Source: Desulfomicrobium sp. ZS1 (GTDB taxonomy: Bacteria > Desulfobacterota > Desulfovibrionia > Desulfovibrionales > Desulfomicrobiaceae). From it: a stretch of 64,000 nucleotides of DNA. The notes below the pieces were generated by a model. The model was not told where the DNA came from, did no database searches, and saw only the letters and a list, made by a program, of their open reading frames with translations. A program made the translations under genes and the position numbers. This document shows, piece by piece, positions 1 to 64,000 of this stretch. Position 1 is the stretch's first letter. Each line of letters begins with the position of its first letter. The stretch lies in contig NZ_CP100351.1 of NCBI RefSeq assembly GCF_024204645.1, positions 1,364,001 to 1,428,000 of the forward strand, given 5' to 3'.

Positions 1-319
1 GGATGAGTTTCAGTTCACGGTTTTCCATGACCTCCAGGGCATAGACCGCTGTCATGCCCGTTCCGCAGTATCGGGTCACGGCCTCGCCTGCGAGCATATT
101 GAATGCCTCCTCCTCTATTTTTCCGGTAATGACGGCCTCGCAGTTGTGTTCGAGGATTATTTGGGCAAGAGCCTGGTCCGAACCATGACTTGGTTTGTGG
201 GGCAGCGCCGTGCAGCGCATTGTTTCCATGTTCACGATGAGCAAATAAGGGGTTTGGGCGAATTCGCCGAAGACGGGGCTGTTGAGGGATTCTCCGGCGG
301 CGGTGACTGCTATGTTCAT
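1..319 (-). CDS. NifX/NifB-type iron-molybdenum cofactor-binding domain protein (partial)
   Basis: Reading leftward from an ATG at 319, the frame stays open for 106 codons and runs off the left edge, so the C-terminus is missing. The protein begins MNIAVTAAGESLNSPVFGEF and continues with an ITGKIEEEAFNML segment and a YCGTGM segment. This is the layout of small dinitrogenase iron-molybdenum cofactor (NifX/NifY/NifB C-terminal) domain proteins, which bind metal-sulfur cofactors or cluster precursors in the cytoplasm. An AAGGAG ribosome-binding site lies just upstream, and a sigma-54-like promoter lies at about 354-372. It diverges from the moeA-like/mop genes, which fits a metal-cofactor role, but its exact function is unknown. 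Confidence 0.75.
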   Translation of the reverse strand, partial: MNIAVTAAGESLNSPVFGEFAQTPYLLIVNMETMRCTALPHKPSHGSDQALAQIILEHNCEAVITGKIEEEAFNMLAGEAVTRYCGTGMTAVYALEVMENRELKLI

Positions 320-353
320 GAATTCTCCTTGGATGATGTGTTTGACTCGCGGC

Positions 354-372
354 TAGCAGGTATCGTGCCTTT
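354..372 (-). promoter_or_regulatory. Sigma-54-type promoter of the NifX-like gene
   Basis: On the minus strand the sequence reads AGGCACGATACCTGCT. It has GG at 369-368 and GC at 357-356 with exactly ten bases between them, and the consensus-like GGCACG. It sits about 35 bases upstream of the NifX-like start. This is a motif match only; no transcription start is known. Confidence 0.55.
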
Positions 373-718
373 TGTGGCATATATCAAGGGCAAAATGTTT
401 GCTGGCGTCTTTCCTTAGAACGGAAAGCGGGGCCACTGTGATTTACCGCCGGTTCGTTTCCTCGCGGAAGTACTGCGTTCATGCCGGAGCGCTGAGCAGA
501 GGAGGGTGGTGGCACCACGCGCGCTGACGCCTAAAAGAGTATTGTGTCTTTTTGCCCCACATAGTCGGCTTCAATTGTCCCTATTTGGCTCATTTGCGTG
601 ATCGGGAATGCGTCTGCCGAGCGCATTGTTGCGCGAGATCAAATTGGCGGGCGAATTAAATTTCATATTTTCAGATAGATATAGGAAAAATTATAAGAAA
701 GCCTGTATCATTTGACGG
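373..718. other. Intergenic region with candidate enhancer inverted repeat
   Basis: No convincing gene is seen here; short open frames lack ribosome-binding sites and recognisable protein content. An inverted repeat AATGCG-N9-CGCATT lies at 607-627. That is about 110 bases upstream of the rightward sigma-54-like promoter, a typical distance for an enhancer-binding activator. Its role is inferred from position alone. Confidence 0.4.
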
Positions 719-736
719 GTTGGCCTTGTTTTTGCC
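719..736 (+). promoter_or_regulatory. Sigma-54-type promoter upstream of the moeA-like gene and mop
   Basis: TTGGCCTTGTTTTTGC has GG at 722-723 and GC at 734-735 separated by ten bases, matching the -24/-12 pattern. It would start a transcript near 747 and leave a roughly 170-base AT-rich leader before the moeA-like gene. Confidence 0.5.
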
Positions 737-751
737 TAAGTCGGAAAGCAT

Positions 752-769
752 GTGTCGAAAATGACATAA
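752..769. promoter_or_regulatory. Palindromic operator candidate TGTC-N6-GACATAA
   Basis: TGTC (753-756) and GACA (763-766) flank six bases, and the right arm continues as TAA. The site lies just downstream of the predicted sigma-54 start. The same TGTC-N6-GACATAA pattern recurs at 23013-23029 beside the TonB/ECF operon. A regulator of the CRP/FNR type would fit the 14-bp spacing, but none is identified. Confidence 0.4.
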
Positions 770-918
770 CGATGAATAGTTCAGTGTTTTTGGGGTGTTT
801 TAAAATATTCTTCGAGGTGAAGAGTGTTCGGTGGACATTTTTTTATCTTGAAATATGCCTTGATTGGCATAAAAGACAAATCACAATATCAAAATTGACT
901 TAAAATGTGGACCTCTCG

Positions 919-1941
919 ATGAAAGCCATTCCTGTTGAAGAAGCTGTCGGCACCGTTCTCTGCCACGACATCACGCGTATAGTTCCCGGCGAAACCAAGG
1001 GCCCCGCTTTCAGGCGTGGGCACATCGTCACTTTAGACGACATCCAGGCGCTGCTCAATATCGGCAAGGCCAACCTCTACGTCTTTGATCCCAAAGACGG
1101 TTATGTGCACGAGGACGAATGCGCTCTGCGCCTGGCCCGGGCTGCCGCTGGACAGGGCATCGCCATCAGTTCGGCCAGCGAGGGCAAGTCCACGCTGACC
1201 GCCGCCCACGACGGGGTGCTGTCCATTGATGTGGAAGGTTTGTTTCGCCTCAATTCCATCACTGACGTCACTTTCGGTACCATTCACACCGGTCAGTTTG
1301 TCAAAATGGGCAGGATGCTGGGCGGCACGCGGGTCATCCCGCTGGCCGTGCCCGAAGCGCTGCTGCAGGAGGCCGAGGCTGTGTGCCGCGAGCATGCGCC
1401 CCTCATTCAGGTTCTGCCGCTCAGGCCTGCGAAGGTCGGCGTGGTGACCACGGGCAGCGAAGTCTACACCGGCCGCATCAAGGATGGGTTCGGTCCGGTG
1501 CTGAAGAAAAAATTCGAATCCCTGGGTTCCACGCTGCTCGATCAGGTCTTTGTCTCCGATCAGGTAGAGATGACCGTGGAGGCCATTCACGGCCTGATCC
1601 GACGCGGCGCGGACTTCATCGCCGTGACCGGCGGCATGAGCGTCGACCCTGATGACCAGACCCCGGCCGCCATCCGCGCGACCGGGGCGCGCGTCGTTTC
1701 CTACGGCGCGCCCACTTATCCGGGGGCCATGTTCATGCTCGCCTATCTGGACGACGTGCCCGTGGTCGGTCTGCCTGGATGCGTCATGTATTACAAAGCC
1801 AGTATTTTCGATCTGATCGTGCCCCGCTTGCTCTCCGGGGAACGCTTGGAACGCAAGGATATTGTTGCGTTCGGCCATGGAGGCCTGTGCGAAAGCTGCC
1901 CCAGTTGCCACTACCCGGCCTGCGGCTTCGGCAAACTCTAG
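919..1941 (+). CDS. MoeA-like molybdopterin-binding protein with cysteine-rich tail
   Basis: A 340-residue protein of the MoeA/MogA-like molybdopterin-binding family. MoeA-type proteins act in inserting molybdate or tungstate into molybdopterin in the cytoplasm. The start MKAIPVEEAVG resembles the family N-terminus; the central TTGSEVYTGRIKDGFGPVL and VTGGMSVDPDD segments belong to the MoCF-binding domain (about residues 170-310). The last 20 residues hold four cysteines (CESCPSCHYPAC), a possible metal-binding tail. An in-frame GTG at 907 is an alternative start; neither start has a strong ribosome-binding site. The gene lies 50 bases before mop and is probably co-transcribed with it, so it is likely dedicated to that enzyme. 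Confidence 0.85.
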   Translation: MKAIPVEEAVGTVLCHDITRIVPGETKGPAFRRGHIVTLDDIQALLNIGKANLYVFDPKDGYVHEDECALRLARAAAGQGIAISSASEGKSTLTAAHDGVLSIDVEGLFRLNSITDVTFGTIHTGQFVKMGRMLGGTRVIPLAVPEALLQEAEAVCREHAPLIQVLPLRPAKVGVVTTGSEVYTGRIKDGFGPVLKKKFESLGSTLLDQVFVSDQVEMTVEAIHGLIRRGADFIAVTGGMSVDPDDQTPAAIRATGARVVSYGAPTYPGAMFMLAYLDDVPVVGLPGCVMYYKASIFDLIVPRLLSGERLERKDIVAFGHGGLCESCPSCHYPACGFGKL

Positions 1942-1991
1942 AGCCCTGCGCAAAATCTGTTTGAAATAACACGCTATTTGGAGGAACCGGA

Positions 1992-4706
1992 ATGATCAAA
2001 AAGCAAATTGTGGTTAATGGCATCGCCAGAAATCTGGTGGTCGACGCGGAAGATACTCTGGTCAACGTGATCAGGAAAAACATTGGCCTGACCGGCACCA
2101 AGGTCGGTTGCAACGAAGGCCAGTGCGGCGCATGCAGCGTGATCATGGACGGCAAGGTCGTGCGTTCCTGTGCGATCAAGATGAAACGCGTCGAGGATGG
2201 CGCGAACATCACCACCATCGAAGGCATCGGTACTCCGGCCGATCCTCATCCGCTGCAGCTGGCCTGGATGCTTCACGGCGCGGCCCAGTGCGGGTTCTGC
2301 TCCCCGGGCTTCATTGTCTCCGCCAAGGGCCTGCTGGACACCAATCCCAAGCCCACCCGCGACGATGTCCGCGACTGGTTCCAGAAGCACCGCAACGCCT
2401 GCCGGTGCACCGGCTACAAGCCCCTGGTGGACGCCGTCATGGATGCGGCCAAGGTCCTGCGCGGCGAGAAGAGCGCGGCCGACCTCGAGTACAAGATGCC
2501 TAAGGACGGCAGCGTCTGGGGCACCCGCCATCCCCGTCCTTCGGCCCTGGCCAAGGTCACCGGCACCCTGGATTTCGGCGCGGACATGGGCCTGAAGTTG
2601 CCTGAGGGTACCTTGCAGTGCGCTCTGGTGCAGGCCGAAGTCTCCCACGCCAAGATCCTGTCCATCGACACCGCAGAAGCCGAGAAGATGCCCGGCGTGT
2701 TCAAGGTCGTGACCCACAAGGATGTGAAGGGCAAGAACCGCATCACCGGCCTCATCACCTTCCCCTCCAACCTCGGCGACGGCTGGGACCGCCCCATCCT
2801 GTGCGATGAGAAAATCTTTCAGTACGGTGACGCCATCGCCATCGTCTGCGCCGACACTGAAACCAACGCCAAGGCCGCGGCCAAGAAGGTCGTGGTCAAG
2901 CTGGAGCAGTTGCCCGAATACATGAGCGCCCCGGCGGCCATGGCCGAAGACGCCATCGAGATTCATCCCGGCACGCCCAATATCTACTACATTCAGAAGA
3001 TCGCCAAGGGCGGAGAAACAAAGCCCATCTTCGACAAGGCCGACGTGGTGGTCGAAGGCAGCTACTACACGTCCCGCCAGCCCCATTTGCCCATCGAACC
3101 GGACTGCGGTTTTGCCTACATCGATGACGACGGCAAGCTGATCATCCACTCCAAGTCCATCGGCCTGCATCTGCATTTGTACATGATTGCGCCCGGTCTT
3201 GGCGTGGAACCCGACAATATCGCCCTGGTGCAGAATCCCGCCGGAGGCACCTTCGGTTACAAGTTCAGCCCGACCATGGAAGCCCTTGTCGGCGCCGCCG
3301 CCCTGGCCACGGGCCGTCCCGTGAACCTGGTTTACGATTACCGCCAGCAGCAGGCTTACACCGGCAAGCGTTCTCCGTTCTGGACCGATGTGCGCCTGGC
3401 CGCCACCAAGGATGGCAAGCTTCTGGGCATGGAAACCGACTGGACCGTGGACCACGGCCCGTACTCGGAATTCGGCGATCTTTTGACCCTGCGCGGCGCC
3501 CAGTACATCGGTGCCGGTTACGACATTCCGAGCATTCGCGGCGAAGGCCGCACGGTCTGCACCAACCACTGTTGGGGCGCGGCCTTCCGTGGCTACGGCG
3601 CTCCGGAATCCGAGTTCCCGTCAGAGACCTTGATGGACGAACTGGCCGAAAAGCTGGGCATGGACCCCTTCGATCTGCGCTACAAGAACATTTACCGCAA
3701 GGGTTCCACCACCCCCACGGGCCAGGATCCTGAAGTGTACAGCCTACCCGAGATGTTCGACATCATGCGGCCCAAGTACGAAGAAGCCAAGAAACGCGCT
3801 GCTGCGGCCTCCACCGCTGAAATCAAACGCGGCGTGGGTATCGCCCTGGGCGTGTACGGCGCGGGCCTTGACGGCGCGGACAGCGCCGCAGCCGACGCCG
3901 AGCTCATGCCCGACGGCACCGTGACTATCTACGACTGCTGGGAAGACCACGGCCAGGGCGCCGACATGGGCACCCTGGGCACGGCCCATGAGACTTTGCG
4001 TCCCTTGGGCATCACCCCCGACAAGATCCGTCTGGTCATGAACGACACCCGCGTGGCCCCGAACTCCGGGCCCGCCGGCGGCAGCCGTTCCCAGGTCGTG
4101 GTCGGACAGGCCATCGTCAACGCCTGCGAACAGCTGATCAAGGCCATGAAGAAGGGCGACGGCTTCCGCACTTATGACGAGATGGTCGCCGAAAAGCTGC
4201 CTTTGCGCTATAATGGCAAGTGGACCGCTCCGGCCAAGGATTGCGATGCCAACGGCCAGGGCAGCCCCTTCTGCTGCTACATGTACGGCCTGTTCCTGTC
4301 CGAGGTGGCTGTCGATGTCGCGACCGGCAAGACCACCGTCGAGAAGATGTCCATTGTCGGTGATATCGGCAAGGTCAACAACTACTCCCTGGTCGACGGC
4401 CAGATCTACGGTGGCATGGCCCAGGGCATCGGCCTGGCCCTGACCGAAGATTACGAAGACCTGAAGAAGCATGCGACCATGAGAGGCGCGGGTATCCCCT
4501 ACATCAAGGATATCCCGGACAACATGGAGATCACCTACGTGGAAACTTCCCGTCCCGACGGTCCGCACGGTGCCTCCGGCGTCGGCGAGATGCCGCTGAC
4601 CGCTCCCCACGCAGCGGTCCTGAATGGCGTGTACAATGCCTGCGGCGCCCGCATTCGTGAGATTCCCGCATTGCCGGAGAAAATTCTGGCCGCGATGAAA
4701 AAATAA
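1992..4706 (+). CDS. mop: Molybdenum-iron-sulfur aldehyde oxidoreductase Mop
   Basis: A 904-residue xanthine-oxidase-family enzyme that oxidises aldehydes to carboxylic acids using molybdopterin cytosine dinucleotide and two [2Fe-2S] clusters. It is nearly collinear with the crystallised D. gigas enzyme (907 residues). The plant-type cluster cysteines are 40, 45, 48 and 60; the second cluster uses 100, 103, 137 and 139, the same positions as in D. gigas. The Moco domain carries AFRGYGAP and a GASGVGEMPLT segment whose Glu, near residue 866, corresponds to the catalytic Glu869. A GGAGG ribosome-binding site precedes the ATG. The gene ends in a strong terminator, which separates it from the accessory operon. 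There is no signal peptide, so it is cytoplasmic. Confidence 0.97.
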   Translation: MIKKQIVVNGIARNLVVDAEDTLVNVIRKNIGLTGTKVGCNEGQCGACSVIMDGKVVRSCAIKMKRVEDGANITTIEGIGTPADPHPLQLAWMLHGAAQCGFCSPGFIVSAKGLLDTNPKPTRDDVRDWFQKHRNACRCTGYKPLVDAVMDAAKVLRGEKSAADLEYKMPKDGSVWGTRHPRPSALAKVTGTLDFGADMGLKLPEGTLQCALVQAEVSHAKILSIDTAEAEKMPGVFKVVTHKDVKGKNRITGLITFPSNLGDGWDRPILCDEKIFQYGDAIAIVCADTETNAKAAAKKVVVKLEQLPEYMSAPAAMAEDAIEIHPGTPNIYYIQKIAKGGETKPIFDKADVVVEGSYYTSRQPHLPIEPDCGFAYIDDDGKLIIHSKSIGLHLHLYMIAPGLGVEPDNIALVQNPAGGTFGYKFSPTMEALVGAAALATGRPVNLVYDYRQQQAYTGKRSPFWTDVRLAATKDGKLLGMETDWTVDHGPYSEFGDLLTLRGAQYIGAGYDIPSIRGEGRTVCTNHCWGAAFRGYGAPESEFPSETLMDELAEKLGMDPFDLRYKNIYRKGSTTPTGQDPEVYSLPEMFDIMRPKYEEAKKRAAAASTAEIKRGVGIALGVYGAGLDGADSAAADAELMPDGTVTIYDCWEDHGQGADMGTLGTAHETLRPLGITPDKIRLVMNDTRVAPNSGPAGGSRSQVVVGQAIVNACEQLIKAMKKGDGFRTYDEMVAEKLPLRYNGKWTAPAKDCDANGQGSPFCCYMYGLFLSEVAVDVATGKTTVEKMSIVGDIGKVNNYSLVDGQIYGGMAQGIGLALTEDYEDLKKHATMRGAGIPYIKDIPDNMEITYVETSRPDGPHGASGVGEMPLTAPHAAVLNGVYNACGARIREIPALPEKILAAMKK

Positions 4707-4721
4707 TAACCCGTTCAACTT

Positions 4722-4756
4722 CCCTCCGGGTGCTTGCGTGCCCGGAGGGCTTTTTT
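4722..4756 (+). terminator. Rho-independent terminator after mop
   Basis: A nine-base-pair stem (CCCTCCGGG 4722-4730 with CCCGGAGGG 4741-4749) and ten-base loop are followed by six T residues. It lies 15 bases after the mop stop codon and only 18 bases before the next gene. Confidence 0.9.
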
Positions 4757-4773
4757 ATTTTTCAGGAGTGGGC

Positions 4774-7044
4774 ATGGATCAGAAGGAATTGCGGGAATGG
4801 GAAGCCAAATGCATCCAGGAGGAACCCCCGGCTTGCCGCGCCGGTTGCCCCTTGAGCGTTGACGCCCGAGCTTTTGTCCAGGCCATGGCCCGGGACGATC
4901 TGGGCGCGGCGCGGGGCGTTCTTGAAAAGAGCATGCCGCTGGCCGCGATTACCGCCCGGCTGTGCGAGGCTCCGTGCGAAGCTTTTTGCGTACGCAAAGA
5001 CCTGGGCGGAGCCATCGACATCGGTGGTCTCGAACGGCTGTGCATCGAGCGGTCGCAGTCCAAAGTAAAAATGATACGCCTGCCTGCCCGCCCCAAACGT
5101 GTGGCGGTATTCGGCTCTGCGCCGAGCAGTCTGACCGTGGCTTTCGATCTGGCCAGGAAAGGATACCCCGTCGCGGTGCACCATCTGGGCGACGCCCCCG
5201 GCGCATGGCTGCGCGAGTTGCCCGAAACGGTTTTGCCGGCCGCGATACTGGACGAAGAACTGCGACGGCTCGGCACGCTGCACGTCACCTTTATCCCCGT
5301 TCCCGTCCTGGATTGGGCCCTGATCGAAGCCCATTCGGCCGATGCTGTCTATGTGGGTCAGGATGACGCAATTGCTCCGGCACTTCTGACGAGCCTTGGC
5401 TCTGCTGATCTTGATACGTTCGCGCTGGAGCGTTCGGGCTGGTTCACGGGCGGTATGGAAGGGCGCACGCATCGTTTCATCAGCGCCGTGTCCCATGGCC
5501 GCGAGGCCGCTGTATCCATAGACCGTTTTCTGCAGAATGCGTCCCTTACTTCAAGCCGCGTGCCGCTACGCAACGGTCAAACCGCCCTGTTCACCCAGAC
5601 CCGGGATGTCGCGCCGGTTCCCAGGTCGGTTCCGGCTGACGGAGTCAGGTTCACCCGGGAGGAAGGCGTGCGTGAGGCGGCTCGCTGCATCGACTGCCAG
5701 TGTCTGGAATGCGTGCGCCACTGCGTCTATCTGAAAGAGAATAACGGCTATCCCAAATCCTATGCCCGCCGCGTGTTCAACAACCTGGCCATAGTGCAGG
5801 GCGCCCGTCAGGCCAACAAATTCATCAACTCCTGTTCCCTGTGCGGTCAGTGCGAGACCGTGTGCCCCAATGATTTTTCCATGGCCGACATGTGCCTTGA
5901 CGCCCGGCGGCAGATGGTGCGGGAAAAGCGCATGCCGCCCTCGGCCCACTGGTTCGCCCTGGAGGAGATGCGCGCCGCTGGAAGCGAGCAGGCCGCCCTG
6001 GCCCGTCACGCACCGGGCGCGGAAGCGAGCGCGGCCCTCTTTTTCCCAGGTTGCCAGCTTGCCGGAATACGGCCCGCGCAGACGCTGCGCCTCTACGACC
6101 GCTTGCTTGAATTGGAACCGCAAACCGGGATCTGGCTTGATTGCTGCGCGGCCCCGGCTCATTGGTCCGGGCGGACGGAGGAGTTTACGGAGCTTGCGAA
6201 GAAGCTGGAAACGGTCTGGATCGACATGGGTCGCCCCAAGGTCGTCACGGCCTGCTCGACCTGTCTGAAGATGTTCCGCGAGCATCTGCCGCAGCTGGGC
6301 GCTGTTTCAGTCTGGACCATACTGGCCGGTCATTCCGTATCTGCGGCCGCTGCGCATCCGGCGCTGGCCCTGTCGGACCCGTGTACGTCGCGGCATGACG
6401 AAAGGACCAGAAAGGATGTGCGCACGTTGCTCGAAAACATGGGACAGCCCCTCGCCGCTCTGCCCATGTCCGGTGAGCTGACCGAATGCTGCGGGTTCGG
6501 CGGCCTCATGGATAACGCCAATCCGGCCTTGGCCCGCAAGGTCGCGGCGGCCCGCGTGGCCCAGTCCGACGCGGATTTCCTGACCTACTGCGCCATGTGC
6601 CGGGATCAGCTGGCCAAGACCGGCAAGCCTGTGCTGCACATCCTGGACCTTTTGTTCCCGGAGCTGGCGCATCCGGCCAGCGAACCGCCGGCGAGCATCT
6701 CGCTTCGCAGGGCCAACCGGCGCATGCTCAAGACGGCTGTGCTGGAGCGTTACGGCCAGGCCGGTGTCCCTCGGCAGCCATGGGAGGATGTGCATCTTCA
6801 TATATCTACGTCCGTGGCCGCAGTGCTTGAGGAACGCCGCATTCTGGAGGACGATCTGCGTCAGGTCATTTTCCGGTCCAAAGTGAACGGGCGCTGCTTC
6901 GCTCATGGTGATGACGGCCGCAGGATCGCATCGGCCGAACTGGGCGAGGTCACGTTCTGGATGGAATACCGGGAGGAGCAGGGCGTATTCACGGTGCTGA
7001 AAGCCTGGAGTCATCGCATGCGCATCGCGGGAGGACGGATATGA
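4774..7044 (+). CDS. Pyridine-nucleotide-disulfide-oxidoreductase-like Fe-S protein with two CCG domains
   Basis: A 756-residue multi-cluster redox protein. The N-terminus (Cys 13, 21, 25, 64, 68, 72) resembles the GltD-type cluster domain. A Rossmann-like segment follows near residue 108, but its dinucleotide motif is degenerate (FGSAPSS). Two ferredoxin-like cysteine groups lie near residues 304-316 (CIDCQCLECVRHC) and 354-365 (CSLCGQCETVCP). Two heterodisulfide-reductase CCG domains follow (FFPGCQ near 423; ECCGFGG near 571). The ATG at 4774 has AGGAG upstream. It opens the accessory operon behind mop and overlaps the next gene by four bases. It may pass electrons to or from Mop or a maturation step; the partner is not known. 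Confidence 0.82.
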   Translation: MDQKELREWEAKCIQEEPPACRAGCPLSVDARAFVQAMARDDLGAARGVLEKSMPLAAITARLCEAPCEAFCVRKDLGGAIDIGGLERLCIERSQSKVKMIRLPARPKRVAVFGSAPSSLTVAFDLARKGYPVAVHHLGDAPGAWLRELPETVLPAAILDEELRRLGTLHVTFIPVPVLDWALIEAHSADAVYVGQDDAIAPALLTSLGSADLDTFALERSGWFTGGMEGRTHRFISAVSHGREAAVSIDRFLQNASLTSSRVPLRNGQTALFTQTRDVAPVPRSVPADGVRFTREEGVREAARCIDCQCLECVRHCVYLKENNGYPKSYARRVFNNLAIVQGARQANKFINSCSLCGQCETVCPNDFSMADMCLDARRQMVREKRMPPSAHWFALEEMRAAGSEQAALARHAPGAEASAALFFPGCQLAGIRPAQTLRLYDRLLELEPQTGIWLDCCAAPAHWSGRTEEFTELAKKLETVWIDMGRPKVVTACSTCLKMFREHLPQLGAVSVWTILAGHSVSAAAAHPALALSDPCTSRHDERTRKDVRTLLENMGQPLAALPMSGELTECCGFGGLMDNANPALARKVAAARVAQSDADFLTYCAMCRDQLAKTGKPVLHILDLLFPELAHPASEPPASISLRRANRRMLKTAVLERYGQAGVPRQPWEDVHLHISTSVAAVLEERRILEDDLRQVIFRSKVNGRCFAHGDDGRRIASAELGEVTFWMEYREEQGVFTVLKAWSHRMRIAGGRI

Positions 7045-7250
7045 GCCTCGTATTTTTGCCCGAAGACATGAACTGGCGCTGCGAACCGTGCGGCGTGCCC
7101 CTTGAACCCGGCAAGGTCGAACTCGCGTATCTTGGCCAAGTCTTTCATGTGGAGCTTCCGGTCTGCCCGAAATGCGGTGCCGCGTTCGTCTATGAAGAGT
7201 TGGCCCTGGGGCGGATCTTCGAAGTGGAGCAGTTGCTTGAGGACAAATGA
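7041..7250 (+). CDS. Small two-CxxC redox/zinc-ribbon protein (DVU_1557-like)
   Basis: A 69-residue protein with two cysteine pairs, CEPC near residue 15 and CPKC near residue 46, arranged as in rubredoxin-like or zinc-ribbon proteins. Its order in the cluster corresponds to the DVU_1557 family that I associate with Mop accessory loci. It overlaps the preceding oxidoreductase by ATGA, indicating translational coupling. It could be an electron carrier or metal carrier; the sequence does not settle this. Confidence 0.75.
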   Translation: MSLVFLPEDMNWRCEPCGVPLEPGKVELAYLGQVFHVELPVCPKCGAAFVYEELALGRIFEVEQLLEDK

Positions 7251-7938
7251 GCTTTATGCGTCCGCGCCGGTCAGGGCGACCCTGGGACGGGCTCTGCGCC
7301 CGGGCGGCGAGAAGCTGACCCGGCGCATGCTGGAGCTGGCGGGGCCGCTGCGGAGCGCACTGGCCCTCGACGCCGGATGTGGATGCGGGGCGAGCCTGGT
7401 CCTGCTTGAGGAGTATGGAGCGCGGGCCGTGGGGCTGGATCTGAACGCCGGTTTTCTGCGTGAATCCAGTGGCAGGAAGCTGAAGGTCGCGCGGGCCGAT
7501 CTGGCGGAATTGCCTTTGCCTGATGGGTGCGCAGATTTGATTTTGTGTGAATGCGTGTGGAATCTGACCGACAAGGAGAGGGTGCTGGCGGAGTTCTTGC
7601 GGGTCTTGAGGCCAGGAGGCGTGCTTGCTCTGGCCGATATCTACGCCCGTGGGTACAGGGCTGGGGAGTGGCCCGTGCGCTGCTGCTTTGCGCAGGCCAC
7701 GGACCTGCAGACGGTGATGGAACAGGTGGCCGGGGCCGGATTCGAGATTGACGTGGTGGAGGAGCATACGGAACTTTTGAAGAAGACCGCTGCTGATTTC
7801 GTGTTCAGGCACGGATCGTTGCATGGCTTCTGGCAGGCCGTGACCGGTGACCCGGATTTGGCCGTTGCCGCTTGCGAGGCGTCCAAGGCGGCGCGGCCGG
7901 GACTGTTTTTGATGATGGCGCATGCCGCGAAGCGATGA
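7237..7938 (+). CDS. Class I SAM-dependent methyltransferase (DVU_1556-like)
   Basis: A 233-residue methyltransferase-fold protein. The SAM-binding loop LDAGCGCGASL lies near residues 45-55, the second-strand acidic residue is in VGLDLN, and the VLRPGGVLALADI strand is typical of UbiE/COQ5-type enzymes. No ATG fits. The TTG at 7237, with GGAG seven bases upstream, is the best start and overlaps the previous gene by 14 bases. The methylated substrate is unknown. Its fixed place between the CxxC protein and the radical SAM gene suggests a modification step in Mop cofactor maturation, but this is inference. Confidence 0.78.
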   Translation: MRTNELYASAPVRATLGRALRPGGEKLTRRMLELAGPLRSALALDAGCGCGASLVLLEEYGARAVGLDLNAGFLRESSGRKLKVARADLAELPLPDGCADLILCECVWNLTDKERVLAEFLRVLRPGGVLALADIYARGYRAGEWPVRCCFAQATDLQTVMEQVAGAGFEIDVVEEHTELLKKTAADFVFRHGSLHGFWQAVTGDPDLAVAACEASKAARPGLFLMMAHAAKR

Positions 7939-8036
7939 AGAGGATGCGTGTGTGAGACGGCCGGGGTGGGGGTTACCTCCAACGTGGCTGACATCTTACG
8001 TAACAGTACACAAATATTGAACATCACGAGGCCGAA

Positions 8037-8483
8037 ATGAACGAATACGATCTCGACATCCTGCGCCTGCACAGCCAGGGTTTCTGTTGCTCCCAGATTG
8101 TGCTGCAGCTGGCTCTGGAGATGCAGGGCGTGGAAAATCCGGGCCTCATCCGGGCCATGTCCGGGCTGTGCGTGGGCTTCTCGTCTCCGGGGGGCGCTTG
8201 CGGGGCCCTGACCGGGGCGGCGTGCCTCATTGCCTATTATGCGGGCAAGGGCGCGGCTGATGAAGAAGCGCACGACAGACTTTCCCTCATGCTGACCGAG
8301 CTGGCCGATTGGTTCCAGGAGTACGCCACAGGGCGGTTTGGCGGCATCAACTGTTCAAACATCGTTCCTGGCGGCAAGCCGGATGCGTCCATCTGCGGCG
8401 GACTGGTTTCGGAATGTTTCGGTCGGGCCATGACCATTCTGGTGGAAAACGGGTTCGACCCGGCGAGCGATATCCATGAATAA
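8037..8483 (+). CDS. C-GCAxxG-C-C family protein (DVU_1555-like)
   Basis: A 148-residue protein of the C-GCAxxG-C-C redox-active family, likely cytoplasmic. The diagnostic pieces are FCCSQIV near residue 16, GGACGALTGA near residue 51, NCSN near residue 103, and ICGGLVSECFG near residue 120. Family members are thought to bind metal or use conserved cysteines for redox chemistry, but no reaction is established. The ATG has GAGG upstream; the 98-base gap before it is the only sizeable gap in this operon. Its end overlaps the radical SAM gene by eight bases. Confidence 0.8.
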   Translation: MNEYDLDILRLHSQGFCCSQIVLQLALEMQGVENPGLIRAMSGLCVGFSSPGGACGALTGAACLIAYYAGKGAADEEAHDRLSLMLTELADWFQEYATGRFGGINCSNIVPGGKPDASICGGLVSECFGRAMTILVENGFDPASDIHE

Positions 8484-9879
8484 GGTCCTGGGTTCGGTTG
8501 AAAGCGTCTGCCCGGAATGTTTGAACCGGGTGACAGGGGAGCTGCTGCGGGACGGGGACGTCGTGCGGATGGTCAAACGGTGTCCGGAACATGGCGAATT
8601 TTCGACCGTGGTCTGGCGCGGAAATCCGGACTTTTCCAGCTGGGTGCGACCCAAGATTCCGTTTGGTGGCGGCGTGCGGGAGGAAATCGGCAATGGTTGC
8701 CCTTTTGACTGCGGGTTGTGCGCGCGCCATGCCCAGCGGACCTGCACGGCCCTGGTCGAGATCACCTCGCGCTGCAATCTGCGTTGCCCGGTGTGTTTCG
8801 CGGACAGTGGCGGAGCGGGGCCGGATCCGAGCCTGGATGTTTTGCAGCGCATGTTTGAGCAGACGTTGACCCGCACCGGAGGCTGTAACCTGCAACTGTC
8901 CGGTGGAGAACCGACAGTACGCGATGATCTGGAAGAAATCGTGCGTCTGGCCAGAGGGGCCGGTTTCGGTTTTGTCCAGCTCAACACCAACGGGTTGCGT
9001 CTGGCGGATGATTCCGGTTTGGCCGGAAAATTGGCCGAGGCCGGTTTGTCGTCTGTTTTTTTGCAGTTCGACGGCGTGCGTGATGAGACCTTTCGCGCCA
9101 TGCGCGGGAGGGACCTGCTTGAGGTCAAAAAGAAAGCCATCGCGCATGCGTCCACGGCGGGGCTTGGCATCGTGCTTGTGCCGACCGTGGCGCGTGGCGT
9201 AAACGTCGATCAGCTTTGGGATGTTGTCCGGTTTGGGCTGGAGCACCAGCCCCATGTGCGCGGGGTCCATTTTCAGCCCATGAGTTACTTCGGGCGTTAT
9301 CCCGAGGATTTCATCCCGGATCACGTCACGTTGCCGGAGCTCATGACCGGCCTTGAGCTTCAGAGCGGCGGAGTGGTCAAGGCCTCGGACTTTTTGCCTC
9401 CGGGCTGCGAACATGCTCTGTGTTCCTTCTCGGGCAAGTTCATGACCCGTGAGGACGGCAGTTTCGTGCGTCTGGGCAGCGCTTCGTGCGACTGCACGCC
9501 CAAACCCGCCGAAGCCGGGGCGCTCAAATCCATCGGCGTCACGGCCCGTCAGTGGTCCGCGCCTTCCGGAGCGGCCTCCCCCAATCCCCCCTGCACGGGT
9601 CAAGGGGCCAAGCCTCGTGCAGGGCGCGGGGCAGCGCCCCGCATTTCTTCCACCCCCACCTCCACCCCCGACAATGACCTCGACCGCTTCCTGTCCCGGG
9701 CCAGGACGCACACGTTCACCATCTCGGCCATGGCCTTTCAGGACGCCTGGACCCTCAACCTGGAGCGGTTGCAGGGTTGCTGCATCCATGTGGCCCAGCC
9801 CGACGGGCGGCTCATTCCCTTTTGCGCCTTCAACCTGACGGCCAGGGATGGCCGCGCCCTGTATCGGGGGCGAACGTGA
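8476..9879 (+). CDS. trsS: Radical SAM protein of the Mop accessory cluster (TrsS-like)
   Basis: A 467-residue radical SAM enzyme. An N-terminal zinc-finger-like segment (CPEC and RCPEHGEF) is followed by CPFDCGLC near residues 75-82, the [4Fe-4S]/SAM motif CNLRCPVC near residue 100, and LSGGEP near residue 142. It is similar to MoaA/PqqE-type proteins in the core. The C-terminal region has CCIHV and further cysteines. I recognise it as the TrsS family, some members of which are selenoproteins; here all positions are Cys. Residues about 370-392 are an unusual Pro/Gly/Ala-rich linker encoded by a hairpin repeat (9588-9645). It ends in a GTGA overlap with the CoA ligase-like gene. Substrate unknown. 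Confidence 0.82.
   Translation: MNKVLGSVESVCPECLNRVTGELLRDGDVVRMVKRCPEHGEFSTVVWRGNPDFSSWVRPKIPFGGGVREEIGNGCPFDCGLCARHAQRTCTALVEITSRCNLRCPVCFADSGGAGPDPSLDVLQRMFEQTLTRTGGCNLQLSGGEPTVRDDLEEIVRLARGAGFGFVQLNTNGLRLADDSGLAGKLAEAGLSSVFLQFDGVRDETFRAMRGRDLLEVKKKAIAHASTAGLGIVLVPTVARGVNVDQLWDVVRFGLEHQPHVRGVHFQPMSYFGRYPEDFIPDHVTLPELMTGLELQSGGVVKASDFLPPGCEHALCSFSGKFMTREDGSFVRLGSASCDCTPKPAEAGALKSIGVTARQWSAPSGAASPNPPCTGQGAKPRAGRGAAPRISSTPTSTPDNDLDRFLSRARTHTFTISAMAFQDAWTLNLERLQGCCIHVAQPDGRLIPFCAFNLTARDGRALYRGRT
9588..9645 (+). repeat. Hairpin repeat element inserted in frame within the radical SAM gene
   Basis: Two adjacent hairpins occur: CCTGCACG 9590-9597 with CGTGCAGG 9616-9623, and GCGGGGC 9626-9632 with GCCCCGC 9636-9642. 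The layout resembles short intergenic repeats of Desulfovibrio-like genomes. It is translated as a Pro/Gly/Ala/Arg-rich linker with no resemblance to its flanks, which continue as normal family sequence. Confidence 0.6.
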
Positions 9880-11183
9880 ACTGTTCGTCCGTGGATGCCC
9901 TGACCGCCCGGCGGCTGGGTTTGTCTTTGCCGTTGGACCGCTCGAGCCTGGAGGCGGCGCAGCTGGCGAGCCTGCGTCGGACCGTGGCGCACGCCTGCGC
10001 CAAAAGCCCATGGTACCGAGAGCGGCTGGGCGGATTTGATCCCGCCTCCCTGCGCACTTCTGCGGATCTGTCCCGGTTGCCCCTGCTGACCAGCGCGGAA
10101 CTTGCAACCCATGGCGCGGGTCTGGTTTGCGTTTCCCAGAGTAAGGTGGCCCGCATCACCACCTTGCAGACCTCCGGTAGCACAGGCGCTCCCAAACGGC
10201 TGTTTTTCACGCGCGACGATCTGAACTCGACAGTCGATTTTTTTCAGCATGGCATGTTTTCGCTTATTTCATCGGCAGACAAGGTGCTTATCCTGCTGCC
10301 CTGTTCTTTGCCGGACAGCACGGGCGATTTGCTCATCCGCGCCCTGGCCCTGGGCACCGTGCACAGCGAGGGCGTCTGGCCGCCGACGGACTGGGAGGCT
10401 TTGGCCAGGCGCATTTACGACGAGAATTTCACCAGCATCGTCGGCCTGCCTCAGCATCTTCTGGCGCTGGCCTATGTGCTGCCGCACGGTCTGGTGCGAA
10501 CTATGCTCCTTTGCTCGGATTACGCTCCGCAATCATTGCGGTCCCGCATCGAAGCCGTCTGCGGCTGCGAAACATTCCTGCACTACGGCACCACCGAGAC
10601 GGGGCTGGGCGGCGGCGTGGAATGTACGGCGCACGATGGCTGCCACATGCGTGAGTCCGACCTGCTGATTGAGATCGTTGATCCGCGCACAGGCGATCCC
10701 GTGCCCGAAGGGGAAGTGGGAGAGGTGGTCGTCACCACTCTGGGTCGGCAGGCTATGCCGCTGTTGCGTTACCGCACAGGAGACCTGGCCAGCCTGGACA
10801 CTTCGCCCTGCCTCTGCGGCGGGGTCACGGCCAGATTGCGCGACATCCGTGGACGGCGCAGGGCCTGCCCGCTGGCAGGAGGATTTTCCGTGGCCAGCCA
10901 GGATCTTGATGACGTCCTCTTCACGCTGGACGGCCTCTTGGACTATCGCGCCACCTTGAACCGCTTGGCCGGACGAGACGCGATCAGTGTTGAATTCCTG
11001 GCCAGACCGGGGCATGAGTTTCTGGAGCGGGAGATTCATCAGGCTTTGAAGACGGTTCCGTCCCTGAAATCGGCCATGCAAGCCGAGACCTTTGAGACAG
11101 GACCGGTACAGAAGGTGGAGTCATTCTCCCCGTCGCACACCCTCAAACGCACCATCTTCGATAAACGCGGGAGTTACCTATGA
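9876..11183 (+). CDS. AMP-dependent CoA ligase-like protein (DVU_1553-like)
   Basis: A 435-residue member of the adenylate-forming superfamily, closest in layout to phenylacetate-CoA-ligase (PaaK)-like proteins. It has the ATP-binding loop TSGSTGAPK near residue 100, YGTTETGLG for adenine and substrate binding, and a YRTGDLASLD motif. Cysteines in TSPCLCGG may bind metal, as in PaaK relatives. The start is a GTG overlapping the previous stop, with a G-rich ribosome-binding site. The carboxylate it activates is unknown. Its fixed position among Mop accessory genes implies a role in making or loading a cofactor component, but this is not shown. Confidence 0.8.
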   Translation: MNCSSVDALTARRLGLSLPLDRSSLEAAQLASLRRTVAHACAKSPWYRERLGGFDPASLRTSADLSRLPLLTSAELATHGAGLVCVSQSKVARITTLQTSGSTGAPKRLFFTRDDLNSTVDFFQHGMFSLISSADKVLILLPCSLPDSTGDLLIRALALGTVHSEGVWPPTDWEALARRIYDENFTSIVGLPQHLLALAYVLPHGLVRTMLLCSDYAPQSLRSRIEAVCGCETFLHYGTTETGLGGGVECTAHDGCHMRESDLLIEIVDPRTGDPVPEGEVGEVVVTTLGRQAMPLLRYRTGDLASLDTSPCLCGGVTARLRDIRGRRRACPLAGGFSVASQDLDDVLFTLDGLLDYRATLNRLAGRDAISVEFLARPGHEFLEREIHQALKTVPSLKSAMQAETFETGPVQKVESFSPSHTLKRTIFDKRGSYL

Positions 11184-12205
11184 ATGATATATTTCAGTCT
11201 GTTATTGAAGTTTTGCAGCAAGGACAGGAAGCTGTTTTTTGCGGCATCGTCGACAGTTCAGGTTCGGCCCCGCGTACTTCCGGCGCGCGAATGCTGGTGT
11301 TGCCTGATGGCTCCATTCGTGGCTCAGTTGGCGGAGGTCCCGTCGAGGGCGCGTGTCAGGCCAAGGCCAAAAAGTTGCTGCATGGCAATGAGACCCATTT
11401 CCTTTTGTCCTTTGACCTGACCTCGGTCAAAGCCGCCGATGCCGGCATGGTCTGCGGCGGAGCAGTCAAGGTGCTTCTGCAGCGAGTCACGGTGAAGCAT
11501 CTGACATTCTTTGAAGAAATCGAGCGCTTGCAGCGTGAAAGAGAGAGGCCGGTGCTTTTAACCGTCATGCAGTCGGAGCAGGTCCCTGCGCTGGCCGTCT
11601 GGACGGCGCGAGATGGATTGGCGGGAGTCAACTTACCCGAAACCCTCACTACGGAGCTGGCGCGCAAGGCCGTCAAGACGCGCCAGTCATTCAGCCTGGA
11701 AGAGGACGGCTTGCGTGTCTTTGCGGAACCCATCATCGCGCCGACGGTGCTGCATCTGGTCGGCGCGGGACATGTTGCGCTGGCCGCGGCCAAGGTCGCG
11801 GCTTTTAGCGGCTTCGAGGTGGTGGTCATGGACGACCGCTCTGAATTTGCGGATGCCGTGCGTTATCCCGAGGCGCGCGAGGTTCGGGTGCTGGAAAATT
11901 TTGAAGCGTGTCTGAATGATCTTGGGAGCGATGATTACGTGGTCATCGTCACGCGTGGGCACATGCACGACCGCGATGTCCTGGCCCAGGCCCTGAGAAC
12001 TAGGGCAGGTTACATCGGCATGATCGGCAGTCGCAGCAAGCGCGACGCGGTGTACCGTTCCCTGCTGGAATCGGGCTATACAGAGCAGGATCTTGCCCGG
12101 GTGCACTGCCCCATCGGTCTGCCCATCGGAGCCGATACCCCTGAAGAGATCGCGGTCAGCATTGTTGGCGAGATGATCGGTGTGCGAGCGGGATTGCCCG
12201 CATGA
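11180..12205 (+). CDS. XdhC-family molybdoenzyme maturation factor
   Basis: A 341-residue XdhC/CoxI-family protein. XdhC proteins bind the molybdenum cofactor, help its sulfuration and deliver it to xanthine-oxidase-family enzymes; Mop belongs to that family. The N-terminal domain (about 10-90) shows DSSGSAPRTSGARMLV and GSVGGGPVEG. The C-terminal Rossmann domain starts near residue 190 with LVGAGHVALA and includes VMDDR and IGMIGSRSKRDAVY. Overlaps of four bases on both sides (ATGA) indicate coupled translation. It is the clearest link between this operon and Mop. Confidence 0.9.
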   Translation: MNDIFQSVIEVLQQGQEAVFCGIVDSSGSAPRTSGARMLVLPDGSIRGSVGGGPVEGACQAKAKKLLHGNETHFLLSFDLTSVKAADAGMVCGGAVKVLLQRVTVKHLTFFEEIERLQRERERPVLLTVMQSEQVPALAVWTARDGLAGVNLPETLTTELARKAVKTRQSFSLEEDGLRVFAEPIIAPTVLHLVGAGHVALAAAKVAAFSGFEVVVMDDRSEFADAVRYPEAREVRVLENFEACLNDLGSDDYVVIVTRGHMHDRDVLAQALRTRAGYIGMIGSRSKRDAVYRSLLESGYTEQDLARVHCPIGLPIGADTPEEIAVSIVGEMIGVRAGLPA

Positions 12206-13314
12206 CACTGGCCGGGCCTCGCTTCGCGGCGGTCATTCTGTCCGCCGGACTGTCTTCGCGCATGGGGAATTTCAAGCCGCTCATGGATCTGGCGGGGCAA
12301 ACGGTTCTGGCCCGTTGCGTAAGAACGTTCCGGGATGCGGGAATCGCCGAAATCGTGGTCGTGACCGGTCATCGCGCTTCTGAAGTTCAAGTAGAAGTTG
12401 AGAGATTGGGTGTTTCGACCATTCATAATCCCGCTTTCGAGCAGGGCATGTTTTCTTCCGTGCGTGCGGCAGTGTCCTCATTGGCGGGTCTGGACGCCTT
12501 TTTTCTTTTGCCCGTGGACATCCCGCTGGTGCGTCCCGCGACCGTTGATTCTTTGGTTCAGGCGTATGACGGGCGCATCGCCTATCCCTGTTTCAGCGGC
12601 GAGCGCGGACATCCTCCGCTCATTCCCACCCGGCTCGTCCCTGCAATTTTGGGTCACGATGGAAAAGGGGGGATGAAAAGCCTTCTGGAGGGGCATCCGT
12701 CTCTGGACGTGCCTGTCTGGGATCAAGGAGTTCTGCTCGACGCGGACACTCCGGACGACTTCGCGGCCCTGGTCTGTCGCGCTACAAGGCTTTCCGTCGG
12801 CACGAGGGCCGAAGCCGCTCTTCTGACCGCCTTGATCATGCCGGAGTGCGGCGTGGCCCATGGGCGGGCCGCCGCCTCGGTTGCCGTGCGGCTGGGTGAG
12901 GCGCTGAACCGGCAAGGCGGCGCTCTTGATCTGGATTTGATTCACAACGCGGCTCTGCTGCACGATCTGGCCAAGGGGCAGCCCAATCACGAGGCGCGCG
13001 GTGGCGAGCTTTTGACCGGATTGGGCTTGCATGGTCTGGCCGGGATAGTGGCCAGCCATCGCGACGTCCCGCCGCCAGTCTCCGGTGTGCTCTCGGAAAA
13101 GGAAGTGGTCTGCCTGGCGGATAAGTTGGTGCGCGGTTCACGGCGAATTTCCGTGCAGGGGCGTTTCAAGGAAAAACTGGCACTCTACAGTCTGGACGCG
13201 CATGCCTGTCGGGCCATTCGTGGGCGCATGCAAAACGCTCTGGCCTTGCGGGACTTGGTGGAGCGGTGCTGTGGCCGGGACATTGAGGAGATTTTGGACG
13301 GAGTGCTGCTTTGA
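12202..13314 (+). CDS. MobA/MocA-like NTP transferase fused to an HD domain (DVU_1551-like)
   Basis: A 370-residue fusion. The N-terminal half is a nucleotidyltransferase with LSAGLSSRMGNFKPL at residues 13-27 and VDIPLV near 110, as in MocA, which attaches CMP to molybdopterin to form the cytosine dinucleotide used by xanthine-oxidase-family enzymes. The C-terminal half, from about residue 210, is an HD-type domain with HGRAAA, LLHDLAKGQ, HEARGG and ASHRD as probable metal ligands. The HD part may hydrolyse a nucleotide or phosphate ester. Cofactor synthesis for Mop is the likely role of the transferase; the HD substrate is unknown. Confidence 0.87.
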   Translation: MTLAGPRFAAVILSAGLSSRMGNFKPLMDLAGQTVLARCVRTFRDAGIAEIVVVTGHRASEVQVEVERLGVSTIHNPAFEQGMFSSVRAAVSSLAGLDAFFLLPVDIPLVRPATVDSLVQAYDGRIAYPCFSGERGHPPLIPTRLVPAILGHDGKGGMKSLLEGHPSLDVPVWDQGVLLDADTPDDFAALVCRATRLSVGTRAEAALLTALIMPECGVAHGRAAASVAVRLGEALNRQGGALDLDLIHNAALLHDLAKGQPNHEARGGELLTGLGLHGLAGIVASHRDVPPPVSGVLSEKEVVCLADKLVRGSRRISVQGRFKEKLALYSLDAHACRAIRGRMQNALALRDLVERCCGRDIEEILDGVLL

Positions 13315-13904
13315 GCGAGATTTACCTCATCCGCCACGGTGAAATCACGCAGTCCTCGCCGCGTCGTTTCGTCGGTCAGAGCGATCTGCCGCTGACGGAT
13401 CGCGGACGCGAGCAGATGCGGCAGGTAGCCGGGTATCTTGTCGACAGAGGGGTGCGGCGCGTGCTGTGCAGCCCGCTTTCGCGCTGCGTGGAGAGCGCGG
13501 GCATTCTCGGCTCGGCGCTTGGGCTTGAGCCTGAAGTCGCGCCAAATTTGCGCGAGATAGGTCTTGGAGCCTGGGAAGGCTTGACGGTGGAGGAGGTGCG
13601 ACAGCGTTTTCCCGGCGATTATGAGGTCAGGGGCCGCGATCTGGCCGGGTTCCGGCCTGCGGGCGGCGAAAGTTTCGCGGACCTTCAGCGTCGCGCCTGG
13701 GCCGCCTTTGAGGCTGTGGCAGATTCCAATACCACGCAGGCCATCGTCGCCCACGGCGGGGTCAATCGGGTGCTGCTGTGCCGCGTTCTGGGCATGCCTC
13801 TGGAAAACCTGTTCCGGCTGGGACAGGACTATGCCTGCGTGAACATTCTGCACGTCAATGGGGGTGGATGCCTCGTAGGCGCGGTCAATATGCCGTCGTC
13901 GTGA
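13311..13904 (+). CDS. Histidine phosphatase family protein
   Basis: A 197-residue phosphoglycerate-mutase-like phosphatase. The catalytic LIRHGE is at residues 6-11, with the phospho-accepting His at 9; GQSDLPLTDRG, SPLSRCVESA and the second-histidine segment VAHGGVNR are present. CobC-type phosphatases have this layout. The start is TTG at 13311 overlapping the previous stop (TTGA), with CGGAG upstream. As the last gene of the Mop accessory operon it may remove a phosphate from a pathway intermediate; the substrate cannot be read from sequence. Confidence 0.83.
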   Translation: MSEIYLIRHGEITQSSPRRFVGQSDLPLTDRGREQMRQVAGYLVDRGVRRVLCSPLSRCVESAGILGSALGLEPEVAPNLREIGLGAWEGLTVEEVRQRFPGDYEVRGRDLAGFRPAGGESFADLQRRAWAAFEAVADSNTTQAIVAHGGVNRVLLCRVLGMPLENLFRLGQDYACVNILHVNGGGCLVGAVNMPSS

Positions 13905-13954
13905 TTCGGGAGAAAACCGTCTTTCTTTTGAATTGTCGGACGGATACTGACAGC

Positions 13955-14022
13955 TGAAGGGCTGGGGTCCCCCTTGAACCGCGACAGTCGCCGATAACTC
14001 CTCCTCTGCGACAGCGATGGCA
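13955..14022 (+). promoter_or_regulatory. Probable fluoride (crcB-motif) riboswitch aptamer
   Basis: The segment AAGGGCTGGGGTCCCCCTTG (13957-13976) followed by AACCGC and, after a short GCGAC/GTCGC hairpin, CGATAACTCC matches the order of the fluoride aptamer. P1 would be AAGGG 13957-13961 with CCCTT 13971-13975; the pseudoknot-like pairing would be GGGGT 13964-13968 with ACTCC 13997-14001. Some conserved bases differ (CUGG for AUGG, CGAU for UGAU). Its place before crcB supports the call. Confidence 0.6.
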
Positions 14023-14039
14023 GGATTTGTGCGGTCTTG

Positions 14040-14065
14040 AAACCACGCCTGGATGTGGTTTTTTT
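14040..14065 (+). terminator. Terminator-like expression platform before crcB
   Basis: AACCAC 14041-14046 pairs with GTGGTT 14055-14060 and is followed by a T run to 14065. It lies between the aptamer and the crcB start, as expected for ligand-controlled termination. Confidence 0.6.
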
Positions 14066-14160
14066 GTTGGCTCATGCCGTACGCTGTGCGATGCTTGAGG
14101 AAACCGCGGCGGCCGGATGCGCCCCGAGTGGAAATACCATCTTTATTTGAGAGAAAGATG

Positions 14161-14535
14161 ATGTCAAAAATCGCCTTGATCGCCCTGGCCGGAGCCTTCG
14201 GAACCGTGTGCCGGTACTGGCTCTCGGGCTTGGCCTATGACATTCTGGGCAAGGATTTCCCCTGGGGAACATGGGCCGTGAACATACTGGGATGCTTTCT
14301 GTTCGGTCTGGTCTGGATTTTGGCCGAAGAGCGCGGCTTTCTGTCGGCGCAGGCGCGGGTTTTGATCCTGACCGGGTTCATGGGCGCGTTCACCACCTTT
14401 TCCACATTCATCTTCGAGAGCGGCGCCTTGGCCGGCGATGCGCAATGGCTGAAATTCGCGCTCAATGTCGGCGGTCAGAATCTGGTTGGCCTGGCGGCGC
14501 TCTATCTGGGCTCCAATCTCGGCAGGATCATCTAG
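14161..14535 (+). CDS. crcB: Fluoride channel CrcB/FluC
   Basis: A 124-residue inner-membrane protein with four hydrophobic segments. Diagnostic features are GAFGTVCRYWLSG near the N-terminus, the PWGTWAVNILGCFLFG segment and GFMGAFTTFSTFIFE with the phenylalanines that line the pore. It forms dimeric channels that expel fluoride. A second ATG directly upstream (14158) is an equally possible start. The upstream aptamer-like leader suggests fluoride control, and the next gene, DUF190/CBS, starts nine bases after it. Confidence 0.93.
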   Translation: MSKIALIALAGAFGTVCRYWLSGLAYDILGKDFPWGTWAVNILGCFLFGLVWILAEERGFLSAQARVLILTGFMGAFTTFSTFIFESGALAGDAQWLKFALNVGGQNLVGLAALYLGSNLGRII

Positions 14536-14543
14536 GAGGGGCT

Positions 14544-15779
14544 ATGCATTCGTTCGTAAGCGTGAAATTCATGAAGATTTTTTTGGGAGAGGCCGCCAGG
14601 TACAAAGGGCGGCCCCTGCACGAGGCCATCGTCGATGAGGCCCGCCAGCGCGGTCTGGCTGGGGCCACGGTCAGCCGGGGATTCATGGGCTTCGGAGCGA
14701 ACAGTCTTGTGCGCACCTCGAAAATTCTGCGCCTGTCCGAGGACTTGCCGATCATGGTGGAAATCGTGGACACTCCCGAGCGCATCGATTCCTTTGCGCC
14801 GGTGGTCGATGCCATGCTCGAGGACGGCAGCATCGTGATCTCCGAGGCACGGGCCATCTTTCATCTTCCGTTGCGCATCCGGGACGTGATGACCGCCGAT
14901 GTAGTTACGGTGACTCCCGAGACCCCGCTGGCGCAGGTCGTGGAATTGTTGCTGCGCAGAGAAATAAAGGCCGTGCCGGTCATGGACGGCAAAAGGATCG
15001 CGGGCATCATCACGGGCGGAGATCTTTTGTCCAGGGGAGGCATGCCGCTCAGTCTCGACATGCAGTGCGCCCTGCCCTCGGCCATGCGTGATGAACATGT
15101 GCGCTGTCTCGACTTTCAGGATCTGCGCACCGCCGATGTCATGACCCGGCCCGTGCAGACGCTCAATATCAAGACCAAAGTGTCCGACGCGCTGCAATTC
15201 ATGGCCAAGGGGGGCCTGAAGCGTCTGCCCGTGGTGGCCGATGACGGCAGCCTGATGGGCATTGTCAGCCGGGCGGATGTGCTCACGGCCATGGGGCGCG
15301 CCTCGGCGGTGGCCGGACATCTGGACGTGTTGCCCGAAGGCATGCGCGGTTTTGCGCGTGATGTCATGTATCGCAACGTGCCCACCGCCGGGGGCGATAC
15401 TCCCTTGCCCGATATTTTGGAGCGGCTGGTCGCCTCGCCTTTGCGCCGGGTGGTCATCGTGGACGGGGAGGGCAGGATCGAGGGTATCGTCCATGACCGC
15501 GACCTGTTGCAGCATTTCGCCCGTCAGAACGCGCCCGGAATTCTGACCAGGCTGATCGGTTTTTTGTCCCAGCCGAAGCTTGGATTCACCATCTCCGGCG
15601 GAACGGCCAGGGACGTGATGGCGACCAGGGTCATCACCATCGCGCCTCAACTGCCCTTGCCCGACGTGATTCGGACCCTGCTCGAGCACAGGATCAAGCG
15701 GGTCGCGGTGGCCGACGAGTCGGGACGCCTGCTCGGCATGGTGGACCGGGACACGGTGCTGAAGGGTTTGGCGGGTTGA
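14544..15779 (+). CDS. DUF190 domain protein with four CBS domains
   Basis: A 411-residue protein. Residues 1-110 match DUF190 (MKIFLGEAARYKGRPLHEAIV and a FGANS segment), a small PII-like domain frequently encoded next to crcB. The rest holds CBS motifs near residues 120, 195, 270 and 355, for example IRDVMTADVVTVTPETPL and TADVMTRPVQTLN, which usually bind adenine nucleotides. No membrane segment is present. GGAGG precedes the ATG, and the gene is probably in the crcB operon. A regulator of the fluoride channel is a reasonable guess, not shown. Confidence 0.85.
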   Translation: MHSFVSVKFMKIFLGEAARYKGRPLHEAIVDEARQRGLAGATVSRGFMGFGANSLVRTSKILRLSEDLPIMVEIVDTPERIDSFAPVVDAMLEDGSIVISEARAIFHLPLRIRDVMTADVVTVTPETPLAQVVELLLRREIKAVPVMDGKRIAGIITGGDLLSRGGMPLSLDMQCALPSAMRDEHVRCLDFQDLRTADVMTRPVQTLNIKTKVSDALQFMAKGGLKRLPVVADDGSLMGIVSRADVLTAMGRASAVAGHLDVLPEGMRGFARDVMYRNVPTAGGDTPLPDILERLVASPLRRVVIVDGEGRIEGIVHDRDLLQHFARQNAPGILTRLIGFLSQPKLGFTISGGTARDVMATRVITIAPQLPLPDVIRTLLEHRIKRVAVADESGRLLGMVDRDTVLKGLAG

Positions 15780-15866
15780 GGCGGGCGTGTTTTCATGTGT
15801 AAAACCGTAAAGGCTACGCGTGATTTCCGCAATTGTTTCGAGCAACTACGATTGATGGGTGGTCAG

Positions 15867-15887
15867 AAGCCCGGAAGGCCCGGGCTT
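15867..15887 (-). terminator. Hairpin between the CBS gene and the FadL-like gene
   Basis: AAGCCCGG 15867-15874 pairs with CCGGGCTT 15880-15887 over a five-base loop, between two converging genes. The T tract is short on both strands, so its strength as a bidirectional terminator is uncertain. Confidence 0.5.
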
Positions 15888-15919
15888 TCCGACTCGCCTC
15901 ACTGCCCAACCGCGTCGGG

Positions 15920-17104
15920 TTAGAAACGGTAGGCAACGCTCATGCTGAGCAAATGGGCGTCGCCGTCTTCGAAATCGGCTCTGTCCACTCCGCCGTTCAC
16001 ATATACCTCCGCCCCCTTGCGATCCAGGATCAGCAGGTAGGTGTATCCCAGGTCCACGCTCCATGCGTCATCATGCCAGCCAAGGCCGGTGGAGAAGAGC
16101 TGGCGGTCGTTGGCCGGGACCATGTAGTCGGCCCGTTCGGTGCGCACGGGGGTCTCGTCGTACACGTAGCCAGCGCGCAGGTCCCAGGATGGCGTCAGCG
16201 CGTATTCCGCCCCGATGCCGATCCTCCAGGTGTCCTTCCAGTCCTTGACGGCCACGCCGGACGGATTGACGCCGTTGATGCGGATGTCCAGTTCCTCGTA
16301 CGAAGACCAGCCCGTGCGGGTCGCGTCGAATTCGAGGCTCAATCTGTCCGAGGGCGTGATGCACAGTCCCAGGGACCAGGAATCGGGCAGGGTGATTTCA
16401 CCGTCGGCGTCGCCGTTCAGGGACGGAATATCGCTTTCGGCCTCGCCACGAGGGTGCACGTCGATGGCGCTGCGGTACATGAGCCCCAGCGACAGCCAGT
16501 CCGTGGGCGCGTACCAGGTGGACAGGTTCACGCCCACGCCCACGTCGTCGCCTTGGACTTTGACGTCGTATGCGCCGCCGACCTTCTTTTTCTGCGTGAA
16601 ATCGAAATAATTGGCTTCCGCCCCGAGGCCGATGGACCAGTTGTCGGTCAGGCGCATGCCCAGCACCGGGGTCAGGGAAACACTCTTGATGGCCGCATAG
16701 TAGATGCTGCCGGCCCCTGGCCAGTTCTCGTCAAACTCCGTGCCCAGGCCGAAGCGGTTGTAGACGCCGATGCCCAGCCAGTAGCGGTCTCCGAGCTGGG
16801 TGACGGCGTAGGCATGGGGCAGCATCCAGACGTTGGATTCCGCATCGCTGCTTTCCTTCCCGGCAATGGACACCGTGACCATGGGCGCCACGGCGGAAAG
16901 CCCGGTCATGACGTGCGTGCCGTTCAGTCCGGTCATGGCCGCCGGGTTGGAGGCTACCACCGAAGCGTCGGGTTTTCCGGCCATGGTCGCGCCGCCCATG
17001 GCCACGCCGCGCGCGCTCCAGTCATATATGGCGAACCCGGCTGCCAGAACCTGCTGCCCCGTCAGTATCAGCGCCAACACGGCAACAGCGATAAATCTTC
17101 CCAT
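15920..17104 (-). CDS. FadL/OmpP1-family outer membrane protein
   Basis: A 394-residue outer-membrane beta-barrel of the FadL/TodX type, which takes up hydrophobic compounds such as fatty acids or aromatics. A signal peptide (about residues 1-21, ending VLAA) leads into GFAIYDWSARGVAMGGATMAG and NPAAMTGL, the plug region of the family. Alternating beta strands follow, and the protein ends in the aromatic AYRF typical of BAM-assembled barrels. The length is near the usual 400-450. No adjacent gene indicates the substrate. Confidence 0.85.
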   Translation of the reverse strand: MGRFIAVAVLALILTGQQVLAAGFAIYDWSARGVAMGGATMAGKPDASVVASNPAAMTGLNGTHVMTGLSAVAPMVTVSIAGKESSDAESNVWMLPHAYAVTQLGDRYWLGIGVYNRFGLGTEFDENWPGAGSIYYAAIKSVSLTPVLGMRLTDNWSIGLGAEANYFDFTQKKKVGGAYDVKVQGDDVGVGVNLSTWYAPTDWLSLGLMYRSAIDVHPRGEAESDIPSLNGDADGEITLPDSWSLGLCITPSDRLSLEFDATRTGWSSYEELDIRINGVNPSGVAVKDWKDTWRIGIGAEYALTPSWDLRAGYVYDETPVRTERADYMVPANDRQLFSTGLGWHDDAWSVDLGYTYLLILDRKGAEVYVNGGVDRADFEDGDAHLLSMSVAYRF

Positions 17105-17511
17105 CGTTCCTCCTCATCGAACACAGGTTCATGCACGTCCCGCCGGACGCGCGACAACCTCAGGCGCATAAAAGTTTTTTTCAGTCATCTCAAGGGGAAT
17201 GGCTAAAGTAAGCACTCAGTCGCGAGGGAGGCAGGCATGGGAAATTTCGCGAATTCCCAGGAAAGAAAAGGGCTGGTGGCATTGAGCGTTGCCCGGAAGG
17301 GTGTTTTCATGTGATGTGAACAGGTTGAGATGGGCGTATTTCGAGAAATCAATGCCGGCGGATGGTGGCCTGACAATCGTGTCGTGTGCGTCAGGTTCTG
17401 CAAATTTTGCCACGGCATGACGGGTAAGCTCAAGCCGCTGGCGACCGAGCCCACCCAGAGTCCATCGGAGGTCGTGAACGCGCCAAGCACACGATCCGAC
17501 AGCAGTCGCGC

Positions 17512-17556
17512 CAACTCCCCTCCTGCCAAGGAGGGGTGCCCGAAGGGCGGGGTGGT
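17512..17556. repeat. 45-bp dispersed repeat, copy 1
   Basis: Begins CAACTCCCCTCCTGCCAAGG and ends GGTGGT; identical or nearly so to 24983-25027 and 25964-26008. It contains two short hairpins (CCCCTCC/GGAGGGG and CCCG/CGGG), like REP-type intergenic repeats. Confidence 0.85.
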
Positions 17557-17585
17557 ATCTTCTTCAACGGGAAATCCTTCCGCCC

Positions 17586-17623
17586 GACAATCGCCGCTCC
17601 GGGTGTCCGGAGCGGCGATTGTC
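17586..17623 (-). terminator. Long perfect hairpin downstream of the TiaS-like gene
   Basis: A 17-bp perfect stem, 17586-17602 with 17607-17623, and a GTGT loop. It lies 38 bases beyond the stop codon of the leftward operon. It lacks a T tract, so it may protect the RNA 3' end or be a repeat rather than a classical terminator. Confidence 0.45.
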
Positions 17624-17660
17624 AGACCTGATGAAATCTGGATTCGGGAGCGGTCGGGGC

Positions 17661-18392
17661 TCAGTAGCGTTTGAGTTCCTCCTTGGCCAGAACCGTGTGG
17701 ATGCCGTCGCCGCCTGCCGGGTGGACCAAGAGCGTTGATCTGCCCTTCATGCAGATGGTTTTGAGCTGGTCCGAGATGCGAACGCGCTTTGTGTTCTCGA
17801 TGGGGGCGTTGTCCGGAGTGCGGATGTCCTCGATGGACTCGTAGCTCCTGAGTTCTCCGGCTGTCATGATCGATCCGGTTTGCCCCAGATGATACCAGCC
17901 CCGGAAACGGCCGTCGCTACCTTGCAGGCGCAGGCCGATTCCGGCCAAGGCGCCGATGACGCCGCCGCCGGTGCCGCCGTGCTCGGACAGGTGTACGCCA
18001 AGCGTGTTCGCCAGGGCGTAGGCTTCGTCCTTGGTCAGGACCTCCTTTTTGGCGCGCAGCCCGAAGGAGATGAGGGCTTCCCTGGTCCCGTTTGCCGGTT
18101 CATGCGCGATGCACAACCCGGGGTCGGAACCCGGAGCGCTGTTTTTTTCCAGATAGACGCTCAGAAATTCGACGTACCTTTCGCTCGACACATCCGTCTC
18201 GGCCGTAAAGACCATGGAGCTGTTGTGTGAGGTGTAGGGGATGTCCGGGTGCACGAAGAGCTGGTGCCTGGAAATCATGGAATACGCGCCCCACCCCAAA
18301 GCCGTCATCTCGCGGCATGCGTCTTCCACCAGCCAGCCGGTGCCCTTGGATTCCAGATTATCCGTGTCGTCCATGCAAATCATCAATTTCAT
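17661..18392 (-). CDS. TiaS-like DDTD-motif protein in a TonB/ECF transport operon
   Basis: A 243-residue protein starting MKLMICMDDTDNLESKGTGW. The DDTD motif with following glycine-rich turn resembles the ATP-binding core of archaeal TiaS (tRNA-Ile2 agmatidine synthetase), and HLSEHGGTGGGVIGALAGIGL looks like another nucleotide or substrate loop. Archaeal TiaS is about 420 residues with OB and zinc-ribbon RNA-binding parts; these are absent here, so tRNA modification is unlikely. The ATG overlaps the stop of the ECF S component (ATGA), placing it at the end of the uptake operon. It may act on the imported compound. Function not known. Confidence 0.6.
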   Translation of the reverse strand: MKLMICMDDTDNLESKGTGWLVEDACREMTALGWGAYSMISRHQLFVHPDIPYTSHNSSMVFTAETDVSSERYVEFLSVYLEKNSAPGSDPGLCIAHEPANGTREALISFGLRAKKEVLTKDEAYALANTLGVHLSEHGGTGGGVIGALAGIGLRLQGSDGRFRGWYHLGQTGSIMTAGELRSYESIEDIRTPDNAPIENTKRVRISDQLKTICMKGRSTLLVHPAGGDGIHTVLAKEELKRY

Positions 18393-18952
18393 GACGCAGC
18401 TCCTGAATTTTTTGGATTGTTGGGAAGAAGTCCGCGGGCTTCCAGCTTGGTCAGCAGGGCGGGCACGGGCAGGGCGCCCAGGGCGCCGAAGATCATGCCG
18501 CCGCCGGTCTTGATGGCGGTGCTCATCAAAAGCACCTGCACGTCCATGCCGATCATCCATTCCGAAAAGAGCGAGACCGGCGCCCTGGCCCCGGCAGCCA
18601 CCAGGCCCACGCAGGCGAAGGCGAGCAGATTTTTACGGTGGCGCTCCAGGAACGGCATACAAAAATCGATGACTAGGGCCGGTAGCATGTAGCTGACGAT
18701 CCCCAGAGGTCCGAGCTTGCCGCTGCCCGTGAACATGCCCAAAAGGCCGGCCATGACCGCAGCCATGGTCGCGCTCCAGGACTTGCGCACGCACAGGGCG
18801 GCGAGCATCAAAAAGAGAATGAGGAAAAACATGGAATGACCCGGCACTTTGAGGTGTAGGCGCAGCAGGAGCTTGGTGGATAGGATCAGCAACGAGCAGA
18901 ACCCCAAAAAAAGGGATTCCTGCAGGGTGAAGCCGAACATGTGGTTACGCAC
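18389..18952 (-). CDS. ECF transporter substrate-binding (S) component-like membrane protein
   Basis: A roughly 187-residue hydrophobic protein with five or six predicted membrane segments, such as GFCSLLILSTKLLLRL and FFLILFLMLAALCV. The size and topology match S components of energy-coupling-factor transporters, which determine substrate choice. GTG at 18952 has GGAG upstream; ATG at 18940 is the alternative. It follows the T component and precedes the DDTD protein. I cannot assign the substrate from the sequence. Confidence 0.68.
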   Translation of the reverse strand: MRNHMFGFTLQESLFLGFCSLLILSTKLLLRLHLKVPGHSMFFLILFLMLAALCVRKSWSATMAAVMAGLLGMFTGSGKLGPLGIVSYMLPALVIDFCMPFLERHRKNLLAFACVGLVAAGARAPVSLFSEWMIGMDVQVLLMSTAIKTGGGMIFGALGALPVPALLTKLEARGLLPNNPKNSGAAS

Positions 18953-19625
18953 GGGGCTCTCCGGTTGTGTTTGATGGGTTGTGGCCGGGCCACACGGTGC
19001 GGTCCGGGTGCAGGCCGTACCAGCGGCAATGGGCGGCCAGAGCGATGTCTTTGGCAAGGGCCAGGCTGGTTACGATGGCGGGCAGGCAGATGACGCGCAC
19101 CAGCGTGCCCATGTTGACGGGGTTTATGAGCTCGCGGGGCAGGATGCGGGCTCCGCGCAAAACTTGGCTTTCATAGGTCTGCACCGTGACGCTCCAGAGT
19201 GTCGGGAAAAAAAAGACGCAGGTTGAGAGCACGAATCCCACTTTTGCGGGCAGGATACGGACCAGCAGTCTGGCCATGTCGCCATGATGCGTGGTCTTCA
19301 TGAGCAGCACTCCCGGCAGGACGAGCAGGATCAGCCGGTAGGCGACTAGGGCTCCGTCCGGCAGCCTCTGCACGCCGTAGCGGAGCAAATAGAGGGCCAT
19401 GATCAGCACAACCTGCCAGATGAAGACGAGTACAAGGCGTCTCCATGGATGGCGGTGGGCTCCTACGGCCACGGCCAGGGTGGCCGTGCCGAGGGTCAGG
19501 ATCGTCAGACTCCACTGGCCGTGCCAAAGCATGGCCCCCAAGGCCAGAACCATGGCCGACGCCATGCGGATCACGAGTTGGGCCTGACTGACCCGTGAGG
19601 TGTGTCGGGGTGCGCCACTTAACAC
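18945..19625 (-). CDS. ECF transporter transmembrane (T) component, CbiQ-like
   Basis: A 226-residue membrane protein resembling EcfT/CbiQ. Hydrophobic segments alternate with the short charged motifs that couple T components to the ATPases, for example YESQVLRGARILPRELI and a C-terminal CRWYGLHPDRT. GTG at 19625 overlaps the ATPase stop. It would join the fused ATPase and the S component in one importer. Confidence 0.75.
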   Translation of the reverse strand: MLSGAPRHTSRVSQAQLVIRMASAMVLALGAMLWHGQWSLTILTLGTATLAVAVGAHRHPWRRLVLVFIWQVVLIMALYLLRYGVQRLPDGALVAYRLILLVLPGVLLMKTTHHGDMARLLVRILPAKVGFVLSTCVFFFPTLWSVTVQTYESQVLRGARILPRELINPVNMGTLVRVICLPAIVTSLALAKDIALAAHCRWYGLHPDRTVWPGHNPSNTTGEPRA

Positions 19626-20953
19626 GGGATGAGCCTTTTGTCGCGCAGCATGTGCACGCTGTGCGCCCCGTGCGCGGCGGGTTTGCGGTGCAGGGCGCAA
19701 ATGACGGATGTTTTGCCCCGCGCGAGCGCGTGCAGAATAGTCCAGACTCTGGCCACGCAGGCAGGATCAAGACCCACAAAAGGGTCGTCCAGCAGGAGCA
19801 GTTCAGGCTCAACGGCCAGGACCGAGGCCAGGGCCACGAGATGCTGCTCCCCGTGGCTGAGCAGAAATGGGGGGCGCTCGGCCAAGGTTCCCAGGTTCAG
19901 TTTATTCAGGATTTCCATGCCCTGGCCCCGGCATTTCTCTTTGGGCAGCTTGCGGTAACTTAAGGAGAAGCAGACCTCGTCCAGCACTGTGTCCGCCGTA
20001 AGCTGGCGAGCGGGATTCTGGACCAGCAGACCTATTCTGCCGCGCAGCTTTTTTGGGGTCGGCGATTCGCCGAAGACGGAGGCGCTGCCGCTTGAAAGTG
20101 CCTGAAAACCCGTCAGACAGCGCAGAAGCGACGTCTTGCCCGTGCCGTTGTCGCCATGGATGACGGCGATCTCTCCCTGGCGCAGGGTGAAATCGAGGCG
20201 TTCCCAGATGCGCTTGTCTCCCAGTTCCAGGCTTGCGCTGCGCAGGGTCGCCACGGTGGTCTGTCCCGGGAGAGCGGGCGGGGCGGGCAGAGTGAGAGGG
20301 GCCGGGCTGTCAGCGGGTCGCAGGGTCTGGCCCGAGATGGCGCAGACGCGTTGGATGGCCTGCAAGGGAGCGGGGTCATGTTCACACATAACCACGCTGC
20401 CGCCCTCGGCTAGGAAATTTTCGAGGATGGCATTCAGGGCGTTGATGCCGTCCTGGTCGAGCTGGGCGCAGGGTTCGTCCAGCAGCAGAATGCGAGGCTC
20501 CATGACCAGCATGGCGGCCAGGAGGAGCTTGTACTTCTGTCCCACGGACAGGTTGCCCACTGAACGGTCCAGGGGCAGGGCGGCGCTGTCGAGGCCGACG
20601 CGGGACATGGCCCGCAGCATGCGACCGGTCATCTCGGGTGGCGGCACGCGTAGGTTCTCCAGCCCGAAAGCCAGTTCGGACCCGATGTCGGGGCAGAGGA
20701 GTTGCGTGTCCGGGTTCTGCATGATGAGGCCGATTCTACCCGAAAGGGCCTGGGACACGGGCTGCCCATCAAGCAGGACACGGCCGGGGCCAGGTTCGTG
20801 CAGGCCGGCCATAGTCCGCAGCAGGGTGGATTTTCCGCATCCGGTGGGGCCGGTGATGCATAGACATTCTCCGGGGCCGACTTCAAGGTCGACCCCGGAG
20901 TAGAGCGGGCCGGTCAGCCCGGCCGCGCCGACATTTTTCAGAATGAGAGACAT
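19619..20953 (-). CDS. Fused ECF transporter ATPase (EcfA1-EcfA2 type)
   Basis: A 444-residue protein with two ABC ATPase halves. The first half has Walker A GPTGCGKST near residue 35, signature NLSVGQ and Walker B ILLLDEP. The second has Walker A GDNGTGKTS near residue 268, a degenerate signature LLSHGE and LLLLDDP, where Asp replaces the catalytic Glu. Such asymmetry suggests one active and one weakened site. It is translationally coupled to the TonB receptor (TGATG overlap), so energy-driven uptake across both membranes is encoded in one operon. Confidence 0.9.
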   Translation of the reverse strand: MSLILKNVGAAGLTGPLYSGVDLEVGPGECLCITGPTGCGKSTLLRTMAGLHEPGPGRVLLDGQPVSQALSGRIGLIMQNPDTQLLCPDIGSELAFGLENLRVPPPEMTGRMLRAMSRVGLDSAALPLDRSVGNLSVGQKYKLLLAAMLVMEPRILLLDEPCAQLDQDGINALNAILENFLAEGGSVVMCEHDPAPLQAIQRVCAISGQTLRPADSPAPLTLPAPPALPGQTTVATLRSASLELGDKRIWERLDFTLRQGEIAVIHGDNGTGKTSLLRCLTGFQALSSGSASVFGESPTPKKLRGRIGLLVQNPARQLTADTVLDEVCFSLSYRKLPKEKCRGQGMEILNKLNLGTLAERPPFLLSHGEQHLVALASVLAVEPELLLLDDPFVGLDPACVARVWTILHALARGKTSVICALHRKPAAHGAHSVHMLRDKRLIPC

Positions 20954-22905
20954 CAGAACACGTAGTCGAAACCACAGTACAGGGCCCGTCCCGGACGGGG
21001 AAATCCGTAGCTTTCCTCGTAGTCTTCGTCGAAGAGGTTGTTCACTCCGGCATAGAGTTTCAGGGTATTTTCCAGAAAGGCCTGGCTCAGTTTGAGATCG
21101 ACCACGGTGAAGTCGTCCATACGCTTCTTGAGTGTGGCGATTTCGTTGTAGGTGTACTGGTTGCCCACATAGCGGACTCCTGCGTACAGAGCCGTCCCAA
21201 AGGAACAGGTGTACTGAGCCTCTACGGTCACGGTGTCGCGGGGGCGGTACTGCAATTCGTCGCGCTCGGTATTGTCGGACTTGTCCTCAGTGTGCAGGTA
21301 TGCATAGCTGGCCCTGGCCCAGAAGGACTCGAAAAATCTGTTCTCCAGACCGAGTTCGAAACCTTGAAGCAGGTATTCTTCATAGTTTTCGTACGGCAGA
21401 TCGCCCTCTTTTTCGATGAGGTCCTCGGCGTAGGTCCGGTACACTGATCCGCTGAAGACGGTCTTGAAGGGGAGTTCCTGATCCAGATTGATTTCGAAGT
21501 GTTTTGCCACCTCCGGATCAAGGTCGGGGTTGCCGTACTGGGAATCAAAGAGATTGCGGATGGAGGCGAAGCGGACCTTGCGGGCATGGTTGGCAGAGAT
21601 GGTCGTGCCTTCGAGCGGGCGGTAGCTCGCGCCCAGGAGATAGGTCCAGTCTGTGGCTGTTTCCGATTCGGGACCGGTCTGAGCCACGTAGCCGGTGCCT
21701 GCCACCAGGGTCAGCGGGTCAACGGGTGTGATGGTATATTCCAAGGCTGCGGAATATTCCTGCAGGTCCTGATTGGTGTCGATGACGGTCTCGCCCTTCT
21801 TCTTTTTGGTGAACCCGGTTTCTTCCCAGCTCTGGTTTTCGCCGCTCAAGGCTGCGGTCAAGGCGCCATAGGCGTCGAAGTCATACTTGGCGCGCATGCT
21901 CGCGCCGGCTATGGTGCTGGTGGAGTCGCTTTTGGAAGAGCCGCTAGCATCGGTCGTGCTGTAGGAATCGTCATCATAGCCTTTGGTCAGTTCATTGCGC
22001 TGGTTGCCGTAGACGGCCATATCGATTGTCAGGGGAGTCTCAAATTCGTGGCGCAGGTTGAGTTGTACGCCGAGGTCGCTGTAGTCTTCGAGGCGCTCAT
22101 ACTTGGCCGTTTTGCCGAAGGGGTCGGAAGCGTCGACGATCACGGACGGCGGTTTGCCGTAGCTGCCGCCGCTGTAGGAGAGGACGGCGCCCAGCTGGGT
22201 GTTTGCGCTGATGTTGTACCCGCCGTTGAAGAAAAAGCTGTTGCGTTCTCGGTCGCTGTTCTCGCGGGTGTCGGAGTCCTGCTCCTCGTTTTTGTCGAAT
22301 TCGTCGGAAATCGGGTAGGCGTTGGAGTTGAGCCGGCTTACGCTGCTGAAGAAATACCCCTTCTCGCTGGCGCCTGACAGGGAAGCCTTGCCGAGATAAG
22401 AGTCTTCCTGTCCTGCGCGCAGCCCTACGGAGCCATGCGTGCCCTGATTTCCGCCTTTGGTGATGATGTTGATGACAGCCGCCGTGCCGCCGGCGCCGTA
22501 CAGAACCGAGCTTGCGCCCTTGGTCAGAACGATGCGGGAAATGTTCTCGGCGGGAATGGAGGCAGGGTCGAATTGTCCGTCATAGGTGGATTGAAAGGGC
22601 ACGCCGTTGATCAGAAGCTTGATGTGCCGGGTCCGAAAACCCCTGATGTCGATGCGCGGAGTGCCGTCCGCCGCAGTGCGGATGTACACGCCGGGAAGCA
22701 TCTGGATCGCTTCGTTCAGGTTTGTCGCGCCACGGGTTTCAATGTCCTCGGCCGTGACTTCGGAGATGTTAGTCACGTCATCCACACCCGGTTTATCCGA
22801 GGTAACCACAATTTCCCCCAGAGCGTATTCAGGCTCTTGGGCAAGGACGGGTTGAGCAGCAACCAGAACGAGGAACATCAGAATGGCCAGCTGGAATCGG
22901 GTCAT
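20953..22905 (-). CDS. TonB-dependent outer membrane receptor
   Basis: A 650-residue receptor. A signal peptide (about 1-23, ending VLAQ) precedes a TonB box-like EIVVTSDK and a plug domain with TRGATNLNEAIQMLPGVYIR, IDIRGFRTRHIKLLINGVP and VLYGAGGTAAVINIITKGG. The beta-barrel follows and ends in YCGFDYVF with terminal Phe. The ATG at 22905 has GAGG upstream; a longer frame starting at 22950 lacks support. Transport is powered by TonB-ExbBD, not encoded here. The downstream ECF genes suggest a vitamin- or metal-type ligand. Confidence 0.92.
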   Translation of the reverse strand: MTRFQLAILMFLVLVAAQPVLAQEPEYALGEIVVTSDKPGVDDVTNISEVTAEDIETRGATNLNEAIQMLPGVYIRTAADGTPRIDIRGFRTRHIKLLINGVPFQSTYDGQFDPASIPAENISRIVLTKGASSVLYGAGGTAAVINIITKGGNQGTHGSVGLRAGQEDSYLGKASLSGASEKGYFFSSVSRLNSNAYPISDEFDKNEEQDSDTRENSDRERNSFFFNGGYNISANTQLGAVLSYSGGSYGKPPSVIVDASDPFGKTAKYERLEDYSDLGVQLNLRHEFETPLTIDMAVYGNQRNELTKGYDDDSYSTTDASGSSKSDSTSTIAGASMRAKYDFDAYGALTAALSGENQSWEETGFTKKKKGETVIDTNQDLQEYSAALEYTITPVDPLTLVAGTGYVAQTGPESETATDWTYLLGASYRPLEGTTISANHARKVRFASIRNLFDSQYGNPDLDPEVAKHFEINLDQELPFKTVFSGSVYRTYAEDLIEKEGDLPYENYEEYLLQGFELGLENRFFESFWARASYAYLHTEDKSDNTERDELQYRPRDTVTVEAQYTCSFGTALYAGVRYVGNQYTYNEIATLKKRMDDFTVVDLKLSQAFLENTLKLYAGVNNLFDEDYEESYGFPRPGRALYCGFDYVF

Positions 22906-22954
22906 GGTAATCCTCAAATGTGAAAGGGTTGGTAGAAGGTCCGGCATCATAAGT

Positions 22955-22966
22955 ACATAATTATGT
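22955..22966. promoter_or_regulatory. ACATAATTATGT palindrome near the TonB operon promoter
   Basis: A perfect 12-bp palindrome whose arms are the same TTATGT half-sites found in the 23011-23028 palindrome, here joined back to back. It lies about 40 bases upstream of the receptor start, near the expected transcription start. Confidence 0.4.
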
Positions 22967-23010
22967 CTGACTTGGTATAGTTTGAAAAAAAATTAGTCAA
23001 TAATGTCGAG

Positions 23011-23028
23011 TATGTCATTTACGACATA
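23011..23028. promoter_or_regulatory. Operator candidate TATGTC-N6-GACATA
   Basis: A perfect six-base inverted repeat with six-base spacer, lying between the divergent TonB receptor and ABC exporter genes. It shares the TGTC-N6-GACATAA pattern with the site at 753-769 upstream of mop. Confidence 0.5.
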
Positions 23029-23149
23029 ATAAATAACCGTACTCATACGGGCCATGCGCAGTAACTGCATGAATATTGGACATGAAGTTCGTGTCGGCCT
23101 ATGTGGGGGCACACTCACGTTCGATGTTACAAATACACAAGGGATTTGC

Positions 23150-24919
23150 ATGAAGAGTAACGACAACAGCGCCCTTGGCCGTTCCCTCTGGCGGCTGGTG
23201 CGTTTTGCCCGGCCCCATGCGCGGCGGATCGGCGTCGGGCTTGCGGCCAATGCCGGAGCGCGCTTTTTCGACCTGCTGCCCATGATCGTGGTTGGCCGGG
23301 TGGTGGACACCGTGGCCGGGGCTTTGCGCGAAGAACAGGCGCTGGCAGGCGGAGATTTTGCGTGGGCAGGCCTCTTGGTGCTGGGCACCTTCGCGGGGCT
23401 GGCCGTGTTTCAGAGCGTGAGCGATTATACTCTAGACTCGGCGGCGCAGCGCATCCGCCATGATCTGCGCGTGGACCTCTACACCCATGTCCAGAAGCTC
23501 GACGTGTCCTATTTCGAGTCCCGCCAGACCGGCGACATCATGGCCGTGCTGGCCGGGGACGTGGACAATCTGGAGCGTTTTTTCTCGGACACGTCCACGA
23601 GCATCGTGCGTCTTTTCATCACCTTCACCGGCATCTACGGCATTTTGTTCTGGATGGACTACCACTTGGCGCTGCTCCTTCTGGCACCCATGCCCATCGC
23701 CATCTGGGCCGTGCGCTTCTTTGCCACCCGCGTCGCCCCGCAGTACCGCAAGGCAAGAAAGGCCGTGGGCGACATCAACGCCATCCTCGAAAACAACCTC
23801 CAGGGCATGAACGTCATCCAGGCCTACTCGGCCCAGGAGCACCAGACCGGCCGCATCCGCCTGCGCTCCGAGGAATACCGCGACGCCGCCATCCGCGCGG
23901 CCCGGGAGCGGGCGCGATTTGTTCCGTTGCTCTACGGGGTGGCGGGGTTGGGGTACGCTCTTTTGATCGGCGGGGGCGGATGGATGACGTTCGCGGGCAT
24001 CGGACCCAGCGTAGGCGATTTCACGACCTTTGTGCTCCTGGCCATGCGCCTTATTCTGCCGCTGTTTGTCTTTGGCATGCTCATCAACCAGATTCAGCAA
24101 TCCGAAGCTTCGGCCCTGCGTATCAACGAGATTTTCGACACCACGCCCACGGTGCGCGACCAGGCCAAGGCCTCGCCTCTTGAAGGAGGGCTGGAGCGAG
24201 TCGAGGTCCGCGATGTCTGCTTTGCCTACCCGGAGCGTGAGAAGGTCTTGTGCGGAATAAATCTGCGTCTGGAGCGCGGCCGGGTGCTGGGCGTGGTCGG
24301 CCCCACGGGGGCGGGCAAAAGCTCCCTGGCCAAGCTCATGCTGCGCTACTACGACCCCGTGGATGGGGAGATTCTGGTCAATGGCCGAGAATTGTCCTCC
24401 GTGACCCTGGACTCCTGGCGCGGACGCATAGGCTATGTCTCGCAGGAGGCCTACCTGTTTCACGGCACGGTGTCCGAAAACATTCGCCTCGGTTCGCCGT
24501 CGGCCACGGATGACGATGTCATGCGGGCGGCGGACATGGCCGGATCCGGTGAATTCATCGCCGCATTGCCGCAAGGGTATGAAACCATGGTCGGGGATCG
24601 CGGCATGAAACTCTCCGGCGGACAGCGGCAGCGCATCTCCCTGGCGCGGGCTTTATTGCGTGATCCGGAATTTTTGATCCTGGACGAAGCCACCTCCAGC
24701 GTGGACACGCGCACGGAAGAGGTCATTCAGAACAATCTCAAAAACCTGCGCGCCGACCGCATCACCCTGGCCATCGCGCACCGCCTGTCCACGGTGCGGC
24801 ATTGCGACGAGATCGTGGTGGTCGTGGATGGGATCATTGTCGAGCGTGGCACGCACGGGGATCTGGTCGCGGCGGGCGGCGTGTATGCGGGGCTGTGGCA
24901 GGTGCAGAGCGGGGAATAG
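23150..24919 (+). CDS. ABC exporter, fused membrane and ATPase domains
   Basis: A 589-residue half-transporter of the MsbA/MdlB type that would work as a dimer in the inner membrane. Six membrane helices occupy about residues 20-320. The ATPase domain has Walker A GPTGAGKSS near residue 385, LSGGQRQRISLARALL, Walker B FLILDEATSSVD and the H-loop IAHRLS. The ATG at 23150 has AGGG upstream; an in-frame earlier ATG at 23054 lacks a good site. It diverges from the TonB/ECF operon and shares the palindromic intergenic region. The substrate is not evident. Confidence 0.9.
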   Translation: MKSNDNSALGRSLWRLVRFARPHARRIGVGLAANAGARFFDLLPMIVVGRVVDTVAGALREEQALAGGDFAWAGLLVLGTFAGLAVFQSVSDYTLDSAAQRIRHDLRVDLYTHVQKLDVSYFESRQTGDIMAVLAGDVDNLERFFSDTSTSIVRLFITFTGIYGILFWMDYHLALLLLAPMPIAIWAVRFFATRVAPQYRKARKAVGDINAILENNLQGMNVIQAYSAQEHQTGRIRLRSEEYRDAAIRAARERARFVPLLYGVAGLGYALLIGGGGWMTFAGIGPSVGDFTTFVLLAMRLILPLFVFGMLINQIQQSEASALRINEIFDTTPTVRDQAKASPLEGGLERVEVRDVCFAYPEREKVLCGINLRLERGRVLGVVGPTGAGKSSLAKLMLRYYDPVDGEILVNGRELSSVTLDSWRGRIGYVSQEAYLFHGTVSENIRLGSPSATDDDVMRAADMAGSGEFIAALPQGYETMVGDRGMKLSGGQRQRISLARALLRDPEFLILDEATSSVDTRTEEVIQNNLKNLRADRITLAIAHRLSTVRHCDEIVVVVDGIIVERGTHGDLVAAGGVYAGLWQVQSGE

Positions 24920-24982
24920 GGGGAAATCTTCAATATCTGCCTGAACTATTACTTTGAGCCATCTTCAGTTTAGCGGACACAC

Positions 24983-25027
24983 CAATTCCCCTCCTGCCAA
25001 GGAGGGGTGCCCGAAGGGCGGGGTGGT
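24983..25027. repeat. 45-bp dispersed repeat, copy 2
   Basis: Differs by about one base from copy 1 (17512) and copy 3 (25964). It is followed by TTGCCTTTTCAAG, a flank also seen after copy 3, and then by the first 215-bp element. Confidence 0.85.
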
Positions 25028-25054
25028 TGCCTTTTCAAGGGGAGATTCAAGATT

Positions 25055-25269
25055 GCGCTGTGCGGCGGAGCCGGGCTGGGCGGTTTGTGCCGCGCCGAAA
25101 CTCCTTCGCAGGCCTCGTAAGGCTTGACTGTCGCGTGCAGGGCGGATGTGCGTGGCAGCACGGTGGACGACGGACAAGCCAACGATGCCTGGCTCAGTCA
25201 GACAGTCGGCGCAACACAAACCGCCCAGCCTGACTCCTTGGTTCGAATTAAGATTGGTCGAGGCTGGTT
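25055..25269. mobile_element. 215-bp MITE-like inverted-repeat element, copy A
   Basis: A near-identical second copy lies at 25639-25853. The core 25067-25237 has roughly 32-bp terminal inverted repeats, from GGAGCCGGGCTGGGCGG to CCGCCCAGCCTGACTCC; internal segments GGCTTGACTGTCG and CGACGGACAAGCC also pair. The whole element could fold as one long hairpin. No transposase is present. Confidence 0.75.
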
Positions 25270-25496
25270 AATTCAAGAGCGTCATTATGGGGGTTCACGT
25301 CCCCAATGATGGAAAATATGGTGCCGCCCATGGTTCCTTCTGGAAATATGGCACGCATTTCACGCTGTGACGGGCTTTGGATATGATCTTGATCATGAAC
25401 CAATGTTTTCTCAATCATTTTTTGAGCCAGCGCTGCTGATTTTTTCCGGGCACGCGGAGATAATTCGGCCCTGAGTGTCGAGAAGTTTATAGTCAT
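25248..25496 (-). pseudogene. Small antitoxin-like (XRE/HigA-type) remnant
   Basis: An 82-codon frame. The N-terminal LSPRARKKSAALAQKMIEK resembles the linker of HigA-type antitoxins, and EMRAIFPEGTMGG vaguely resembles their C-terminal strand, but the helix-turn-helix between them is missing. The last codons run into element A. Low GC relative to neighbours suggests imported DNA. It may be a decayed gene or an unrelated small protein. Confidence 0.3.
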
Positions 25497-25638
25497 TGAG
25501 AGATCTCTCCAGTTTGAAGCTGAAAAAGTACCATGGAATAATGCGGTTATATTAGTCTACAGAATGGCTGTATATCGGGCGCGGAGAGTATATTTTGAAA
25601 GAAGAGACTGAGAAGACGGGAGTGGAAGGTTGATGGTC

Positions 25639-25853
25639 GCGCTGTGCGGCGGAGTCAGGCTGGGCGGTTTGTGTTGCGCCGAAACTCCTTCGCGGGCCTC
25701 GTAAGGCTTGACCGTCGCGTGCAGGGCGGATGTGCGTGGCAGCGTGGCGGACGACGGACAAGCCAACGATGCCTGGCTCAGTCAGACAGTCGGCGCAACA
25801 CAAACCGCCCAGCCCGACTCCTTGGGTCGAATCAAGATTGGTCGAAGCTGGTT
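25639..25853. mobile_element. 215-bp MITE-like inverted-repeat element, copy B
   Basis: Same length and over 90% identical by eye to copy A, in the same orientation, 584 bp downstream. Its core is 25651-25821, with arms GGAGTCAGGCTGGGCGG and CCGCCCAGCCCGACTCC. Confidence 0.75.
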
Positions 25854-25883
25854 GATGGGCGGAAAAGATGGGGACTGTGAGTT

Positions 25884-25914
25884 GTGTGCGTCAAGTTTTG
25901 CAAATTTTCCACGG
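25884..25914. repeat. Short repeat shared with 17384-17415
   Basis: GTGTGCGTCAAGTTTTGCAA and the following AATTTT-CCACGG match the earlier region with a few changes. Both copies lie 80-128 bases before a 45-bp repeat. Confidence 0.55.
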
Positions 25915-25963
25915 TACGATGGTCGCTAACGCACAGCGCTTCAAGGTCCGCCAGCAGCAGCTC

Positions 25964-26008
25964 CAACTCCCCTCCTGCCAAGGAGGGGTGCCCGAAGGGC
26001 GGGGTGGT
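25964..26008. repeat. 45-bp dispersed repeat, copy 3
   Basis: Same sequence as 17512-17556. It is followed by TTCAAGATTG and then directly by CAGCCCGACTCCTTGGG (26027-26043), the right end of the 215-bp element. This looks like a composite of repeat plus element whose interior was deleted. Confidence 0.8.
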
Positions 26009-26054
26009 TGCCTCTTCAAGATTGTGCAGCCCGACTCCTTGGGCCGCGCGAAAT

Positions 26055-26099
26055 AGAAAAGTCCCTCTGGAAAGGCGTGCTTCCCAGTGGGACTTTTCT
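26055..26099 (-). terminator. Hairpin downstream of htpG
   Basis: AGAAAAGTCCC 26055-26065 pairs with GGGACTTTTCT 26089-26099, and CTGG/CCAG extend the stem inside. Read on the minus strand it ends in a T-rich stretch. Confidence 0.65.
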
Positions 26100-26158
26100 G
26101 TCTCAAACGAATCGATTCAAAAGTGCCGGGCTGATAAATTCAAAACCATGAATGGGGT

Positions 26159-26178
26159 GCAGGGGACGCGTCCCCTGC
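26159..26178. repeat. Perfect 20-bp palindrome
   Basis: GCAGGGGACGCGTCCCCTGC, followed by CCGCCGGAGGC, of the kind common between genes in Desulfovibrio-like genomes. It lies 17 bases beyond the htpG stop codon. Confidence 0.6.
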
Positions 26179-26194
26179 CCGCCGGAGGCATCTT

Positions 26195-28087
26195 CTATTT
26201 CCCTTCCCGCTCCTTGTACCAGGCGCTGGAGTCTTCCATCAGTTTGTTCAGGCGGTTGACCATCTTGTGCGGGTCGGCCAGGTAGCCGTCCATGAGCAGG
26301 GCGGATTCGTAGAGCTGTTCGATCACGGTGGATACGAATTCGTCCTGTTCGTTTTTGGCGAAGACGGAGAGCAGGTTGCGCACGAGCTTGTGGTCCTGGT
26401 TGATTTCGAAGACCTTCTTGGGGATGGAGGTGTCTTTGGTCACCAGCTGCATGATCTTGTGCATCTGGGACGTGGATCCGTCCGGGCTGACCAGGCAGGA
26501 CGGGCTCTGGCTCAGGCGTTTGGAGATGCGGGCTTCGGTGATGCGGTCGCCCAGGATCTCCTGCACGCGTTTGAGGAAGCGGTCCATGTCCTTGGACTGC
26601 TCTTGGGAGAGTTCCTCGGGCTTGTCCTGTTTTTCGGAGCTGTCGGCGTATTTTTCGATGTTCGTGATGTCGGCGTTTTCGGTGGCCTTGAGCTCGAACT
26701 CCTTGAACTTGCGCAGGCTGTCCATGACGAACTCGTCCACGGGTTCGTACAGGTAGAGCACTTCCAGGCCTTTGGCGCGGAAGATCTCCAGGTGCGGGTT
26801 CTGCTCGATGGCTTCACGGCTGGGGCCGGAGATGTAGTAGATTTCCTTCTGCCCGTCCTTGGCGGCTTCGATGTATTCTTCCAGGGAGATGAGCCCGTCC
26901 TTGTCCTCATGGCGCGAGGAGTTGAAACGCAGCAGCTCTCCGAAGGCTTCCTGATTGGCGAAGTCCGCGTAGCCGAGCTTGAAGCGCTTGGAGTGTTCGG
27001 TCCAGAATTTGATGTAGCGGTCCTTGTCCTGGCCCAGTTTTTTCAGGTGCGAGAGGATCTGCTTGGTCAGGGTGGTGGCGATTTTGCGGATGAGCAGGTT
27101 TTCCTGCAGGGTCTCGCGCGAGATATTGAGCGGCAGGTCCTCTGTGTCGACCACGCCGCGCATGAAGCCGAGGTATTCGGGGATGAGGTCCTTGTTCTTG
27201 CTCTGGATCAGCACGCGCCGCACGTAGAGGTCCAGGCCGTAGTTCTCGCGGTCGAAGCCGAAGGTGTCCTGACTGCGCGGGGGCACGAAGGCCAGGGCCG
27301 AGAACTGCACCGGGGCGTCCACGCTCATGTGCAGGGTGTCCAGGGGCTCCTCGTGGTCGTAGGTCAGGAATTTGTAAAATTCCGTGTACTGTTCCGGGGT
27401 GATGGAGAACTTGTTCTCGCGCCACAGGGCCTGCACAGTATTGGCCTTCTCGCCCTGAACCAGGATGGGGAAGGATATGAAGTTGGAGTGCTTCTTGATG
27501 ATGGAGGTGATGCGGTTCTTTTCCGCGAATTCCTTGCCGTCTTCCTTGAGCTGCACGGTCAGGGTCGTGCCGCGCGGCAGATCCTCTTCCAGTTCGGTCA
27601 CGGTGTAGGTGCCCAGTCCATCGGAGATCCATTCCACGGCCTTGGCCTCGGGGCGGAAGGAACGGGTACGGATGGTGACCTTGTCGGCGACCATGAAGAC
27701 CGAATAGAAGCCCACGCCAAAGCGGCCGATGATGTTGGAGGAGTTGGCCTGATCGGCCATGGCCTGGCGGATGAATTCGGCGGACCCGGAATGGGCGATG
27801 GTGCCGATGTTCTCGACCAGTTCATCCATGGTCATGCCGACGCCGGTGTCGGCGATGACAAGCGCATGGTTTTCCTCATCGGTGGTGATGGATATCTGCA
27901 AGTCGAGGTCGGGGTTTGCGATTTCGGCCGAGCGGGATTGCTCGAAGCGTAGCTTGTCGAGCGCGTCGGAGGCGTTGGAGACCAGCTCTCGCAGAAATAT
28001 TTCCCGGCTTGTGTAAATGGAGTGAGTAATGATATCAAGTAGTTGTTTGATTTCTGTTTTAAACTCGAACTGTTGTGCCTGAGACAT
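26195..28087 (-). CDS. htpG: Chaperone HtpG (Hsp90)
   Basis: A 630-residue bacterial Hsp90. The N-terminal GHKL ATPase domain shows the family start [43 protein letters not shown] and [13 protein letters not shown]. The middle domain (from about 230) has [21 protein letters not shown] and the catalytic-arginine region of the family; the C-terminal dimerisation domain is complete. ATG-dependent start at 28087 was chosen because the family begins just before this motif and GGAGC lies upstream. It is a cytoplasmic ATP-dependent chaperone. Confidence 0.97.
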
Positions 28088-28122
28088 AAATGCTCCTTCT
28101 GGTTTGGAAATTTTGTTTGCTC

Positions 28123-28150
28123 CAAATAAAAGGCCTGTTCCCGTTGTCAA
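28123..28150 (-). promoter_or_regulatory. Sigma-70-type promoter of htpG
   Basis: On the minus strand TTGACA (28150-28145) and TATTTG (28128-28123) are 16 bases apart, about 35 bases upstream of the start codon. An adjacent GTTGC-AGC-GCAAC palindrome lies upstream. Confidence 0.4.
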
Positions 28151-28176
28151 GGGTTGCAGCGCAACAAGATTTTTAC

Positions 28177-28205
28177 TTGACCGGGTGAGGGGCCTTGGGT
28201 AGAGA
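28177..28205 (+). promoter_or_regulatory. Sigma-70-type promoter of the tRNA-His genes
   Basis: TTGACC (28177-28182) and TAGAGA (28200-28205) are 17 bases apart; the tRNA begins 16-17 bases later. Confidence 0.55.
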
Positions 28206-28221
28206 GTTTCCCCTGTCGGAT

Positions 28222-28298
28222 GGTGGGTGTAGCTCAGTAGGCAGAGCACCTGGTTGTGGCCCAGGATGTCGCGCGTTCAAGCCGCGTCACTCACCCCA
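28222..28298 (+). tRNA. tRNA-His (GTG), first copy
   Basis: Full cloverleaf: acceptor GTGGGTG pairs with CACTCAC, D arm AGCTCAGTAGGCAGAGC, anticodon stem CCTGG/CCAGG with loop TTGTGGC (anticodon GTG), and TTCAAGC T loop. The extra G at the 5' end faces C73, the identity feature of tRNA-His; CCA is encoded. Confidence 0.97.
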
Positions 28299-28309
28299 TT
28301 AGACCATAC

Positions 28310-28336
28310 GGGACAGTTCGTCTGTCCCTTTTTTTT
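28310..28336 (+). terminator. Terminator between the two tRNA-His genes
   Basis: GGGACAG 28310-28316 pairs with CTGTCCC 28322-28328, followed by eight T residues. Confidence 0.85.
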
Positions 28337-28349
28337 CCCGCTTTTTTGT

Positions 28350-28426
28350 GGTGGGTGTAGCTCAGTAGGCAGAGCACCTGGTTGTGGCCCAGGATGTCGC
28401 GCGTTCAAGCCGCGTCACTCACCCCA
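28350..28426 (+). tRNA. tRNA-His (GTG), second copy
   Basis: Identical in sequence to the first copy, including the extra 5' G and encoded CCA. The two copies are 128 bases apart, start to start, so this is a recent tandem duplication. Confidence 0.97.
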
Positions 28427-28437
28427 TTTGACACCCC

Positions 28438-28474
28438 AGCAGAACCGGATAAGAACTGGTTCTGCTTTTTTTTT
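28438..28474 (+). terminator. Terminator after the second tRNA-His
   Basis: AGCAGAACC 28438-28446 pairs with GGTTCTGCT 28458-28466, followed by a run of T to 28474. Confidence 0.85.
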
Positions 28475-28492
28475 GGAGGGAGGGGAGGTCGC

Positions 28493-29077
28493 ATGGCTGC
28501 ATTCACGGGCATCAACCACCTGGCCATGGTCACGGCGGACATGGACCGCACGGTCCATTTCTGGCGGGATTTGCTCGGTATGCGTCTGGTCGTGGGGCTT
28601 GGGCATCCGGGGTACCGGCACTATTTTTTTGAGATTACGACCAAGGACATGATCGCCTTTTTTGAATGGCCCGGGGTGAAGCCTATCGCCGAGAAGGATC
28701 ACGGCGCGCCGGTGCGCGGGCCAGCGGCTTTTGACCATCTGTCGCTGGGAGTGGAGAGCCTGGAAGAACTGGGGCGCTTGAAGGACCTGCTGGAAGCCAA
28801 CGATTTCTGGGCCTCGGAATTCATCGACCACGGATTCATCATCTCCCTGTATTCCTTCGATCCCAACAATATCCCCATTGAATTCAGTTATCCCGTGCCC
28901 GAATACGACGTTCATGCTCATCCGATCATGCTCGATTCCCATCCGACTCCGGCTGCAAAGGAAGGCAGCCAGCCGCGTCCGCACAGATGGCGCGGAGCCG
29001 TTCCTTCAGATTCGGACCACGGCATCTATCCCGGCGAGGCCGAAGCCGTGCGCGCCGCATTCATCACGAAAACATAA
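28493..29077 (+). CDS. VOC-family (glyoxalase/bleomycin-resistance fold) protein
   Basis: A 194-residue protein. The first 125 residues are one vicinal-oxygen-chelate domain: GINHLAMVTADMDRTVHFWRD at the N-terminus with a metal-ligand-type His, FDHLSLGV in the second repeat, and IPIEFSY with the closing Glu. The C-terminal 60 residues are probably disordered. Members are metal-dependent lyases, isomerases or dioxygenases. The substrate is not identifiable, and the gene is not clearly coupled to murA, 33 bases downstream. Confidence 0.8.
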   Translation: MAAFTGINHLAMVTADMDRTVHFWRDLLGMRLVVGLGHPGYRHYFFEITTKDMIAFFEWPGVKPIAEKDHGAPVRGPAAFDHLSLGVESLEELGRLKDLLEANDFWASEFIDHGFIISLYSFDPNNIPIEFSYPVPEYDVHAHPIMLDSHPTPAAKEGSQPRPHRWRGAVPSDSDHGIYPGEAEAVRAAFITKT

Positions 29078-29110
29078 ATCCTGGAACTGACCGGGGTATT
29101 TGAGGAAAAT

Positions 29111-30361
29111 ATGGATAAACTTGTCATAGAAGGCGGCGTGCCGCTGAAGGGAGAGGTCCGGATCAGCGGCTCCAAAAATGCGGCCCTGCCCATCCTGCTC
29201 GCTTCCATTTTGGTCGAAGGCGAGGTGCGCCTGACCAATGTGCCGGACCTGCGCGATATCGCTACCACTTTGAAGCTGCTCGAACTGCTTGGTTGCCGCG
29301 CTGAATTCAATGACGGGGACGTGCTGCTGCATTCGTGTGACCTGAAGCCCGAAGCCCCCTATGACCTGGTGCGGACCATGCGCGCATCGGTGCTGTGCCT
29401 GGGGCCGCTCCTGGCCCGGCTCGGTCGGGCGCGGGTGGCCATGCCCGGCGGCTGCGCCATCGGAGCGCGGCCCGTGGACCTGCATCTCAAAGGTCTGGAA
29501 CAGATGGGAGCCGTCTTCGAGCTGGAGAGCGGCGACATCATCGGCACCTGCGACCGCCTCAAAGGGGCCCATATCCATCTTGATTTCCCCACTGTGGGCG
29601 GCACCGAGCATCTGATCATGGCCGCTGTGCTGGCCGAAGGGGAGACAGTGCTCGAAAACGCGGCCCGCGAGCCCGAAATCCAGGATCTGGCGGAGTTTCT
29701 GAACACCTGCGGGGCGCGCATCACCGGCCACGGCACCAGCGTGGTGCGCATCGAGGGTGTCGAATCCTTGCATGGCTGCTCCTATCCCGTCATGCCTGAC
29801 CGCATTGAGGCCGGCACCTATCTGATAGCAGCGGGAATAACAAAGGGCGACCTGACCCTGCGGGACTGTCCGGTGGACGCCCTTGATGCCGTCATCTCGA
29901 AATTGCGTGAAATGGGCATGGTCATCGAAGGAGATCGCAACCTGCTGACCGTTACTGTCGACGGCCCGCTGAACTGCGTCGATCTTTCGACCAGACCCTA
30001 CCCCGGCTTCCCCACGGACATGCAGGCCCAGATCATGGCGCTCATGTGCGTCAGCCGTGGCGCGGGCGTCATCACCGAAGGCATCTTCGAGAACCGCTTC
30101 ATGCACGTGCAGGAACTGGCCCGCCTGGGCGCGCACATCACGTTGTCCGGACAGAGCGCCATGGTGCGCGGGGTGGACACGTTGAAAGGCGCCACGGTCA
30201 TGGCTTCGGATTTGCGCGCCAGTGCCTGTCTGGTCCTGGCCGGGCTTGCAGCCACGGGACGCACCGACGTGCGCCGTATCTATCACCTTGATCGCGGCTA
30301 CGAGCAGATGGAAGTGAAGCTTGGCGCGGTCGGAGCCAGGATCAGACGCGAGAAGGAATAG
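29111..30361 (+). CDS. murA: UDP-N-acetylglucosamine 1-carboxyvinyltransferase MurA
   Basis: A 416-residue enzyme of the first committed step of peptidoglycan synthesis, transferring enolpyruvate from PEP to UDP-GlcNAc in the cytoplasm. The N-terminus has [10 protein letters not shown] with the conserved Lys-Asn pair. Catalytic Cys115 lies in [15 protein letters not shown], so fosfomycin-sensitive chemistry is expected. GTYLIA, PTDMQAQ and RGYEQM near the C-terminus match the family. The length is usual. It ends in a strong terminator at 30406. Confidence 0.97.
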
Positions 30362-30405
30362 TGGGTGCGGCGGGAGTGCCGCAAAAGATAAAAGTGCAAA
30401 AAAAA

Positions 30406-30436
30406 CCTCGCCGACAGCATGGGCGAGGTTTTTTTT
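30406..30436 (+). terminator. Terminator after murA
   Basis: CCTCGCC 30406-30412 pairs with GGCGAGG 30422-30428, followed by eight T residues; an A run on the other side makes it potentially bidirectional for the convergent VKOR-like gene. Confidence 0.9.
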
Positions 30437-30457
30437 GCGGGCATGCCGCCCAGGGCG

Positions 30458-31450
30458 CTATCCCGCTGTCGCGTTCCCCGCTGCCTTTGGTGCGTTGCGC
30501 GGAAACTGCAACTCTCGCTGTAAAAATCCCCGCACACGCAGGTATTCAGTGATGTTGCCTTCCCCGCGCAAGATCATCTCCCAGCCCGGTCGTTCCATGA
30601 CCACCAGCACCGGCACGCCTTTGAACCCCTTCATCTTGAAATAGGCCCTGGCCGTGCGCACGGTCTGGCGCAGGTCTTCGGACACCGGCACGGGATCGAT
30701 GGTGTCCATGCTTTCCACACGCAGTACCTCCAGGAACAGGTTTTCCTTGCTTGCCGTGGAGTTCTGCACGGTGGCCAGGCGGTACAGGTCATCCTCTTTG
30801 TTGTCCGTACTGGCCAGATGCCACTTGCCGGGCAGGGTCTGGGCGTTGATGGACAGGTTGGCCAGGATCTTGGAACAGTGGTCGCAGTGCAGGCTGAAAA
30901 AGAGCACGTGCTGCGGGGCATTGTCCGGAGCTGTTTCCCAGGTGCCGAAGGCGGTGTCGGTGATGGCGGGAGGGACGACGTTCAGGTCCAGCACGGCATT
31001 GGCGGTAAAGCCTCCACACCATACGGCCACACCCAGAAAGACCGTCAGAAGCGATTTGCGTACCCACGCGAAAAGACACAAGCCCGTGAAAAGGGTCGCG
31101 CCCACGATGACGCAGAGCAGGCACTTCTCTTTCAGCCCCATGAACTGAAAACCCAGGATCGCGCCGTCAAAGGCCAGGGCTCCGAAGAGCAGCAGGCTGG
31201 CTAGCCCCCAGATCCATTTCTTGTCGTAACGCCCGCCGAAAAAGACCAGTCCCCACAGGAACCAGAAAAATGCGGCCCCCATCTTGATGAGATTGCCTTC
31301 CCCGAAACGGACGTACTCTCCGACCACGTCACAGGCGGAAGTAGTGCAGAAGGAAGTATGGCGCACGGCCTGCATCCAGACCTCGCCGGAGAGGAAGGAA
31401 GCGGCTAGAAAAAGAAAGGTCAGCAGCGAATATCGAGAGAACCGGGTCAT
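30458..31450 (-). CDS. VKOR-like membrane protein fused to a thioredoxin-like domain
   Basis: A 330-residue protein. The N-terminal half has four or five membrane helices with the loop-cysteine pair (SFCTTSACDVV) and the active-site CLLC near residue 110 of vitamin-K-epoxide-reductase homologues. The C-terminal half is thioredoxin-like with CDHC near residue 190 and a cis-proline-type GVPVLVV. Bacterial VKOR passes disulfide electrons to quinone, working with a DsbA-like partner; here the partner appears fused. It probably supports disulfide formation in envelope proteins. It converges on murA. Confidence 0.82.
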   Translation of the reverse strand: MTRFSRYSLLTFLFLAASFLSGEVWMQAVRHTSFCTTSACDVVGEYVRFGEGNLIKMGAAFFWFLWGLVFFGGRYDKKWIWGLASLLLFGALAFDGAILGFQFMGLKEKCLLCVIVGATLFTGLCLFAWVRKSLLTVFLGVAVWCGGFTANAVLDLNVVPPAITDTAFGTWETAPDNAPQHVLFFSLHCDHCSKILANLSINAQTLPGKWHLASTDNKEDDLYRLATVQNSTASKENLFLEVLRVESMDTIDPVPVSEDLRQTVRTARAYFKMKGFKGVPVLVVMERPGWEMILRGEGNITEYLRVRGFLQRELQFPRNAPKAAGNATAG

Positions 31451-32157
31451 AACAAACTCCCTGTTGGATGATGGGTGTTTGTGTATCTAAGGAGTGCGTC
31501 GCGTCAAGCCGGTATTCGTCCGTAATTTGCGCAAGGTGCAGGTGCACCTTGCTGACTTCTTTCGTGCGCAGTCCTGCGTCATTACAGATGCCGGTACGGA
31601 AGCCGCAATATGACAAAGCCATCCCCCGCAGACTCGTTTGTGCCCGCCAAGGTCACAATCCAATGTTTCAAATGATTTTTTGCTGCGTGATCATTTCAGG
31701 CGAATGGAGAGGGGATGAGGGGCCGGAGGGATGAGGGGGAGCAGAATCGCACACTGGAACTTACAAAGTCGAACAATCAAAGGTAGATCCTGTAATCGGT
31801 CGTCAGCACTCCAGCCAACTTGCGAGCCGTCTGTTTGCCCGCAGGAGAACTTTCTCTTGACCACATTCCTTTTGGGTGCCCCTTGCCTTTGCGTGTCGCG
31901 GCCTTCTTTCTCCAGCTTGAAACGGGCCACCAGGCTGGTCATGCTCCCCGCCAGCTTGGCAAGGTGTTCGGCGCTTTCGATCTTCCTTGGGTCAGGGAGA
32001 TGGTGGCGTTTGGGAAGTTGATCTTGATTCGTGGCAGGTTGTAGGCCAATTTGAACGCAGGCGTGCGGCAAGGGAAAATGTTCAAAGCCGGACGTACGCA
32101 CAGAACATGGCGGCACGCTGGCCGCCATATGGGCCCATGGGCTTCAAGGAGATTTAT
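31451..32157. other. Intergenic region of about 700 bp without a supported intact gene
   Basis: Purine-rich and low-complexity stretches near 31700 and short frames only. A minus-strand segment at 31901-31982 encodes AEHLAKLAGSMTSLVARFKL, resembling the extreme C-terminus of a methyl-accepting chemotaxis protein, without the rest of one. Confidence 0.45.
31901..31982 (-). pseudogene. Possible chemotaxis-receptor C-terminal remnant
   Basis: About 27 codons (IESAEHLAKLAGSMTSLVAR and FKLEKEG) match the usual end of MCPs, where a Leu/Val-rich helix closes in a VxRFKL motif. Nothing upstream continues the receptor in any frame I checked, so it is at most a fragment. Confidence 0.3.
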
Positions 32158-32739
32158 ATGGAAGATTCAATGATGCGCGGCAGCCTGGATGATATTTATT
32201 TTCCGGGTTTGTCCGTGCAGACTGTAGGCTTCGTCCGCAATTCGGTGGAGGAACCCATCCTTCGGGCCGATGACGAAGGCATTACCATGGACGCGCGTCG
32301 GGAAGAGATGCGCCGCCGCATTCGCGAGATCAAGAGCGCTGTTTCGGAAATCGTCATCAAGGAAGAACTGTTGGAACTTCTGGACGGTATCGACGATTTT
32401 TCGCACCTGATCGTGCTGTATTGGGGGCACAAGGTGCCGGCCCAGGGCCGCCTCCTGACCCGCGTGCATCCCATGGGCCGCAAGGAGCTCCCGCGCGTGG
32501 GCATTTTCGGCACGCGTAGCCCGGCCCGACCCAATCCCGTGCTCATCACCACGGTGCGCCTGTCCTCCCGCAGCGGGAATATCCTGCGCGTCACCGGGCT
32601 CGACGCCATAGACAACAGCCCGGTCATCGACATCAAACCCTATGTACCTGAGCGCGGTGCGTGTGATGATGTGCGCGTGCCGCAGTGGATGGAGCGGATT
32701 CAGGACGAAATCGCGGCCGAGGACGGAAGTGACGCCTGA
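32158..32739 (+). CDS. TrmO/TsaA-family tRNA (t6A37) methyltransferase-like protein
   Basis: A 193-residue member of the TsaA/TrmO beta-barrel family, which in E. coli N6-methylates t6A37 of tRNA-Thr using SAM. Family features are VGFVRNSVEEP, LLDGIDDFSHLIVLYW, VHPMGRKELPRVGIFGTRSPARPNP and VTGLDAIDNSPVIDIKPY. It has an N-terminal and middle extension (about residues 35-70) compared with short members. The first ATG at 32158 is used; 32170 is possible. It overlaps the following methyltransferase gene by 11 bases. Confidence 0.82.
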   Translation: MEDSMMRGSLDDIYFPGLSVQTVGFVRNSVEEPILRADDEGITMDARREEMRRRIREIKSAVSEIVIKEELLELLDGIDDFSHLIVLYWGHKVPAQGRLLTRVHPMGRKELPRVGIFGTRSPARPNPVLITTVRLSSRSGNILRVTGLDAIDNSPVIDIKPYVPERGACDDVRVPQWMERIQDEIAAEDGSDA

Positions 32740-33343
32740 CGCTGCCGATTGCCGACGGTCCGGCCCCAGCAGCCATCAGCCTCATACCGCGCCGAAGGTG
32801 CTGGACGCCCTCGGCCTGGGGCCGGGGAGCGTATTTGTCGATCTGGGCTGTGGCCCGGGCGATTATGCCCTGGACGCGGCAGGGCGGGTCGGTCCGAAAG
32901 GGGCGGTGCTGGCCCTGGACACCTGGAGCCGCGTCCTGACCGAACTGCGCGCGGAGGCCGTGCGCCGGGGTCTTGCATCCCTTTTGCCCATGCGCGTGGA
33001 CATCACCCTTTCCCTGCCCGTGGCCACGCACAGAATTGATGCCTGCCTGCTGGCCATGGTCCTGCATATGCCCGGCCGCGTGGCGCAACTGGGACTCATG
33101 CTGGATGAAGCGCGGCGCGTGCTCAGACCTGGCGGACGGCTGGGCGTGCTGGAACATGCCGGATACGACCAACTGCCCGAAACCCACCCAGCCCGCCGCC
33201 TCACCCCTGAATGGCTGACGGCCTTGGCCGAAAGTCACGGTTTTGTCCGCTGCGAACTACTGGAACTGGATCGGATGTGGCTTGCAGTCTTCGCTTCGCA
33301 ACCTGCGCCGGGCTATTTCAGGGGGGCAAGAGTCAGATCTTGA
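32729..33343 (+). CDS. Class I SAM-dependent methyltransferase
   Basis: A 204-residue methyltransferase-like protein with the SAM loop VDLGCGPGDY near residue 39, an acidic LALDTW strand and VLRPGGRLGVLEH near residue 135. GTG at 32729 overlaps the trmO-like stop, with GGA-type ribosome-binding bases upstream; no ATG fits. Coupled translation with the tRNA-modification gene hints at a related job, but the substrate is unknown. Confidence 0.75.
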   Translation: MTPDAADCRRSGPSSHQPHTAPKVLDALGLGPGSVFVDLGCGPGDYALDAAGRVGPKGAVLALDTWSRVLTELRAEAVRRGLASLLPMRVDITLSLPVATHRIDACLLAMVLHMPGRVAQLGLMLDEARRVLRPGGRLGVLEHAGYDQLPETHPARRLTPEWLTALAESHGFVRCELLELDRMWLAVFASQPAPGYFRGARVRS

Positions 33344-33491
33344 ATCTTGAATTATCCATCTTCTGATTCTTTATCCGAACTGAAACTTATTGCGCAAACG
33401 TCGTTACAAGAAAAGTTGCGATAACGGCAAGTGCTTCCTTTGTCTTACATATTTGTGTTCATGACTTCCGAGCACACCCCTCGGATACGAC

Positions 33492-33525
33492 AAAGGCCAC
33501 TCATTACCGGATGGCCTTTTGTTTT
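33492..33525 (+). terminator. Terminator downstream of the methyltransferase
   Basis: AAAGGCCA 33492-33499 pairs with TGGCCTTT 33512-33519, then TTGTTTTC. Confidence 0.75.
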
Positions 33526-33581
33526 CAAGTCGAAATATAGGTCGCTGGAATCACATAAACCCACAGCGGAACCCACAACAG

Positions 33582-33617
33582 AAAAAAGGGATTTCAGCCT
33601 TTCGACTGAAATCCCTT
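33582..33617 (-). terminator. Terminator of the tRNA-Val/tRNA-Asp unit
   Basis: A perfect 12-bp stem, 33606-33617 with 33586-33597, read leftward and ending in a T run (33587-33582). Confidence 0.9.
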
Positions 33618-33626
33618 ACTTTCTAA

Positions 33627-33703
<77 letters not shown>

Positions 33704-33717
33704 GCATTTTGTCTTCG

Positions 33718-33793
33718 TGGTGGGCGGTACAGGGATCGAACCTATGACCCTCGGCTTGTAAGGCCGACGCTCTCCCAGCTGAGCTAACCGCCC
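33718..33793 (-). tRNA. tRNA-Val (TAC)
   Basis: On the minus strand, acceptor GGGCGGT pairs with ACCGCCC, with encoded ACCA end. Anticodon loop CTTACAA gives TAC. It lies 14 bases upstream of tRNA-Asp and is likely transcribed with it. Confidence 0.97.
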
Positions 33794-33929
33794 CGTCCCG
33801 TCCAACGAAAAACAGTCTTTATAGAGCCACATGCCCGCTGTCAAAGACTTTTTTTGTAAAAAATAAAAAAAAATGAAATTTCCTTGGGACCAGCCCGGGC
33901 GGTGGGGCGGAAGGCCGGAATGGCCGTGC

Positions 33930-33966
33930 AAAACAAAAGGGCCGCCCGTTATGGACAGCCCTTTTG
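33930..33966 (-). terminator. Terminator of the selenoprotein gene
   Basis: GCCCTTTTG 33958-33966 pairs with CAAAAGGGC 33934-33942; the minus strand then continues with TTTTGC. It lies 20 bases after the stop codon. Confidence 0.7.
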
Positions 33967-33985
33967 GTCTTCGAAAAGCTGAGTC

Positions 33986-34291
33986 TTAACCGCAGGAAGT
34001 GCAGGAAGAGCATCCCGAAGAAGTCGTTTTAAGCCCGGACTTGATGTTGAAACCCATGTGCGGGTGAAATTCCACTGAAATGGGTTTCGATTCGTCCATC
34101 AGGGCAGTTTCAACCAGGAATTTGTATCCGTCAATTTCGTATACTACGTCGTTGTCTTTTTGCTCATCCAGAGCAAGCGCCAAGCGAGGCCCGCCTCAGC
34201 CGGCAGCCATGTAGACCCGGATCGGGGACACTTCTTTTCCTGCGAAGTGCATATCGAGCTGCTCTTTGGCAGCCTTTGTAAGTTCGAACAT
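33986..34291 (-). CDS. IscA/HesB-like selenoprotein (in-frame UGA as selenocysteine)
   Basis: From ATG 34291 the frame reads MFELTKAAKEQLDMHFAGKE, then VSPIRVYMAAG, a TGA codon at 34198-34196 (position 32), and GGPRLALALDE onward to a TAA at 33988-33986: 101 residues counting Sec. The UGA falls exactly where A-type iron-sulfur carriers have their first conserved Cys, and a HesB-like GUGGPRLxLALDE selenoprotein family is known. AAGGAGG lies six bases before the ATG, and both sides of the UGA are family-like. The C-terminus is CSSCTSCG. A UGA-proximal hairpin is present (34160-34176). Likely role: Fe-S or metal binding in the cytoplasm. Ordinary gene calling would start at 34183 and lose the first third. 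Confidence 0.88.
34160..34176 (-). promoter_or_regulatory. Candidate bacterial SECIS hairpin
   Basis: Starting 20 bases after the UGA, the mRNA can form UUGCUC-UGGAU-GAGCAA: a six-base stem with G residues in the apical loop, as in bacterial SECIS elements. It lies inside the coding region. Confidence 0.5.
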
Positions 34292-34503
34292 GGAATCCTC
34301 CTTTGATGTGGGAAAGGGAGTAGTTATTGATTTTATCGATGTCAATGTCCGGGGCGGGGGGTTTTTGGTGATGGCTGTCCCTGAACTCCTGGGAATCGCC
34401 GTCAGCCGCGAACATCGTCATCCAGGAAAAAGATGCTTGTGTCTTACGTCCAATAAGGTTTATCATTAAATCGTTTCTATACATCTGCAACCCCGGTCTG
34501 AAC

Positions 34504-35511
34504 ATGAGCTCACACAACGCCCGTATCCTGGTTGTCGATGACGAACCGACGCTGCTTGAGTTGCTCGGTGACTTTCTGCGCGAACAAGGTCACGAGGTCA
34601 TCCTGGCCGACACGGGCAGCAAGGGCCTTGACCTTTACAACTCCGAACTACCGGATCTGGTGCTTCTTGATCTCAAACTGCCGGACCTGTCCGGACTGGA
34701 CGTGCTCAAACACATTTCTTCCCGAGATGATGAGACGGGCCTCATTGTCATTTCCGGGGTCGGGTCCACCGACGACGCCATCGAGAGCTTGCGCCGGGGC
34801 GCGTGGGATTTTCTGGTCAAGCCCTTTCTCAATCTGGAATTCGTGCTGCACTCCGTGAACAAAAGCATTGAAAAGGTGCATTTGAAGAGGGAAAACAGGC
34901 TTTACCGGGAACATCTGGAAGAAGAGGTGCAGCGGCGAACCTCTGAGTTGCAGCAGGAAATCATTGCTCGCAAACGCATCGAGGAAGATCTGCGGCGTAG
35001 CGAGATGCGTTACAAAGAGCTGAGTCTGACCGACGAATTGACAGGACTTTACAATGCACGTCATTTTTTTCGGCAGGTGCAGGCCGAGGTGGAACGTGCC
35101 ATGCGCTACAACAGTCCGCTATCCCTGTGTGTCATAGATATCGACAAATTCAAGCAATACAACGATGCCTACGGGCATTTATGTGGCGACGCCGTGCTCG
35201 CGGAACTGGGCCGCTTTATTCAGAAACTGATCCGCGACGCGGACTCGGCCTACCGTTACGGGGGGGAGGAGTTCATCATCGTGCTGCCGGAAACTCCCCG
35301 CGAAGAAGCCGCCAGAGTGGCTGAACGCATCCGGACCACTTTTTTCGAACATGCCTTTTACCCGAAAAATGCGCAGGGCGTCCATGTTTCGCTGAGCCTG
35401 GGAGTGACCAGCTACTGCCCCGGAGAATCCGTCTCGGACCTCGTGGACCGGGCCGACCAGAATATGTACGCGGCCAAGAAATTCGGTCGCAACACCACGG
35501 TTTGCAAGTGA
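34504..35511 (+). CDS. Response regulator with diguanylate cyclase (GGDEF) output
   Basis: A 335-residue two-domain signalling protein. The receiver domain (about 7-122) has the acidic pair VVDDEP, the phospho-accepting Asp in LVLLDLKLPDLSG and the conserved Lys in LVKPF. A coiled-coil linker (about 125-170) leads to a GGDEF domain with DELTGLYNARHFF and active-site GGEEF near residue 253. It should make cyclic di-GMP when phosphorylated. No partner kinase is adjacent. No RxxD inhibitory site is obvious just before GGEEF. Confidence 0.92.
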   Translation: MSSHNARILVVDDEPTLLELLGDFLREQGHEVILADTGSKGLDLYNSELPDLVLLDLKLPDLSGLDVLKHISSRDDETGLIVISGVGSTDDAIESLRRGAWDFLVKPFLNLEFVLHSVNKSIEKVHLKRENRLYREHLEEEVQRRTSELQQEIIARKRIEEDLRRSEMRYKELSLTDELTGLYNARHFFRQVQAEVERAMRYNSPLSLCVIDIDKFKQYNDAYGHLCGDAVLAELGRFIQKLIRDADSAYRYGGEEFIIVLPETPREEAARVAERIRTTFFEHAFYPKNAQGVHVSLSLGVTSYCPGESVSDLVDRADQNMYAAKKFGRNTTVCK

Positions 35512-35579
35512 TCAGATTCAGGGATAGGTGAGCGGTCGGCACGAGCCACTCTTTTCATTCCCGCTTCCCGCCTTCCACT

Positions 35580-36518
35580 TTACGCTTCACGCTTTACGTC
35601 GCGCGTCTCTCGCTTCTCATCATCCTCATTCATTGTCGCCATCAGACGACAAAAGCCGCATTCCCCGGCAGAGGTCGGATAGCCGCAGGTCGTGCAGGGC
35701 TGGATGTCCACGCTCGTTTCGCTTCGCGGGGCAAAGCCTTGGCGGCCATCTTTTAAAAACCCGTCGTAAAATCGGATCTTGCGTCCCGGCTGGATGTCTT
35801 CCAGATCGGCCAGCAGGTTTTTGTAGATGGGAAAGCTGGCCTTGGAGCTGTAGGGGCATGGCGCGTAGCCATAGTCGATACCGGCCAGAAAGCAGAGGTT
35901 CGCGGTCTCGAATTCGGTCAGGCGAAAAAGCGGCTTGACCTTCTTGGCGAACCCTTTCTCGGCAGGCATGACCGGCCCCTGGTCGCTCAGAAATTCCACA
36001 TCCCAGCGCATGACGTTGGCGAAAAGGCGCGAGGTTTCGTCGTCGAGATTGTGGCCCGTGGCCAGGACCGTGAACCCGTTCTCCTGGGCGAACTTGTTGA
36101 ACAGGTAGCGCTTGGTCTGTCCGCAGACGGAGCAGATGGGGCGTTTGACCCGGCGTTTGACGTCGCACATGGCCAGTCCCAATTTGGCCGTCTCGATAAC
36201 GTGCAGGGGGATCTCGTTGGCCGCGCAGAAACGCTCGGCGTAGCTCCGCGCGATGGGCGATGATTCCGGAATGCCGAGGTCGATGTGCAGGCCTTCGATG
36301 TTGTAGCCGAGATCCTTCAATTGCCAGGCCAGGGCCAGGGAATCCTTGCCGCCGGAAATGGCGATGAGGATGCGGTCATCGAAGGTGAACATGCCGTGTT
36401 CCTTGATGGCCCGTTCCACCAGCCTGCGGGCGAAGACAAGAAAGCAATCCTTGCAGAAAGCGGTGTGATGGCTGGGCAGGGCGACAACGGCGGGGATCTG
36501 GCAGCGTTTGCATTTCAT
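35580..36518 (-). CDS. TtuA/Ncs6-family tRNA thiolation-like ATPase
   Basis: A 312-residue PP-loop ATPase. An N-terminal zinc finger (CKRC at 3-6, CKDC at 22-25), the PP-loop ISGGKDSLALA near residue 54, CSVC near residue 130 plus a Cys in APCPYSS as probable Fe-S ligands, and a C-terminal zinc finger (CTTC and CGFC) match the TtuA/Ncs6 layout. TtuA makes 2-thiouridine in tRNA of thermophiles using a ubiquitin-like sulfur carrier; a ThiS-like gene lies four bases upstream. The last ten codons and the stop fall within a GTAAAGCGTGAAGCG-type purine repeat, so the tail is probably recent. Confidence 0.83.
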   Translation of the reverse strand: MKCKRCQIPAVVALPSHHTAFCKDCFLVFARRLVERAIKEHGMFTFDDRILIAISGGKDSLALAWQLKDLGYNIEGLHIDLGIPESSPIARSYAERFCAANEIPLHVIETAKLGLAMCDVKRRVKRPICSVCGQTKRYLFNKFAQENGFTVLATGHNLDDETSRLFANVMRWDVEFLSDQGPVMPAEKGFAKKVKPLFRLTEFETANLCFLAGIDYGYAPCPYSSKASFPIYKNLLADLEDIQPGRKIRFYDGFLKDGRQGFAPRSETSVDIQPCTTCGYPTSAGECGFCRLMATMNEDDEKRETRDVKREA

Positions 36519-36522
36519 ATGG

Positions 36523-36720
36523 CTATCCCTTCGATCCGACGTCGCGCACGATGACGTGATCGCCGTCTTTGAGGTTCAGATCCGGAGTGAGCAGTCCGCC
36601 GTTGCGGATGACAAGGGCCCGGCCGGGCTTGCGTCCGAGTTTGTGCAGGAGTTGCGTGACCGTGGCGGCGCGGTCGAGGGTCAGTTCCCGGTTTTCGGGT
36701 TCAAGGCGGACAGTAATCAT
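36523..36720 (-). CDS. ThiS/MoaD/TtuB-like sulfur carrier protein
   Basis: A 65-residue beta-grasp protein: MITVRLEPENRELTLDRAAT, a TVTQLLHKLG helix and a DLNLKDGDHVIVRDV strand. Sulfur carriers of this type are adenylated and thiocarboxylated at a C-terminal Gly-Gly. Here the end is GSKG, with a single terminal Gly. The gene is immediately upstream of the TtuA-like gene, with its end serving as that gene's ribosome-binding region, so it is the likely sulfur donor. Confidence 0.78.
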   Translation of the reverse strand: MITVRLEPENRELTLDRAATVTQLLHKLGRKPGRALVIRNGGLLTPDLNLKDGDHVIVRDVGSKG

Positions 36721-36785
36721 GTTTCTCCTGGGCTTTTGCTATCGGTGTTGACAGGTGCGTGCCCTAAATCGATGCGTTGCAAAAT

Positions 36786-39700
36786 TCAAGATCGCTCTTG
36801 TCCGATTTCCAGAACCAGAAAGCCGTCCTCGTCCACCTTGCCCCAGTCGGAAGTGATGAACCAGCGGATGCCGTCCGCTTCGATGATGGCTTTTGCGGTC
36901 AGGTCGTCTCGGCTCAGATAGCCCTGCATGACCTGGGTTCCGCCGATGAGGATGCGGCCGCTCTCGCCATGGGGCAGGTCCGTCATGGTTTGCGGGTGCA
37001 CGATGCGCAGGGCGGAGCCGGGCAGGGGCAGCCCCACGGTGCCGGGTTTGCGGCCCTGCTGGATGTTTAGGTCCAGGGGGTTCAGCACATCGGGGGCATT
37101 GACGGTAGCCACGGGTGTTGTCTCGGTGGTGCCGTAGCCATCATGGACGATGAGTCCGAATTTTTGGCGGAAGGCCTGCACGCAGTAATCGGAAAGCGCC
37201 AGCCCGCCCGACAGCACGGAGCGCAGGGACGCGAACATCAGCGGGTGCAGCGCGGGGCTGACGACGTAGGCCTCAAGCATCGCGGGATCGGCGCAGAGCA
37301 TGGTCGCTTCGAAGTCGACGCACAGCCGCCCCATCCTGCGGGCCTCGAAGGGGTCGTGGGCGCAGACCACGGGCACGGATTCGAGCAAGGGCAGAAACAT
37401 GGTCGTGGTCAGCCCAAGGGCGTCATGCAGGGGCAGGGCGGTAAGAAGCACGTCGTCGCCCCGAGGTGGAAAGAGAGACGCGATTTGGCGGGCGTTGGTG
37501 ATGATGCTGGAGTGTCCAAGGCACACGCCAACGGGCATGGGCTCTTCCCGGGGTACGAAGACGATGGCGGCCGTATTTTGGGCCGTGACGTGCAGAGGCA
37601 GGATAAAACGCAGCAAAGCCACCGGCAGAAGGCGGATCAGGAGGCGAGTCAGGGCTGTGCCGCGCAGGGATGAACGGCAATCTTCCACGAACTGGAACCG
37701 CAGGTCGTCCTGCAGCCCGGCGCAGCCCTGGCCGCGCAATTTTTCAAGATGCTTGCGGGTGCTTAAGATCGTCTCGATTCCGGCCTGCTGCAGGCAGCTT
37801 GCAAAGGCCGGCGCAGACAGGCCCGGATCAAGGTTGACGGTGGTCTTGCCGGCCATGAGCACGGCCATGTTGGCCGCAGCGCCGCTTACTCCCGGCGGCA
37901 GCAGGATGCCCACCGCCTTTTCGGGCAGGGCGCTGAGCGTGCGGGACAGGGCCAGGGCGGAAAGGAACAGCTCTTCGCCGGTGGCCTGGGCTCCGCCGGA
38001 GTCGGCCACGGCCAGCCTGGCCGGGGCGCGTTTGACCGCGCGCAGCCATCTTTGCGGGATGGAGGTCTGGGTGCGGGCGAATTCCTGCCAGGCCATGATG
38101 GACTGACGGTGCACGGCGTCCTTGACCTCCTGCGGCGTAGCCGAGGCAGGCAGGGCAGGGCCGAAGCACAGATTGACGTCACGCGCCAGAACGCCGTTGG
38201 TGTTGCGGCGGAAATGCCTGCTCACGGCGGACCACCTGCTGCCCCACAGGCCGCGCAGATAGAAGGGCACGATGGTGCATTCGCTCTGGACCGCCGGGAT
38301 GCAGTAGCCGCGCCGGAAGGCCCCGAGCTGGCCGTTGCGGCTGATGGCTCCTTCGGGAAAAAGGACCACGCATTCGCCGGCTTTGAGGTTTTCGGTGATC
38401 TTGCGCAAGGCTGAACTGCTGGCCGCGGAAGAGATGGGGATGACACGGTAGAGATCCAGGAACCAGCGCAGATACCAGCGGCTGTAATAATGGCGGGACA
38501 TGACAAAGCGCACGGGCCGGGGCACGGCCAGATGCAGCACGGCCCAGTCGATCCAGCTGGTGTGGTTGCCGAGGAGCAGCACCCCGCCCTGGGACGGAAT
38601 GTTCTTCAGGCCGGTCACAACCAGTCGGTAGCGCTGGGCAAAGACGATGCGCAGCAAAAAGCGCATGAAAGACTGAGGCAGCTTGCGCAGGGTGTGGACC
38701 GAGCCCAGGGCCATGATCACGGCCAGGGTCAGGATGATGGGCACGCTGGAGAGCCCGGTCAGGGAAGCCAGCACCGTCATGCACAGAAAGGCCAGCATGA
38801 ACACGTTCTGCAAAAAATTGTTGCCGGCCAGGATCGTGCCCAGGTCCGAATCCTTGGCATTGAACTGAATGAGCGCGTTAAGCGGCACCACATAGAGGCC
38901 GCCGAAAAATCCGTACACGGCCAGCAGACAGCCCAGGGCGGGAATGTTGCTCATGCCGGGGATGGTGGCCAGGCAGATGGTCATGCCGAGCGCGGCCAGG
39001 GGGATGATCCCGGTTTCGATATAGGTCCGCGAGAGGCGCCCGGCGGTGATGGAGCCGACAATGATGCCGACGCCGCCGATGGCCAAGAGCCCCTGGGCCA
39101 CGACGGTGGAGGTCACGCCCGCGAAATCCTTGAGGTGCGCGCCGAAGGCGGCGAAAAGCACCTGGTTGACCGCCCAGAAGAGCGACAGGCCGAGCACGCA
39201 GAGCCAGATGGTCTCGTGGCCATGGATATTCTTCAAGTTCTTCTTTAGGTATGTTCCGCGAGCGTATGTTTTGAAATCAAGACGCAGGGTCGTGTCGCCG
39301 GGTTTGTACTGCGGAATGCGCAGGGCCACCAGGGTTTGCGCCACGGCGCCCGCGATGAGCAGCAGCCCGCTGGGGGCGATGGCGTGCAGGATGTCTTCCT
39401 TGGTCGTGGCGTCGCCGATGAGGGACTCGAAAAGAAGGGAAAAGAGGACGCCGCCCAGCAGGATGGCGACAATGGTCACGGCCTGGACCACGCCGTTGGC
39501 CATGCCGAGGTTGTCCTTGCCGGCCATTTCCTTGATGTATCCGTATTTCGCCGGGGAATAAAAGGCGGACTGCGCGGCCAGGATCAGGGTCAGGACAAAA
39601 GCCGCTTCGAACCAGCCCAAGAGATAACTGCCGTAAATGAGCACTGTCAGGGGAATGGCCAGACTCGCGGTCCAGCGCATGACCCGATGCTTGGAGAAGC

Positions 39701-39935
39701 GGTCGGCCAGAAATCCGGCAGGCGTGAAGAACATGATGAAGGGCAGCAGGATACAGGCGTTGACAAGGGCTGTCAGCGCAATCTGCGTGGACCCGTCATA
39801 GCATTTGAAGACCGTGTTCTGAATGATGATCTTGTGCCCCAGGTCGAGCATGGCGTTGACCAGAACGACAGTAAGATAGGGTAGGAATCCCCGGATTTTC
39901 AGGAGACCAAGGCGTTGCGAGGTGCTTGTTTCCAT
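36786..39935 (-). CDS. MFS-PlsC-acyl/AMP-ligase fusion (Aas/LplT-like), C-terminally short
   Basis: A 1049-residue three-part protein. Residues about 1-410 form an LplT-like MFS transporter with about twelve helices. About 430-620 is a PlsC acyltransferase with NHTSWID and FPEGAIS. About 640-1049 is an acyl-ACP/AMP ligase with GYGTTETTP, but the usual ATP loop is altered (FVPREEPMPVGV) and the TGD motif reads TSDWGKVDEDGF. The protein stops about 15 residues after it, so the C-terminal subdomain holding the catalytic Lys is missing. LplT-Aas recycles lysophospholipid in E. coli. The ligase part may be inactive; transport and acyl transfer may remain. The TetR gene directly precedes it. Confidence 0.85.
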   Translation of the reverse strand: METSTSQRLGLLKIRGFLPYLTVVLVNAMLDLGHKIIIQNTVFKCYDGSTQIALTALVNACILLPFIMFFTPAGFLADRFSKHRVMRWTASLAIPLTVLIYGSYLLGWFEAAFVLTLILAAQSAFYSPAKYGYIKEMAGKDNLGMANGVVQAVTIVAILLGGVLFSLLFESLIGDATTKEDILHAIAPSGLLLIAGAVAQTLVALRIPQYKPGDTTLRLDFKTYARGTYLKKNLKNIHGHETIWLCVLGLSLFWAVNQVLFAAFGAHLKDFAGVTSTVVAQGLLAIGGVGIIVGSITAGRLSRTYIETGIIPLAALGMTICLATIPGMSNIPALGCLLAVYGFFGGLYVVPLNALIQFNAKDSDLGTILAGNNFLQNVFMLAFLCMTVLASLTGLSSVPIILTLAVIMALGSVHTLRKLPQSFMRFLLRIVFAQRYRLVVTGLKNIPSQGGVLLLGNHTSWIDWAVLHLAVPRPVRFVMSRHYYSRWYLRWFLDLYRVIPISSAASSSALRKITENLKAGECVVLFPEGAISRNGQLGAFRRGYCIPAVQSECTIVPFYLRGLWGSRWSAVSRHFRRNTNGVLARDVNLCFGPALPASATPQEVKDAVHRQSIMAWQEFARTQTSIPQRWLRAVKRAPARLAVADSGGAQATGEELFLSALALSRTLSALPEKAVGILLPPGVSGAAANMAVLMAGKTTVNLDPGLSAPAFASCLQQAGIETILSTRKHLEKLRGQGCAGLQDDLRFQFVEDCRSSLRGTALTRLLIRLLPVALLRFILPLHVTAQNTAAIVFVPREEPMPVGVCLGHSSIITNARQIASLFPPRGDDVLLTALPLHDALGLTTTMFLPLLESVPVVCAHDPFEARRMGRLCVDFEATMLCADPAMLEAYVVSPALHPLMFASLRSVLSGGLALSDYCVQAFRQKFGLIVHDGYGTTETTPVATVNAPDVLNPLDLNIQQGRKPGTVGLPLPGSALRIVHPQTMTDLPHGESGRILIGGTQVMQGYLSRDDLTAKAIIEADGIRWFITSDWGKVDEDGFLVLEIGQERS

Positions 39936-39938
39936 GGC

Positions 39939-40511
39939 TTAGCACAGCCCCAGCATGCGCAGGCAGGAGGCCGTGACCTGCGCGGGCGTGCCGGGGGTCA
40001 GTTCGAGTTTGTCGTAGCGGTGCAGAACAAGCGGTTGCATGATGGCGCCCATGAGCAGCCCCGCATGGAGATCGGCATCGCAGGGCGGAATCTCGCCCGC
40101 ACCCACTGCCTGGCCGATAAAGCGTTCGGCCATGGCCATGGGCTCGGTCTCGCGGCTCAGGAGCTTGTCTTCGGGAAAGCCATGCTGGGTCAGCAGGATG
40201 AAGGCGAACTGGTCACCATTATATATGTAATAGTCGTAGATGGTCTGGATCGCGAGCCCCAGGCGCAGATCGAACGGCATGCGGTCGTCGAAGAGGACTT
40301 CGGATAGCAGATGGGTGAACTGATCCAGTTCGCGGTTGAAAAGCTTCCACGCCATTTCTTCCTTGCCGGAATAATAGCGGTACAGCGCGCCTTCGGTGAC
40401 TCCCGCCTCGCTTGCGATGTCCTTTATGGTGGTTCGCGCCAGCCCTTTGGTGGCAAAAAGGCGGATGGCGGATTCTTCTATGGTTTCGCGCTTCATGATC
40501 GGTCGTGACAT
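39939..40511 (-). CDS. TetR-family transcriptional regulator
   Basis: A 190-residue TetR regulator. The N-terminal helix-turn-helix reads ESAIRLFATKGLARTTIKDI and AGVTEGALYRYYSGKEEM; the remainder is a helical ligand-binding domain. AGGAGG precedes the ATG. It stops three bases before the lipid-acyltransferase fusion gene, so it probably regulates itself and that gene. A 16-bp palindrome at 40532-40547 lies just upstream. Ligand unknown; a lipid or fatty acyl compound would fit. Confidence 0.9.
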   Translation of the reverse strand: MSRPIMKRETIEESAIRLFATKGLARTTIKDIASEAGVTEGALYRYYSGKEEMAWKLFNRELDQFTHLLSEVLFDDRMPFDLRLGLAIQTIYDYYIYNGDQFAFILLTQHGFPEDKLLSRETEPMAMAERFIGQAVGAGEIPPCDADLHAGLLMGAIMQPLVLHRYDKLELTPGTPAQVTASCLRMLGLC

Positions 40512-40531
40512 GGATAGGCCTCCTTTTTCGT

Positions 40532-40547
40532 GTAAGTATATATTTAC
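40532..40547. promoter_or_regulatory. Candidate TetR operator
   Basis: GTAAGTATATATTTAC is palindromic at 14 of 16 positions and lies 20 bases upstream of the TetR gene start. Confidence 0.5.
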
Positions 40548-40565
40548 TCATTCTTGATTCACGTC

Positions 40566-40597
40566 AAGAAAAAGGGCGCGCTCACAAGAGCACGCCC
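40566..40597 (-). terminator. Terminator after acs
   Basis: GGGCGCGCTC 40574-40583 pairs with GAGCACGCCC 40588-40597 with one mismatch; on the minus strand it ends in TTTTTCTT. Confidence 0.8.
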
Positions 40598-40627
40598 GGG
40601 GAGGGAGACGAAAACCGGAGCCTGGGG

Positions 40628-42601
40628 TTAGGTATGGCGTCCGGCGATCAGATCTTGAATGACGGAAGGATCGGCCAGGGTCGAGGTGTCACCAAAGTCT
40701 TCCAGGGCCGTGGAACCGGAAGTGATCTTGCGCAGCACTCGGCGCATGATCTTGCCGCTGCGGGTCTTGGGCAGGCCCACCGTGAACTGGATGACTTCGG
40801 GAGAGGCCAGCGGCCCGATCTCCTTGCGGACGTGGTTGCGCAGGGCTTTTATGAGTTCGTCGGATTCGTCCGCATCGGCGCGCAGGGTGACGTAGGCATA
40901 AATTGCCTGGCCCTTGATGTCGTGAGGCATGCCGACCACGGCGGCCTCGGCCACGGCCGGGTGCGAGACCAGGGCGGATTCGATCTCGGCCGTGCCCAGA
41001 CGATGGCCGGACACGTTGATGACGTCGTCAAGGCGGCCCATGATCCAGAAATAGCCGTCCTCGTCCTGGCGCGCGCCGTCACCGGCTTCGTAGCGGCCGG
41101 GAAAGCGTTCGAAGTATTGCTGCTTGAAGCGCTCGGGGTCACCGAACACGCCGCGCAGCATGCCCGGCCAGGGGCGTTCAATGACCAGATGGCCGCCTTC
41201 GTTGGCAGCGGCCGGGTTGCCTTCGGCGTCCACGATGCGGGCATGCACGCCGGGCAGAGGCCGGGTGGCGGAGCCGGGCTTGAGCGGTGTGGCGAAAGGC
41301 AGGGCGGAGATGAGGATGCCGCCCGTTTCCGTCTGCCACCAGGTGTCGACCACGGGCAGCTTGGAGTTGCCGATGTTCTTGTGATACCACATCCACGCCT
41401 CGGGATTGATGGGCTCTCCGACGCTGCCGAGTACGCGCAGGGAGGACAGGTCGTTCTTCTGCGTCCATTCCGCGCCGTCGCGCATCAGCGCCCGAATGGC
41501 GGTGGGCGCGGTGTAGAAGGAGGTGATCTTGAACTTCTCGACCAACTGCCAGAAACGCGATGGATCGGGATAGGACGGCACGCCTTCGAACATGACCGAG
41601 GTCACGCCCAGCGCCAAGGGACCGTACACGATGTAGGTGTGCCCGGTGATCCAGCCGATATCCGCCGTGCAGAAATGGATGTCGTCGTCATGCAGGTTGA
41701 AGACCAGTTGCGTGGAGTGGGCCGCGTAGGTCAGGTAACCGCCCGTGGTGTGCATGACCCCTTTGGGCTTGCCCGTGGAGCCGCTTGTGTACAGAATGAA
41801 GAGCAGGTCCTCGGAGTCCATGGGTTCGCAGGGGCAGCTCGTGGCGATGTTCGGGTCGGCCATGACATCGTGCCACCACAGGTCCCGGTCTTCGACCATG
41901 TTGATGTCGATGCCGGCCCGCTTTAAGACCACGCAAGCGGTCACGGTGGGGCAGCCGATCAGGGCTTCGTCGACATTGCCTTTGAGGGGGATCTTCTTGC
42001 CGCCGCGCAGCACTGCGTCGGCGGTGACCAGCACTTTGGCTTCGCAGTCCTGGATGCGGTTCATGAGGCTTAAAGCCGAAAAACCCGCGAAGACGATGGA
42101 ATGCGTGGCTCCGATGCGCGTGCAGGCCAGCATGGCCACGGCCAGTTCCGGCACCATGGGCATGTAGAGGGCCACGCGGTCACCGCGTCCGACTCCGAGT
42201 TTTTTGAGGATATTGGCGAACCGGACGACATCGTGCAAAAGTTCGCGGAAGGAAATGTGCCGGACATCTTCTTCGGGTTCGCCCTGCCAGATGATGGCTG
42301 TCTTGTCGCCCAGGCCGTTTTCCACATGCCGGTCAAGGCAGTTGTAGCTGACGTTGAGCTGGCCGTTCACGAACCAGTTGATCTTCGGAACGGTGAAATC
42401 GCAGTCCATGACCTTGTCCCAGGGCTTGCTCCAACTGAGAAGCTCCTTGGCGCGGTCGGCCCAGTAGCCTTCGGGGTCCTGGTCGGCGCGACGATAGTGC
42501 TCTTCGTAGGTGGCCATGTCGGGGATGTGGGCCCGTTTGGCGGCGGGTGGGTTGAAGAGGCGCTGTTCGTGCTGCAGGCTCTGGATATTGTCAGGTGTCA
42601 T
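40628..42601 (-). CDS. acs: Acetyl-CoA synthetase (AMP-forming)
   Basis: A 657-residue enzyme that converts acetate, ATP and CoA to acetyl-CoA. It shows the family N-terminus with YWADRAKELLSWSKPWDKV, the ATP loop LYTSGSTGKPKGVMHTTGGY, DTWWQTETGG, and the C-terminal SGKIMRRVLRK, whose Lys is the usual reversible acetylation site. The ATG at 42601 has AGGAGG upstream; a longer frame starting 42658 is unlikely. It is divergent from a Pat-like acetyltransferase that may control it. Confidence 0.96.
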   Translation of the reverse strand: MTPDNIQSLQHEQRLFNPPAAKRAHIPDMATYEEHYRRADQDPEGYWADRAKELLSWSKPWDKVMDCDFTVPKINWFVNGQLNVSYNCLDRHVENGLGDKTAIIWQGEPEEDVRHISFRELLHDVVRFANILKKLGVGRGDRVALYMPMVPELAVAMLACTRIGATHSIVFAGFSALSLMNRIQDCEAKVLVTADAVLRGGKKIPLKGNVDEALIGCPTVTACVVLKRAGIDINMVEDRDLWWHDVMADPNIATSCPCEPMDSEDLLFILYTSGSTGKPKGVMHTTGGYLTYAAHSTQLVFNLHDDDIHFCTADIGWITGHTYIVYGPLALGVTSVMFEGVPSYPDPSRFWQLVEKFKITSFYTAPTAIRALMRDGAEWTQKNDLSSLRVLGSVGEPINPEAWMWYHKNIGNSKLPVVDTWWQTETGGILISALPFATPLKPGSATRPLPGVHARIVDAEGNPAAANEGGHLVIERPWPGMLRGVFGDPERFKQQYFERFPGRYEAGDGARQDEDGYFWIMGRLDDVINVSGHRLGTAEIESALVSHPAVAEAAVVGMPHDIKGQAIYAYVTLRADADESDELIKALRNHVRKEIGPLASPEVIQFTVGLPKTRSGKIMRRVLRKITSGSTALEDFGDTSTLADPSVIQDLIAGRHT

Positions 42602-42771
42602 GGTGATTCCTCCTATGCTGTTGGGTAGACGATGTCCTTGAAGGACGTGTTCTGACAATAAGGTGTAGAAGAAATGAATTTTGTTTTCCCCCCTTTTCTG
42701 GTAAATGGCTGATATTGGCGGTTAACGGAAACGCCATCACCTTCAAGTCGGTAAACGGAGCTTTTCGGACG

Positions 42772-45462
42772 ATGAGCGTCAAACACCTGGATCTGTTGTT
42801 CAAGCCCAATTCCCTGGCCATCATCGGAGCGTCCCGCGATCCGAATTCAGTCAGCGCGATCCTCATGCGAAACCTCATGTCCGGTAAATTTCTCGGACCG
42901 GTATTGCCTGTTTCCGGGGCGCAGGAGGCCATTTTTGGTGTTTTGTCGTATGTGGACGTGGCCTCCCTGCCGCTGACCCCGGACATGGCCATCATCTGCT
43001 CCCCTGCGCACGAGATCCCGGATCGGCTTGTCGAACTGGTCGATAATGGCACTCATGTGGCCGTGATCATGGACCCTGGTTATGCCTTGCTTGAAGCAAA
43101 AGAGCGAGCGCAAATGGATGAAAAGATCCGCAACGTGCTGCGCGAGAAGGACATCCGCGTGCTCGGTCCGGGCAGTCTGGGCATGATCGTCCCGGCGAGC
43201 GGGGTCAACGCGAGCCTGTCCCGGGTGGGAGCCAAGGAGGGCCGCATCGCCTTTGTGACCCAGTCCGACAGCCTGTTCGAATCCGTTCTGGATTGGGCCA
43301 GGACCAACAACGTCGGTTTTTCCCATTGCATTTCCCTGGGGCGCCAGCTGGACGTGGATTTCAGCTGCGTGCTCGACTATCTGGGTTCGGATCCAGCCAC
43401 CAAGGCCATCCTTTTATATGTTGAAAACATCCAGGATGCACGCCGTTTCATGTCCGCGACCCGAGCCAGCGCCCGCAACAAGCCCATCCTGGTCATCCGT
43501 CCGCGCCGTTTGCCCTGCGACCTGCGCGACGCCGCCAGCGACCTCACGGAGATGGACCAGGACCAGATCTACGACGCCGCCTTCCGCCGCGCCGGCATGG
43601 TCCGCGTGGACGACATCGACTCCCTGTTCGAGGGCGCCCGCACCCTGGCCAACTACAAGCCCCTGCGCGGCAACGGTCTGGCTATCATGACCAACGGTCA
43701 GAGCATCGGCCTCTTGGCCGCCGACACCCTCATAAACGGAGGGGGGGAGCTGGTGGCCATCAACGAGGAGACCCAGCTCAAGCTGGAGGAGATCCTGGGC
43801 CAGGAGCGCTGCTCCGACAACCCCGTGACCCTGCCCTACAATGCCACCCCCGACACCTATGCCCGGGTTCTCAGCGTATTGGTCCGGGCGGCGGACGTGG
43901 GATGCGTGCTCATCCTGCATGTTCCGTTTCAAGGCACATCCAGCCTTGAAATCGCCCAGGCCGTGACCCAGGTGGCCAAGACCAGCCGCTGTCTGGTGCT
44001 GGCCAACTGGCTGGGCGAGGAGACGGTGCGCGATACCAAGGACGTTTTCGAGGAGGCGGCCATCCCGGTCTTCGACCGTCCGGGCAAGGCCATCATGGCC
44101 TACCTGCACATGCTGCGCTACAAACGCACGCAGAAGATCCTGATGCAAACCCCGGATTCCCTGCCGGCGGACTTTTTTCCGGACACGGAGCACGCCCTTC
44201 AGATTATCAAGACCGCCCTCGACGAAGACCGCAACCACCTCACTGAAGATGAATCCAGGCAGGTCCTGGCTGCATACGGCGTGCCCGTGGTCGAGACCAG
44301 AATCTGCAAATCGGCCATGCAGGCCGTGGAGGCGGCTTCCGAGATCGGCTTTCCGGTCGCGCTCAAAATTCGCTCTCCGCAGATCACCCAGCCTTTCGAC
44401 ATCGGCGGCATCGCCCTCGACCTGACTACCCCGGATCTGCTCTTCGAAGCGGCGGCCAACATGTCGGCGCGTGTCCATGCCCAGGTTCCCAACGCCTACA
44501 TCGAGGGTTTCACCGTCCAGAAAATGGGGCGCAGGCCAGGGGCGCATGAACTTTTCATATCCATCTTCACGGACAAGGTCTTTGGTCCGGTGCTGCGCTT
44601 CGGACATGGCGGCGTTTCCGCGGCGGTCATCAACGACCACTCCGTGACCCTGCCCCCGCTGAACATGGGGCTGGCCAAGGAACTTATTTCCCGCACCCGC
44701 ATCTACAAACTGCTGCAGGGATCCAGGCGTCAGGCCGCAGCGGACATCGACGACATATGTCTGGCCCTCATCCAGATCAGTCAGATGGTCATTGACCTGC
44801 CCCAGATCGTGAGCCTGGAGATGAACCCGATCTTTGCCGACGATCTGGGCGTACTGGCCCTGGGCGCTCGGATCTGGATTCAGCCCTCGCAGGTCACGGG
44901 ACCGGAAAGACTGGCCATCCGTCCGTATCCACGGGAGCTGGAAGAATGTGTGCGCCTCAAGAACGGCGAGCAGGTCCTGCTGCGTCCCATCCGGCCGGAG
45001 GACGCCCAGGCCCACCTCGACTTCATCCACAACCTGCCCGAGGAGGATTTGCGCCTGCGCTTTTTCGGGCTGGTTCAGAATTTCGTTTTAAGCGACATGC
45101 CCAAGTTCACGCAGATCGACTACGACCGCGAGATGGCTTTCATCGCCACCCAGAACGTCGATGGCCAGCCCAAGACTCTTGGCGTGGTGCGCACGTCCAC
45201 CAAGCCCGACAACTCGTCGGCCGAATTCGCCATAATCATCAGTGCGGACATGAAAGGGTCGGGCCTTGGCTCGGTGCTGTTTGAAAAAATGATCCGCTAT
45301 TGCAAAGGGCGGGGGACCCGCTACCTTGAAGGGCAGACCATGCCGCGCAACAAGGGCATGATCGGGCTGGCCAAGCGCTTTGGTCTGAAAGTGTCGCATA
45401 ACTATGAAGAAGAATTGATAGAAATGCGTTTGCCTTTGTGGGAATGGGAGCCGAAATCCTAG
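42772..45462 (+). CDS. Acyl-CoA synthetase (NDP-forming)-like protein fused to GNAT acetyltransferase (Pat/PatZ-like)
   Basis: An 896-residue protein. A CoA-binding domain (SLAIIGASRDPNSVSA near residue 14) and succinyl-CoA-synthetase-like region are followed by an ATP-grasp domain (about 490-720), and the final 160 residues are a GNAT domain with KGSGLGSVLFEKMI for acetyl-CoA binding. PatZ/YfiQ proteins of this layout acetylate lysines, notably the catalytic Lys of Acs. Being divergent from acs strengthens that reading. The ATG at 42772 begins MSVKHLDLLFKPNS as in relatives. Confidence 0.9.
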   Translation: MSVKHLDLLFKPNSLAIIGASRDPNSVSAILMRNLMSGKFLGPVLPVSGAQEAIFGVLSYVDVASLPLTPDMAIICSPAHEIPDRLVELVDNGTHVAVIMDPGYALLEAKERAQMDEKIRNVLREKDIRVLGPGSLGMIVPASGVNASLSRVGAKEGRIAFVTQSDSLFESVLDWARTNNVGFSHCISLGRQLDVDFSCVLDYLGSDPATKAILLYVENIQDARRFMSATRASARNKPILVIRPRRLPCDLRDAASDLTEMDQDQIYDAAFRRAGMVRVDDIDSLFEGARTLANYKPLRGNGLAIMTNGQSIGLLAADTLINGGGELVAINEETQLKLEEILGQERCSDNPVTLPYNATPDTYARVLSVLVRAADVGCVLILHVPFQGTSSLEIAQAVTQVAKTSRCLVLANWLGEETVRDTKDVFEEAAIPVFDRPGKAIMAYLHMLRYKRTQKILMQTPDSLPADFFPDTEHALQIIKTALDEDRNHLTEDESRQVLAAYGVPVVETRICKSAMQAVEAASEIGFPVALKIRSPQITQPFDIGGIALDLTTPDLLFEAAANMSARVHAQVPNAYIEGFTVQKMGRRPGAHELFISIFTDKVFGPVLRFGHGGVSAAVINDHSVTLPPLNMGLAKELISRTRIYKLLQGSRRQAAADIDDICLALIQISQMVIDLPQIVSLEMNPIFADDLGVLALGARIWIQPSQVTGPERLAIRPYPRELEECVRLKNGEQVLLRPIRPEDAQAHLDFIHNLPEEDLRLRFFGLVQNFVLSDMPKFTQIDYDREMAFIATQNVDGQPKTLGVVRTSTKPDNSSAEFAIIISADMKGSGLGSVLFEKMIRYCKGRGTRYLEGQTMPRNKGMIGLAKRFGLKVSHNYEEELIEMRLPLWEWEPKS

Positions 45463-45519
45463 CCTTTTTGTCGTCTGGATAATTCAATCGATTTCCGTTA
45501 AACGATTTTTCTCGCGAGA

Positions 45520-45555
45520 CCGAGCCTGCCCCCGTCTTAGCGTGGGCAGGTTCGG
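45520..45555. other. Long hairpin between the Pat-like gene and citrate synthase
   Basis: CCGAGCCTGCCC 45520-45531 pairs with GGGCAGGTTCGG 45544-45555 (one G-T pair). There is no T tract, so it may be a repeat or part of the citrate synthase leader. Confidence 0.5.
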
Positions 45556-45610
45556 AACGTGTTCAAGACTGGTCTTTTTCCTGGCGGGGGGAAAGATTGC
45601 AGGAGGATTT

Positions 45611-46897
45611 ATGCAAAAAAAAGATACAGCCATGTTGACCATTGACGGCCAGACCTACGAGCTGCCCATCGTGCGCGGCACTGAAGGCGAGATCGGGGTG
45701 GACGTGAGCTGTTTGCGCACCCGGACCGGGGTCATCACTCTGGACCAGGGCTATGCCAATACCGGTTCGTGCTTCAGCGCCATAACTTTCGTGGACGGGG
45801 AGAGGGGGATTCTTCGCTATCGCGGGTATCCCATTGAACAGCTCGCTCGGCAGAGCTCTTTCGTGGAAACGGTCATGCTGCTTGTCTTCGGCGAATTGCC
45901 GACCCGCGAAGAGCGGGCCGCGTTCCGCATCATGCTCGGCGATACGGCCTTGCTGCATGAGGATCTCATGCACCACTTCGAGGGTTTTCCACCCAACGGC
46001 CATCCCATGGCCATCCTCTCGGCGGTCATCAATTCGCTCGGAGCCTACAGCCCCGATCTGCTGGACATCCAGACCGAAGAGGAGTTTCGCAAGGCCGTGG
46101 CCAAGCTGGTCAGCAAAGTGCGCACCATCGCGGCTTTCAGTTACCGCAAGTCCGCAGGGCTGCCCATCATCTACCCGGACCCCAGCCGCTCCTACTGTGA
46201 AAACTTTCTGCACATGATGTTTTCCGTGCCCTACAAGGAGCACGTGCCCACCCCCGAGGCCCAGAAAGCGCTGTCGCAGTTCCTGTTGGTGCACGCCGAC
46301 CATGAGCAGAACTGTTCCTGCTCCACGGTGCGCATGGTCGGATCAAGCGAGGCCAATCTTTTTGCATCGGTTTCGGCCGGCATCTGCGCCCTGTGGGGAC
46401 GGCTGCACGGTGGGGCCAACTCCGCCGTGGTGCAGATGCTCGAAAACATCCGCGACGGCGATTTCACCGTCAAGGACTGCATCGAAAAGGTTAAACGCAA
46501 GGAATTCAGGCTGATGGGATTTGGGCACCGGGTCTACAAGAACTTTGATCCCCGGGCCACGGTTTTGAAGGAATGCGCCACGAACCTTTTGGCTTCGCTG
46601 CACATCAAGGACCCGTTCCTCGATATCGCCCAGGAGCTTGAAGAGATCGCATTGCATGACGATTATTTCGTCTCGCGCAAGCTCTATCCCAACGTGGACT
46701 TCTATTCCGGACTGATCCTGCGCGCCCTGAACATTCCGGTGGACATGTTCCCGGTCATGTTCGCCATCGGCCGCCTGCCGGGCTGGATCGCGCACTGGCA
46801 CGAGCAGCACCTGGAAGAGAACACCCGCATCCACCGCCCCCGTCAGATCTACGTGGGGCCGAATCAGCGGGACTACATACTGATGAAGGATCGCTGA
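45611..46897 (+). CDS. gltA: Citrate synthase
   Basis: A 428-residue type II-like citrate synthase that condenses acetyl-CoA and oxaloacetate. Family segments include LRYRGYPIEQLA, HADHEQNCS with a catalytic His, LWGRLHGGANSAV with the second His, GFGHRVYKNFDPRA, and DFYSGLILRALNIP with the catalytic Asp, plus GWIAHWHEQ. AGGAGG lies before the ATG. Note NC replacing the usual NA/NAS in the HEQN segment. It follows acs and its regulator, so acetate-derived acetyl-CoA may enter here. Confidence 0.96.
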   Translation: MQKKDTAMLTIDGQTYELPIVRGTEGEIGVDVSCLRTRTGVITLDQGYANTGSCFSAITFVDGERGILRYRGYPIEQLARQSSFVETVMLLVFGELPTREERAAFRIMLGDTALLHEDLMHHFEGFPPNGHPMAILSAVINSLGAYSPDLLDIQTEEEFRKAVAKLVSKVRTIAAFSYRKSAGLPIIYPDPSRSYCENFLHMMFSVPYKEHVPTPEAQKALSQFLLVHADHEQNCSCSTVRMVGSSEANLFASVSAGICALWGRLHGGANSAVVQMLENIRDGDFTVKDCIEKVKRKEFRLMGFGHRVYKNFDPRATVLKECATNLLASLHIKDPFLDIAQELEEIALHDDYFVSRKLYPNVDFYSGLILRALNIPVDMFPVMFAIGRLPGWIAHWHEQHLEENTRIHRPRQIYVGPNQRDYILMKDR

Positions 46898-46903
46898 ACA
46901 AGA

Positions 46904-47007
46904 GGGCGGCCACGCAGGGCCGCCCCTACGGCATGGTGTGGCCCATTGAACGATGCGTCGCCACACCGCCCAATTTTAGGGGCAGGCCTGTGTGCCTGCC
47001 CTTTTTT
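46904..47007 (+). repeat. Tandem hairpin repeat, copy 1
   Basis: Contains hairpin GGGCGGCC...GGCCGCCC (46904-46926) and, at its end, AGGGGCAGGC...GCCTGCCC with a T run to 47007. The second hairpin serves as terminator for citrate synthase. The second copy follows 15 bases later. Confidence 0.85.
46978..47007 (+). terminator. Terminator of citrate synthase, within repeat copy 1
   Basis: GGGCAGGC and GCCTGCCC pair around CTGTGT, followed by six T residues. Confidence 0.8.
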
Positions 47008-47022
47008 ACGGCCTGTGAAGAA

Positions 47023-47126
47023 GGCGGCCACGCAGGGCCGCCCCTACGGCATGACGCGGCCCATCGAACGATGCACGGCCACACCCGTTCCCTGTAGGGG
47101 CAGGCCTATGTGCCTGCCCTCTTTTT
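47023..47126 (+). repeat. Tandem hairpin repeat, copy 2
   Basis: About 85% identical by eye to copy 1, including both hairpins and the closing T run. It ends 25 bases before the stop codon of the convergent DMT transporter gene. Confidence 0.85.
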
Positions 47127-47150
47127 CGCCCCCGTCCCTGTCCAATTTTT

Positions 47151-48053
47151 TCAGAATTTCTGGGTCATCAGCACGGAGAAGAGGACCACGCAGGCGGCGG
47201 CCATCTGGAGCGGGTTCATGGTCTCGCCCAGAAAGGCGAAGCCGCAGCCCACGGCCACCACGGGGATGAGGTTGATATGCGCCGAGGCCGTGCTCGCGGG
47301 CATGCGCGTGATGGCCCAATTGTAGAGGGAGAAAGCGCCAAGCGTTACACCCGCGCCGAGGAAGACGAGGATCAGGACCAGTTGCAGGTCAAAGGTGCCC
47401 GCCGGAACTTCCATCAGATACCCGATGCCGGGTGAAAAGAAGAGGCAGCCCGTGACGACCTGCATGACGGTCAGGGTCCAGGCGTCATAGCGTCTGCCCA
47501 GGATGCGGATGAGGATCATGTTCGCGGCCGCGCAGACCATGGCCAGAAACTCCATGCTGTTGCCCAGGAGCGGGGAAGGGGCGGACTCGGTGGCCTGTCC
47601 GCCGAGGGTCAGGACCGTGACCCCGGCCACGGAAAGAAGCAGCCCGGCGGTGACGCGCGTGCTCATGGGTTCCTTGAGGATCATCCAGGCGGCCACGGCG
47701 ACCAGGAGCGGCACGGAGGCGGAGATGATCCCGGCCTGGGCCGAGGTGGTCAGCCCCAGGGCCGCGGATTCGAGCCAGAAGTACAGGCAGGGCTGAAAAA
47801 TGACGGCGGCCAGCAGCAGCTTCCAGTCGCCCTTGCGATACGCGGACAGGCTTACGGTCCGGTACAGCGGCAGGATGCAGGTGAGGGCGATGATCATGCG
47901 CAGCCACATCACGCTCAGCGGATGCAGGTCCTGAAGGGCGATGCGCATGGTCGAAAAGGACGCGCCCCAGAGCACCACCGCGCCGAGCACGGCGAGCCTT
48001 GGCAGCAGGGCGACGGGGTTTGCGGCGGTGATGGAAAGGGATTCGGATTCCAT
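47151..48053 (-). CDS. EamA/DMT-family membrane transporter
   Basis: A 300-residue inner-membrane protein with ten predicted helices in two EamA repeats (about 20-145 and 165-298). Typical segments are GAVVLWGASFSTMRIAL at the start of repeat 1 and AHINLIPVVAVGCGFAFLGE in repeat 2. Such proteins usually export amino acids or metabolites. The AraC-type regulator 43 bases upstream is in the same direction and may control it. Confidence 0.9.
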   Translation of the reverse strand: MESESLSITAANPVALLPRLAVLGAVVLWGASFSTMRIALQDLHPLSVMWLRMIIALTCILPLYRTVSLSAYRKGDWKLLLAAVIFQPCLYFWLESAALGLTTSAQAGIISASVPLLVAVAAWMILKEPMSTRVTAGLLLSVAGVTVLTLGGQATESAPSPLLGNSMEFLAMVCAAANMILIRILGRRYDAWTLTVMQVVTGCLFFSPGIGYLMEVPAGTFDLQLVLILVFLGAGVTLGAFSLYNWAITRMPASTASAHINLIPVVAVGCGFAFLGETMNPLQMAAACVVLFSVLMTQKF

Positions 48054-48095
48054 GATAGCTCCTTGAGTCTTGCGAAAGATGAACCGGCCGGATCT

Positions 48096-48911
48096 TCAGG
48101 GCAGAAGCGCGTACTGGCCTGGCGTGGCTCCGGTGTAGAGTTTGAATGTGTTGCTGAAATGGGATTGATCGGAAAAGCCCGTGGCCTGCGCCACCTCGGA
48201 CAGGACCATGCCGTGCCGGATCAGGGACCGGGCCCGCTCCACGCGCTGCTGGGTGCGGAAGACATGGGGCGGCACCCCTGTCTGGCGCTTGAAGGCGCGC
48301 AGGAGCTGATACTGACTTACCCCGAGCATGGCGGCCATGGCCCGCAGGGTGATTTTCTGTTCCAGATTCGAGCGCAGTATCTCCTTGGCCTGACGGACCA
48401 GCACGGGGGCGTGTTCCGGAGATTTGCTCTTCACTCCGCCGTGCGCGCCAAGAATATCCCCCAGGGTTTTGACCAGGGCCGATTCGCGGGCCAGTCCGTT
48501 GCTTGCGGCCAAGGCCTGCGCCAGCCCGTGCAGGGACATGACAAGATCAGGCCGGTCGCAGATCAGGGCCGTGAATTCCGGCGCCGTGCCGGGTCGCTGG
48601 CTCATGTCTTCGGCCATGTTCCGGACCAGGTCCGCATGCAGGTAGAACATGGTGTAGGATATGGTGTCGTCCGAAATCGGCACGCCGGAGTGGACCTGGC
48701 CGGGATTGATCAGACACGCCTGTCCCTGTCGCACCGTGGCCTCGGAATGCGAGGGGCCGAGGCAGTAGCTGGCTCCCTGGCGCATGAGTCCGATGGCGTA
48801 GAGGTCGTCATGGAAATGGCGGGGAAAGACATGGCTGCTGCGCGCGACCTGGCTCATTTCGAGGCCGGGCTGAACATGAAGGAAATTGATGGAAGGACAG
48901 GGCATGGGCAA
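48096..48911 (-). CDS. AraC-family transcriptional regulator
   Basis: A 271-residue regulator with an N-terminal cupin-like ligand domain (FPRHFHDDLYAIGL near residue 30, and NPGQVHSG) and a C-terminal pair of helix-turn-helix motifs (about 170-270), including AAMLGVSQYQLLRAFKRQTG and EVAQATGFSDQSHFSNTFK. It resembles the AraC regulators often linked with LysE or EamA exporters, as here. An ATG six bases further in (48905) is an alternative start. Confidence 0.9.
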   Translation of the reverse strand: MPMPCPSINFLHVQPGLEMSQVARSSHVFPRHFHDDLYAIGLMRQGASYCLGPSHSEATVRQGQACLINPGQVHSGVPISDDTISYTMFYLHADLVRNMAEDMSQRPGTAPEFTALICDRPDLVMSLHGLAQALAASNGLARESALVKTLGDILGAHGGVKSKSPEHAPVLVRQAKEILRSNLEQKITLRAMAAMLGVSQYQLLRAFKRQTGVPPHVFRTQQRVERARSLIRHGMVLSEVAQATGFSDQSHFSNTFKLYTGATPGQYALLP

Positions 48912-49021
48912 GCTGATAGACTAGGGAAGGGGAGTCCGTCTTGGAAAAAATTGCGCTTTTCCCCGGTTTCTTCACAATGGGATCCTGTCATGCGCGTAAC
49001 TTTCGCCCATGACAGGGCATT

Positions 49022-50041
49022 TCAGCCAACGCAGGAAAAAGCGCCCCGGACGCAATTTCTGCCCTCGGACTTGGCCTGATACAAGGATTCGTCGGCACGG
49101 CGCAGCAGCTCGGCAGGGCTCATGGCCTTGCACGGCATGCTCGCCGCCACGCCCATGCTGGCCGTGACCCTGCCCATGTCCGACAAGACGTGCGGCATGT
49201 CCATGTTTTCCACTTCACGCCGCAATCGTTCGGCGATTTCAAACGCCCCCTGCAAGGTCGTGTCCGGGAGGATCATGCAGAATTCCTCGCCTCCGTAGCG
49301 CGAGACAAGGTCTGCCTGACGGCGGGCGCTGGACCTGAGCACCTCCGCCACGCGCCGAAGACAGTCGTCTCCCTGCTGGTGTCCGTAGTGATCGTTGTAT
49401 TTCTTGAAGTGATCGATATCGAGCATGATGAGCGCCAGTGTCGATCCCGTGCGCGCGGCCCGGGACCATTCCTCGGCCAAGGCCGCGTCGAACCTGCGGC
49501 GGTTGGCGATGCCCGTGAGCCCATCGGTCAGCGAGAGCTCGGACAGCCTGTGGTTCGCCTCTTCCAGTTCCCTGGTGCGTTGGAGAATCTTGGCTTCAAG
49601 CTGTTCGTTCAAATGCACCAGCGCGTTCTGGGAAACCAGAAAGCGTGTCAGGTCGCGCGCCATGCCCCAGATGTGGGTGACCATGCCGGCTTCGTTCTTC
49701 ACAGGCACAAGCAGTGTCTCGAAAAGCCGCTGGCTGCCGTTCAGGACCGGGCGCTGTTCAAAGGTCACGGCTTCGCCGCGGGCCATGCACTCGTGATACC
49801 CAGATATGAGCTGATCGCCCGCAAGGCCGTAACCGACGATGGAACGCACCGTGTTCCCGGGGACCTGCCTGGCGTCAAGACGGACCGCGGCATCGTTGGC
49901 CACTTGCAATTCATAGTCCTCGCCCACGGGCCTGCAGATCCAGAACGGATCGCTGGAATGCTTCCAGAGTTGCTCAAAGACATGAACCAGCGCTTTTGTG
50001 TCAAATGGTTGCGCGGAGTGATCTGATCCCGGAATAGTCAT
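49022..50041 (-). CDS. PAS-GGDEF diguanylate cyclase
   Basis: A 339-residue sensor cyclase without membrane segments. A PAS-like domain (about 20-150) contains VANDAAVRLDARQVPG and VPVKNEAGMVTHIWGMARD; a coiled-coil segment leads to a GGDEF domain with DGLTGIANRRRFDAAL and active-site GGEEF near residue 250. It should synthesise cyclic di-GMP in response to a small ligand or redox cue. No inhibitory RxxD motif is seen at the usual place. Confidence 0.92.
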   Translation of the reverse strand: MTIPGSDHSAQPFDTKALVHVFEQLWKHSSDPFWICRPVGEDYELQVANDAAVRLDARQVPGNTVRSIVGYGLAGDQLISGYHECMARGEAVTFEQRPVLNGSQRLFETLLVPVKNEAGMVTHIWGMARDLTRFLVSQNALVHLNEQLEAKILQRTRELEEANHRLSELSLTDGLTGIANRRRFDAALAEEWSRAARTGSTLALIMLDIDHFKKYNDHYGHQQGDDCLRRVAEVLRSSARRQADLVSRYGGEEFCMILPDTTLQGAFEIAERLRREVENMDMPHVLSDMGRVTASMGVAASMPCKAMSPAELLRRADESLYQAKSEGRNCVRGAFSCVG

Positions 50042-50186
50042 CTGTGCTCGTATTGATTGAAAATGTGATGCGGAGCCGCTTCATGGGCCAAGGCCGTGCG
50101 CCGGATCATGATCCTACGAAAAAGAGCCTTGCCTTGAAAGGAGAATCTGTGCGGCGCAGCTCTTGACCTGGACCCTGTAAATTAAT

Positions 50187-50206
50187 ACTTGAACATCTGC
50201 TCAAGT
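50187..50206. promoter_or_regulatory. ArsR-type operator candidate
   Basis: ACTTGA (50187-50192) and TCAAGT (50201-50206) form an inverted repeat around eight bases, close to the TGAACA-type operator of ArsR/SmtB regulators. It lies 44 bases before the regulator's start; TTGACC at 50163 may be the -35 element. Confidence 0.5.
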
Positions 50207-50249
50207 GTTGGTTTGATGTCGTCACAATCTGCGTTCACGAGGATTCAAA

Positions 50250-50609
50250 ATGAAAGATATTTGCGAAGTGCGCTGTATCCATGAAGAAAATGTGCAAAGA
50301 GCGCAGCATGCCAGGACCGACGATGGCGTGCTGGACGAAGCTGCCGCGCTTCTGGGCGTGATTTCCGATCCGACGCGGCTCAAGATCATGGACGCCCTGC
50401 GTCTGGGGGAGCTGTGCGTCTGCGATCTGGCGGCGGTGCTGTCCATGTCCATTTCGGCCATATCCCATCAGCTGCGGCTGTTGCGAACGGCCCGACTGGT
50501 GCGCGGCAGGCGGGCGGGCAAGGTGATATTCTACACGATTCACGACGGGCATGTCGAAAAACTCATTGATATGGCCCTCGATCACTGCAGGCAGAGGTGC
50601 GGAGAATGA
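50250..50609 (+). CDS. ArsR/SmtB-family metal-responsive repressor (CadC-like)
   Basis: A 119-residue winged-helix regulator. The N-terminal ICEVRC (Cys 5 and 9) and the recognition-helix-preceding ELCVCDL (Cys 55 and 57) reproduce the two halves of the CadC-type thiolate site for Cd/Pb/Zn. LLGVISDPTRLKIMDALR and MSISAISHQLRLLRTARLV are the fold and DNA-recognition helix. C-terminal histidines could form a second site. It overlaps the permease gene by ATGA and probably represses both. Confidence 0.92.
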   Translation: MKDICEVRCIHEENVQRAQHARTDDGVLDEAAALLGVISDPTRLKIMDALRLGELCVCDLAAVLSMSISAISHQLRLLRTARLVRGRRAGKVIFYTIHDGHVEKLIDMALDHCRQRCGE

Positions 50610-51676
50610 ACGAATTGCTGCAAGCATGCTGGGACATCCTGGTCGATTCATCGTTTTGGATGCTGTTTGGCTTCTTCATGGCCGGATTACTGCGCGCGTT
50701 CGTGCCGTCTGATCTGGTCGCCAGACATCTGGGCAAAAACCAGTCCGGAAACATTTTTAAGGCCGCGCTCTTTGGGGTGCCGCTGCCCCTGTGCAGCTGC
50801 GGGGTCATCCCGGCTGCGGCAGGGCTTCGGCGGCAGGGCGCGGGCAAGGGGGCCACGGCCTCGTTTCTCATTTCCACTCCCGAGACCGGTGTCGATTCCA
50901 TGGCCGTGAGCTGGGCGCTGCTTGATCCACTCATGACCGTGCTGCGGCCCCTTTCCGCCTTTTTGACGGCCATGGTTACGGGGTTTTTCATCGACGCGGC
51001 GGACAAGGACGACGCTCCGGAAGCCAAGGCGCTGTCTCCCCTGGCACCGCTGGGCGCGGGGCAGGGGTGCGCATCCGGGTGCTGCTCCTGCCAAGGCGCG
51101 GCGCCTTCCCTCTGGAAACGTTTTCTCGATGGCCAGCGCTTCGCCTTCGACGATCTGCTGGCGGACATCGCGCCCTGGTTCGGCCTTGGGATCCTGCTGG
51201 CCGGGATCATCACGCTCTATCTGCCGGATGACCTGGGCCAGACCCTGCCGGGCGGGGGATTTACCTCCATGCTGGCCATGCTCCTCGTGGCCCTACCCAT
51301 GTACGTCTGCGCTACGGCCAGCACGCCCATAGCCGCGGCCCTGGCCATGAAGGGCTTTTCTCCCGGAGCGCTGCTCGTGTTCCTGCTGGCCGGACCGGCC
51401 ACTAACGCGGCCACCATGGTCATGGTCGGCAGGTTGCTGGGCAAGAAATCCGCCTTCATCTACGTGGGGTCCATCATCGCCGTTACCCTTGTCTGCGCCG
51501 TGGCAGCCGACGCCCTTTATCTGTGGCTCGGTTTCGAAGTGCACGGCTGGCTCGACAATTCAGGTGCCGAAGAGGGCGGATTGATTGCGGTCCTGGCTGC
51601 CCTCGTCATGCTTGCGGTGCTGCTGCGATCGGTCCTGCAGTTGGCCGCCCGCCGTTTCAGGCGGCTGCGGTCGTGA
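50606..51676 (+). CDS. DUF318/ArsP-type permease (SO_0444-like metal efflux)
   Basis: A 356-residue inner-membrane protein of the ArsP/DUF318 permease group with about eight to ten helices. Family motifs are FGVPLPLCSCGVIPAAAGLR with the paired cysteines, SFLISTPETGVDS, MYVCATASTPIAAAL and LLAGPATNAATM. A cysteine-rich loop (CASGCCSC) sits in the middle. SO_0444-like members are linked to copper/zinc efflux. Coupling to a CadC-like repressor supports export of a soft or borderline metal; which metal is not decided. Confidence 0.87.
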   Translation: MNELLQACWDILVDSSFWMLFGFFMAGLLRAFVPSDLVARHLGKNQSGNIFKAALFGVPLPLCSCGVIPAAAGLRRQGAGKGATASFLISTPETGVDSMAVSWALLDPLMTVLRPLSAFLTAMVTGFFIDAADKDDAPEAKALSPLAPLGAGQGCASGCCSCQGAAPSLWKRFLDGQRFAFDDLLADIAPWFGLGILLAGIITLYLPDDLGQTLPGGGFTSMLAMLLVALPMYVCATASTPIAAALAMKGFSPGALLVFLLAGPATNAATMVMVGRLLGKKSAFIYVGSIIAVTLVCAVAADALYLWLGFEVHGWLDNSGAEEGGLIAVLAALVMLAVLLRSVLQLAARRFRRLRS

Positions 51677-51741
51677 ATGATGGGCGAGAGCCAAAAAAAG
51701 TCATCGCAGTCTGGTTCCTACCCATTCGGTGAATCGCAGAT

Positions 51742-51783
51742 CAAAAAAATCCCCCGGCCGCTTCAGGCGACCGGGGGATTTGT
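51742..51783. terminator. Bidirectional terminator between the permease gene and lysA
   Basis: ATCCCCCGG 51749-51757 pairs with CCGGGGGAT 51771-51779. The minus strand ends in seven T residues, serving lysA; the plus strand has a shorter T stretch. Confidence 0.85.
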
Positions 51784-51804
51784 CAGTCAGGTTCTAGGCA
51801 ATGC

Positions 51805-53076
51805 CTATTTCTTCAATCTGCCGATGCAGGCCAGTCCATCCTCTTCCAGTGCCACCAGATCATTGTAGACCTCGCGCTTGCGGACGAGCACGTGCTTGTC
51901 GCCCTCGACCATGATTTCGGCGGCGCGTGCTCTGGAATTGTACTGCGAGGACATGACAAATCCGTAGGCCCCGGCTGAGAAGGCGGCCAGCAGGTCGCCC
52001 TGGGCGACCTTGGAAAAGGTGCGGTTCTTGGCCAGAAAATCGCCGGACTCGCAGATGGGGCCGACCACATCGGCGGTCATCTCCTCGCCGTTTCCTTCAC
52101 GTACCGACGCGATGCGATGGTAGGAGCCATAAAGGGAAGGGCGAACCAGATCGTTCATGGCCGCGTCGACAATGACGAACGTCTTGTCTTCGTTGGTCTT
52201 GGTGTACTGCACTTCGGTTACCAGGATGCCGGTGTTTCCGGCGATGACCCTTCCAGGCTCAAGGATGAGGGTCACATCCAGACCCTTGAGGGACTCGATG
52301 AGGGCCTTGCCAAGTTCCTCGGGATGCGGCGGAGTTTCCTCGTTGTAGGTGATCCCGAGGCCGCCGCCCAGATCCAGGTACTTGATCTTGATGCCCATCT
52401 GCACCAACTGACCATGAAATTCTTTCAGCTTTTCCAGCGCTTCCATAAAGGGAGAAAGCTGGGTCAGCTGGGAGCCGATATGACAATCCATGCCGATGGG
52501 TTCGACATTGGGCAGGCTCTGAGCCAGGGCATAGGCTTTCAGGGCGTCGGTTCGGGACAGCCCGAACTTGTTCTCCTTGAGACCGGTCGACACATAGGGG
52601 TGGGTCTTGGGATCCACGTCGGGGTTGATGCGCAGGCTGACCCGCGCGACCTTGTCCAGACCGCCGGCCACTTCGTTGATGCGTTCAAGTTCCTGCACGG
52701 ACTCCACATTGAACATGAGGATGTCGGCAAAGAGGGCTTCCTGGATTTCCACGGCCTTCTTGCCCACTCCCGAATAGACGATTTTTTTCGGATCCACCCC
52801 GGCTCTGAGCGCCCGGAAAAGCTCGCCGCCGGAGACGATGTCCGTACCGGCTCCTTCCTGGGCTAGAATCTTGAGAAAGCCCAGGTTGGAGTTGGCCTTG
52901 ACCGAGTAGCAGGTCAGGTGGTCGATGCCGTCGAAAGCGGAGTCAAAGGCTTTGTAGTGGCGCTTCAAGGTCGTCGCGGAATAGATGTAGAGCGGGGTGC
53001 CGTATTCGTAGACCAGATCGGCCACGGCTATGTCCTCGGCGTGAAGTTGCCCATTCTTGTATTGGAAATAATGCAT
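51805..53076 (-). CDS. lysA: Diaminopimelate decarboxylase
   Basis: A 423-residue PLP enzyme for the last step of lysine synthesis. The PLP lysine lies in CYSVKANSN near residue 60, HIGSQLTQLSPF and the glycine loop LGGGLGI bind PLP, and CESGDFLAKNR supplies the active-site Cys of the partner subunit. The length is normal. It is the last gene of the leftward group and ends at the bidirectional terminator. Confidence 0.96.
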   Translation of the reverse strand: MHYFQYKNGQLHAEDIAVADLVYEYGTPLYIYSATTLKRHYKAFDSAFDGIDHLTCYSVKANSNLGFLKILAQEGAGTDIVSGGELFRALRAGVDPKKIVYSGVGKKAVEIQEALFADILMFNVESVQELERINEVAGGLDKVARVSLRINPDVDPKTHPYVSTGLKENKFGLSRTDALKAYALAQSLPNVEPIGMDCHIGSQLTQLSPFMEALEKLKEFHGQLVQMGIKIKYLDLGGGLGITYNEETPPHPEELGKALIESLKGLDVTLILEPGRVIAGNTGILVTEVQYTKTNEDKTFVIVDAAMNDLVRPSLYGSYHRIASVREGNGEEMTADVVGPICESGDFLAKNRTFSKVAQGDLLAAFSAGAYGFVMSSQYNSRARAAEIMVEGDKHVLVRKREVYNDLVALEEDGLACIGRLKK

Positions 53077-53105
53077 ATGTGTTCTCCTTTCGGGATTAAG
53101 GGGCG

Positions 53106-53513
53106 TTACGGGGTGAGCGTGATGATTTCCGAAAACGCGGGAGCAATGATCTGGTGCGTGTTGTCCGCCTTCAGACGGACGCGCAGGGTCTGGCCGGGCA
53201 GTGGTTCGCAGATGGTGAAAATATAGCTGTTTTCCTGGCGGTAGACCTCGGAACTGAAGGGGTAGTACTTGCGCACGAAGGACGGAGTGAACGGGCAGGT
53301 GGGGCAGCCGTCCTGCTCGATCTCGACCATAAAATATTCGAGATTGACGAGTCGTCCGCCCAGCTTGGCATTGATCAGCAGGCAGCCCTCTTCCGTGCGG
53401 ACTTCCATGTGGTTGATCTGGATCATCTCTTCACTGACGATGGGCTGCGGCCATTCCTTTTTGCCGCAGGCGGCGAGCATGAGAACAAGAAACAGGAAAA
53501 GAATGCGTTTCAT
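53106..53513 (-). CDS. Small predicted lipoprotein of unknown function
   Basis: A 135-residue protein starting MKRILFLFLVLMLAACGKKE, a signal peptide with lipobox LAAC and Cys near residue 15. The mature part is beta-rich, with a CPTC pair near residue 70 in an otherwise cysteine-poor sequence. The ATG overlaps the mutS stop by four bases. I do not recognise the family. It is probably anchored in the outer or inner membrane facing the periplasm. Confidence 0.75.
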   Translation of the reverse strand: MKRILFLFLVLMLAACGKKEWPQPIVSEEMIQINHMEVRTEEGCLLINAKLGGRLVNLEYFMVEIEQDGCPTCPFTPSFVRKYYPFSSEVYRQENSYIFTICEPLPGQTLRVRLKADNTHQIIAPAFSEIITLTP

Positions 53514-56128
53514 GACAATCCTGCCATTGCTTTCCACTGGTGGAGCAGGGTCAGTGCGTCCAGAGGGGAAAGCTCGTTGACGTTGAGTTTTTTCAGGGCC
53601 TGAAGAACCTGATGCTCCTCGGGCTGTTTGTGCGAGACCGGCGCCTTGGTCAGACCGGGCAGGGAGACCTGCCTGCTGATAAAGTCATTGCGTTTGGCTC
53701 CGCCGGGAGCGTGACGCTCCAGCACCGCCAGAATTTCCTTGGCCCGGGTCACGACCGAGGCCGGGACGCCTGCCAGCCGGGCCACCTCGATGCCGTAGCT
53801 GCGGTCTGCCGGTCCGGGAACCATGCGGCGCAAAAAGACGATGTCGCCCTTCCATTCCTTGATGGCGATATTGTAATTGCGAACTCCGGGCAAGCGTTCC
53901 TCAAGCACGGTCAGCTCGTGGTAATGGGTCGCAAAAAGGGTGCGGATTCCGCCCTGGCGTCTGACCAGCTCTTCGGCCACGGCCCAAGCCAGGGAGAGAC
54001 CGTCGAAGGTGCTTGTGCCTCGTCCGATTTCGTCCAGAATGACCAGCGAGCGTTTGCCTGCCTGGCGCAGGATGCGGGCCGTCTCCGTCATTTCGACCAT
54101 GAAGGTTGATTGGCCCATGGCCAGGTTGTCCGATGCGCCGACGCGTGAAAAAATGCGGTCGCAAAGTCCAAGCCGGGCCTTCGAGGCGGGAACGAACCCA
54201 CCCATCTGGGCCAGGATGCAGATGAGCGCCACTTGCCTGAGCACCGTCGACTTGCCTGCCATGTTCGGGCCGGTGATGAGCAGTACCCGGCCGGAGTCGT
54301 CCAGGGTCAGGTCGTTGGGGATGTAGCCCGAGCGACCCTGCACCGCCTCGACCACGGGATGGCGTCCGCCCTTGATGGCGATTTCCAGCCCGTCATGCAG
54401 CTCGGGTCTGCTCCATTCCCATTTGCGCGCGGCATGAGCGAGCCCCTGGGCAAAATCAAGCTCGGCCAGGATTGTGGCCATATGCATGAAACGGGCGCGA
54501 TGCCCAGCCACTTCCTCGCGCAGGGCCAGAAAAAGCTGGTACTCGCGGGTTTTGCGTTGATCCGAGGCGCTAAGCAATTTTTCTTCAAGGATTTTAAGTT
54601 CTTCGGTGATATAGCGTTCGGCGTTGACCAGGGTTTGGCGACGGATGAAGTGGGCCGGTGGTTCGGCCGCGACTGCCCGGCTCAATTCGAAATAATAGCC
54701 GAAGACCTTGGTGTATCCGAGCTTGAGCTTGGGGATATTGCAGGCCGCGCGCTCTCGTTCGAGCATGCCCGCGAGCGCCGCCTCGCCATGGTCGGTCAGG
54801 TCCATGAGTTCGTCGAGGGCATCGTCGTAGCCGGGCCTGAAGAGCCCCCCCTCGGTGATGACCGGCGGCAGGGAATCGGCCAGCGCGCGGGTCAAGAGGC
54901 CGTGTACGTCATCCATATTGTCCCAGTCGCGCAGCAATGCGGCAAGCCTCGGCGGCGGGGACTCAAGTTCAAGGAGGGCCTGCCGCAGGCGCGGCAGAAC
55001 GCCGAGCGACGCCTTGAGGGCCGCAAAATCCTTGGGCGTCGAACGGTTGACGACAATGCGCGTACACAGTCGTTCCAGATCGTAGACCGTGTCCAGCGCC
55101 CGGCGCAGATCCTCGCGGATGCTATCGCCATCGTGCAGATAGGCGACCAGTTCCTGCACGGGCAGGATGCTCCCGAGGTCCTTGAAGGGCTGGTGCATCC
55201 GGGTCTCCAGCAGCCTGCCGCCCATGGGGGTCTGGGTCTGATCCAGGACCTGCCACAAGGTGCCGCGCCCCTTTCTTCCGTCCATGGTCCTGAAGAGTTC
55301 CAGATTGCGCTCCGTGACCTCGTCCAGGAGCAGGGTGGCGGAGAGGTCCAGGGGAATGAAAGGCGAGAGGTGGCCAAGGTCGCGCTTCTGGGTCAGCTCC
55401 AGGTAGGTCAGGAGCGCTCCGCAACAGCGGATCAGGGCCGGCTTGTCGCCTAGATCAAGGGTCTGCAGGTTGGGGACGGCCTGGGCGCGCAGGAGCTTGT
55501 CCCGGGCACCGCGCTCGTCGAAATAGGATTTCTGCGGATAGCGCGAGAGCCTGGCCTGCCATTGCTCGAAGCCCTTGGGCAGGGCCTGAGTCTCGGTCAG
55601 GAGCAGCTCGCGCGGGTCCATTTTGACCAGCCATTGCCACAGCACGGCCTCGCTTTTGGTCTGAATGCCGGACCAGACGCCGGTGGAGAAATCGACCCAG
55701 GCCAGACCGCCGCCGAGGTCGGCATCCCAGTACAGGGCTCCCAGAAAATTGTGACCTTTGGCGTCGAGGTTGATATCCTCCACCACGGTGCCCGGGGTCA
55801 ACACCCGTGTCACCTCGCGTTTGACCAACCCCTTGGCCTGCTTCGGGTCCTCGACCTGATCGCACAGGGCCACCTTGTAGCCCTTGTCCAGCAACTGGCG
55901 AAGGTATTCGTCGATGGCGTGATGCGGCATCCCGCACATGGGTACGGGATTCTCCGCGCCGGGGTTGCGGCTGGTCAGGGTGATCTGCAGCTCCCGGGCC
56001 GCGATCTGGGCGTCCTCGAAGAAAAGTTCGAAAAAATCTCCCATGCGAAAGAAGACCAGGGTGCCCGGATATTCTTCCTTGACCCGCAGGTACTGCTCCA
56101 TCATGGGCGTGACCTTGACTGTGCTCAT
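53510..56128 (-). CDS. mutS: DNA mismatch repair protein MutS
   Basis: An 872-residue MutS1. The N-terminal mismatch-binding domain has the Phe-x-Glu motif in GDFFELFFEDA; the clamp and lever domains follow. The ATPase carries Walker A GPNMAGKST near residue 625, Walker B LVILDEIGRGTSTFDG, and FATHYHEL. A C-terminal helical segment ends QWKAMAGLS. The ATG at 56128 was chosen because relatives begin near TPMMEQYLRVKE. It overlaps neighbours by four bases on both sides. Confidence 0.97.
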   Translation of the reverse strand: MSTVKVTPMMEQYLRVKEEYPGTLVFFRMGDFFELFFEDAQIAARELQITLTSRNPGAENPVPMCGMPHHAIDEYLRQLLDKGYKVALCDQVEDPKQAKGLVKREVTRVLTPGTVVEDINLDAKGHNFLGALYWDADLGGGLAWVDFSTGVWSGIQTKSEAVLWQWLVKMDPRELLLTETQALPKGFEQWQARLSRYPQKSYFDERGARDKLLRAQAVPNLQTLDLGDKPALIRCCGALLTYLELTQKRDLGHLSPFIPLDLSATLLLDEVTERNLELFRTMDGRKGRGTLWQVLDQTQTPMGGRLLETRMHQPFKDLGSILPVQELVAYLHDGDSIREDLRRALDTVYDLERLCTRIVVNRSTPKDFAALKASLGVLPRLRQALLELESPPPRLAALLRDWDNMDDVHGLLTRALADSLPPVITEGGLFRPGYDDALDELMDLTDHGEAALAGMLERERAACNIPKLKLGYTKVFGYYFELSRAVAAEPPAHFIRRQTLVNAERYITEELKILEEKLLSASDQRKTREYQLFLALREEVAGHRARFMHMATILAELDFAQGLAHAARKWEWSRPELHDGLEIAIKGGRHPVVEAVQGRSGYIPNDLTLDDSGRVLLITGPNMAGKSTVLRQVALICILAQMGGFVPASKARLGLCDRIFSRVGASDNLAMGQSTFMVEMTETARILRQAGKRSLVILDEIGRGTSTFDGLSLAWAVAEELVRRQGGIRTLFATHYHELTVLEERLPGVRNYNIAIKEWKGDIVFLRRMVPGPADRSYGIEVARLAGVPASVVTRAKEILAVLERHAPGGAKRNDFISRQVSLPGLTKAPVSHKQPEEHQVLQALKKLNVNELSPLDALTLLHQWKAMAGLS

Positions 56129-57219
56129 GACGCTTCGTCGCTTAAGAGCTGGCGGATGGTTATGGAGTGCCAGGACATGCATTTGGGGCAGCAGAAGAAG
56201 ATCTGCCCACGTTTCAAACCGCAGCGGCCGCAGACAAAGCGTTTCGCCTCGCGCGCGCGGCGCAGCAGAAATTCCAGTTGCAATTCAAAGACCGCAGTCA
56301 TCTGCTGCTCCGGCAGGGACATGGTCAGAAGCTCCAGGCGGGCGGGCCAGAAGGAGGGGCTCATGAGCAGGGTTTTCTCCTGCCAGGTCTTGGCTTCCTC
56401 GATGCGGCCATGGGCGCGCAGCAGGCATCCGGCATAATGCAGCGGGGCCAGCTCAGGCGGATGCCTGTCGATGACGGTCAGCAAGGCGTCCAGATATGCC
56501 GCCGGCAGGATGGCCTTCACGGGCGCGCCCGAATCCTCGAAATCAAGCAGAGGGTCGAGCAGCACGAAGCCCAGATGCGTGCCGACCGAACCAAGGCCCT
56601 GGTCGAGCAGGCAGAGGACATCATCCCAGGATTCCCGGCTGATCTGGAACATGATTCCTTCAAGCCATGCCTCGGGGGAGGCGGGATAGATTTCCCTGGC
56701 CTCCGCCAGTAGCCCCTGCTCCGTGATCTCGGTTCCGGTCGTGGCGGCACGGACCAGATAGTGGGCGGCCTGCAGATCATGGCCCATTTTCCGGTATTGG
56801 CGGCTGGCGGCCAGAAAATCGCCACCTTTGGCATGTAGGAGGGCCAGCTCCAGTTCCAGCGCGGGCTTGTCGCCGCCGATGTCGCGGCATTTCCGCAAGG
56901 CCTCCTGGGCGCGGTCAAGAATGCCGGCCCGGGAGTAGTCGCGCCCGAGTTCAAAATAGATGCGGGCCTGATCCTCGCGGTTCAGGTCCGCGCGGTGCAA
57001 AAGGGAGCTGCGCATCTGAATGGCCCGGTCAAGCTCCCCGCGCATACGGTAGAGGTTGCCGAGAGCCGAACAGATCTCCACTGCGCCCTGATGGTTGCGC
57101 ATGGCGCGCGAAAGGTCGTCGATGGCGGCCAGGGCGTCTTGGGCCGGGTTGGGCGGCACAGGAGAGAAAAGGTCGGCGTGGTCGTCGCGCAGGCCCAGGA
57201 GGGATCGTAGCCATTGCAT
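56125..57219 (-). CDS. LapB/YciM-like TPR protein with C-terminal zinc ribbon
   Basis: A 364-residue protein. Several TPR repeats (about residues 30-300; for example GNLYRMRGELDRAIQMR and YFELGRDYSRAGILDRAQEAL) are followed by a rubredoxin-like CGRCG and CCPKC pair near residues 335-352. This is the layout of LapB, which controls LpxC turnover and lipopolysaccharide level in E. coli. E. coli LapB has an N-terminal membrane anchor; the start here (MQWLRSLLGLRDD) is only weakly hydrophobic. A LapA-like gene lies about 1.1 kb upstream. Confidence 0.82.
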   Translation of the reverse strand: MQWLRSLLGLRDDHADLFSPVPPNPAQDALAAIDDLSRAMRNHQGAVEICSALGNLYRMRGELDRAIQMRSSLLHRADLNREDQARIYFELGRDYSRAGILDRAQEALRKCRDIGGDKPALELELALLHAKGGDFLAASRQYRKMGHDLQAAHYLVRAATTGTEITEQGLLAEAREIYPASPEAWLEGIMFQISRESWDDVLCLLDQGLGSVGTHLGFVLLDPLLDFEDSGAPVKAILPAAYLDALLTVIDRHPPELAPLHYAGCLLRAHGRIEEAKTWQEKTLLMSPSFWPARLELLTMSLPEQQMTAVFELQLEFLLRRAREAKRFVCGRCGLKRGQIFFCCPKCMSWHSITIRQLLSDEAS

Positions 57220-57229
57220 GTGTTTGCTC

Positions 57230-58249
57230 CTAGGTCAGATGCCTGGCGTACCACTCGCCGGCAATGGCCAAGCCTTCGCGCACGTCATAAGCGGGGTCGT
57301 AGCCGAGTAGCCTGCGGCTTTTGGAAATATCGGCCAGGGAGTGCCGAACGTCCCCGGCGCGGAAATCCCGGTGCGAGGGCAACGCTTCAGCGCAAGCCGG
57401 CATGGATTTGGCGACCTCGTCGCGGATGAGATAAAACAACTCGCCAAGCGTGGTGCGCTGCCCAAAGGCGACATTGAACACGCTCCCGGCAACGTCCGGA
57501 CCCGTGGCGCATGCTGCCAGGATGTTGGCCTGCACGCAATTGTCGATGAAGCAGAAATCGCGACTTGTTTCACCGTCGCCGTTGATCCAGACAGTTTCAC
57601 CGCGCAGCAGGCCCGCGAACCATTTGGGGATGACCGCCGCATAGGCGCCCTCGGGATCTTGGCGTTTTCCGAAGACATTGAAATAGCGCAGCCCCACGCT
57701 GTCCAGGCCATAGGTTTTGAGGAAGACCTCGGCATACAGCTCATTCACGTACTTGGTCACGGCGTAGGGAGACAAGGGCTTTCCGATGGTGTCCTCGACC
57801 TTGGGCAGGCCGGGGTGATCGCCGTAGGTGGAGCTTGAGGCCGCGTACACGAAGCGCCTGACCTTGCTGTCCTTGGCGGCGACCAGCATGTTCAGAAAGC
57901 CGGTCACGTTGTTGGCGTTGGTCAGCAGCGGATCGACAATGGAGCGGGGCACCGAGCCAAGTGCGGCCTGGTGCAGGACATAGGTTGCGCCCTTGCATGC
58001 CTCCATGCAGGTGGGCAGGTCCCGGATGTCGCCTTCGATGAAGCGGAAACGGGCCCACTGCTCAGGAGTCACGCTGCCTTGGACTTCGTCCAGATTGTGT
58101 CTGTGGCCGGTGGAAAAATTATCAAGACCCGTGACCTCGTGATCATGGCGCAGCAGGGTTTCCAGCAGGTTCGAGCCGATGAATCCGGCAACGCCGGTGA
58201 CGAGCCAGCGTTGTTTGGATTCCAGAAGAGGGAGTATTTTTTTATGCAT
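57230..58249 (-). CDS. NAD-dependent nucleotide-sugar epimerase (WbpP/TviC-like)
   Basis: A 339-residue short-chain dehydrogenase-type enzyme. NAD loop [12 protein letters not shown] near residue 19, catalytic SSSTYG and YAVTK with the Tyr/Lys pair, [12 protein letters not shown] and a SRDFCFIDN segment are as in UDP-N-acetylglucosamine 4-epimerases of the WbpP/TviC group. It probably supplies UDP-GalNAc-type sugars for surface polysaccharide. It starts behind the terminator at 58268-58305 and lies 10 bases before the LapB-like gene, consistent with an envelope role. Confidence 0.88.
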
Positions 58250-58267
58250 GAGGTACTCGATATAAGG

Positions 58268-58305
58268 AAAAAAATTGCGTCCCGAAGGGATGATCCTTGG
58301 GACGC
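58268..58305 (-). terminator. Terminator after the LapA-like gene
   Basis: GCGTCCC 58299-58305 (read on the minus strand) pairs with its complement at 58277-58283 with inner pairing, followed by AATTTTTTT. Confidence 0.8.
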
Positions 58306-58342
58306 ACTACAGCAGGGTGGACGACGGATCGTTCCGGATGCT

Positions 58343-58690
58343 TTAGTTCTGGATGTTGTCGGTGGATTCCGTGGTGGTGTACTCATCCATGGTCTTGGGA
58401 CGCAGGGATGCCACTTCGCGCTCCAGGGCATCCACTTCCTTCTTGTACTGGCGGCACTGCTTGGACAGGCGGATTCTTTCCAGGAAGAAGTAGAGGGTGC
58501 AGAGCAGGGCACCGATCACGAAAGCCATGAGGGTGATCAGATAGAAAGGCACCGCCTCGGTCTGGTAATGCCAGCCGAAGACTTTAAGTTCCAGCGCCAG
58601 TTCCTGGATCAGGATCTCATGGTTCTGAACAAAGAAAAGCATGGAGAAAAAGAAAAGGGCTACCAGGCCCAACACCTTGAGATATCGCAT
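58343..58690 (-). CDS. LapA-domain (DUF1049-like) membrane protein
   Basis: A 115-residue protein with two membrane helices (about residues 3-22 and 50-72) and a cytoplasmic coiled coil (RIRLSKQCRQYKKEVDALER). FFVQNHEILIQEL between the helices resembles the FxxQN of LapA. In E. coli LapA sits beside LapB and both affect lipopolysaccharide assembly. ATG at 58690 with AGAGGTGAT upstream was chosen over a GTG nine bases earlier. Confidence 0.78.
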   Translation of the reverse strand: MRYLKVLGLVALFFFSMLFFVQNHEILIQELALELKVFGWHYQTEAVPFYLITLMAFVIGALLCTLYFFLERIRLSKQCRQYKKEVDALEREVASLRPKTMDEYTTTESTDNIQN

Positions 58691-58701
58691 CCGTATCACC
58701 T

Positions 58702-59190
58702 CTACCGTTGAAGGTTGTTGAAAAAGGGCTTCAAGCGCTTGTACGTCTCGCGCAGATGCTCCGGCAGAACGCTCGTTTCCGACATGACGGCCATGAAGGA
58801 GTGGTCTCCGTTCCAGCGCGGCACAAGGTGCACATGAAGATGTTCCCTGATCCCGGCGCCGGCCGCCTCGCCTATATTTACGCCGATATTAATTCCGTGG
58901 GGATTGAAAGCCTGCTCTAAGATAAAAGAGCACTTTTGTACATAGTCCATGATCTCATGACTTTCCCTCGCGTCGAGATCGGTGATGTTGCTGACGTGTC
59001 GATACGGTGTGACCATGAGGTGCCCGTTCGAGTAAGGGAAGATGTTCATGATGACAAAACAGTTCTCGGCGCGGTGCAGCACGAAGCGTTTTTCATCGCC
59101 GTCCGTGGACTCGGGTAGACAGAAGACGCAGGAGTCGGGTTTGGGGCCGAGAATGTAGTTGATGCGCCAGGGTGCGTGTAGTGTTTTCAT
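58702..59190 (-). CDS. HIT-family hydrolase/phosphorylase
   Basis: A 162-residue histidine-triad protein. CVFC near residue 22 is a zinc-type pair, NIFPYSNGHLMVTPYRH precedes the core, and the triad is HLHVHLVPRW near residue 117. Members cleave Ap4A-type dinucleotides or other nucleoside phosphates. It starts two bases after the ABC ATPase gene, so it is in the transporter operon; the link is probably only shared transcription. Confidence 0.9.
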   Translation of the reverse strand: MKTLHAPWRINYILGPKPDSCVFCLPESTDGDEKRFVLHRAENCFVIMNIFPYSNGHLMVTPYRHVSNITDLDARESHEIMDYVQKCSFILEQAFNPHGINIGVNIGEAAGAGIREHLHVHLVPRWNGDHSFMAVMSETSVLPEHLRETYKRLKPFFNNLQR

Positions 59191-59192
59191 GT

Positions 59193-59933
59193 CTACAGGA
59201 TCTGGCTCAGGAATTTCTGGGTGCGCGGATGCTCGGGGCTGGTGAAGAAATGCTCCGGTGTGCCCGTCTCGACGATCTGGCCGTGATCCATGAAGATGAC
59301 GCGGTCCGCCACTTCGCGGGCGAATCCCATCTCGTGGGTCACGACGACCATGGTCATGCCTTCCTTGGCCAGGGTGACCATGACATCCAGGACTTCGCCG
59401 ATCATCTCCGGGTCCAGGGCAGAGGTCGGCTCATCGAAGAGCATGATCTTGGGATTCATGGCCAGCGCCCGGGCAATGGCCACGCGCTGCTGCTGTCCGC
59501 CGGAGAGCATGGCCGGAAAAACTTCCGCCTTCTCCCGGATGCCGACCTTGTCCAGCAAGCTTAAGGCCCGTTTTTTGGCTTCAAGCTCCGGCACTTTTTT
59601 CAGCTTCATGGGAGCCATGGTCAGGTTGCCGAGCACCGTCTTGTGCGGAAAAAGGTTGAAACTCTGAAAGACCATGCCCAGTTCCTGGCGAATCAGATTG
59701 ATATCGTTGTTTTTGGCATTGATATCCTGCCCGTCGACCACGATGCTTCCGCTGTCGATGGTTTCCAGGCGGTTGATGGAACGCAGCAGGGTGGATTTTC
59801 CCGATCCGCTGGGGCCGATGATGACCACTTTCTCGCCGGAATTGATGGACAGGCTGACGTCGTTTAATGCCTGCAGTTGGCCAAAGAACTTGTAGACGTT
59901 CTTGATTTCGATGATGGGCCTAGTCCCGTTCAT
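59193..59933 (-). CDS. Polar amino-acid ABC transporter ATPase
   Basis: A 246-residue GlnQ/HisP-type ATPase. Walker [10 protein letters not shown] near residue 39, Q-loop [19 protein letters not shown], signature [15 protein letters not shown], Walker [16 protein letters not shown] and H-loop [15 protein letters not shown] are all intact. It overlaps the permease gene by 14 bases. Confidence 0.96.
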
Positions 59934-60726
59934 AATAATTCAACCTCTGCTCCATTTTACTGACGGCCTTGGACAAGAAGAGCGTGATGACCAGATAAAC
60001 CAGGGCCACCATGGTGTATGTCTCAAAATACATGAAGGATTCGCTGGCGAATTCCCGGCCCCGGCGCAAGAGGTCCGACACGGCCAGGATGGAGACCAAA
60101 GAACTGTCTTTCAGGAGGGCGATGAATTCGTTGCCCACCGGCGGCAGGATGGTCCGCCAGGCCTGGGGCAGGATCACGTACATCATGGTCTGGACGCGAT
60201 TGAAGCCCAGGGATCTGGCAGCTTCGGCCTGTCCCTTGTCGATGGAGTCGATGCCCGCTCGGAACACCTCGCCCATATAGGCACCGTAGCAGATGCCCAT
60301 GGCGAGCACGGCTGCGGCCATAGGCGGAAGATCCTTGAACAACTCGAGGCGGCCAAGGGCGAAGTAGATGTAAAAGAGCTGCACCAGAAGCGGGATGCCG
60401 CGAATGACTTCGACATAGGTCGAAGCGATCAGATTCAGGACCCTGTTGCGGGACAGGCGGCCGAGGCCGGTTATGAGTCCGAGCACCAGGGAGAGCATGA
60501 TGGACAGGACCGTGACCTGAAAGGTGACCAGGACGCCGTCGGGAAGAAATTGCAGAATCCGCCAGTAAGGTTCGGGCTGTGTCACGCACAGATAGGTAAT
60601 GATGCCGATGGCACCAAAAAAAGTAAGCCACCAGGCGTTGAAGAGGCCCGAATCCTTTTGCAGGGGGATGGCCGCGCCGTCGCCGATGTCGATCTTGACA
60701 GCTTTTTTGGAAAATTGTGGGTTCAT
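59920..60726 (-). CDS. Polar amino-acid ABC transporter permease
   Basis: A 268-residue HisM/GlnP-type permease. Residues 30-55 form a first helix; the core (about 70-265) carries [20 protein letters not shown] and the EAA loop [22 protein letters not shown] that contacts the ATPase. One permease gene only, so a homodimer is expected. Confidence 0.94.
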
Positions 60727-60760
60727 GACTGGCCTTGTCGAGTCGCTGGAAAGAAAAGGA

Positions 60761-60784
60761 AAACCGGGGCGTTAGCCCCGGTTT
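60761..60784 (-). terminator. Intra-operon hairpin after the binding-protein gene
   Basis: AAACCGGGGC pairs perfectly with GCCCCGGTTT over a four-base loop, followed on the minus strand by TTTTCCTTTTC. It lies between the binding-protein and permease genes, where partial termination or 3'-end protection keeps the binding protein more abundant. Confidence 0.75.
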
Positions 60785-60790
60785 ATGACA

Positions 60791-61531
60791 TTATTTGGGT
60801 CCGAACCATTTGGCGTAGATCTTGTCGTACTCGCCGTTGGCCTTGATGGCGGCCAGGGCGGAGTTGATCAGTTCCACGGTCTCCGTGTTGCCCTTGTTCA
60901 CGGCAAAGCCCAGGTACTCGGGGGCTTCGGGGGCGATGAGGAAGGCCAGGGTCAGTTTCTGGGAATACTGCTCGTGCTGCAGGGCGTAGTTGGAGGCGAC
61001 GGCATCGTCGGCGATGACGGCGTCGATGCGGCCATTATAAAGGTCTTCCACGGCCAAGCCGATTTCATCATAGGATTTGGCGGTGGCGCCTTCGATCTTC
61101 TTGCAAACGAAATAGCCGGTGGTGCCCATCTGGGAAGCCACGGTCTTGCCGGCCAGGTCGGCGACGGAAGCGATGGCCGCGCCCTTGGGCACGATGACGC
61201 CCTGCTTCACTTCAAAATAGGGGGCGGAAAAACCCATGCTCTGTTTGCGTTCTTCGGTGATGGAGACTGAAGAGGCAATGGCGTCGTACTTACCGGCAGC
61301 AAGACCTGCAAAGATGCCGTCCCAGGCGGTGTTCTTGAGAATGGCGTTGAATCCGCCGGCCTTGCCCATGGCCATGACGACCTCGGGACCAAAGCCCACG
61401 ATGTTCTTGTCGGCGTCAATCATTTCCATTGGCGGATAGGTGGCATCCACCGCAAAGACGACATCCTTGGCCAGAGCATTTGAGGCCATGAGAAAAAGAG
61501 CCAGCAAAACTAGTGCAATCCGTGTACGCAT
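60791..61531 (-). CDS. Polar amino-acid ABC transporter periplasmic binding protein
   Basis: A 246-residue family-3 solute-binding protein. Signal peptide MRTRIALVLLALFLMASNALA, then VVFAVDATYPPMEMID, GFGPEVVMAMGK, WDGIFAGLAAGKYDAI and SVSITEERKQSMGFSAPYF, which line the ligand site. The start at 61531 follows GGAGGACGT; an earlier ATG at 61603 is less likely. The ligand is probably an amino acid, unspecified. Confidence 0.95.
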   Translation of the reverse strand: MRTRIALVLLALFLMASNALAKDVVFAVDATYPPMEMIDADKNIVGFGPEVVMAMGKAGGFNAILKNTAWDGIFAGLAAGKYDAIASSVSITEERKQSMGFSAPYFEVKQGVIVPKGAAIASVADLAGKTVASQMGTTGYFVCKKIEGATAKSYDEIGLAVEDLYNGRIDAVIADDAVASNYALQHEQYSQKLTLAFLIAPEAPEYLGFAVNKGNTETVELINSALAAIKANGEYDKIYAKWFGPK

Positions 61532-61624
61532 ACGTCCTCCAGAGCTGGTAAAATGATGATTTTCCGAAAATTTGTCCGGCAGACCAAAATGACACAAAAT
61601 CATTAAAGAATTGCCATGGTTTGG

Positions 61625-64000
61625 TCAAGAAACGGCTTTGGGCGCGCGCCTTTGGCCTTGCAGCGATCCCGCCATGCGCTTGGCGTATTTGAGCTGTTCT
61701 TCCCTGGTCCGCACTTCCGCGTTCAGAACGGCCCGTTTCACCGCCCGCAGGATATTCGCAAACTGCGGCCCCGGTTCCAGGCCCATTTCCTTGATATCCG
61801 AACCCGTAACGAGGATGTCCACATCCTGTAAATGCGTCAGGTAGTGGGAGATGGCTTTCTTTTGTTCCAGCTTGCGCTGCTTGGCCATGGTATAGAGCAG
61901 TCCTTCCAGAGACAAGGGGGAGAGTATGTCATACAGATCGGCCAAAGACCCCCCATTCTTTCCCCATTGCGCCAGCTGCATGGCCACATAGCGCAGCTGG
62001 CGGCGGGTGGATTCCACCAGTTCCGTCCTCTTGGGCGGAAACGTCAGGCGCGAGGTCAGGGCCTGGACCTGATGCGTGTCGAAGCCCGAGACCAGACCGA
62101 GAAAATAGACGATCCAGATGTCCGGGGCCTCCTCGCGGAACAGCAGCTTGTACCAGGTGATGATCTTTTCGATCTCTTCCAGCAGGGCTTCTTTTGTCTG
62201 CGGGAAATGGAGCAGGGGATGAATCTCCTGCAAAAGTCCCAGGTCGCGCATGCGGATCAGCGCGTCAAGGGGTGCGCTGTCTTCGGCCAAAAGGCGCAGC
62301 TCGTGCCGGATGCGCGCCCCGGAGAGCTTCTGAAAGATGTTCAGGCGCACTGCGTTTTTGATGAGCCGCTCGGTCTGCGAGCCGATCTTGAACTGGAAAC
62401 GCTGCTCGAAACGGATGGCACGGATGATGCGCGTCGGGTCTTCCACGAAAGACAGGGAATGCAGGACACGGATGACGCCGTCTTTCAAATCCTGCTGCCC
62501 GCCGAAAAAATCCACCAGACGCCCGAAGTGGGGCGGGCAGAGGTGGATGGCCAGGGTGTTGATGGAGAAGTCGCGGCGGTACAGATCCATCTTCAGCGAC
62601 GAGAGTTCGACGATGGGCAGGGCGGCCGGGTACTCGTAGTACTCCAGGCGGGCCGTGGCCACGTCGATCTTCTGGCCGCTGGGCAGGATGAGTACTGCAG
62701 TGCGGAATTTGAGGTGCGAGCGCACCCGCGCCGCGAGCTTGTGGCCAAGATTCTGGGCGAACACGATCCCGTCGCCCTCGACCACCAGGTCGATGTCGTC
62801 GTTGGGGATGCCCAGCAGCATGTCGCGCACGAATCCGCCCACGGCATAGACTTCCACGCCAAGCTCCTGCCCGGTCTGCCCTGCCAGCTGCAGCAGGGAA
62901 ACAATGTCTTTGGGCAGACGCTCAAGGAGTATCTGACGGATGTTCTTTTCCTGGCGCTTGTCCGAAAGCAGGGACTCGGGGATGCGGGCTGGTTCCTGAA
63001 TCATCAGGTTGATGAGGTCCGTGCGCGTGATGACCCCGACCAATTCCTGTTCGCGCAGCACCGGGACCAGACGCTGGCGATGCCCCAGAATGATTTCCAT
63101 GACCTGATAGAGGTCCTGGGCCTCGGTCACGAAAAGAAAATCCTCCAGCATGTACTCCGTGACCCGTTCTTCTCCCAGACCATGCCCAACGGCTTTTTCG
63201 GCCACGCTGTTTTCGATGATGCCGCAGACCTGGTCTGCGTATTCGACCACGGGCAGAGCTTTGAATCCATAGCGGACCATCACTTCCGCCGCCTGGGCCA
63301 CGCTCTGCGTCGCCTGGATGCGCACCACGGGCGAGGACATGAAATCCTTGACCACCATCTGGGGATTTATGAGCGAGTAGAGCAGGGCAAAAAGCTCATC
63401 CTTTACCTGAGAAATCGTGCGATCCTTGATGGAGGCCGACGCGGCATAGGCATGGCCTCCGCCGCCGAAAGACGAACAGACCACGCCCACATCCACTTCC
63501 TGAACCTTGCTGCGGGCCACGAGCTGGATACGGTCGCCCATGTGACCGACGGCAAAAAGCACGCGGATGTTTTCCATGTCCATGAGTTTGTGTGTCAGCA
63601 AGGCGAAATCGCCGACATAGGCATCAAGCACGACCTCGGCGATGACGATGTCAACGCCGTTTATGGTGTGGGTGGTGGCTGAATCGATGAGTTCCGACAG
63701 GATGGCGACCTGCTCCGTGGACAGCTCGCGGCTCATGATGTCGCGGATGACGTCGAGGTCCATGCCCATGGTCCGCAGCCAGGCCGCGGCCATGAAATCG
63801 TGTTCGGTGGTGGATTTGAAGGTGAATCCGCCCGTGTCCTCGAAGATGCCAAGACCCATAATGGTCGCTTCGTCGGGGCTGACGGTCAGGGATTTTTCGC
63901 GGAGCTTTTCAATGATGATGGACGTGGTCGCGCCCCAAGGCTGATAGATGTCCAGACTCGCTTCAAGAGCGTCGTCGGTGGCCGGGTGGTGATCATAGAC
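61625..64000 (-). CDS. DHH-CBS-tRNA nucleotidyltransferase/poly(A) polymerase fusion (5' end outside the window)
   Basis: At least 791 residues, with the N-terminus cut by the right edge: the frame is open to 64000 and begins VYDHHPATDDA, the DHH phosphoesterase motif. A DHHA1-type SFGGGGHAYAASASI follows, then two CBS domains, then a class II nucleotidyltransferase head with VYAVGGFVRDMLLGIPNDDIDLVVEGDG (GG/DxD) and the RRDFSINTLAI and RIIRAIRFEQRF motifs. This layout is known for A-adding or CCA-adding enzymes of delta-proteobacteria and Aquifex relatives. It repairs or completes tRNA 3' ends; the DHH part may cleave nucleotides. Confidence 0.9.
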   Translation of the reverse strand, partial: VYDHHPATDDALEASLDIYQPWGATTSIIIEKLREKSLTVSPDEATIMGLGIFEDTGGFTFKSTTEHDFMAAAWLRTMGMDLDVIRDIMSRELSTEQVAILSELIDSATTHTINGVDIVIAEVVLDAYVGDFALLTHKLMDMENIRVLFAVGHMGDRIQLVARSKVQEVDVGVVCSSFGGGGHAYAASASIKDRTISQVKDELFALLYSLINPQMVVKDFMSSPVVRIQATQSVAQAAEVMVRYGFKALPVVEYADQVCGIIENSVAEKAVGHGLGEERVTEYMLEDFLFVTEAQDLYQVMEIILGHRQRLVPVLREQELVGVITRTDLINLMIQEPARIPESLLSDKRQEKNIRQILLERLPKDIVSLLQLAGQTGQELGVEVYAVGGFVRDMLLGIPNDDIDLVVEGDGIVFAQNLGHKLAARVRSHLKFRTAVLILPSGQKIDVATARLEYYEYPAALPIVELSSLKMDLYRRDFSINTLAIHLCPPHFGRLVDFFGGQQDLKDGVIRVLHSLSFVEDPTRIIRAIRFEQRFQFKIGSQTERLIKNAVRLNIFQKLSGARIRHELRLLAEDSAPLDALIRMRDLGLLQEIHPLLHFPQTKEALLEEIEKIITWYKLLFREEAPDIWIVYFLGLVSGFDTHQVQALTSRLTFPPKRTELVESTRRQLRYVAMQLAQWGKNGGSLADLYDILSPLSLEGLLYTMAKQRKLEQKKAISHYLTHLQDVDILVTGSDIKEMGLEPGPQFANILRAVKRAVLNAEVRTREEQLKYAKRMAGSLQGQRRAPKAVS

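Follow-up and report, generated by a model that had tools for sequence, protein, structure and literature searches.

Nine genes behind mop in Desulfomicrobium sp. ZS1: a module resembling molybdenum-cofactor maturation and a six-gene core that recurs with Mop

The mop locus and its two modules

We analysed 64,000 nucleotides of Desulfomicrobium sp. ZS1 (contig NZ_CP100351.1, positions 1,364,001 to 1,428,000; hereafter the window), in which mop, the gene of a single-chain molybdopterin aldehyde oxidoreductase (1992-4706, + strand), is followed on the same strand by nine tightly spaced genes at 4774-13904. ORF and profile analysis confirmed this layout and the domains described in an earlier, sequence-only reading of the locus. 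Mop scored 1701.6 bits against NF045668 (cut-off 1100), had two PDB matches at E <= 1e-150 (1DGJ and 1SIJ), and reached 448.8 bits against the selenium-dependent xanthine dehydrogenase family TIGR03311, under the cut-off of 830.45. On the 5′ side of mop, also on the + strand, lies the gene of a 344-aa MoCF_biosynth-domain protein (907-1941; Pfam PF00994, 80.9 bits), which is under the cut-off of TIGR00177 (57.3 versus 85.35 bits); its neighbour cluster spans 36 loci and its tblastn matches 61 loci, duplicates and L060 counted.

The first six of the nine genes, here called module B or the core, encode a Fer4_20/Fe-S dicluster/CCG (HdrB-like) protein (4774-7044; NF045663, 933 bits, cut-off 530), a double-CxxC protein of 69 aa (7041-7250; NF045645, 98.8 bits, cut-off 60), a class I SAM methyltransferase (7237-7938; NF045667, 204.2 bits, cut-off 155), an all-helical C-GCAxxG-C-C protein (8037-8483; NF045669, 173.4 bits, cut-off 103), the radical SAM protein TrsS (8476-9879; NF045646, 634.4 bits, cut-off 490) and a PaaK-like adenylate-forming ligase (9876-11183, GTG start; NF045666, 402.3 bits, cut-off 300, scanned from an upstream TTG at 9777 and not from the GTG at 9876). 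Module A follows with an XdhC-type Mo-cofactor maturation factor (11180-12205; NF045664, 402.9 bits, cut-off 350), a MocA-like NTP transferase fused to an HD domain (12202-13314; NF045665, 416.9 bits, cut-off 315) and a histidine phosphatase of branch 1 (13311-13904, TTG start; PF00300, 194.3 bits). The methyltransferase start is uncertain, with an in-frame TTG at 7237 and a profile match that begins at 7291; provided that this TTG is right, seven of the eight junctions overlap by 4 to 14 bases, and the eighth, between the methyltransferase and the C-GCAxxG-C-C protein, is a 98-nt gap. NCBIfam holds curated families for eight of the nine genes, labelled DVU_155x, TrsS or AOR, and all of their cut-offs (NF045645, 646, 663-667 and 669) were exceeded. 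A literature search on DVU1551, DVU1552, DVU1554, DVU1557, DVU1558 and DVU1559 returned three papers, two naming DVU1559 and one DVU1558. The description of the pathway as incompletely described fits, with names on offer from NCBIfam.

Between mop and the nine genes, a terminator-like hairpin on the + strand (4722-4757) has a stem of 12 pairs, nine of them GC, followed by the T tail CTTTTTTATT. By a loose rule and in raw counts, a hairpin is present in 30 of 52 gaps between mop and the CCG gene, and 18 of the 52 rows, with one genome counted twice, have stems of at least 11 pairs. Since nine terminator-like sites were found in 800-15000 versus 13.1 in shuffles, what argues for the hairpin at 4722 is its strength. 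No sigma-70 promoter was found in 800-15000, where shuffles give 2.6, and no Rfam RNA reached its gathering score in 1-20000. Given the hairpin, the nine-gene set may be expressed by read-through, at a level below that of mop.

The set is made of two separable modules. XdhC or the NTP transferase-HD protein is over its cut-off, with both Mop and TrsS under theirs, in six of 61 genomes (G024, G025, G029, G032, G040 and G052), and 17 of 54 Mop loci, some of which end early, have no module A gene. By its families, module A looks like known Mo-cofactor maturation, as had been proposed for XdhC and the NTP transferase. The latter matches PF12804 and PF01966; its family is NF045665, and it stays under the cut-off of MocA TIGR03310 (125.2 versus 186.45 bits). 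The phosphatase matches the general His_Phos_1 family and falls just under the cut-off of the alpha-ribazole phosphatase CobC, TIGR03162 (157.0 versus 162.9 bits). The phosphatase and HD steps had been placed at the end of the pathway; they are better read as parts of the cofactor module, as the phosphatase and the NTP transferase-HD protein are fused into one protein at L083 and adjoin XdhC, away from the core, in genome G017.

Proteins of the six-gene core

The CCG protein contains Fer4_20, Fer4_17 and CCG domains, and 25 of its Cys recur without exception in the aligned sequences (62 or 63) that reach these positions. A degenerate flavin motif was considered as a mark of the CCG proteins linked to Mop and dropped, because 30 of 63 retain GxGxxG. 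The CxxC protein matches PF24292 (DUF7479). In the C-GCAxxG-C-C protein, C18, C55, C106 and C120 are invariant (47/47). Its structural model came near the split-Soret cytochrome 1H21 with Z 10.9 (rmsd 3.2, 130 aligned; next row at Z 4.5), a score to be read with the caution that helical folds reach high values by chance. The profile E for this pair was 0.001; Foldseek with the same model gave no match at E <= 0.001.

The methyltransferase has a conserved Cys pair (66/66 and 60/62), and its Cys106 and Cys150 align with Cys174 and Cys224 of CmArsM, which bind As (PMC3877260). Arsenic methylation as such was rejected: the two Cys fit, but the family score (53.2 bits against ArsM PRK11873, under the cut-off of 263) and the overall fold do not. 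The protein has 233 aa, compared to 377-387 aa in ArsM, and by fold it lies closest to small-molecule methyltransferases, AtmM among them (Z 23.8, rmsd 3.1, 226 aligned). The ligase matches PDB 4R1L (122.9 bits) and is below the cut-offs of both PaaK (TIGR02155, 109.3 versus 646.3 bits) and coenzyme F390 synthetase. Three residues before its conserved C-terminal Arg, at the position of the catalytic Lys, T, P, M, A, S and R lead (55/72 rows).

TrsS belongs to the radical SAM superfamily (PF04055, 79.8 bits), with C100, C104 and C107 of its CxxxCxxC motif present in 77/77, and also matches the Pfam HMPTM zinc ribbon. Its nearest solved relative by sequence is the tetraether synthase 7TOL (283 bits over 10-309 and 406-457). 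Lipid tetraether synthesis was rejected, as TrsS scores 324.4 bits against Tes NF045702, below the cut-off of 450. The source paper on TrsS is by Haft and Tolstoy (2025). TrsS is named as a selenoprotein family in a table row of a review (PMC13188914), a reading that we rejected for this locus since the trsS frame of the window is open and has Cys throughout, without an in-frame TGA. In the TrsS matches of loci L027-L154, TGA was found only past the TrsS end or, at L140, in a second weak match (65 bits).

Co-occurrence of Mop and the core

The same genes, in an order that is mostly kept, are found in Desulfobacterota, Firmicutes, Chloroflexi, Spirochaetes, Alphaproteobacteria, Acidobacteria and Synergistota, and this joint recurrence across phyla argues that the nine genes are not together by chance. 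A co-occurrence profile, as proposed in the sequence-only reading, ties the set to Mop: among 297 genomes of the order, 178 have Mop and TrsS, 15 Mop alone, five TrsS alone and 99 neither. Eight of the 15 Mop-only genomes were inspected, and seven of these have at least the CCG gene behind Mop. Likewise, 54 of 80 TrsS loci include Mop, and 51 of these 54 hold at least four of the five other core genes. Of the 25 genomes whose TrsS loci lack a nearby Mop, many of them MAGs of unstated completeness, 14 hold a Mop over the cut-off and another falls 0.3 bits short of it. Genome G017, which is 100% complete, keeps Mop and module A with neither TrsS nor the CCG protein over its cut-off, and its Mop is not fast-evolving (root-to-tip 0.65 versus a median of 0.76). 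Since the core exists without Mop, and Mop without the core was verified once, we infer that Mop seems to depend on the core rather than the reverse.

Common occurrence of the operon in genomes lacking any Mop-type enzyme had been named as evidence against a role in Mop maturation; this was borne out in part, by a distinct TrsS clade found away from Mop (tree support 1.0), and G017, with Mop and without TrsS or CCG over the cut-offs, points the same way. The second clade also offers a further way to approach the product of the core. In this clade, the C-GCAxxG-C-C gene was not found at L123 and L135. Core genes at L123 and L136 adjoin a conserved pair resembling 2-hydroxyacyl-CoA dehydratase/benzoyl-CoA reductase, together with its ATPase; a MaoC-like dehydratase is also present at L123. 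In genome G074, the Mop cassette itself neighbours this reductase module with a second TrsS.

A possible role for the core

To our knowledge, radical SAM enzymes, methyltransferases and ligases of this kind are members of no Mo-cofactor pathway, and we agree on this with the sequence-only reading. At a probability of roughly 40%, we favour the reading that the nine genes are an accessory operon of Mop, in two separable modules, with a module B product that is used by Mop and not retained. As best we can read it, Mop needs something that module B produces or hands over: either an activated small molecule that is transient or dissociable, or reducing power. Module A, together with the MoCF protein, would make and insert the cytosine-dinucleotide Mo cofactor, judging by its families, and module B would be a portable radical-SAM chemistry set, most likely providing a small, activated, methylated ligand that thiol and Fe-S proteins pass along in a chain. 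In this scheme an acid would be activated or bound by the ligase, TrsS would carry out a radical reaction of the C-C or methylation type, and the methyltransferase would use its two Cys to hold the soft atom on which it acts. The CCG, CxxC and C-GCAxxG-C-C proteins would be electron donors or carriers of the intermediate. Mop would depend on this module for assembly, activation or electron transfer, and the product would be absent from mature Mop or lost on purification.

This reading is supported by the co-occurrence counts, the recurrence of the genes across phyla, the separability of the modules and the methyltransferase Cys pair at the As-binding positions of ArsM; the hairpin 3′ of mop, which fits helpers produced in lesser amount, speaks for it too. 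Counting against it are the Mop of G017 without a core, the presence of Mop over the cut-off in only 14 of the 25 genomes, the missing C-GCAxxG-C-C gene at L123 and L135 and, as weak evidence from figures that have no background set, distance correlations that are lower between Mop and the core genes (0.25-0.67) than among the core genes themselves (0.67-0.82, CxxC left out). The D. gigas enzyme bears on both sides. One genome, with a Mop 100% identical to it (PDB 1SIJ) over 248 aa, carries the module B core. Two reports describe the enzyme isolated from D. gigas itself with a pyranopterin cytosine dinucleotide and a pair of [2Fe-2S] clusters, and its native structures at 1.57-1.75 Å with this cofactor in plain form and the two clusters (PMC3877041; PMC10223205). 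A core that is present, yet with no extra cofactor described there, argues for a product that is not retained, whereas an active enzyme described without a trace of a product argues against it.

The genes adjoining the second TrsS clade also suit another explanation, possible though unlikely, in which module B is a metabolic pathway with Mop as one of its enzymes: Mop would oxidize an aldehyde to an acid, the PaaK-like ligase would activate it, TrsS and the methyltransferase would alter it, and the reductase pair would replace Mop in the other clade. The arrangements at L123, L136 and G074 and the ligase family support this. However, D. gigas Mop accepts many simple aldehydes, the dehydratase-like neighbours are known from two genomes, and no annotated recurrent neighbour cluster names a substrate; those annotated, which are part of the recurrent clusters, comprise a sigma-54 response regulator (10 loci), an ABC ATPase (19 loci, at scattered distances), an ABC permease (nine loci), a desulfurase-like protein (five loci), the MoCF protein and one without a match. 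We are equally doubtful that the six-gene core makes a new dissociable small-molecule cofactor or ligand, built with the radical SAM protein, the soft-atom methyltransferase and the acid-activating ligase, used in vivo by Mop-type aldehyde oxidoreductases and lost from them on purification, of which the second TrsS clade would make a sister version for the ATP-dependent, benzoyl-CoA-reductase-like pair.

The D. gigas work also describes active and inactive batches of the native enzyme, differing in the oxidation state of the dithiolene S7, and reactivation of the inactive enzyme by dithionite plus sulfide (PMC3877041). Together with the 25 conserved Cys of the CCG protein, this lends something to an otherwise rather improbable reductive activation or repair system for Mop, in which the HdrB-like CCG and the thiol/Fe-S proteins would bring the oxidised dithiolene of the Mo cofactor back to its reduced state and TrsS and the methyltransferase would modify the carrier; the radical SAM, methyltransferase and ligase functions are left unexplained by it. 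The TrsS relative MJ0619 was reportedly once described as a pterin methylase, and this, the HMPTM zinc ribbon and the linkage of the set to Mop favour an extra cofactor or modified pterin that remains bound to Mop. This earlier proposal is nevertheless very unlikely, since the core is present in the genome with the matching Mop and the D. gigas pterin is described as plain (PMC3877041; PMC10223205), and since the core-less G017 Mop, compared with 99 other rows (duplicates counted, core presence checked in some) at positions conserved in at least 97% of them, differs at 105 and 305 alone, so that no modified residue stands out. For the same two sole differences, a Mop residue serving as a modification site lost with the core in G017 was rejected.

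The aldehyde oxidoreductase of D. gigas has served for decades as a model Mo enzyme, yet the word "operon" is absent from its 2023 history (PMC10223205). Six conserved genes accompany Mop in most of the order's genomes, which means that the maturation of this enzyme is not understood or that its true role is a step of an undescribed pathway; either option is open to testing in a sulfate reducer that is genetically tractable.

Among known systems, TrsS is like the tetraether lipid synthase Tes/MJ0619 (7TOL) in its radical SAM core, zinc-ribbon start and many Cys, whereas longer Tes-like paralogs are present separately in the order. The ligase shares its fold family, P-loop and C-x-C-G motif with phenylacetate-CoA ligase PaaK and coenzyme F390 synthetase. 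The modelled helical fold of the C-GCAxxG-C-C protein may resemble that of the Fe-centre domain of split-Soret cytochrome c, although identity to 1H21 is 20% and the match covers part of its 247-residue chain. Finally, as in the maturation sets of Mo hydroxylases such as xanthine dehydrogenase and PaoABC, XdhC and a MocA-like NTP transferase stand beside a Mo hydroxylase; unlike those sets, with their XdhC and MocA/PucB-type cytidylyltransferase, the locus described here adds an HD domain, a phosphatase and six more genes, and its module A is able to stand apart.

Operon layout and linkage with Mop

The source genome is one contig of 3,867,579 bases, in which the window spans 1364001-1428000, and the gene for the aldehyde oxidoreductase Mop lies at window 1992-4706 (NF045668, 1701.6 bits, cut-off 1100). 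All nine genes that the sequence-only reading had placed directly behind mop are present there on the + strand (4774-13904). By profile scoring, eight of the nine pass the thresholds of curated NCBIfam models: the CCG/dicluster protein (NF045663), the CxxC protein (NF045645), the methyltransferase (NF045667), the C-GCAxxG-C-C protein (NF045669), the radical SAM protein TrsS (NF045646), the PaaK-like ligase (NF045666), XdhC (NF045664) and the NTP transferase-HD protein (NF045665). The ninth is a histidine phosphatase (His_Phos_1), 6 bits short of the CobC model cut-off. If the methyltransferase starts at the TTG at 7237, neighbouring genes share 4 to 14 bases at seven of the eight junctions, the sole exception being a 98-base gap 5′ of the C-GCAxxG-C-C gene. 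A terminator-like hairpin at 4722-4757 and a MoCF-domain gene upstream of mop had gone unmentioned in the earlier reading.

After the operon lies a crcB fluoride-transporter gene (14039-14535, no Rfam match in this region); since a terminator-like hairpin overlaps the first start of its ORF, the true start is probably further inside. A palindrome-rich short repeat lies in frame within trsS (window 9585-9660), with three more partial copies in the genome (84-86% identical) and similar-looking in-frame inserts in sister species. A second Mo-hydroxylase locus of the source genome (L060, G000:C1:236000-255000) contains sequences resembling MoCF, NTP transferase and GltD, and TrsS has no match within it.

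We then examined the co-occurrence of the set with mop, which had been proposed as a check, in 297 genomes of the Desulfovibrionales. A Mop fragment search (E <= 1e-60) retrieved 193 genomes and a TrsS search (E <= 1e-110) 183, of which 179 passed the curated cut-off; both were found in 178 genomes, Mop only in 15, TrsS only in five and neither in 99, which ties the set to Mop. Eight of the 15 Mop-only genomes were inspected (all but G008, G225, G229, G286, G306, G318 and G320). Three of them (G108, G157, G168) hold every gene of the set, their TrsS match being either longer or split in two. In four (G247, G291, G010, G019), at least the CCG gene follows Mop on a short piece of sequence or at the end of a contig, and G017 is the sole core-less genome among the eight. 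In G005, the one TrsS-only genome inspected of the five, the contig edge falls within TrsS. Among 61 relatives, 26 have TrsS and 29 have Mop above the respective cut-offs. The operon is conserved and consists of two modules, A and B, and Mop rarely occurs without module B in this order.

Two modules and their spread

XdhC, the NTP transferase-HD protein and the phosphatase were taken as module A, for Mo-cofactor work, and the other six genes as module B (the core), because module A genes occur without Mop or TrsS, stand apart in G017 and, for two of them, are fused in one locus, L083. XdhC or the NTP transferase-HD protein passes its cut-off, with Mop and TrsS below theirs, in six of the 61 relatives (G024, G025, G029, G032, G040, G052). 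In G017, the three module A genes cluster away from Mop and without core genes; genome-wide searches for TrsS and CCG gave no TrsS over cut-off and just one partial CCG match of 220 bits (cut-off 530). The phosphatase is tied to the cofactor module because it is fused with the NTP transferase and HD domains in one 588-aa protein (L083:5624-7390). A class V aminotransferase occurs in a neighbour cluster of five loci, and its one annotated member, cysteine-desulfurase-like and under that model's cut-off, would suit sulfur work by XdhC.

Of the loci found by a scan with the TrsS alignment, the best 80 were examined; more exist. Mop lies within the locus in 54 of these 80, and 51 of the 54 carry at least four of the five other core genes; no module A gene is found in 17 of the 54, some of which end early. 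Among the best 80 loci, Mop and core genes occur together in, among others, Clostridium tyrobutyricum, Acetobacterium, Sporomusa and Desulfosporosinus, as well as in Chloroflexi, Spirochaetes, Pleomorphomonas, Acidobacteriaceae and Synergistaceae. Gene order is somewhat variable, the NTP transferase-HD gene preceding TrsS in Alphaproteobacteria, for example.

A sigma-54 response-regulator family, encoded on the same strand as TrsS, recurs in 10 loci, chiefly of Firmicutes (e.g. L083:10241-11629); in most of them it lies 5.6-6.0 kb downstream of TrsS, just past the phosphatase. At L056:8151-10697, a TGA lies in frame close to the start of a Mop-like gene (1056 bits, just below cut-off), which may reflect recoding or a shifted start. 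Another in Clostridium ragsdalei (G062:C43:1167-3874), a genome that also holds an intact Mop, appears as two overlapping pieces whose frames are interrupted by TGA stops, as would be expected in a frameshifted copy.

A TrsS clade away from Mop

Loci L123, L126, L135 and a second copy in L136 form one clade of the TrsS phylogeny (support 1.0), which the tree does not place firmly on the backbone. Profile scoring of L123, L135 and L126 placed all three over the TrsS cut-off (581.7, 595.0 and 554.9 bits) and the ligase cut-off, and L123 and L135 over the methyltransferase cut-off, one by 1 bit. L123 and L135 hold CCG-like, CxxC, methyltransferase, TrsS and ligase genes and no C-GCAxxG-C-C gene within the locus, while in L126 the ligase alone of the core genes lies beside TrsS. 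The Mop model has no match even at E <= 1e-50 in G066 and G073, the genomes of L123 and L135, and none above 476 bits in G069, that of L126, all three being MAGs of unknown completeness. There is no Mop match either in G072, whose TrsS (L134) groups with those of Mop-bearing relatives. Among 25 TrsS genomes without Mop in the locus (all such loci but L093), 14 carry Mop over cut-off elsewhere.

A pair of HGD-D proteins, nearest to double-cubane reductase but below that model's cut-off, and a BadF ATPase adjoin core genes in L123 and L136, partly on the opposite strand (identity between the two loci 44% and 47% for the HGD-D proteins, 68% for the ATPase). On one contig of G074 (L176, G074:C118), the Mop cassette stands next to an HGD-D reductase module of this kind, which carries a second TrsS.

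The proposal that the set serves Mop is supported by co-occurrence in the order and weakened by a TrsS clade that occurs apart from Mop. Because the core is also found in this clade, and Mop without the core was verified once, we infer that Mop depends on module B. Module B would give Mop a transient or dissociable product, or a reducing service, a tentative reading to which we assign a probability of about 40%. A shared metabolic pathway of Mop and module B is a less likely account.

The D. gigas enzyme and comparison with known proteins

PDB 1SIJ is 100% identical over 248 aa to a protein of G117, which we take to be D. gigas. Behind its mop lie the CCG, CxxC, methyltransferase, C-GCAxxG-C-C, TrsS, ligase, XdhC and phosphatase genes, the NTP transferase-HD gene not being among them. 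According to excerpts of PMC3877041, the oxidation state of dithiolene S7 distinguishes active from inactive batches of the enzyme, and dithionite plus sulfide restores activity; this is compatible with an activation system in vivo or with a labile ligand. Purely reductive activation of Mop by module B seems improbable to us. Least probable is a cofactor made by module B and kept in Mop: for enzyme isolated from D. gigas cells (structures at 1.57 and 1.75 A), excerpts of PMC3877041 and PMC10223205 describe pyranopterin cytosine dinucleotide and two [2Fe-2S] clusters and mention no further cofactor, although G117 has the core. The modified pterin of the sequence-only reading is hence unlikely to be retained in Mop.

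As for the chemistry of module B, the TrsS radical SAM cysteines (C100, C104, C107) and C12, C15, C36, C75, C79, C82, C90 and C316 are kept in 77/77 sequences, and many are common to a solved relative, 7TOL. In Desulfosporosinus BRH_c37 (L089:9965-12142), a single ORF continues in frame from TrsS into a Cys-rich DUF5714 domain, and DUF5714 is also near TrsS in L126 and L128 (L128:9068-9559). The L126 run (L126:60-5370) comprises in succession TrsS, another TrsS-like gene scoring 402.7 bits (below cut-off), the ligase, DUF5714 and a lipoate-protein-ligase-like gene. The ligase is PaaK-like, and at the position of the catalytic Lys, three residues before the conserved C-terminal Arg, other residues lead. 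For the predicted structure of the C-GCAxxG-C-C protein (pLDDT 93.1), split-Soret cytochrome c is the sole standout (Z 10.9 and rmsd 3.2 over 130 aligned residues, against Z 4.5 for the next match), although helical folds can score high by chance; the title of its structure entry names a novel iron centre, and the four invariant cysteines could hold a cluster.

The methyltransferase has the overall fold of small-molecule methyltransferases, and its two conserved cysteines (66/66 and 60/62) align with Cys174 and Cys224 of CmArsM, both required for methylarsenite methylation according to an excerpt of PMC3877260. The arsenite methyltransferase model gives 98 and 103 bits for L123 and L135 and 53 bits for the window gene; we take these features to point to a soft-atom site, thiol or metalloid, and not to prove arsenic. 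The locus as such is not new, since its families were already known to NCBI curators.
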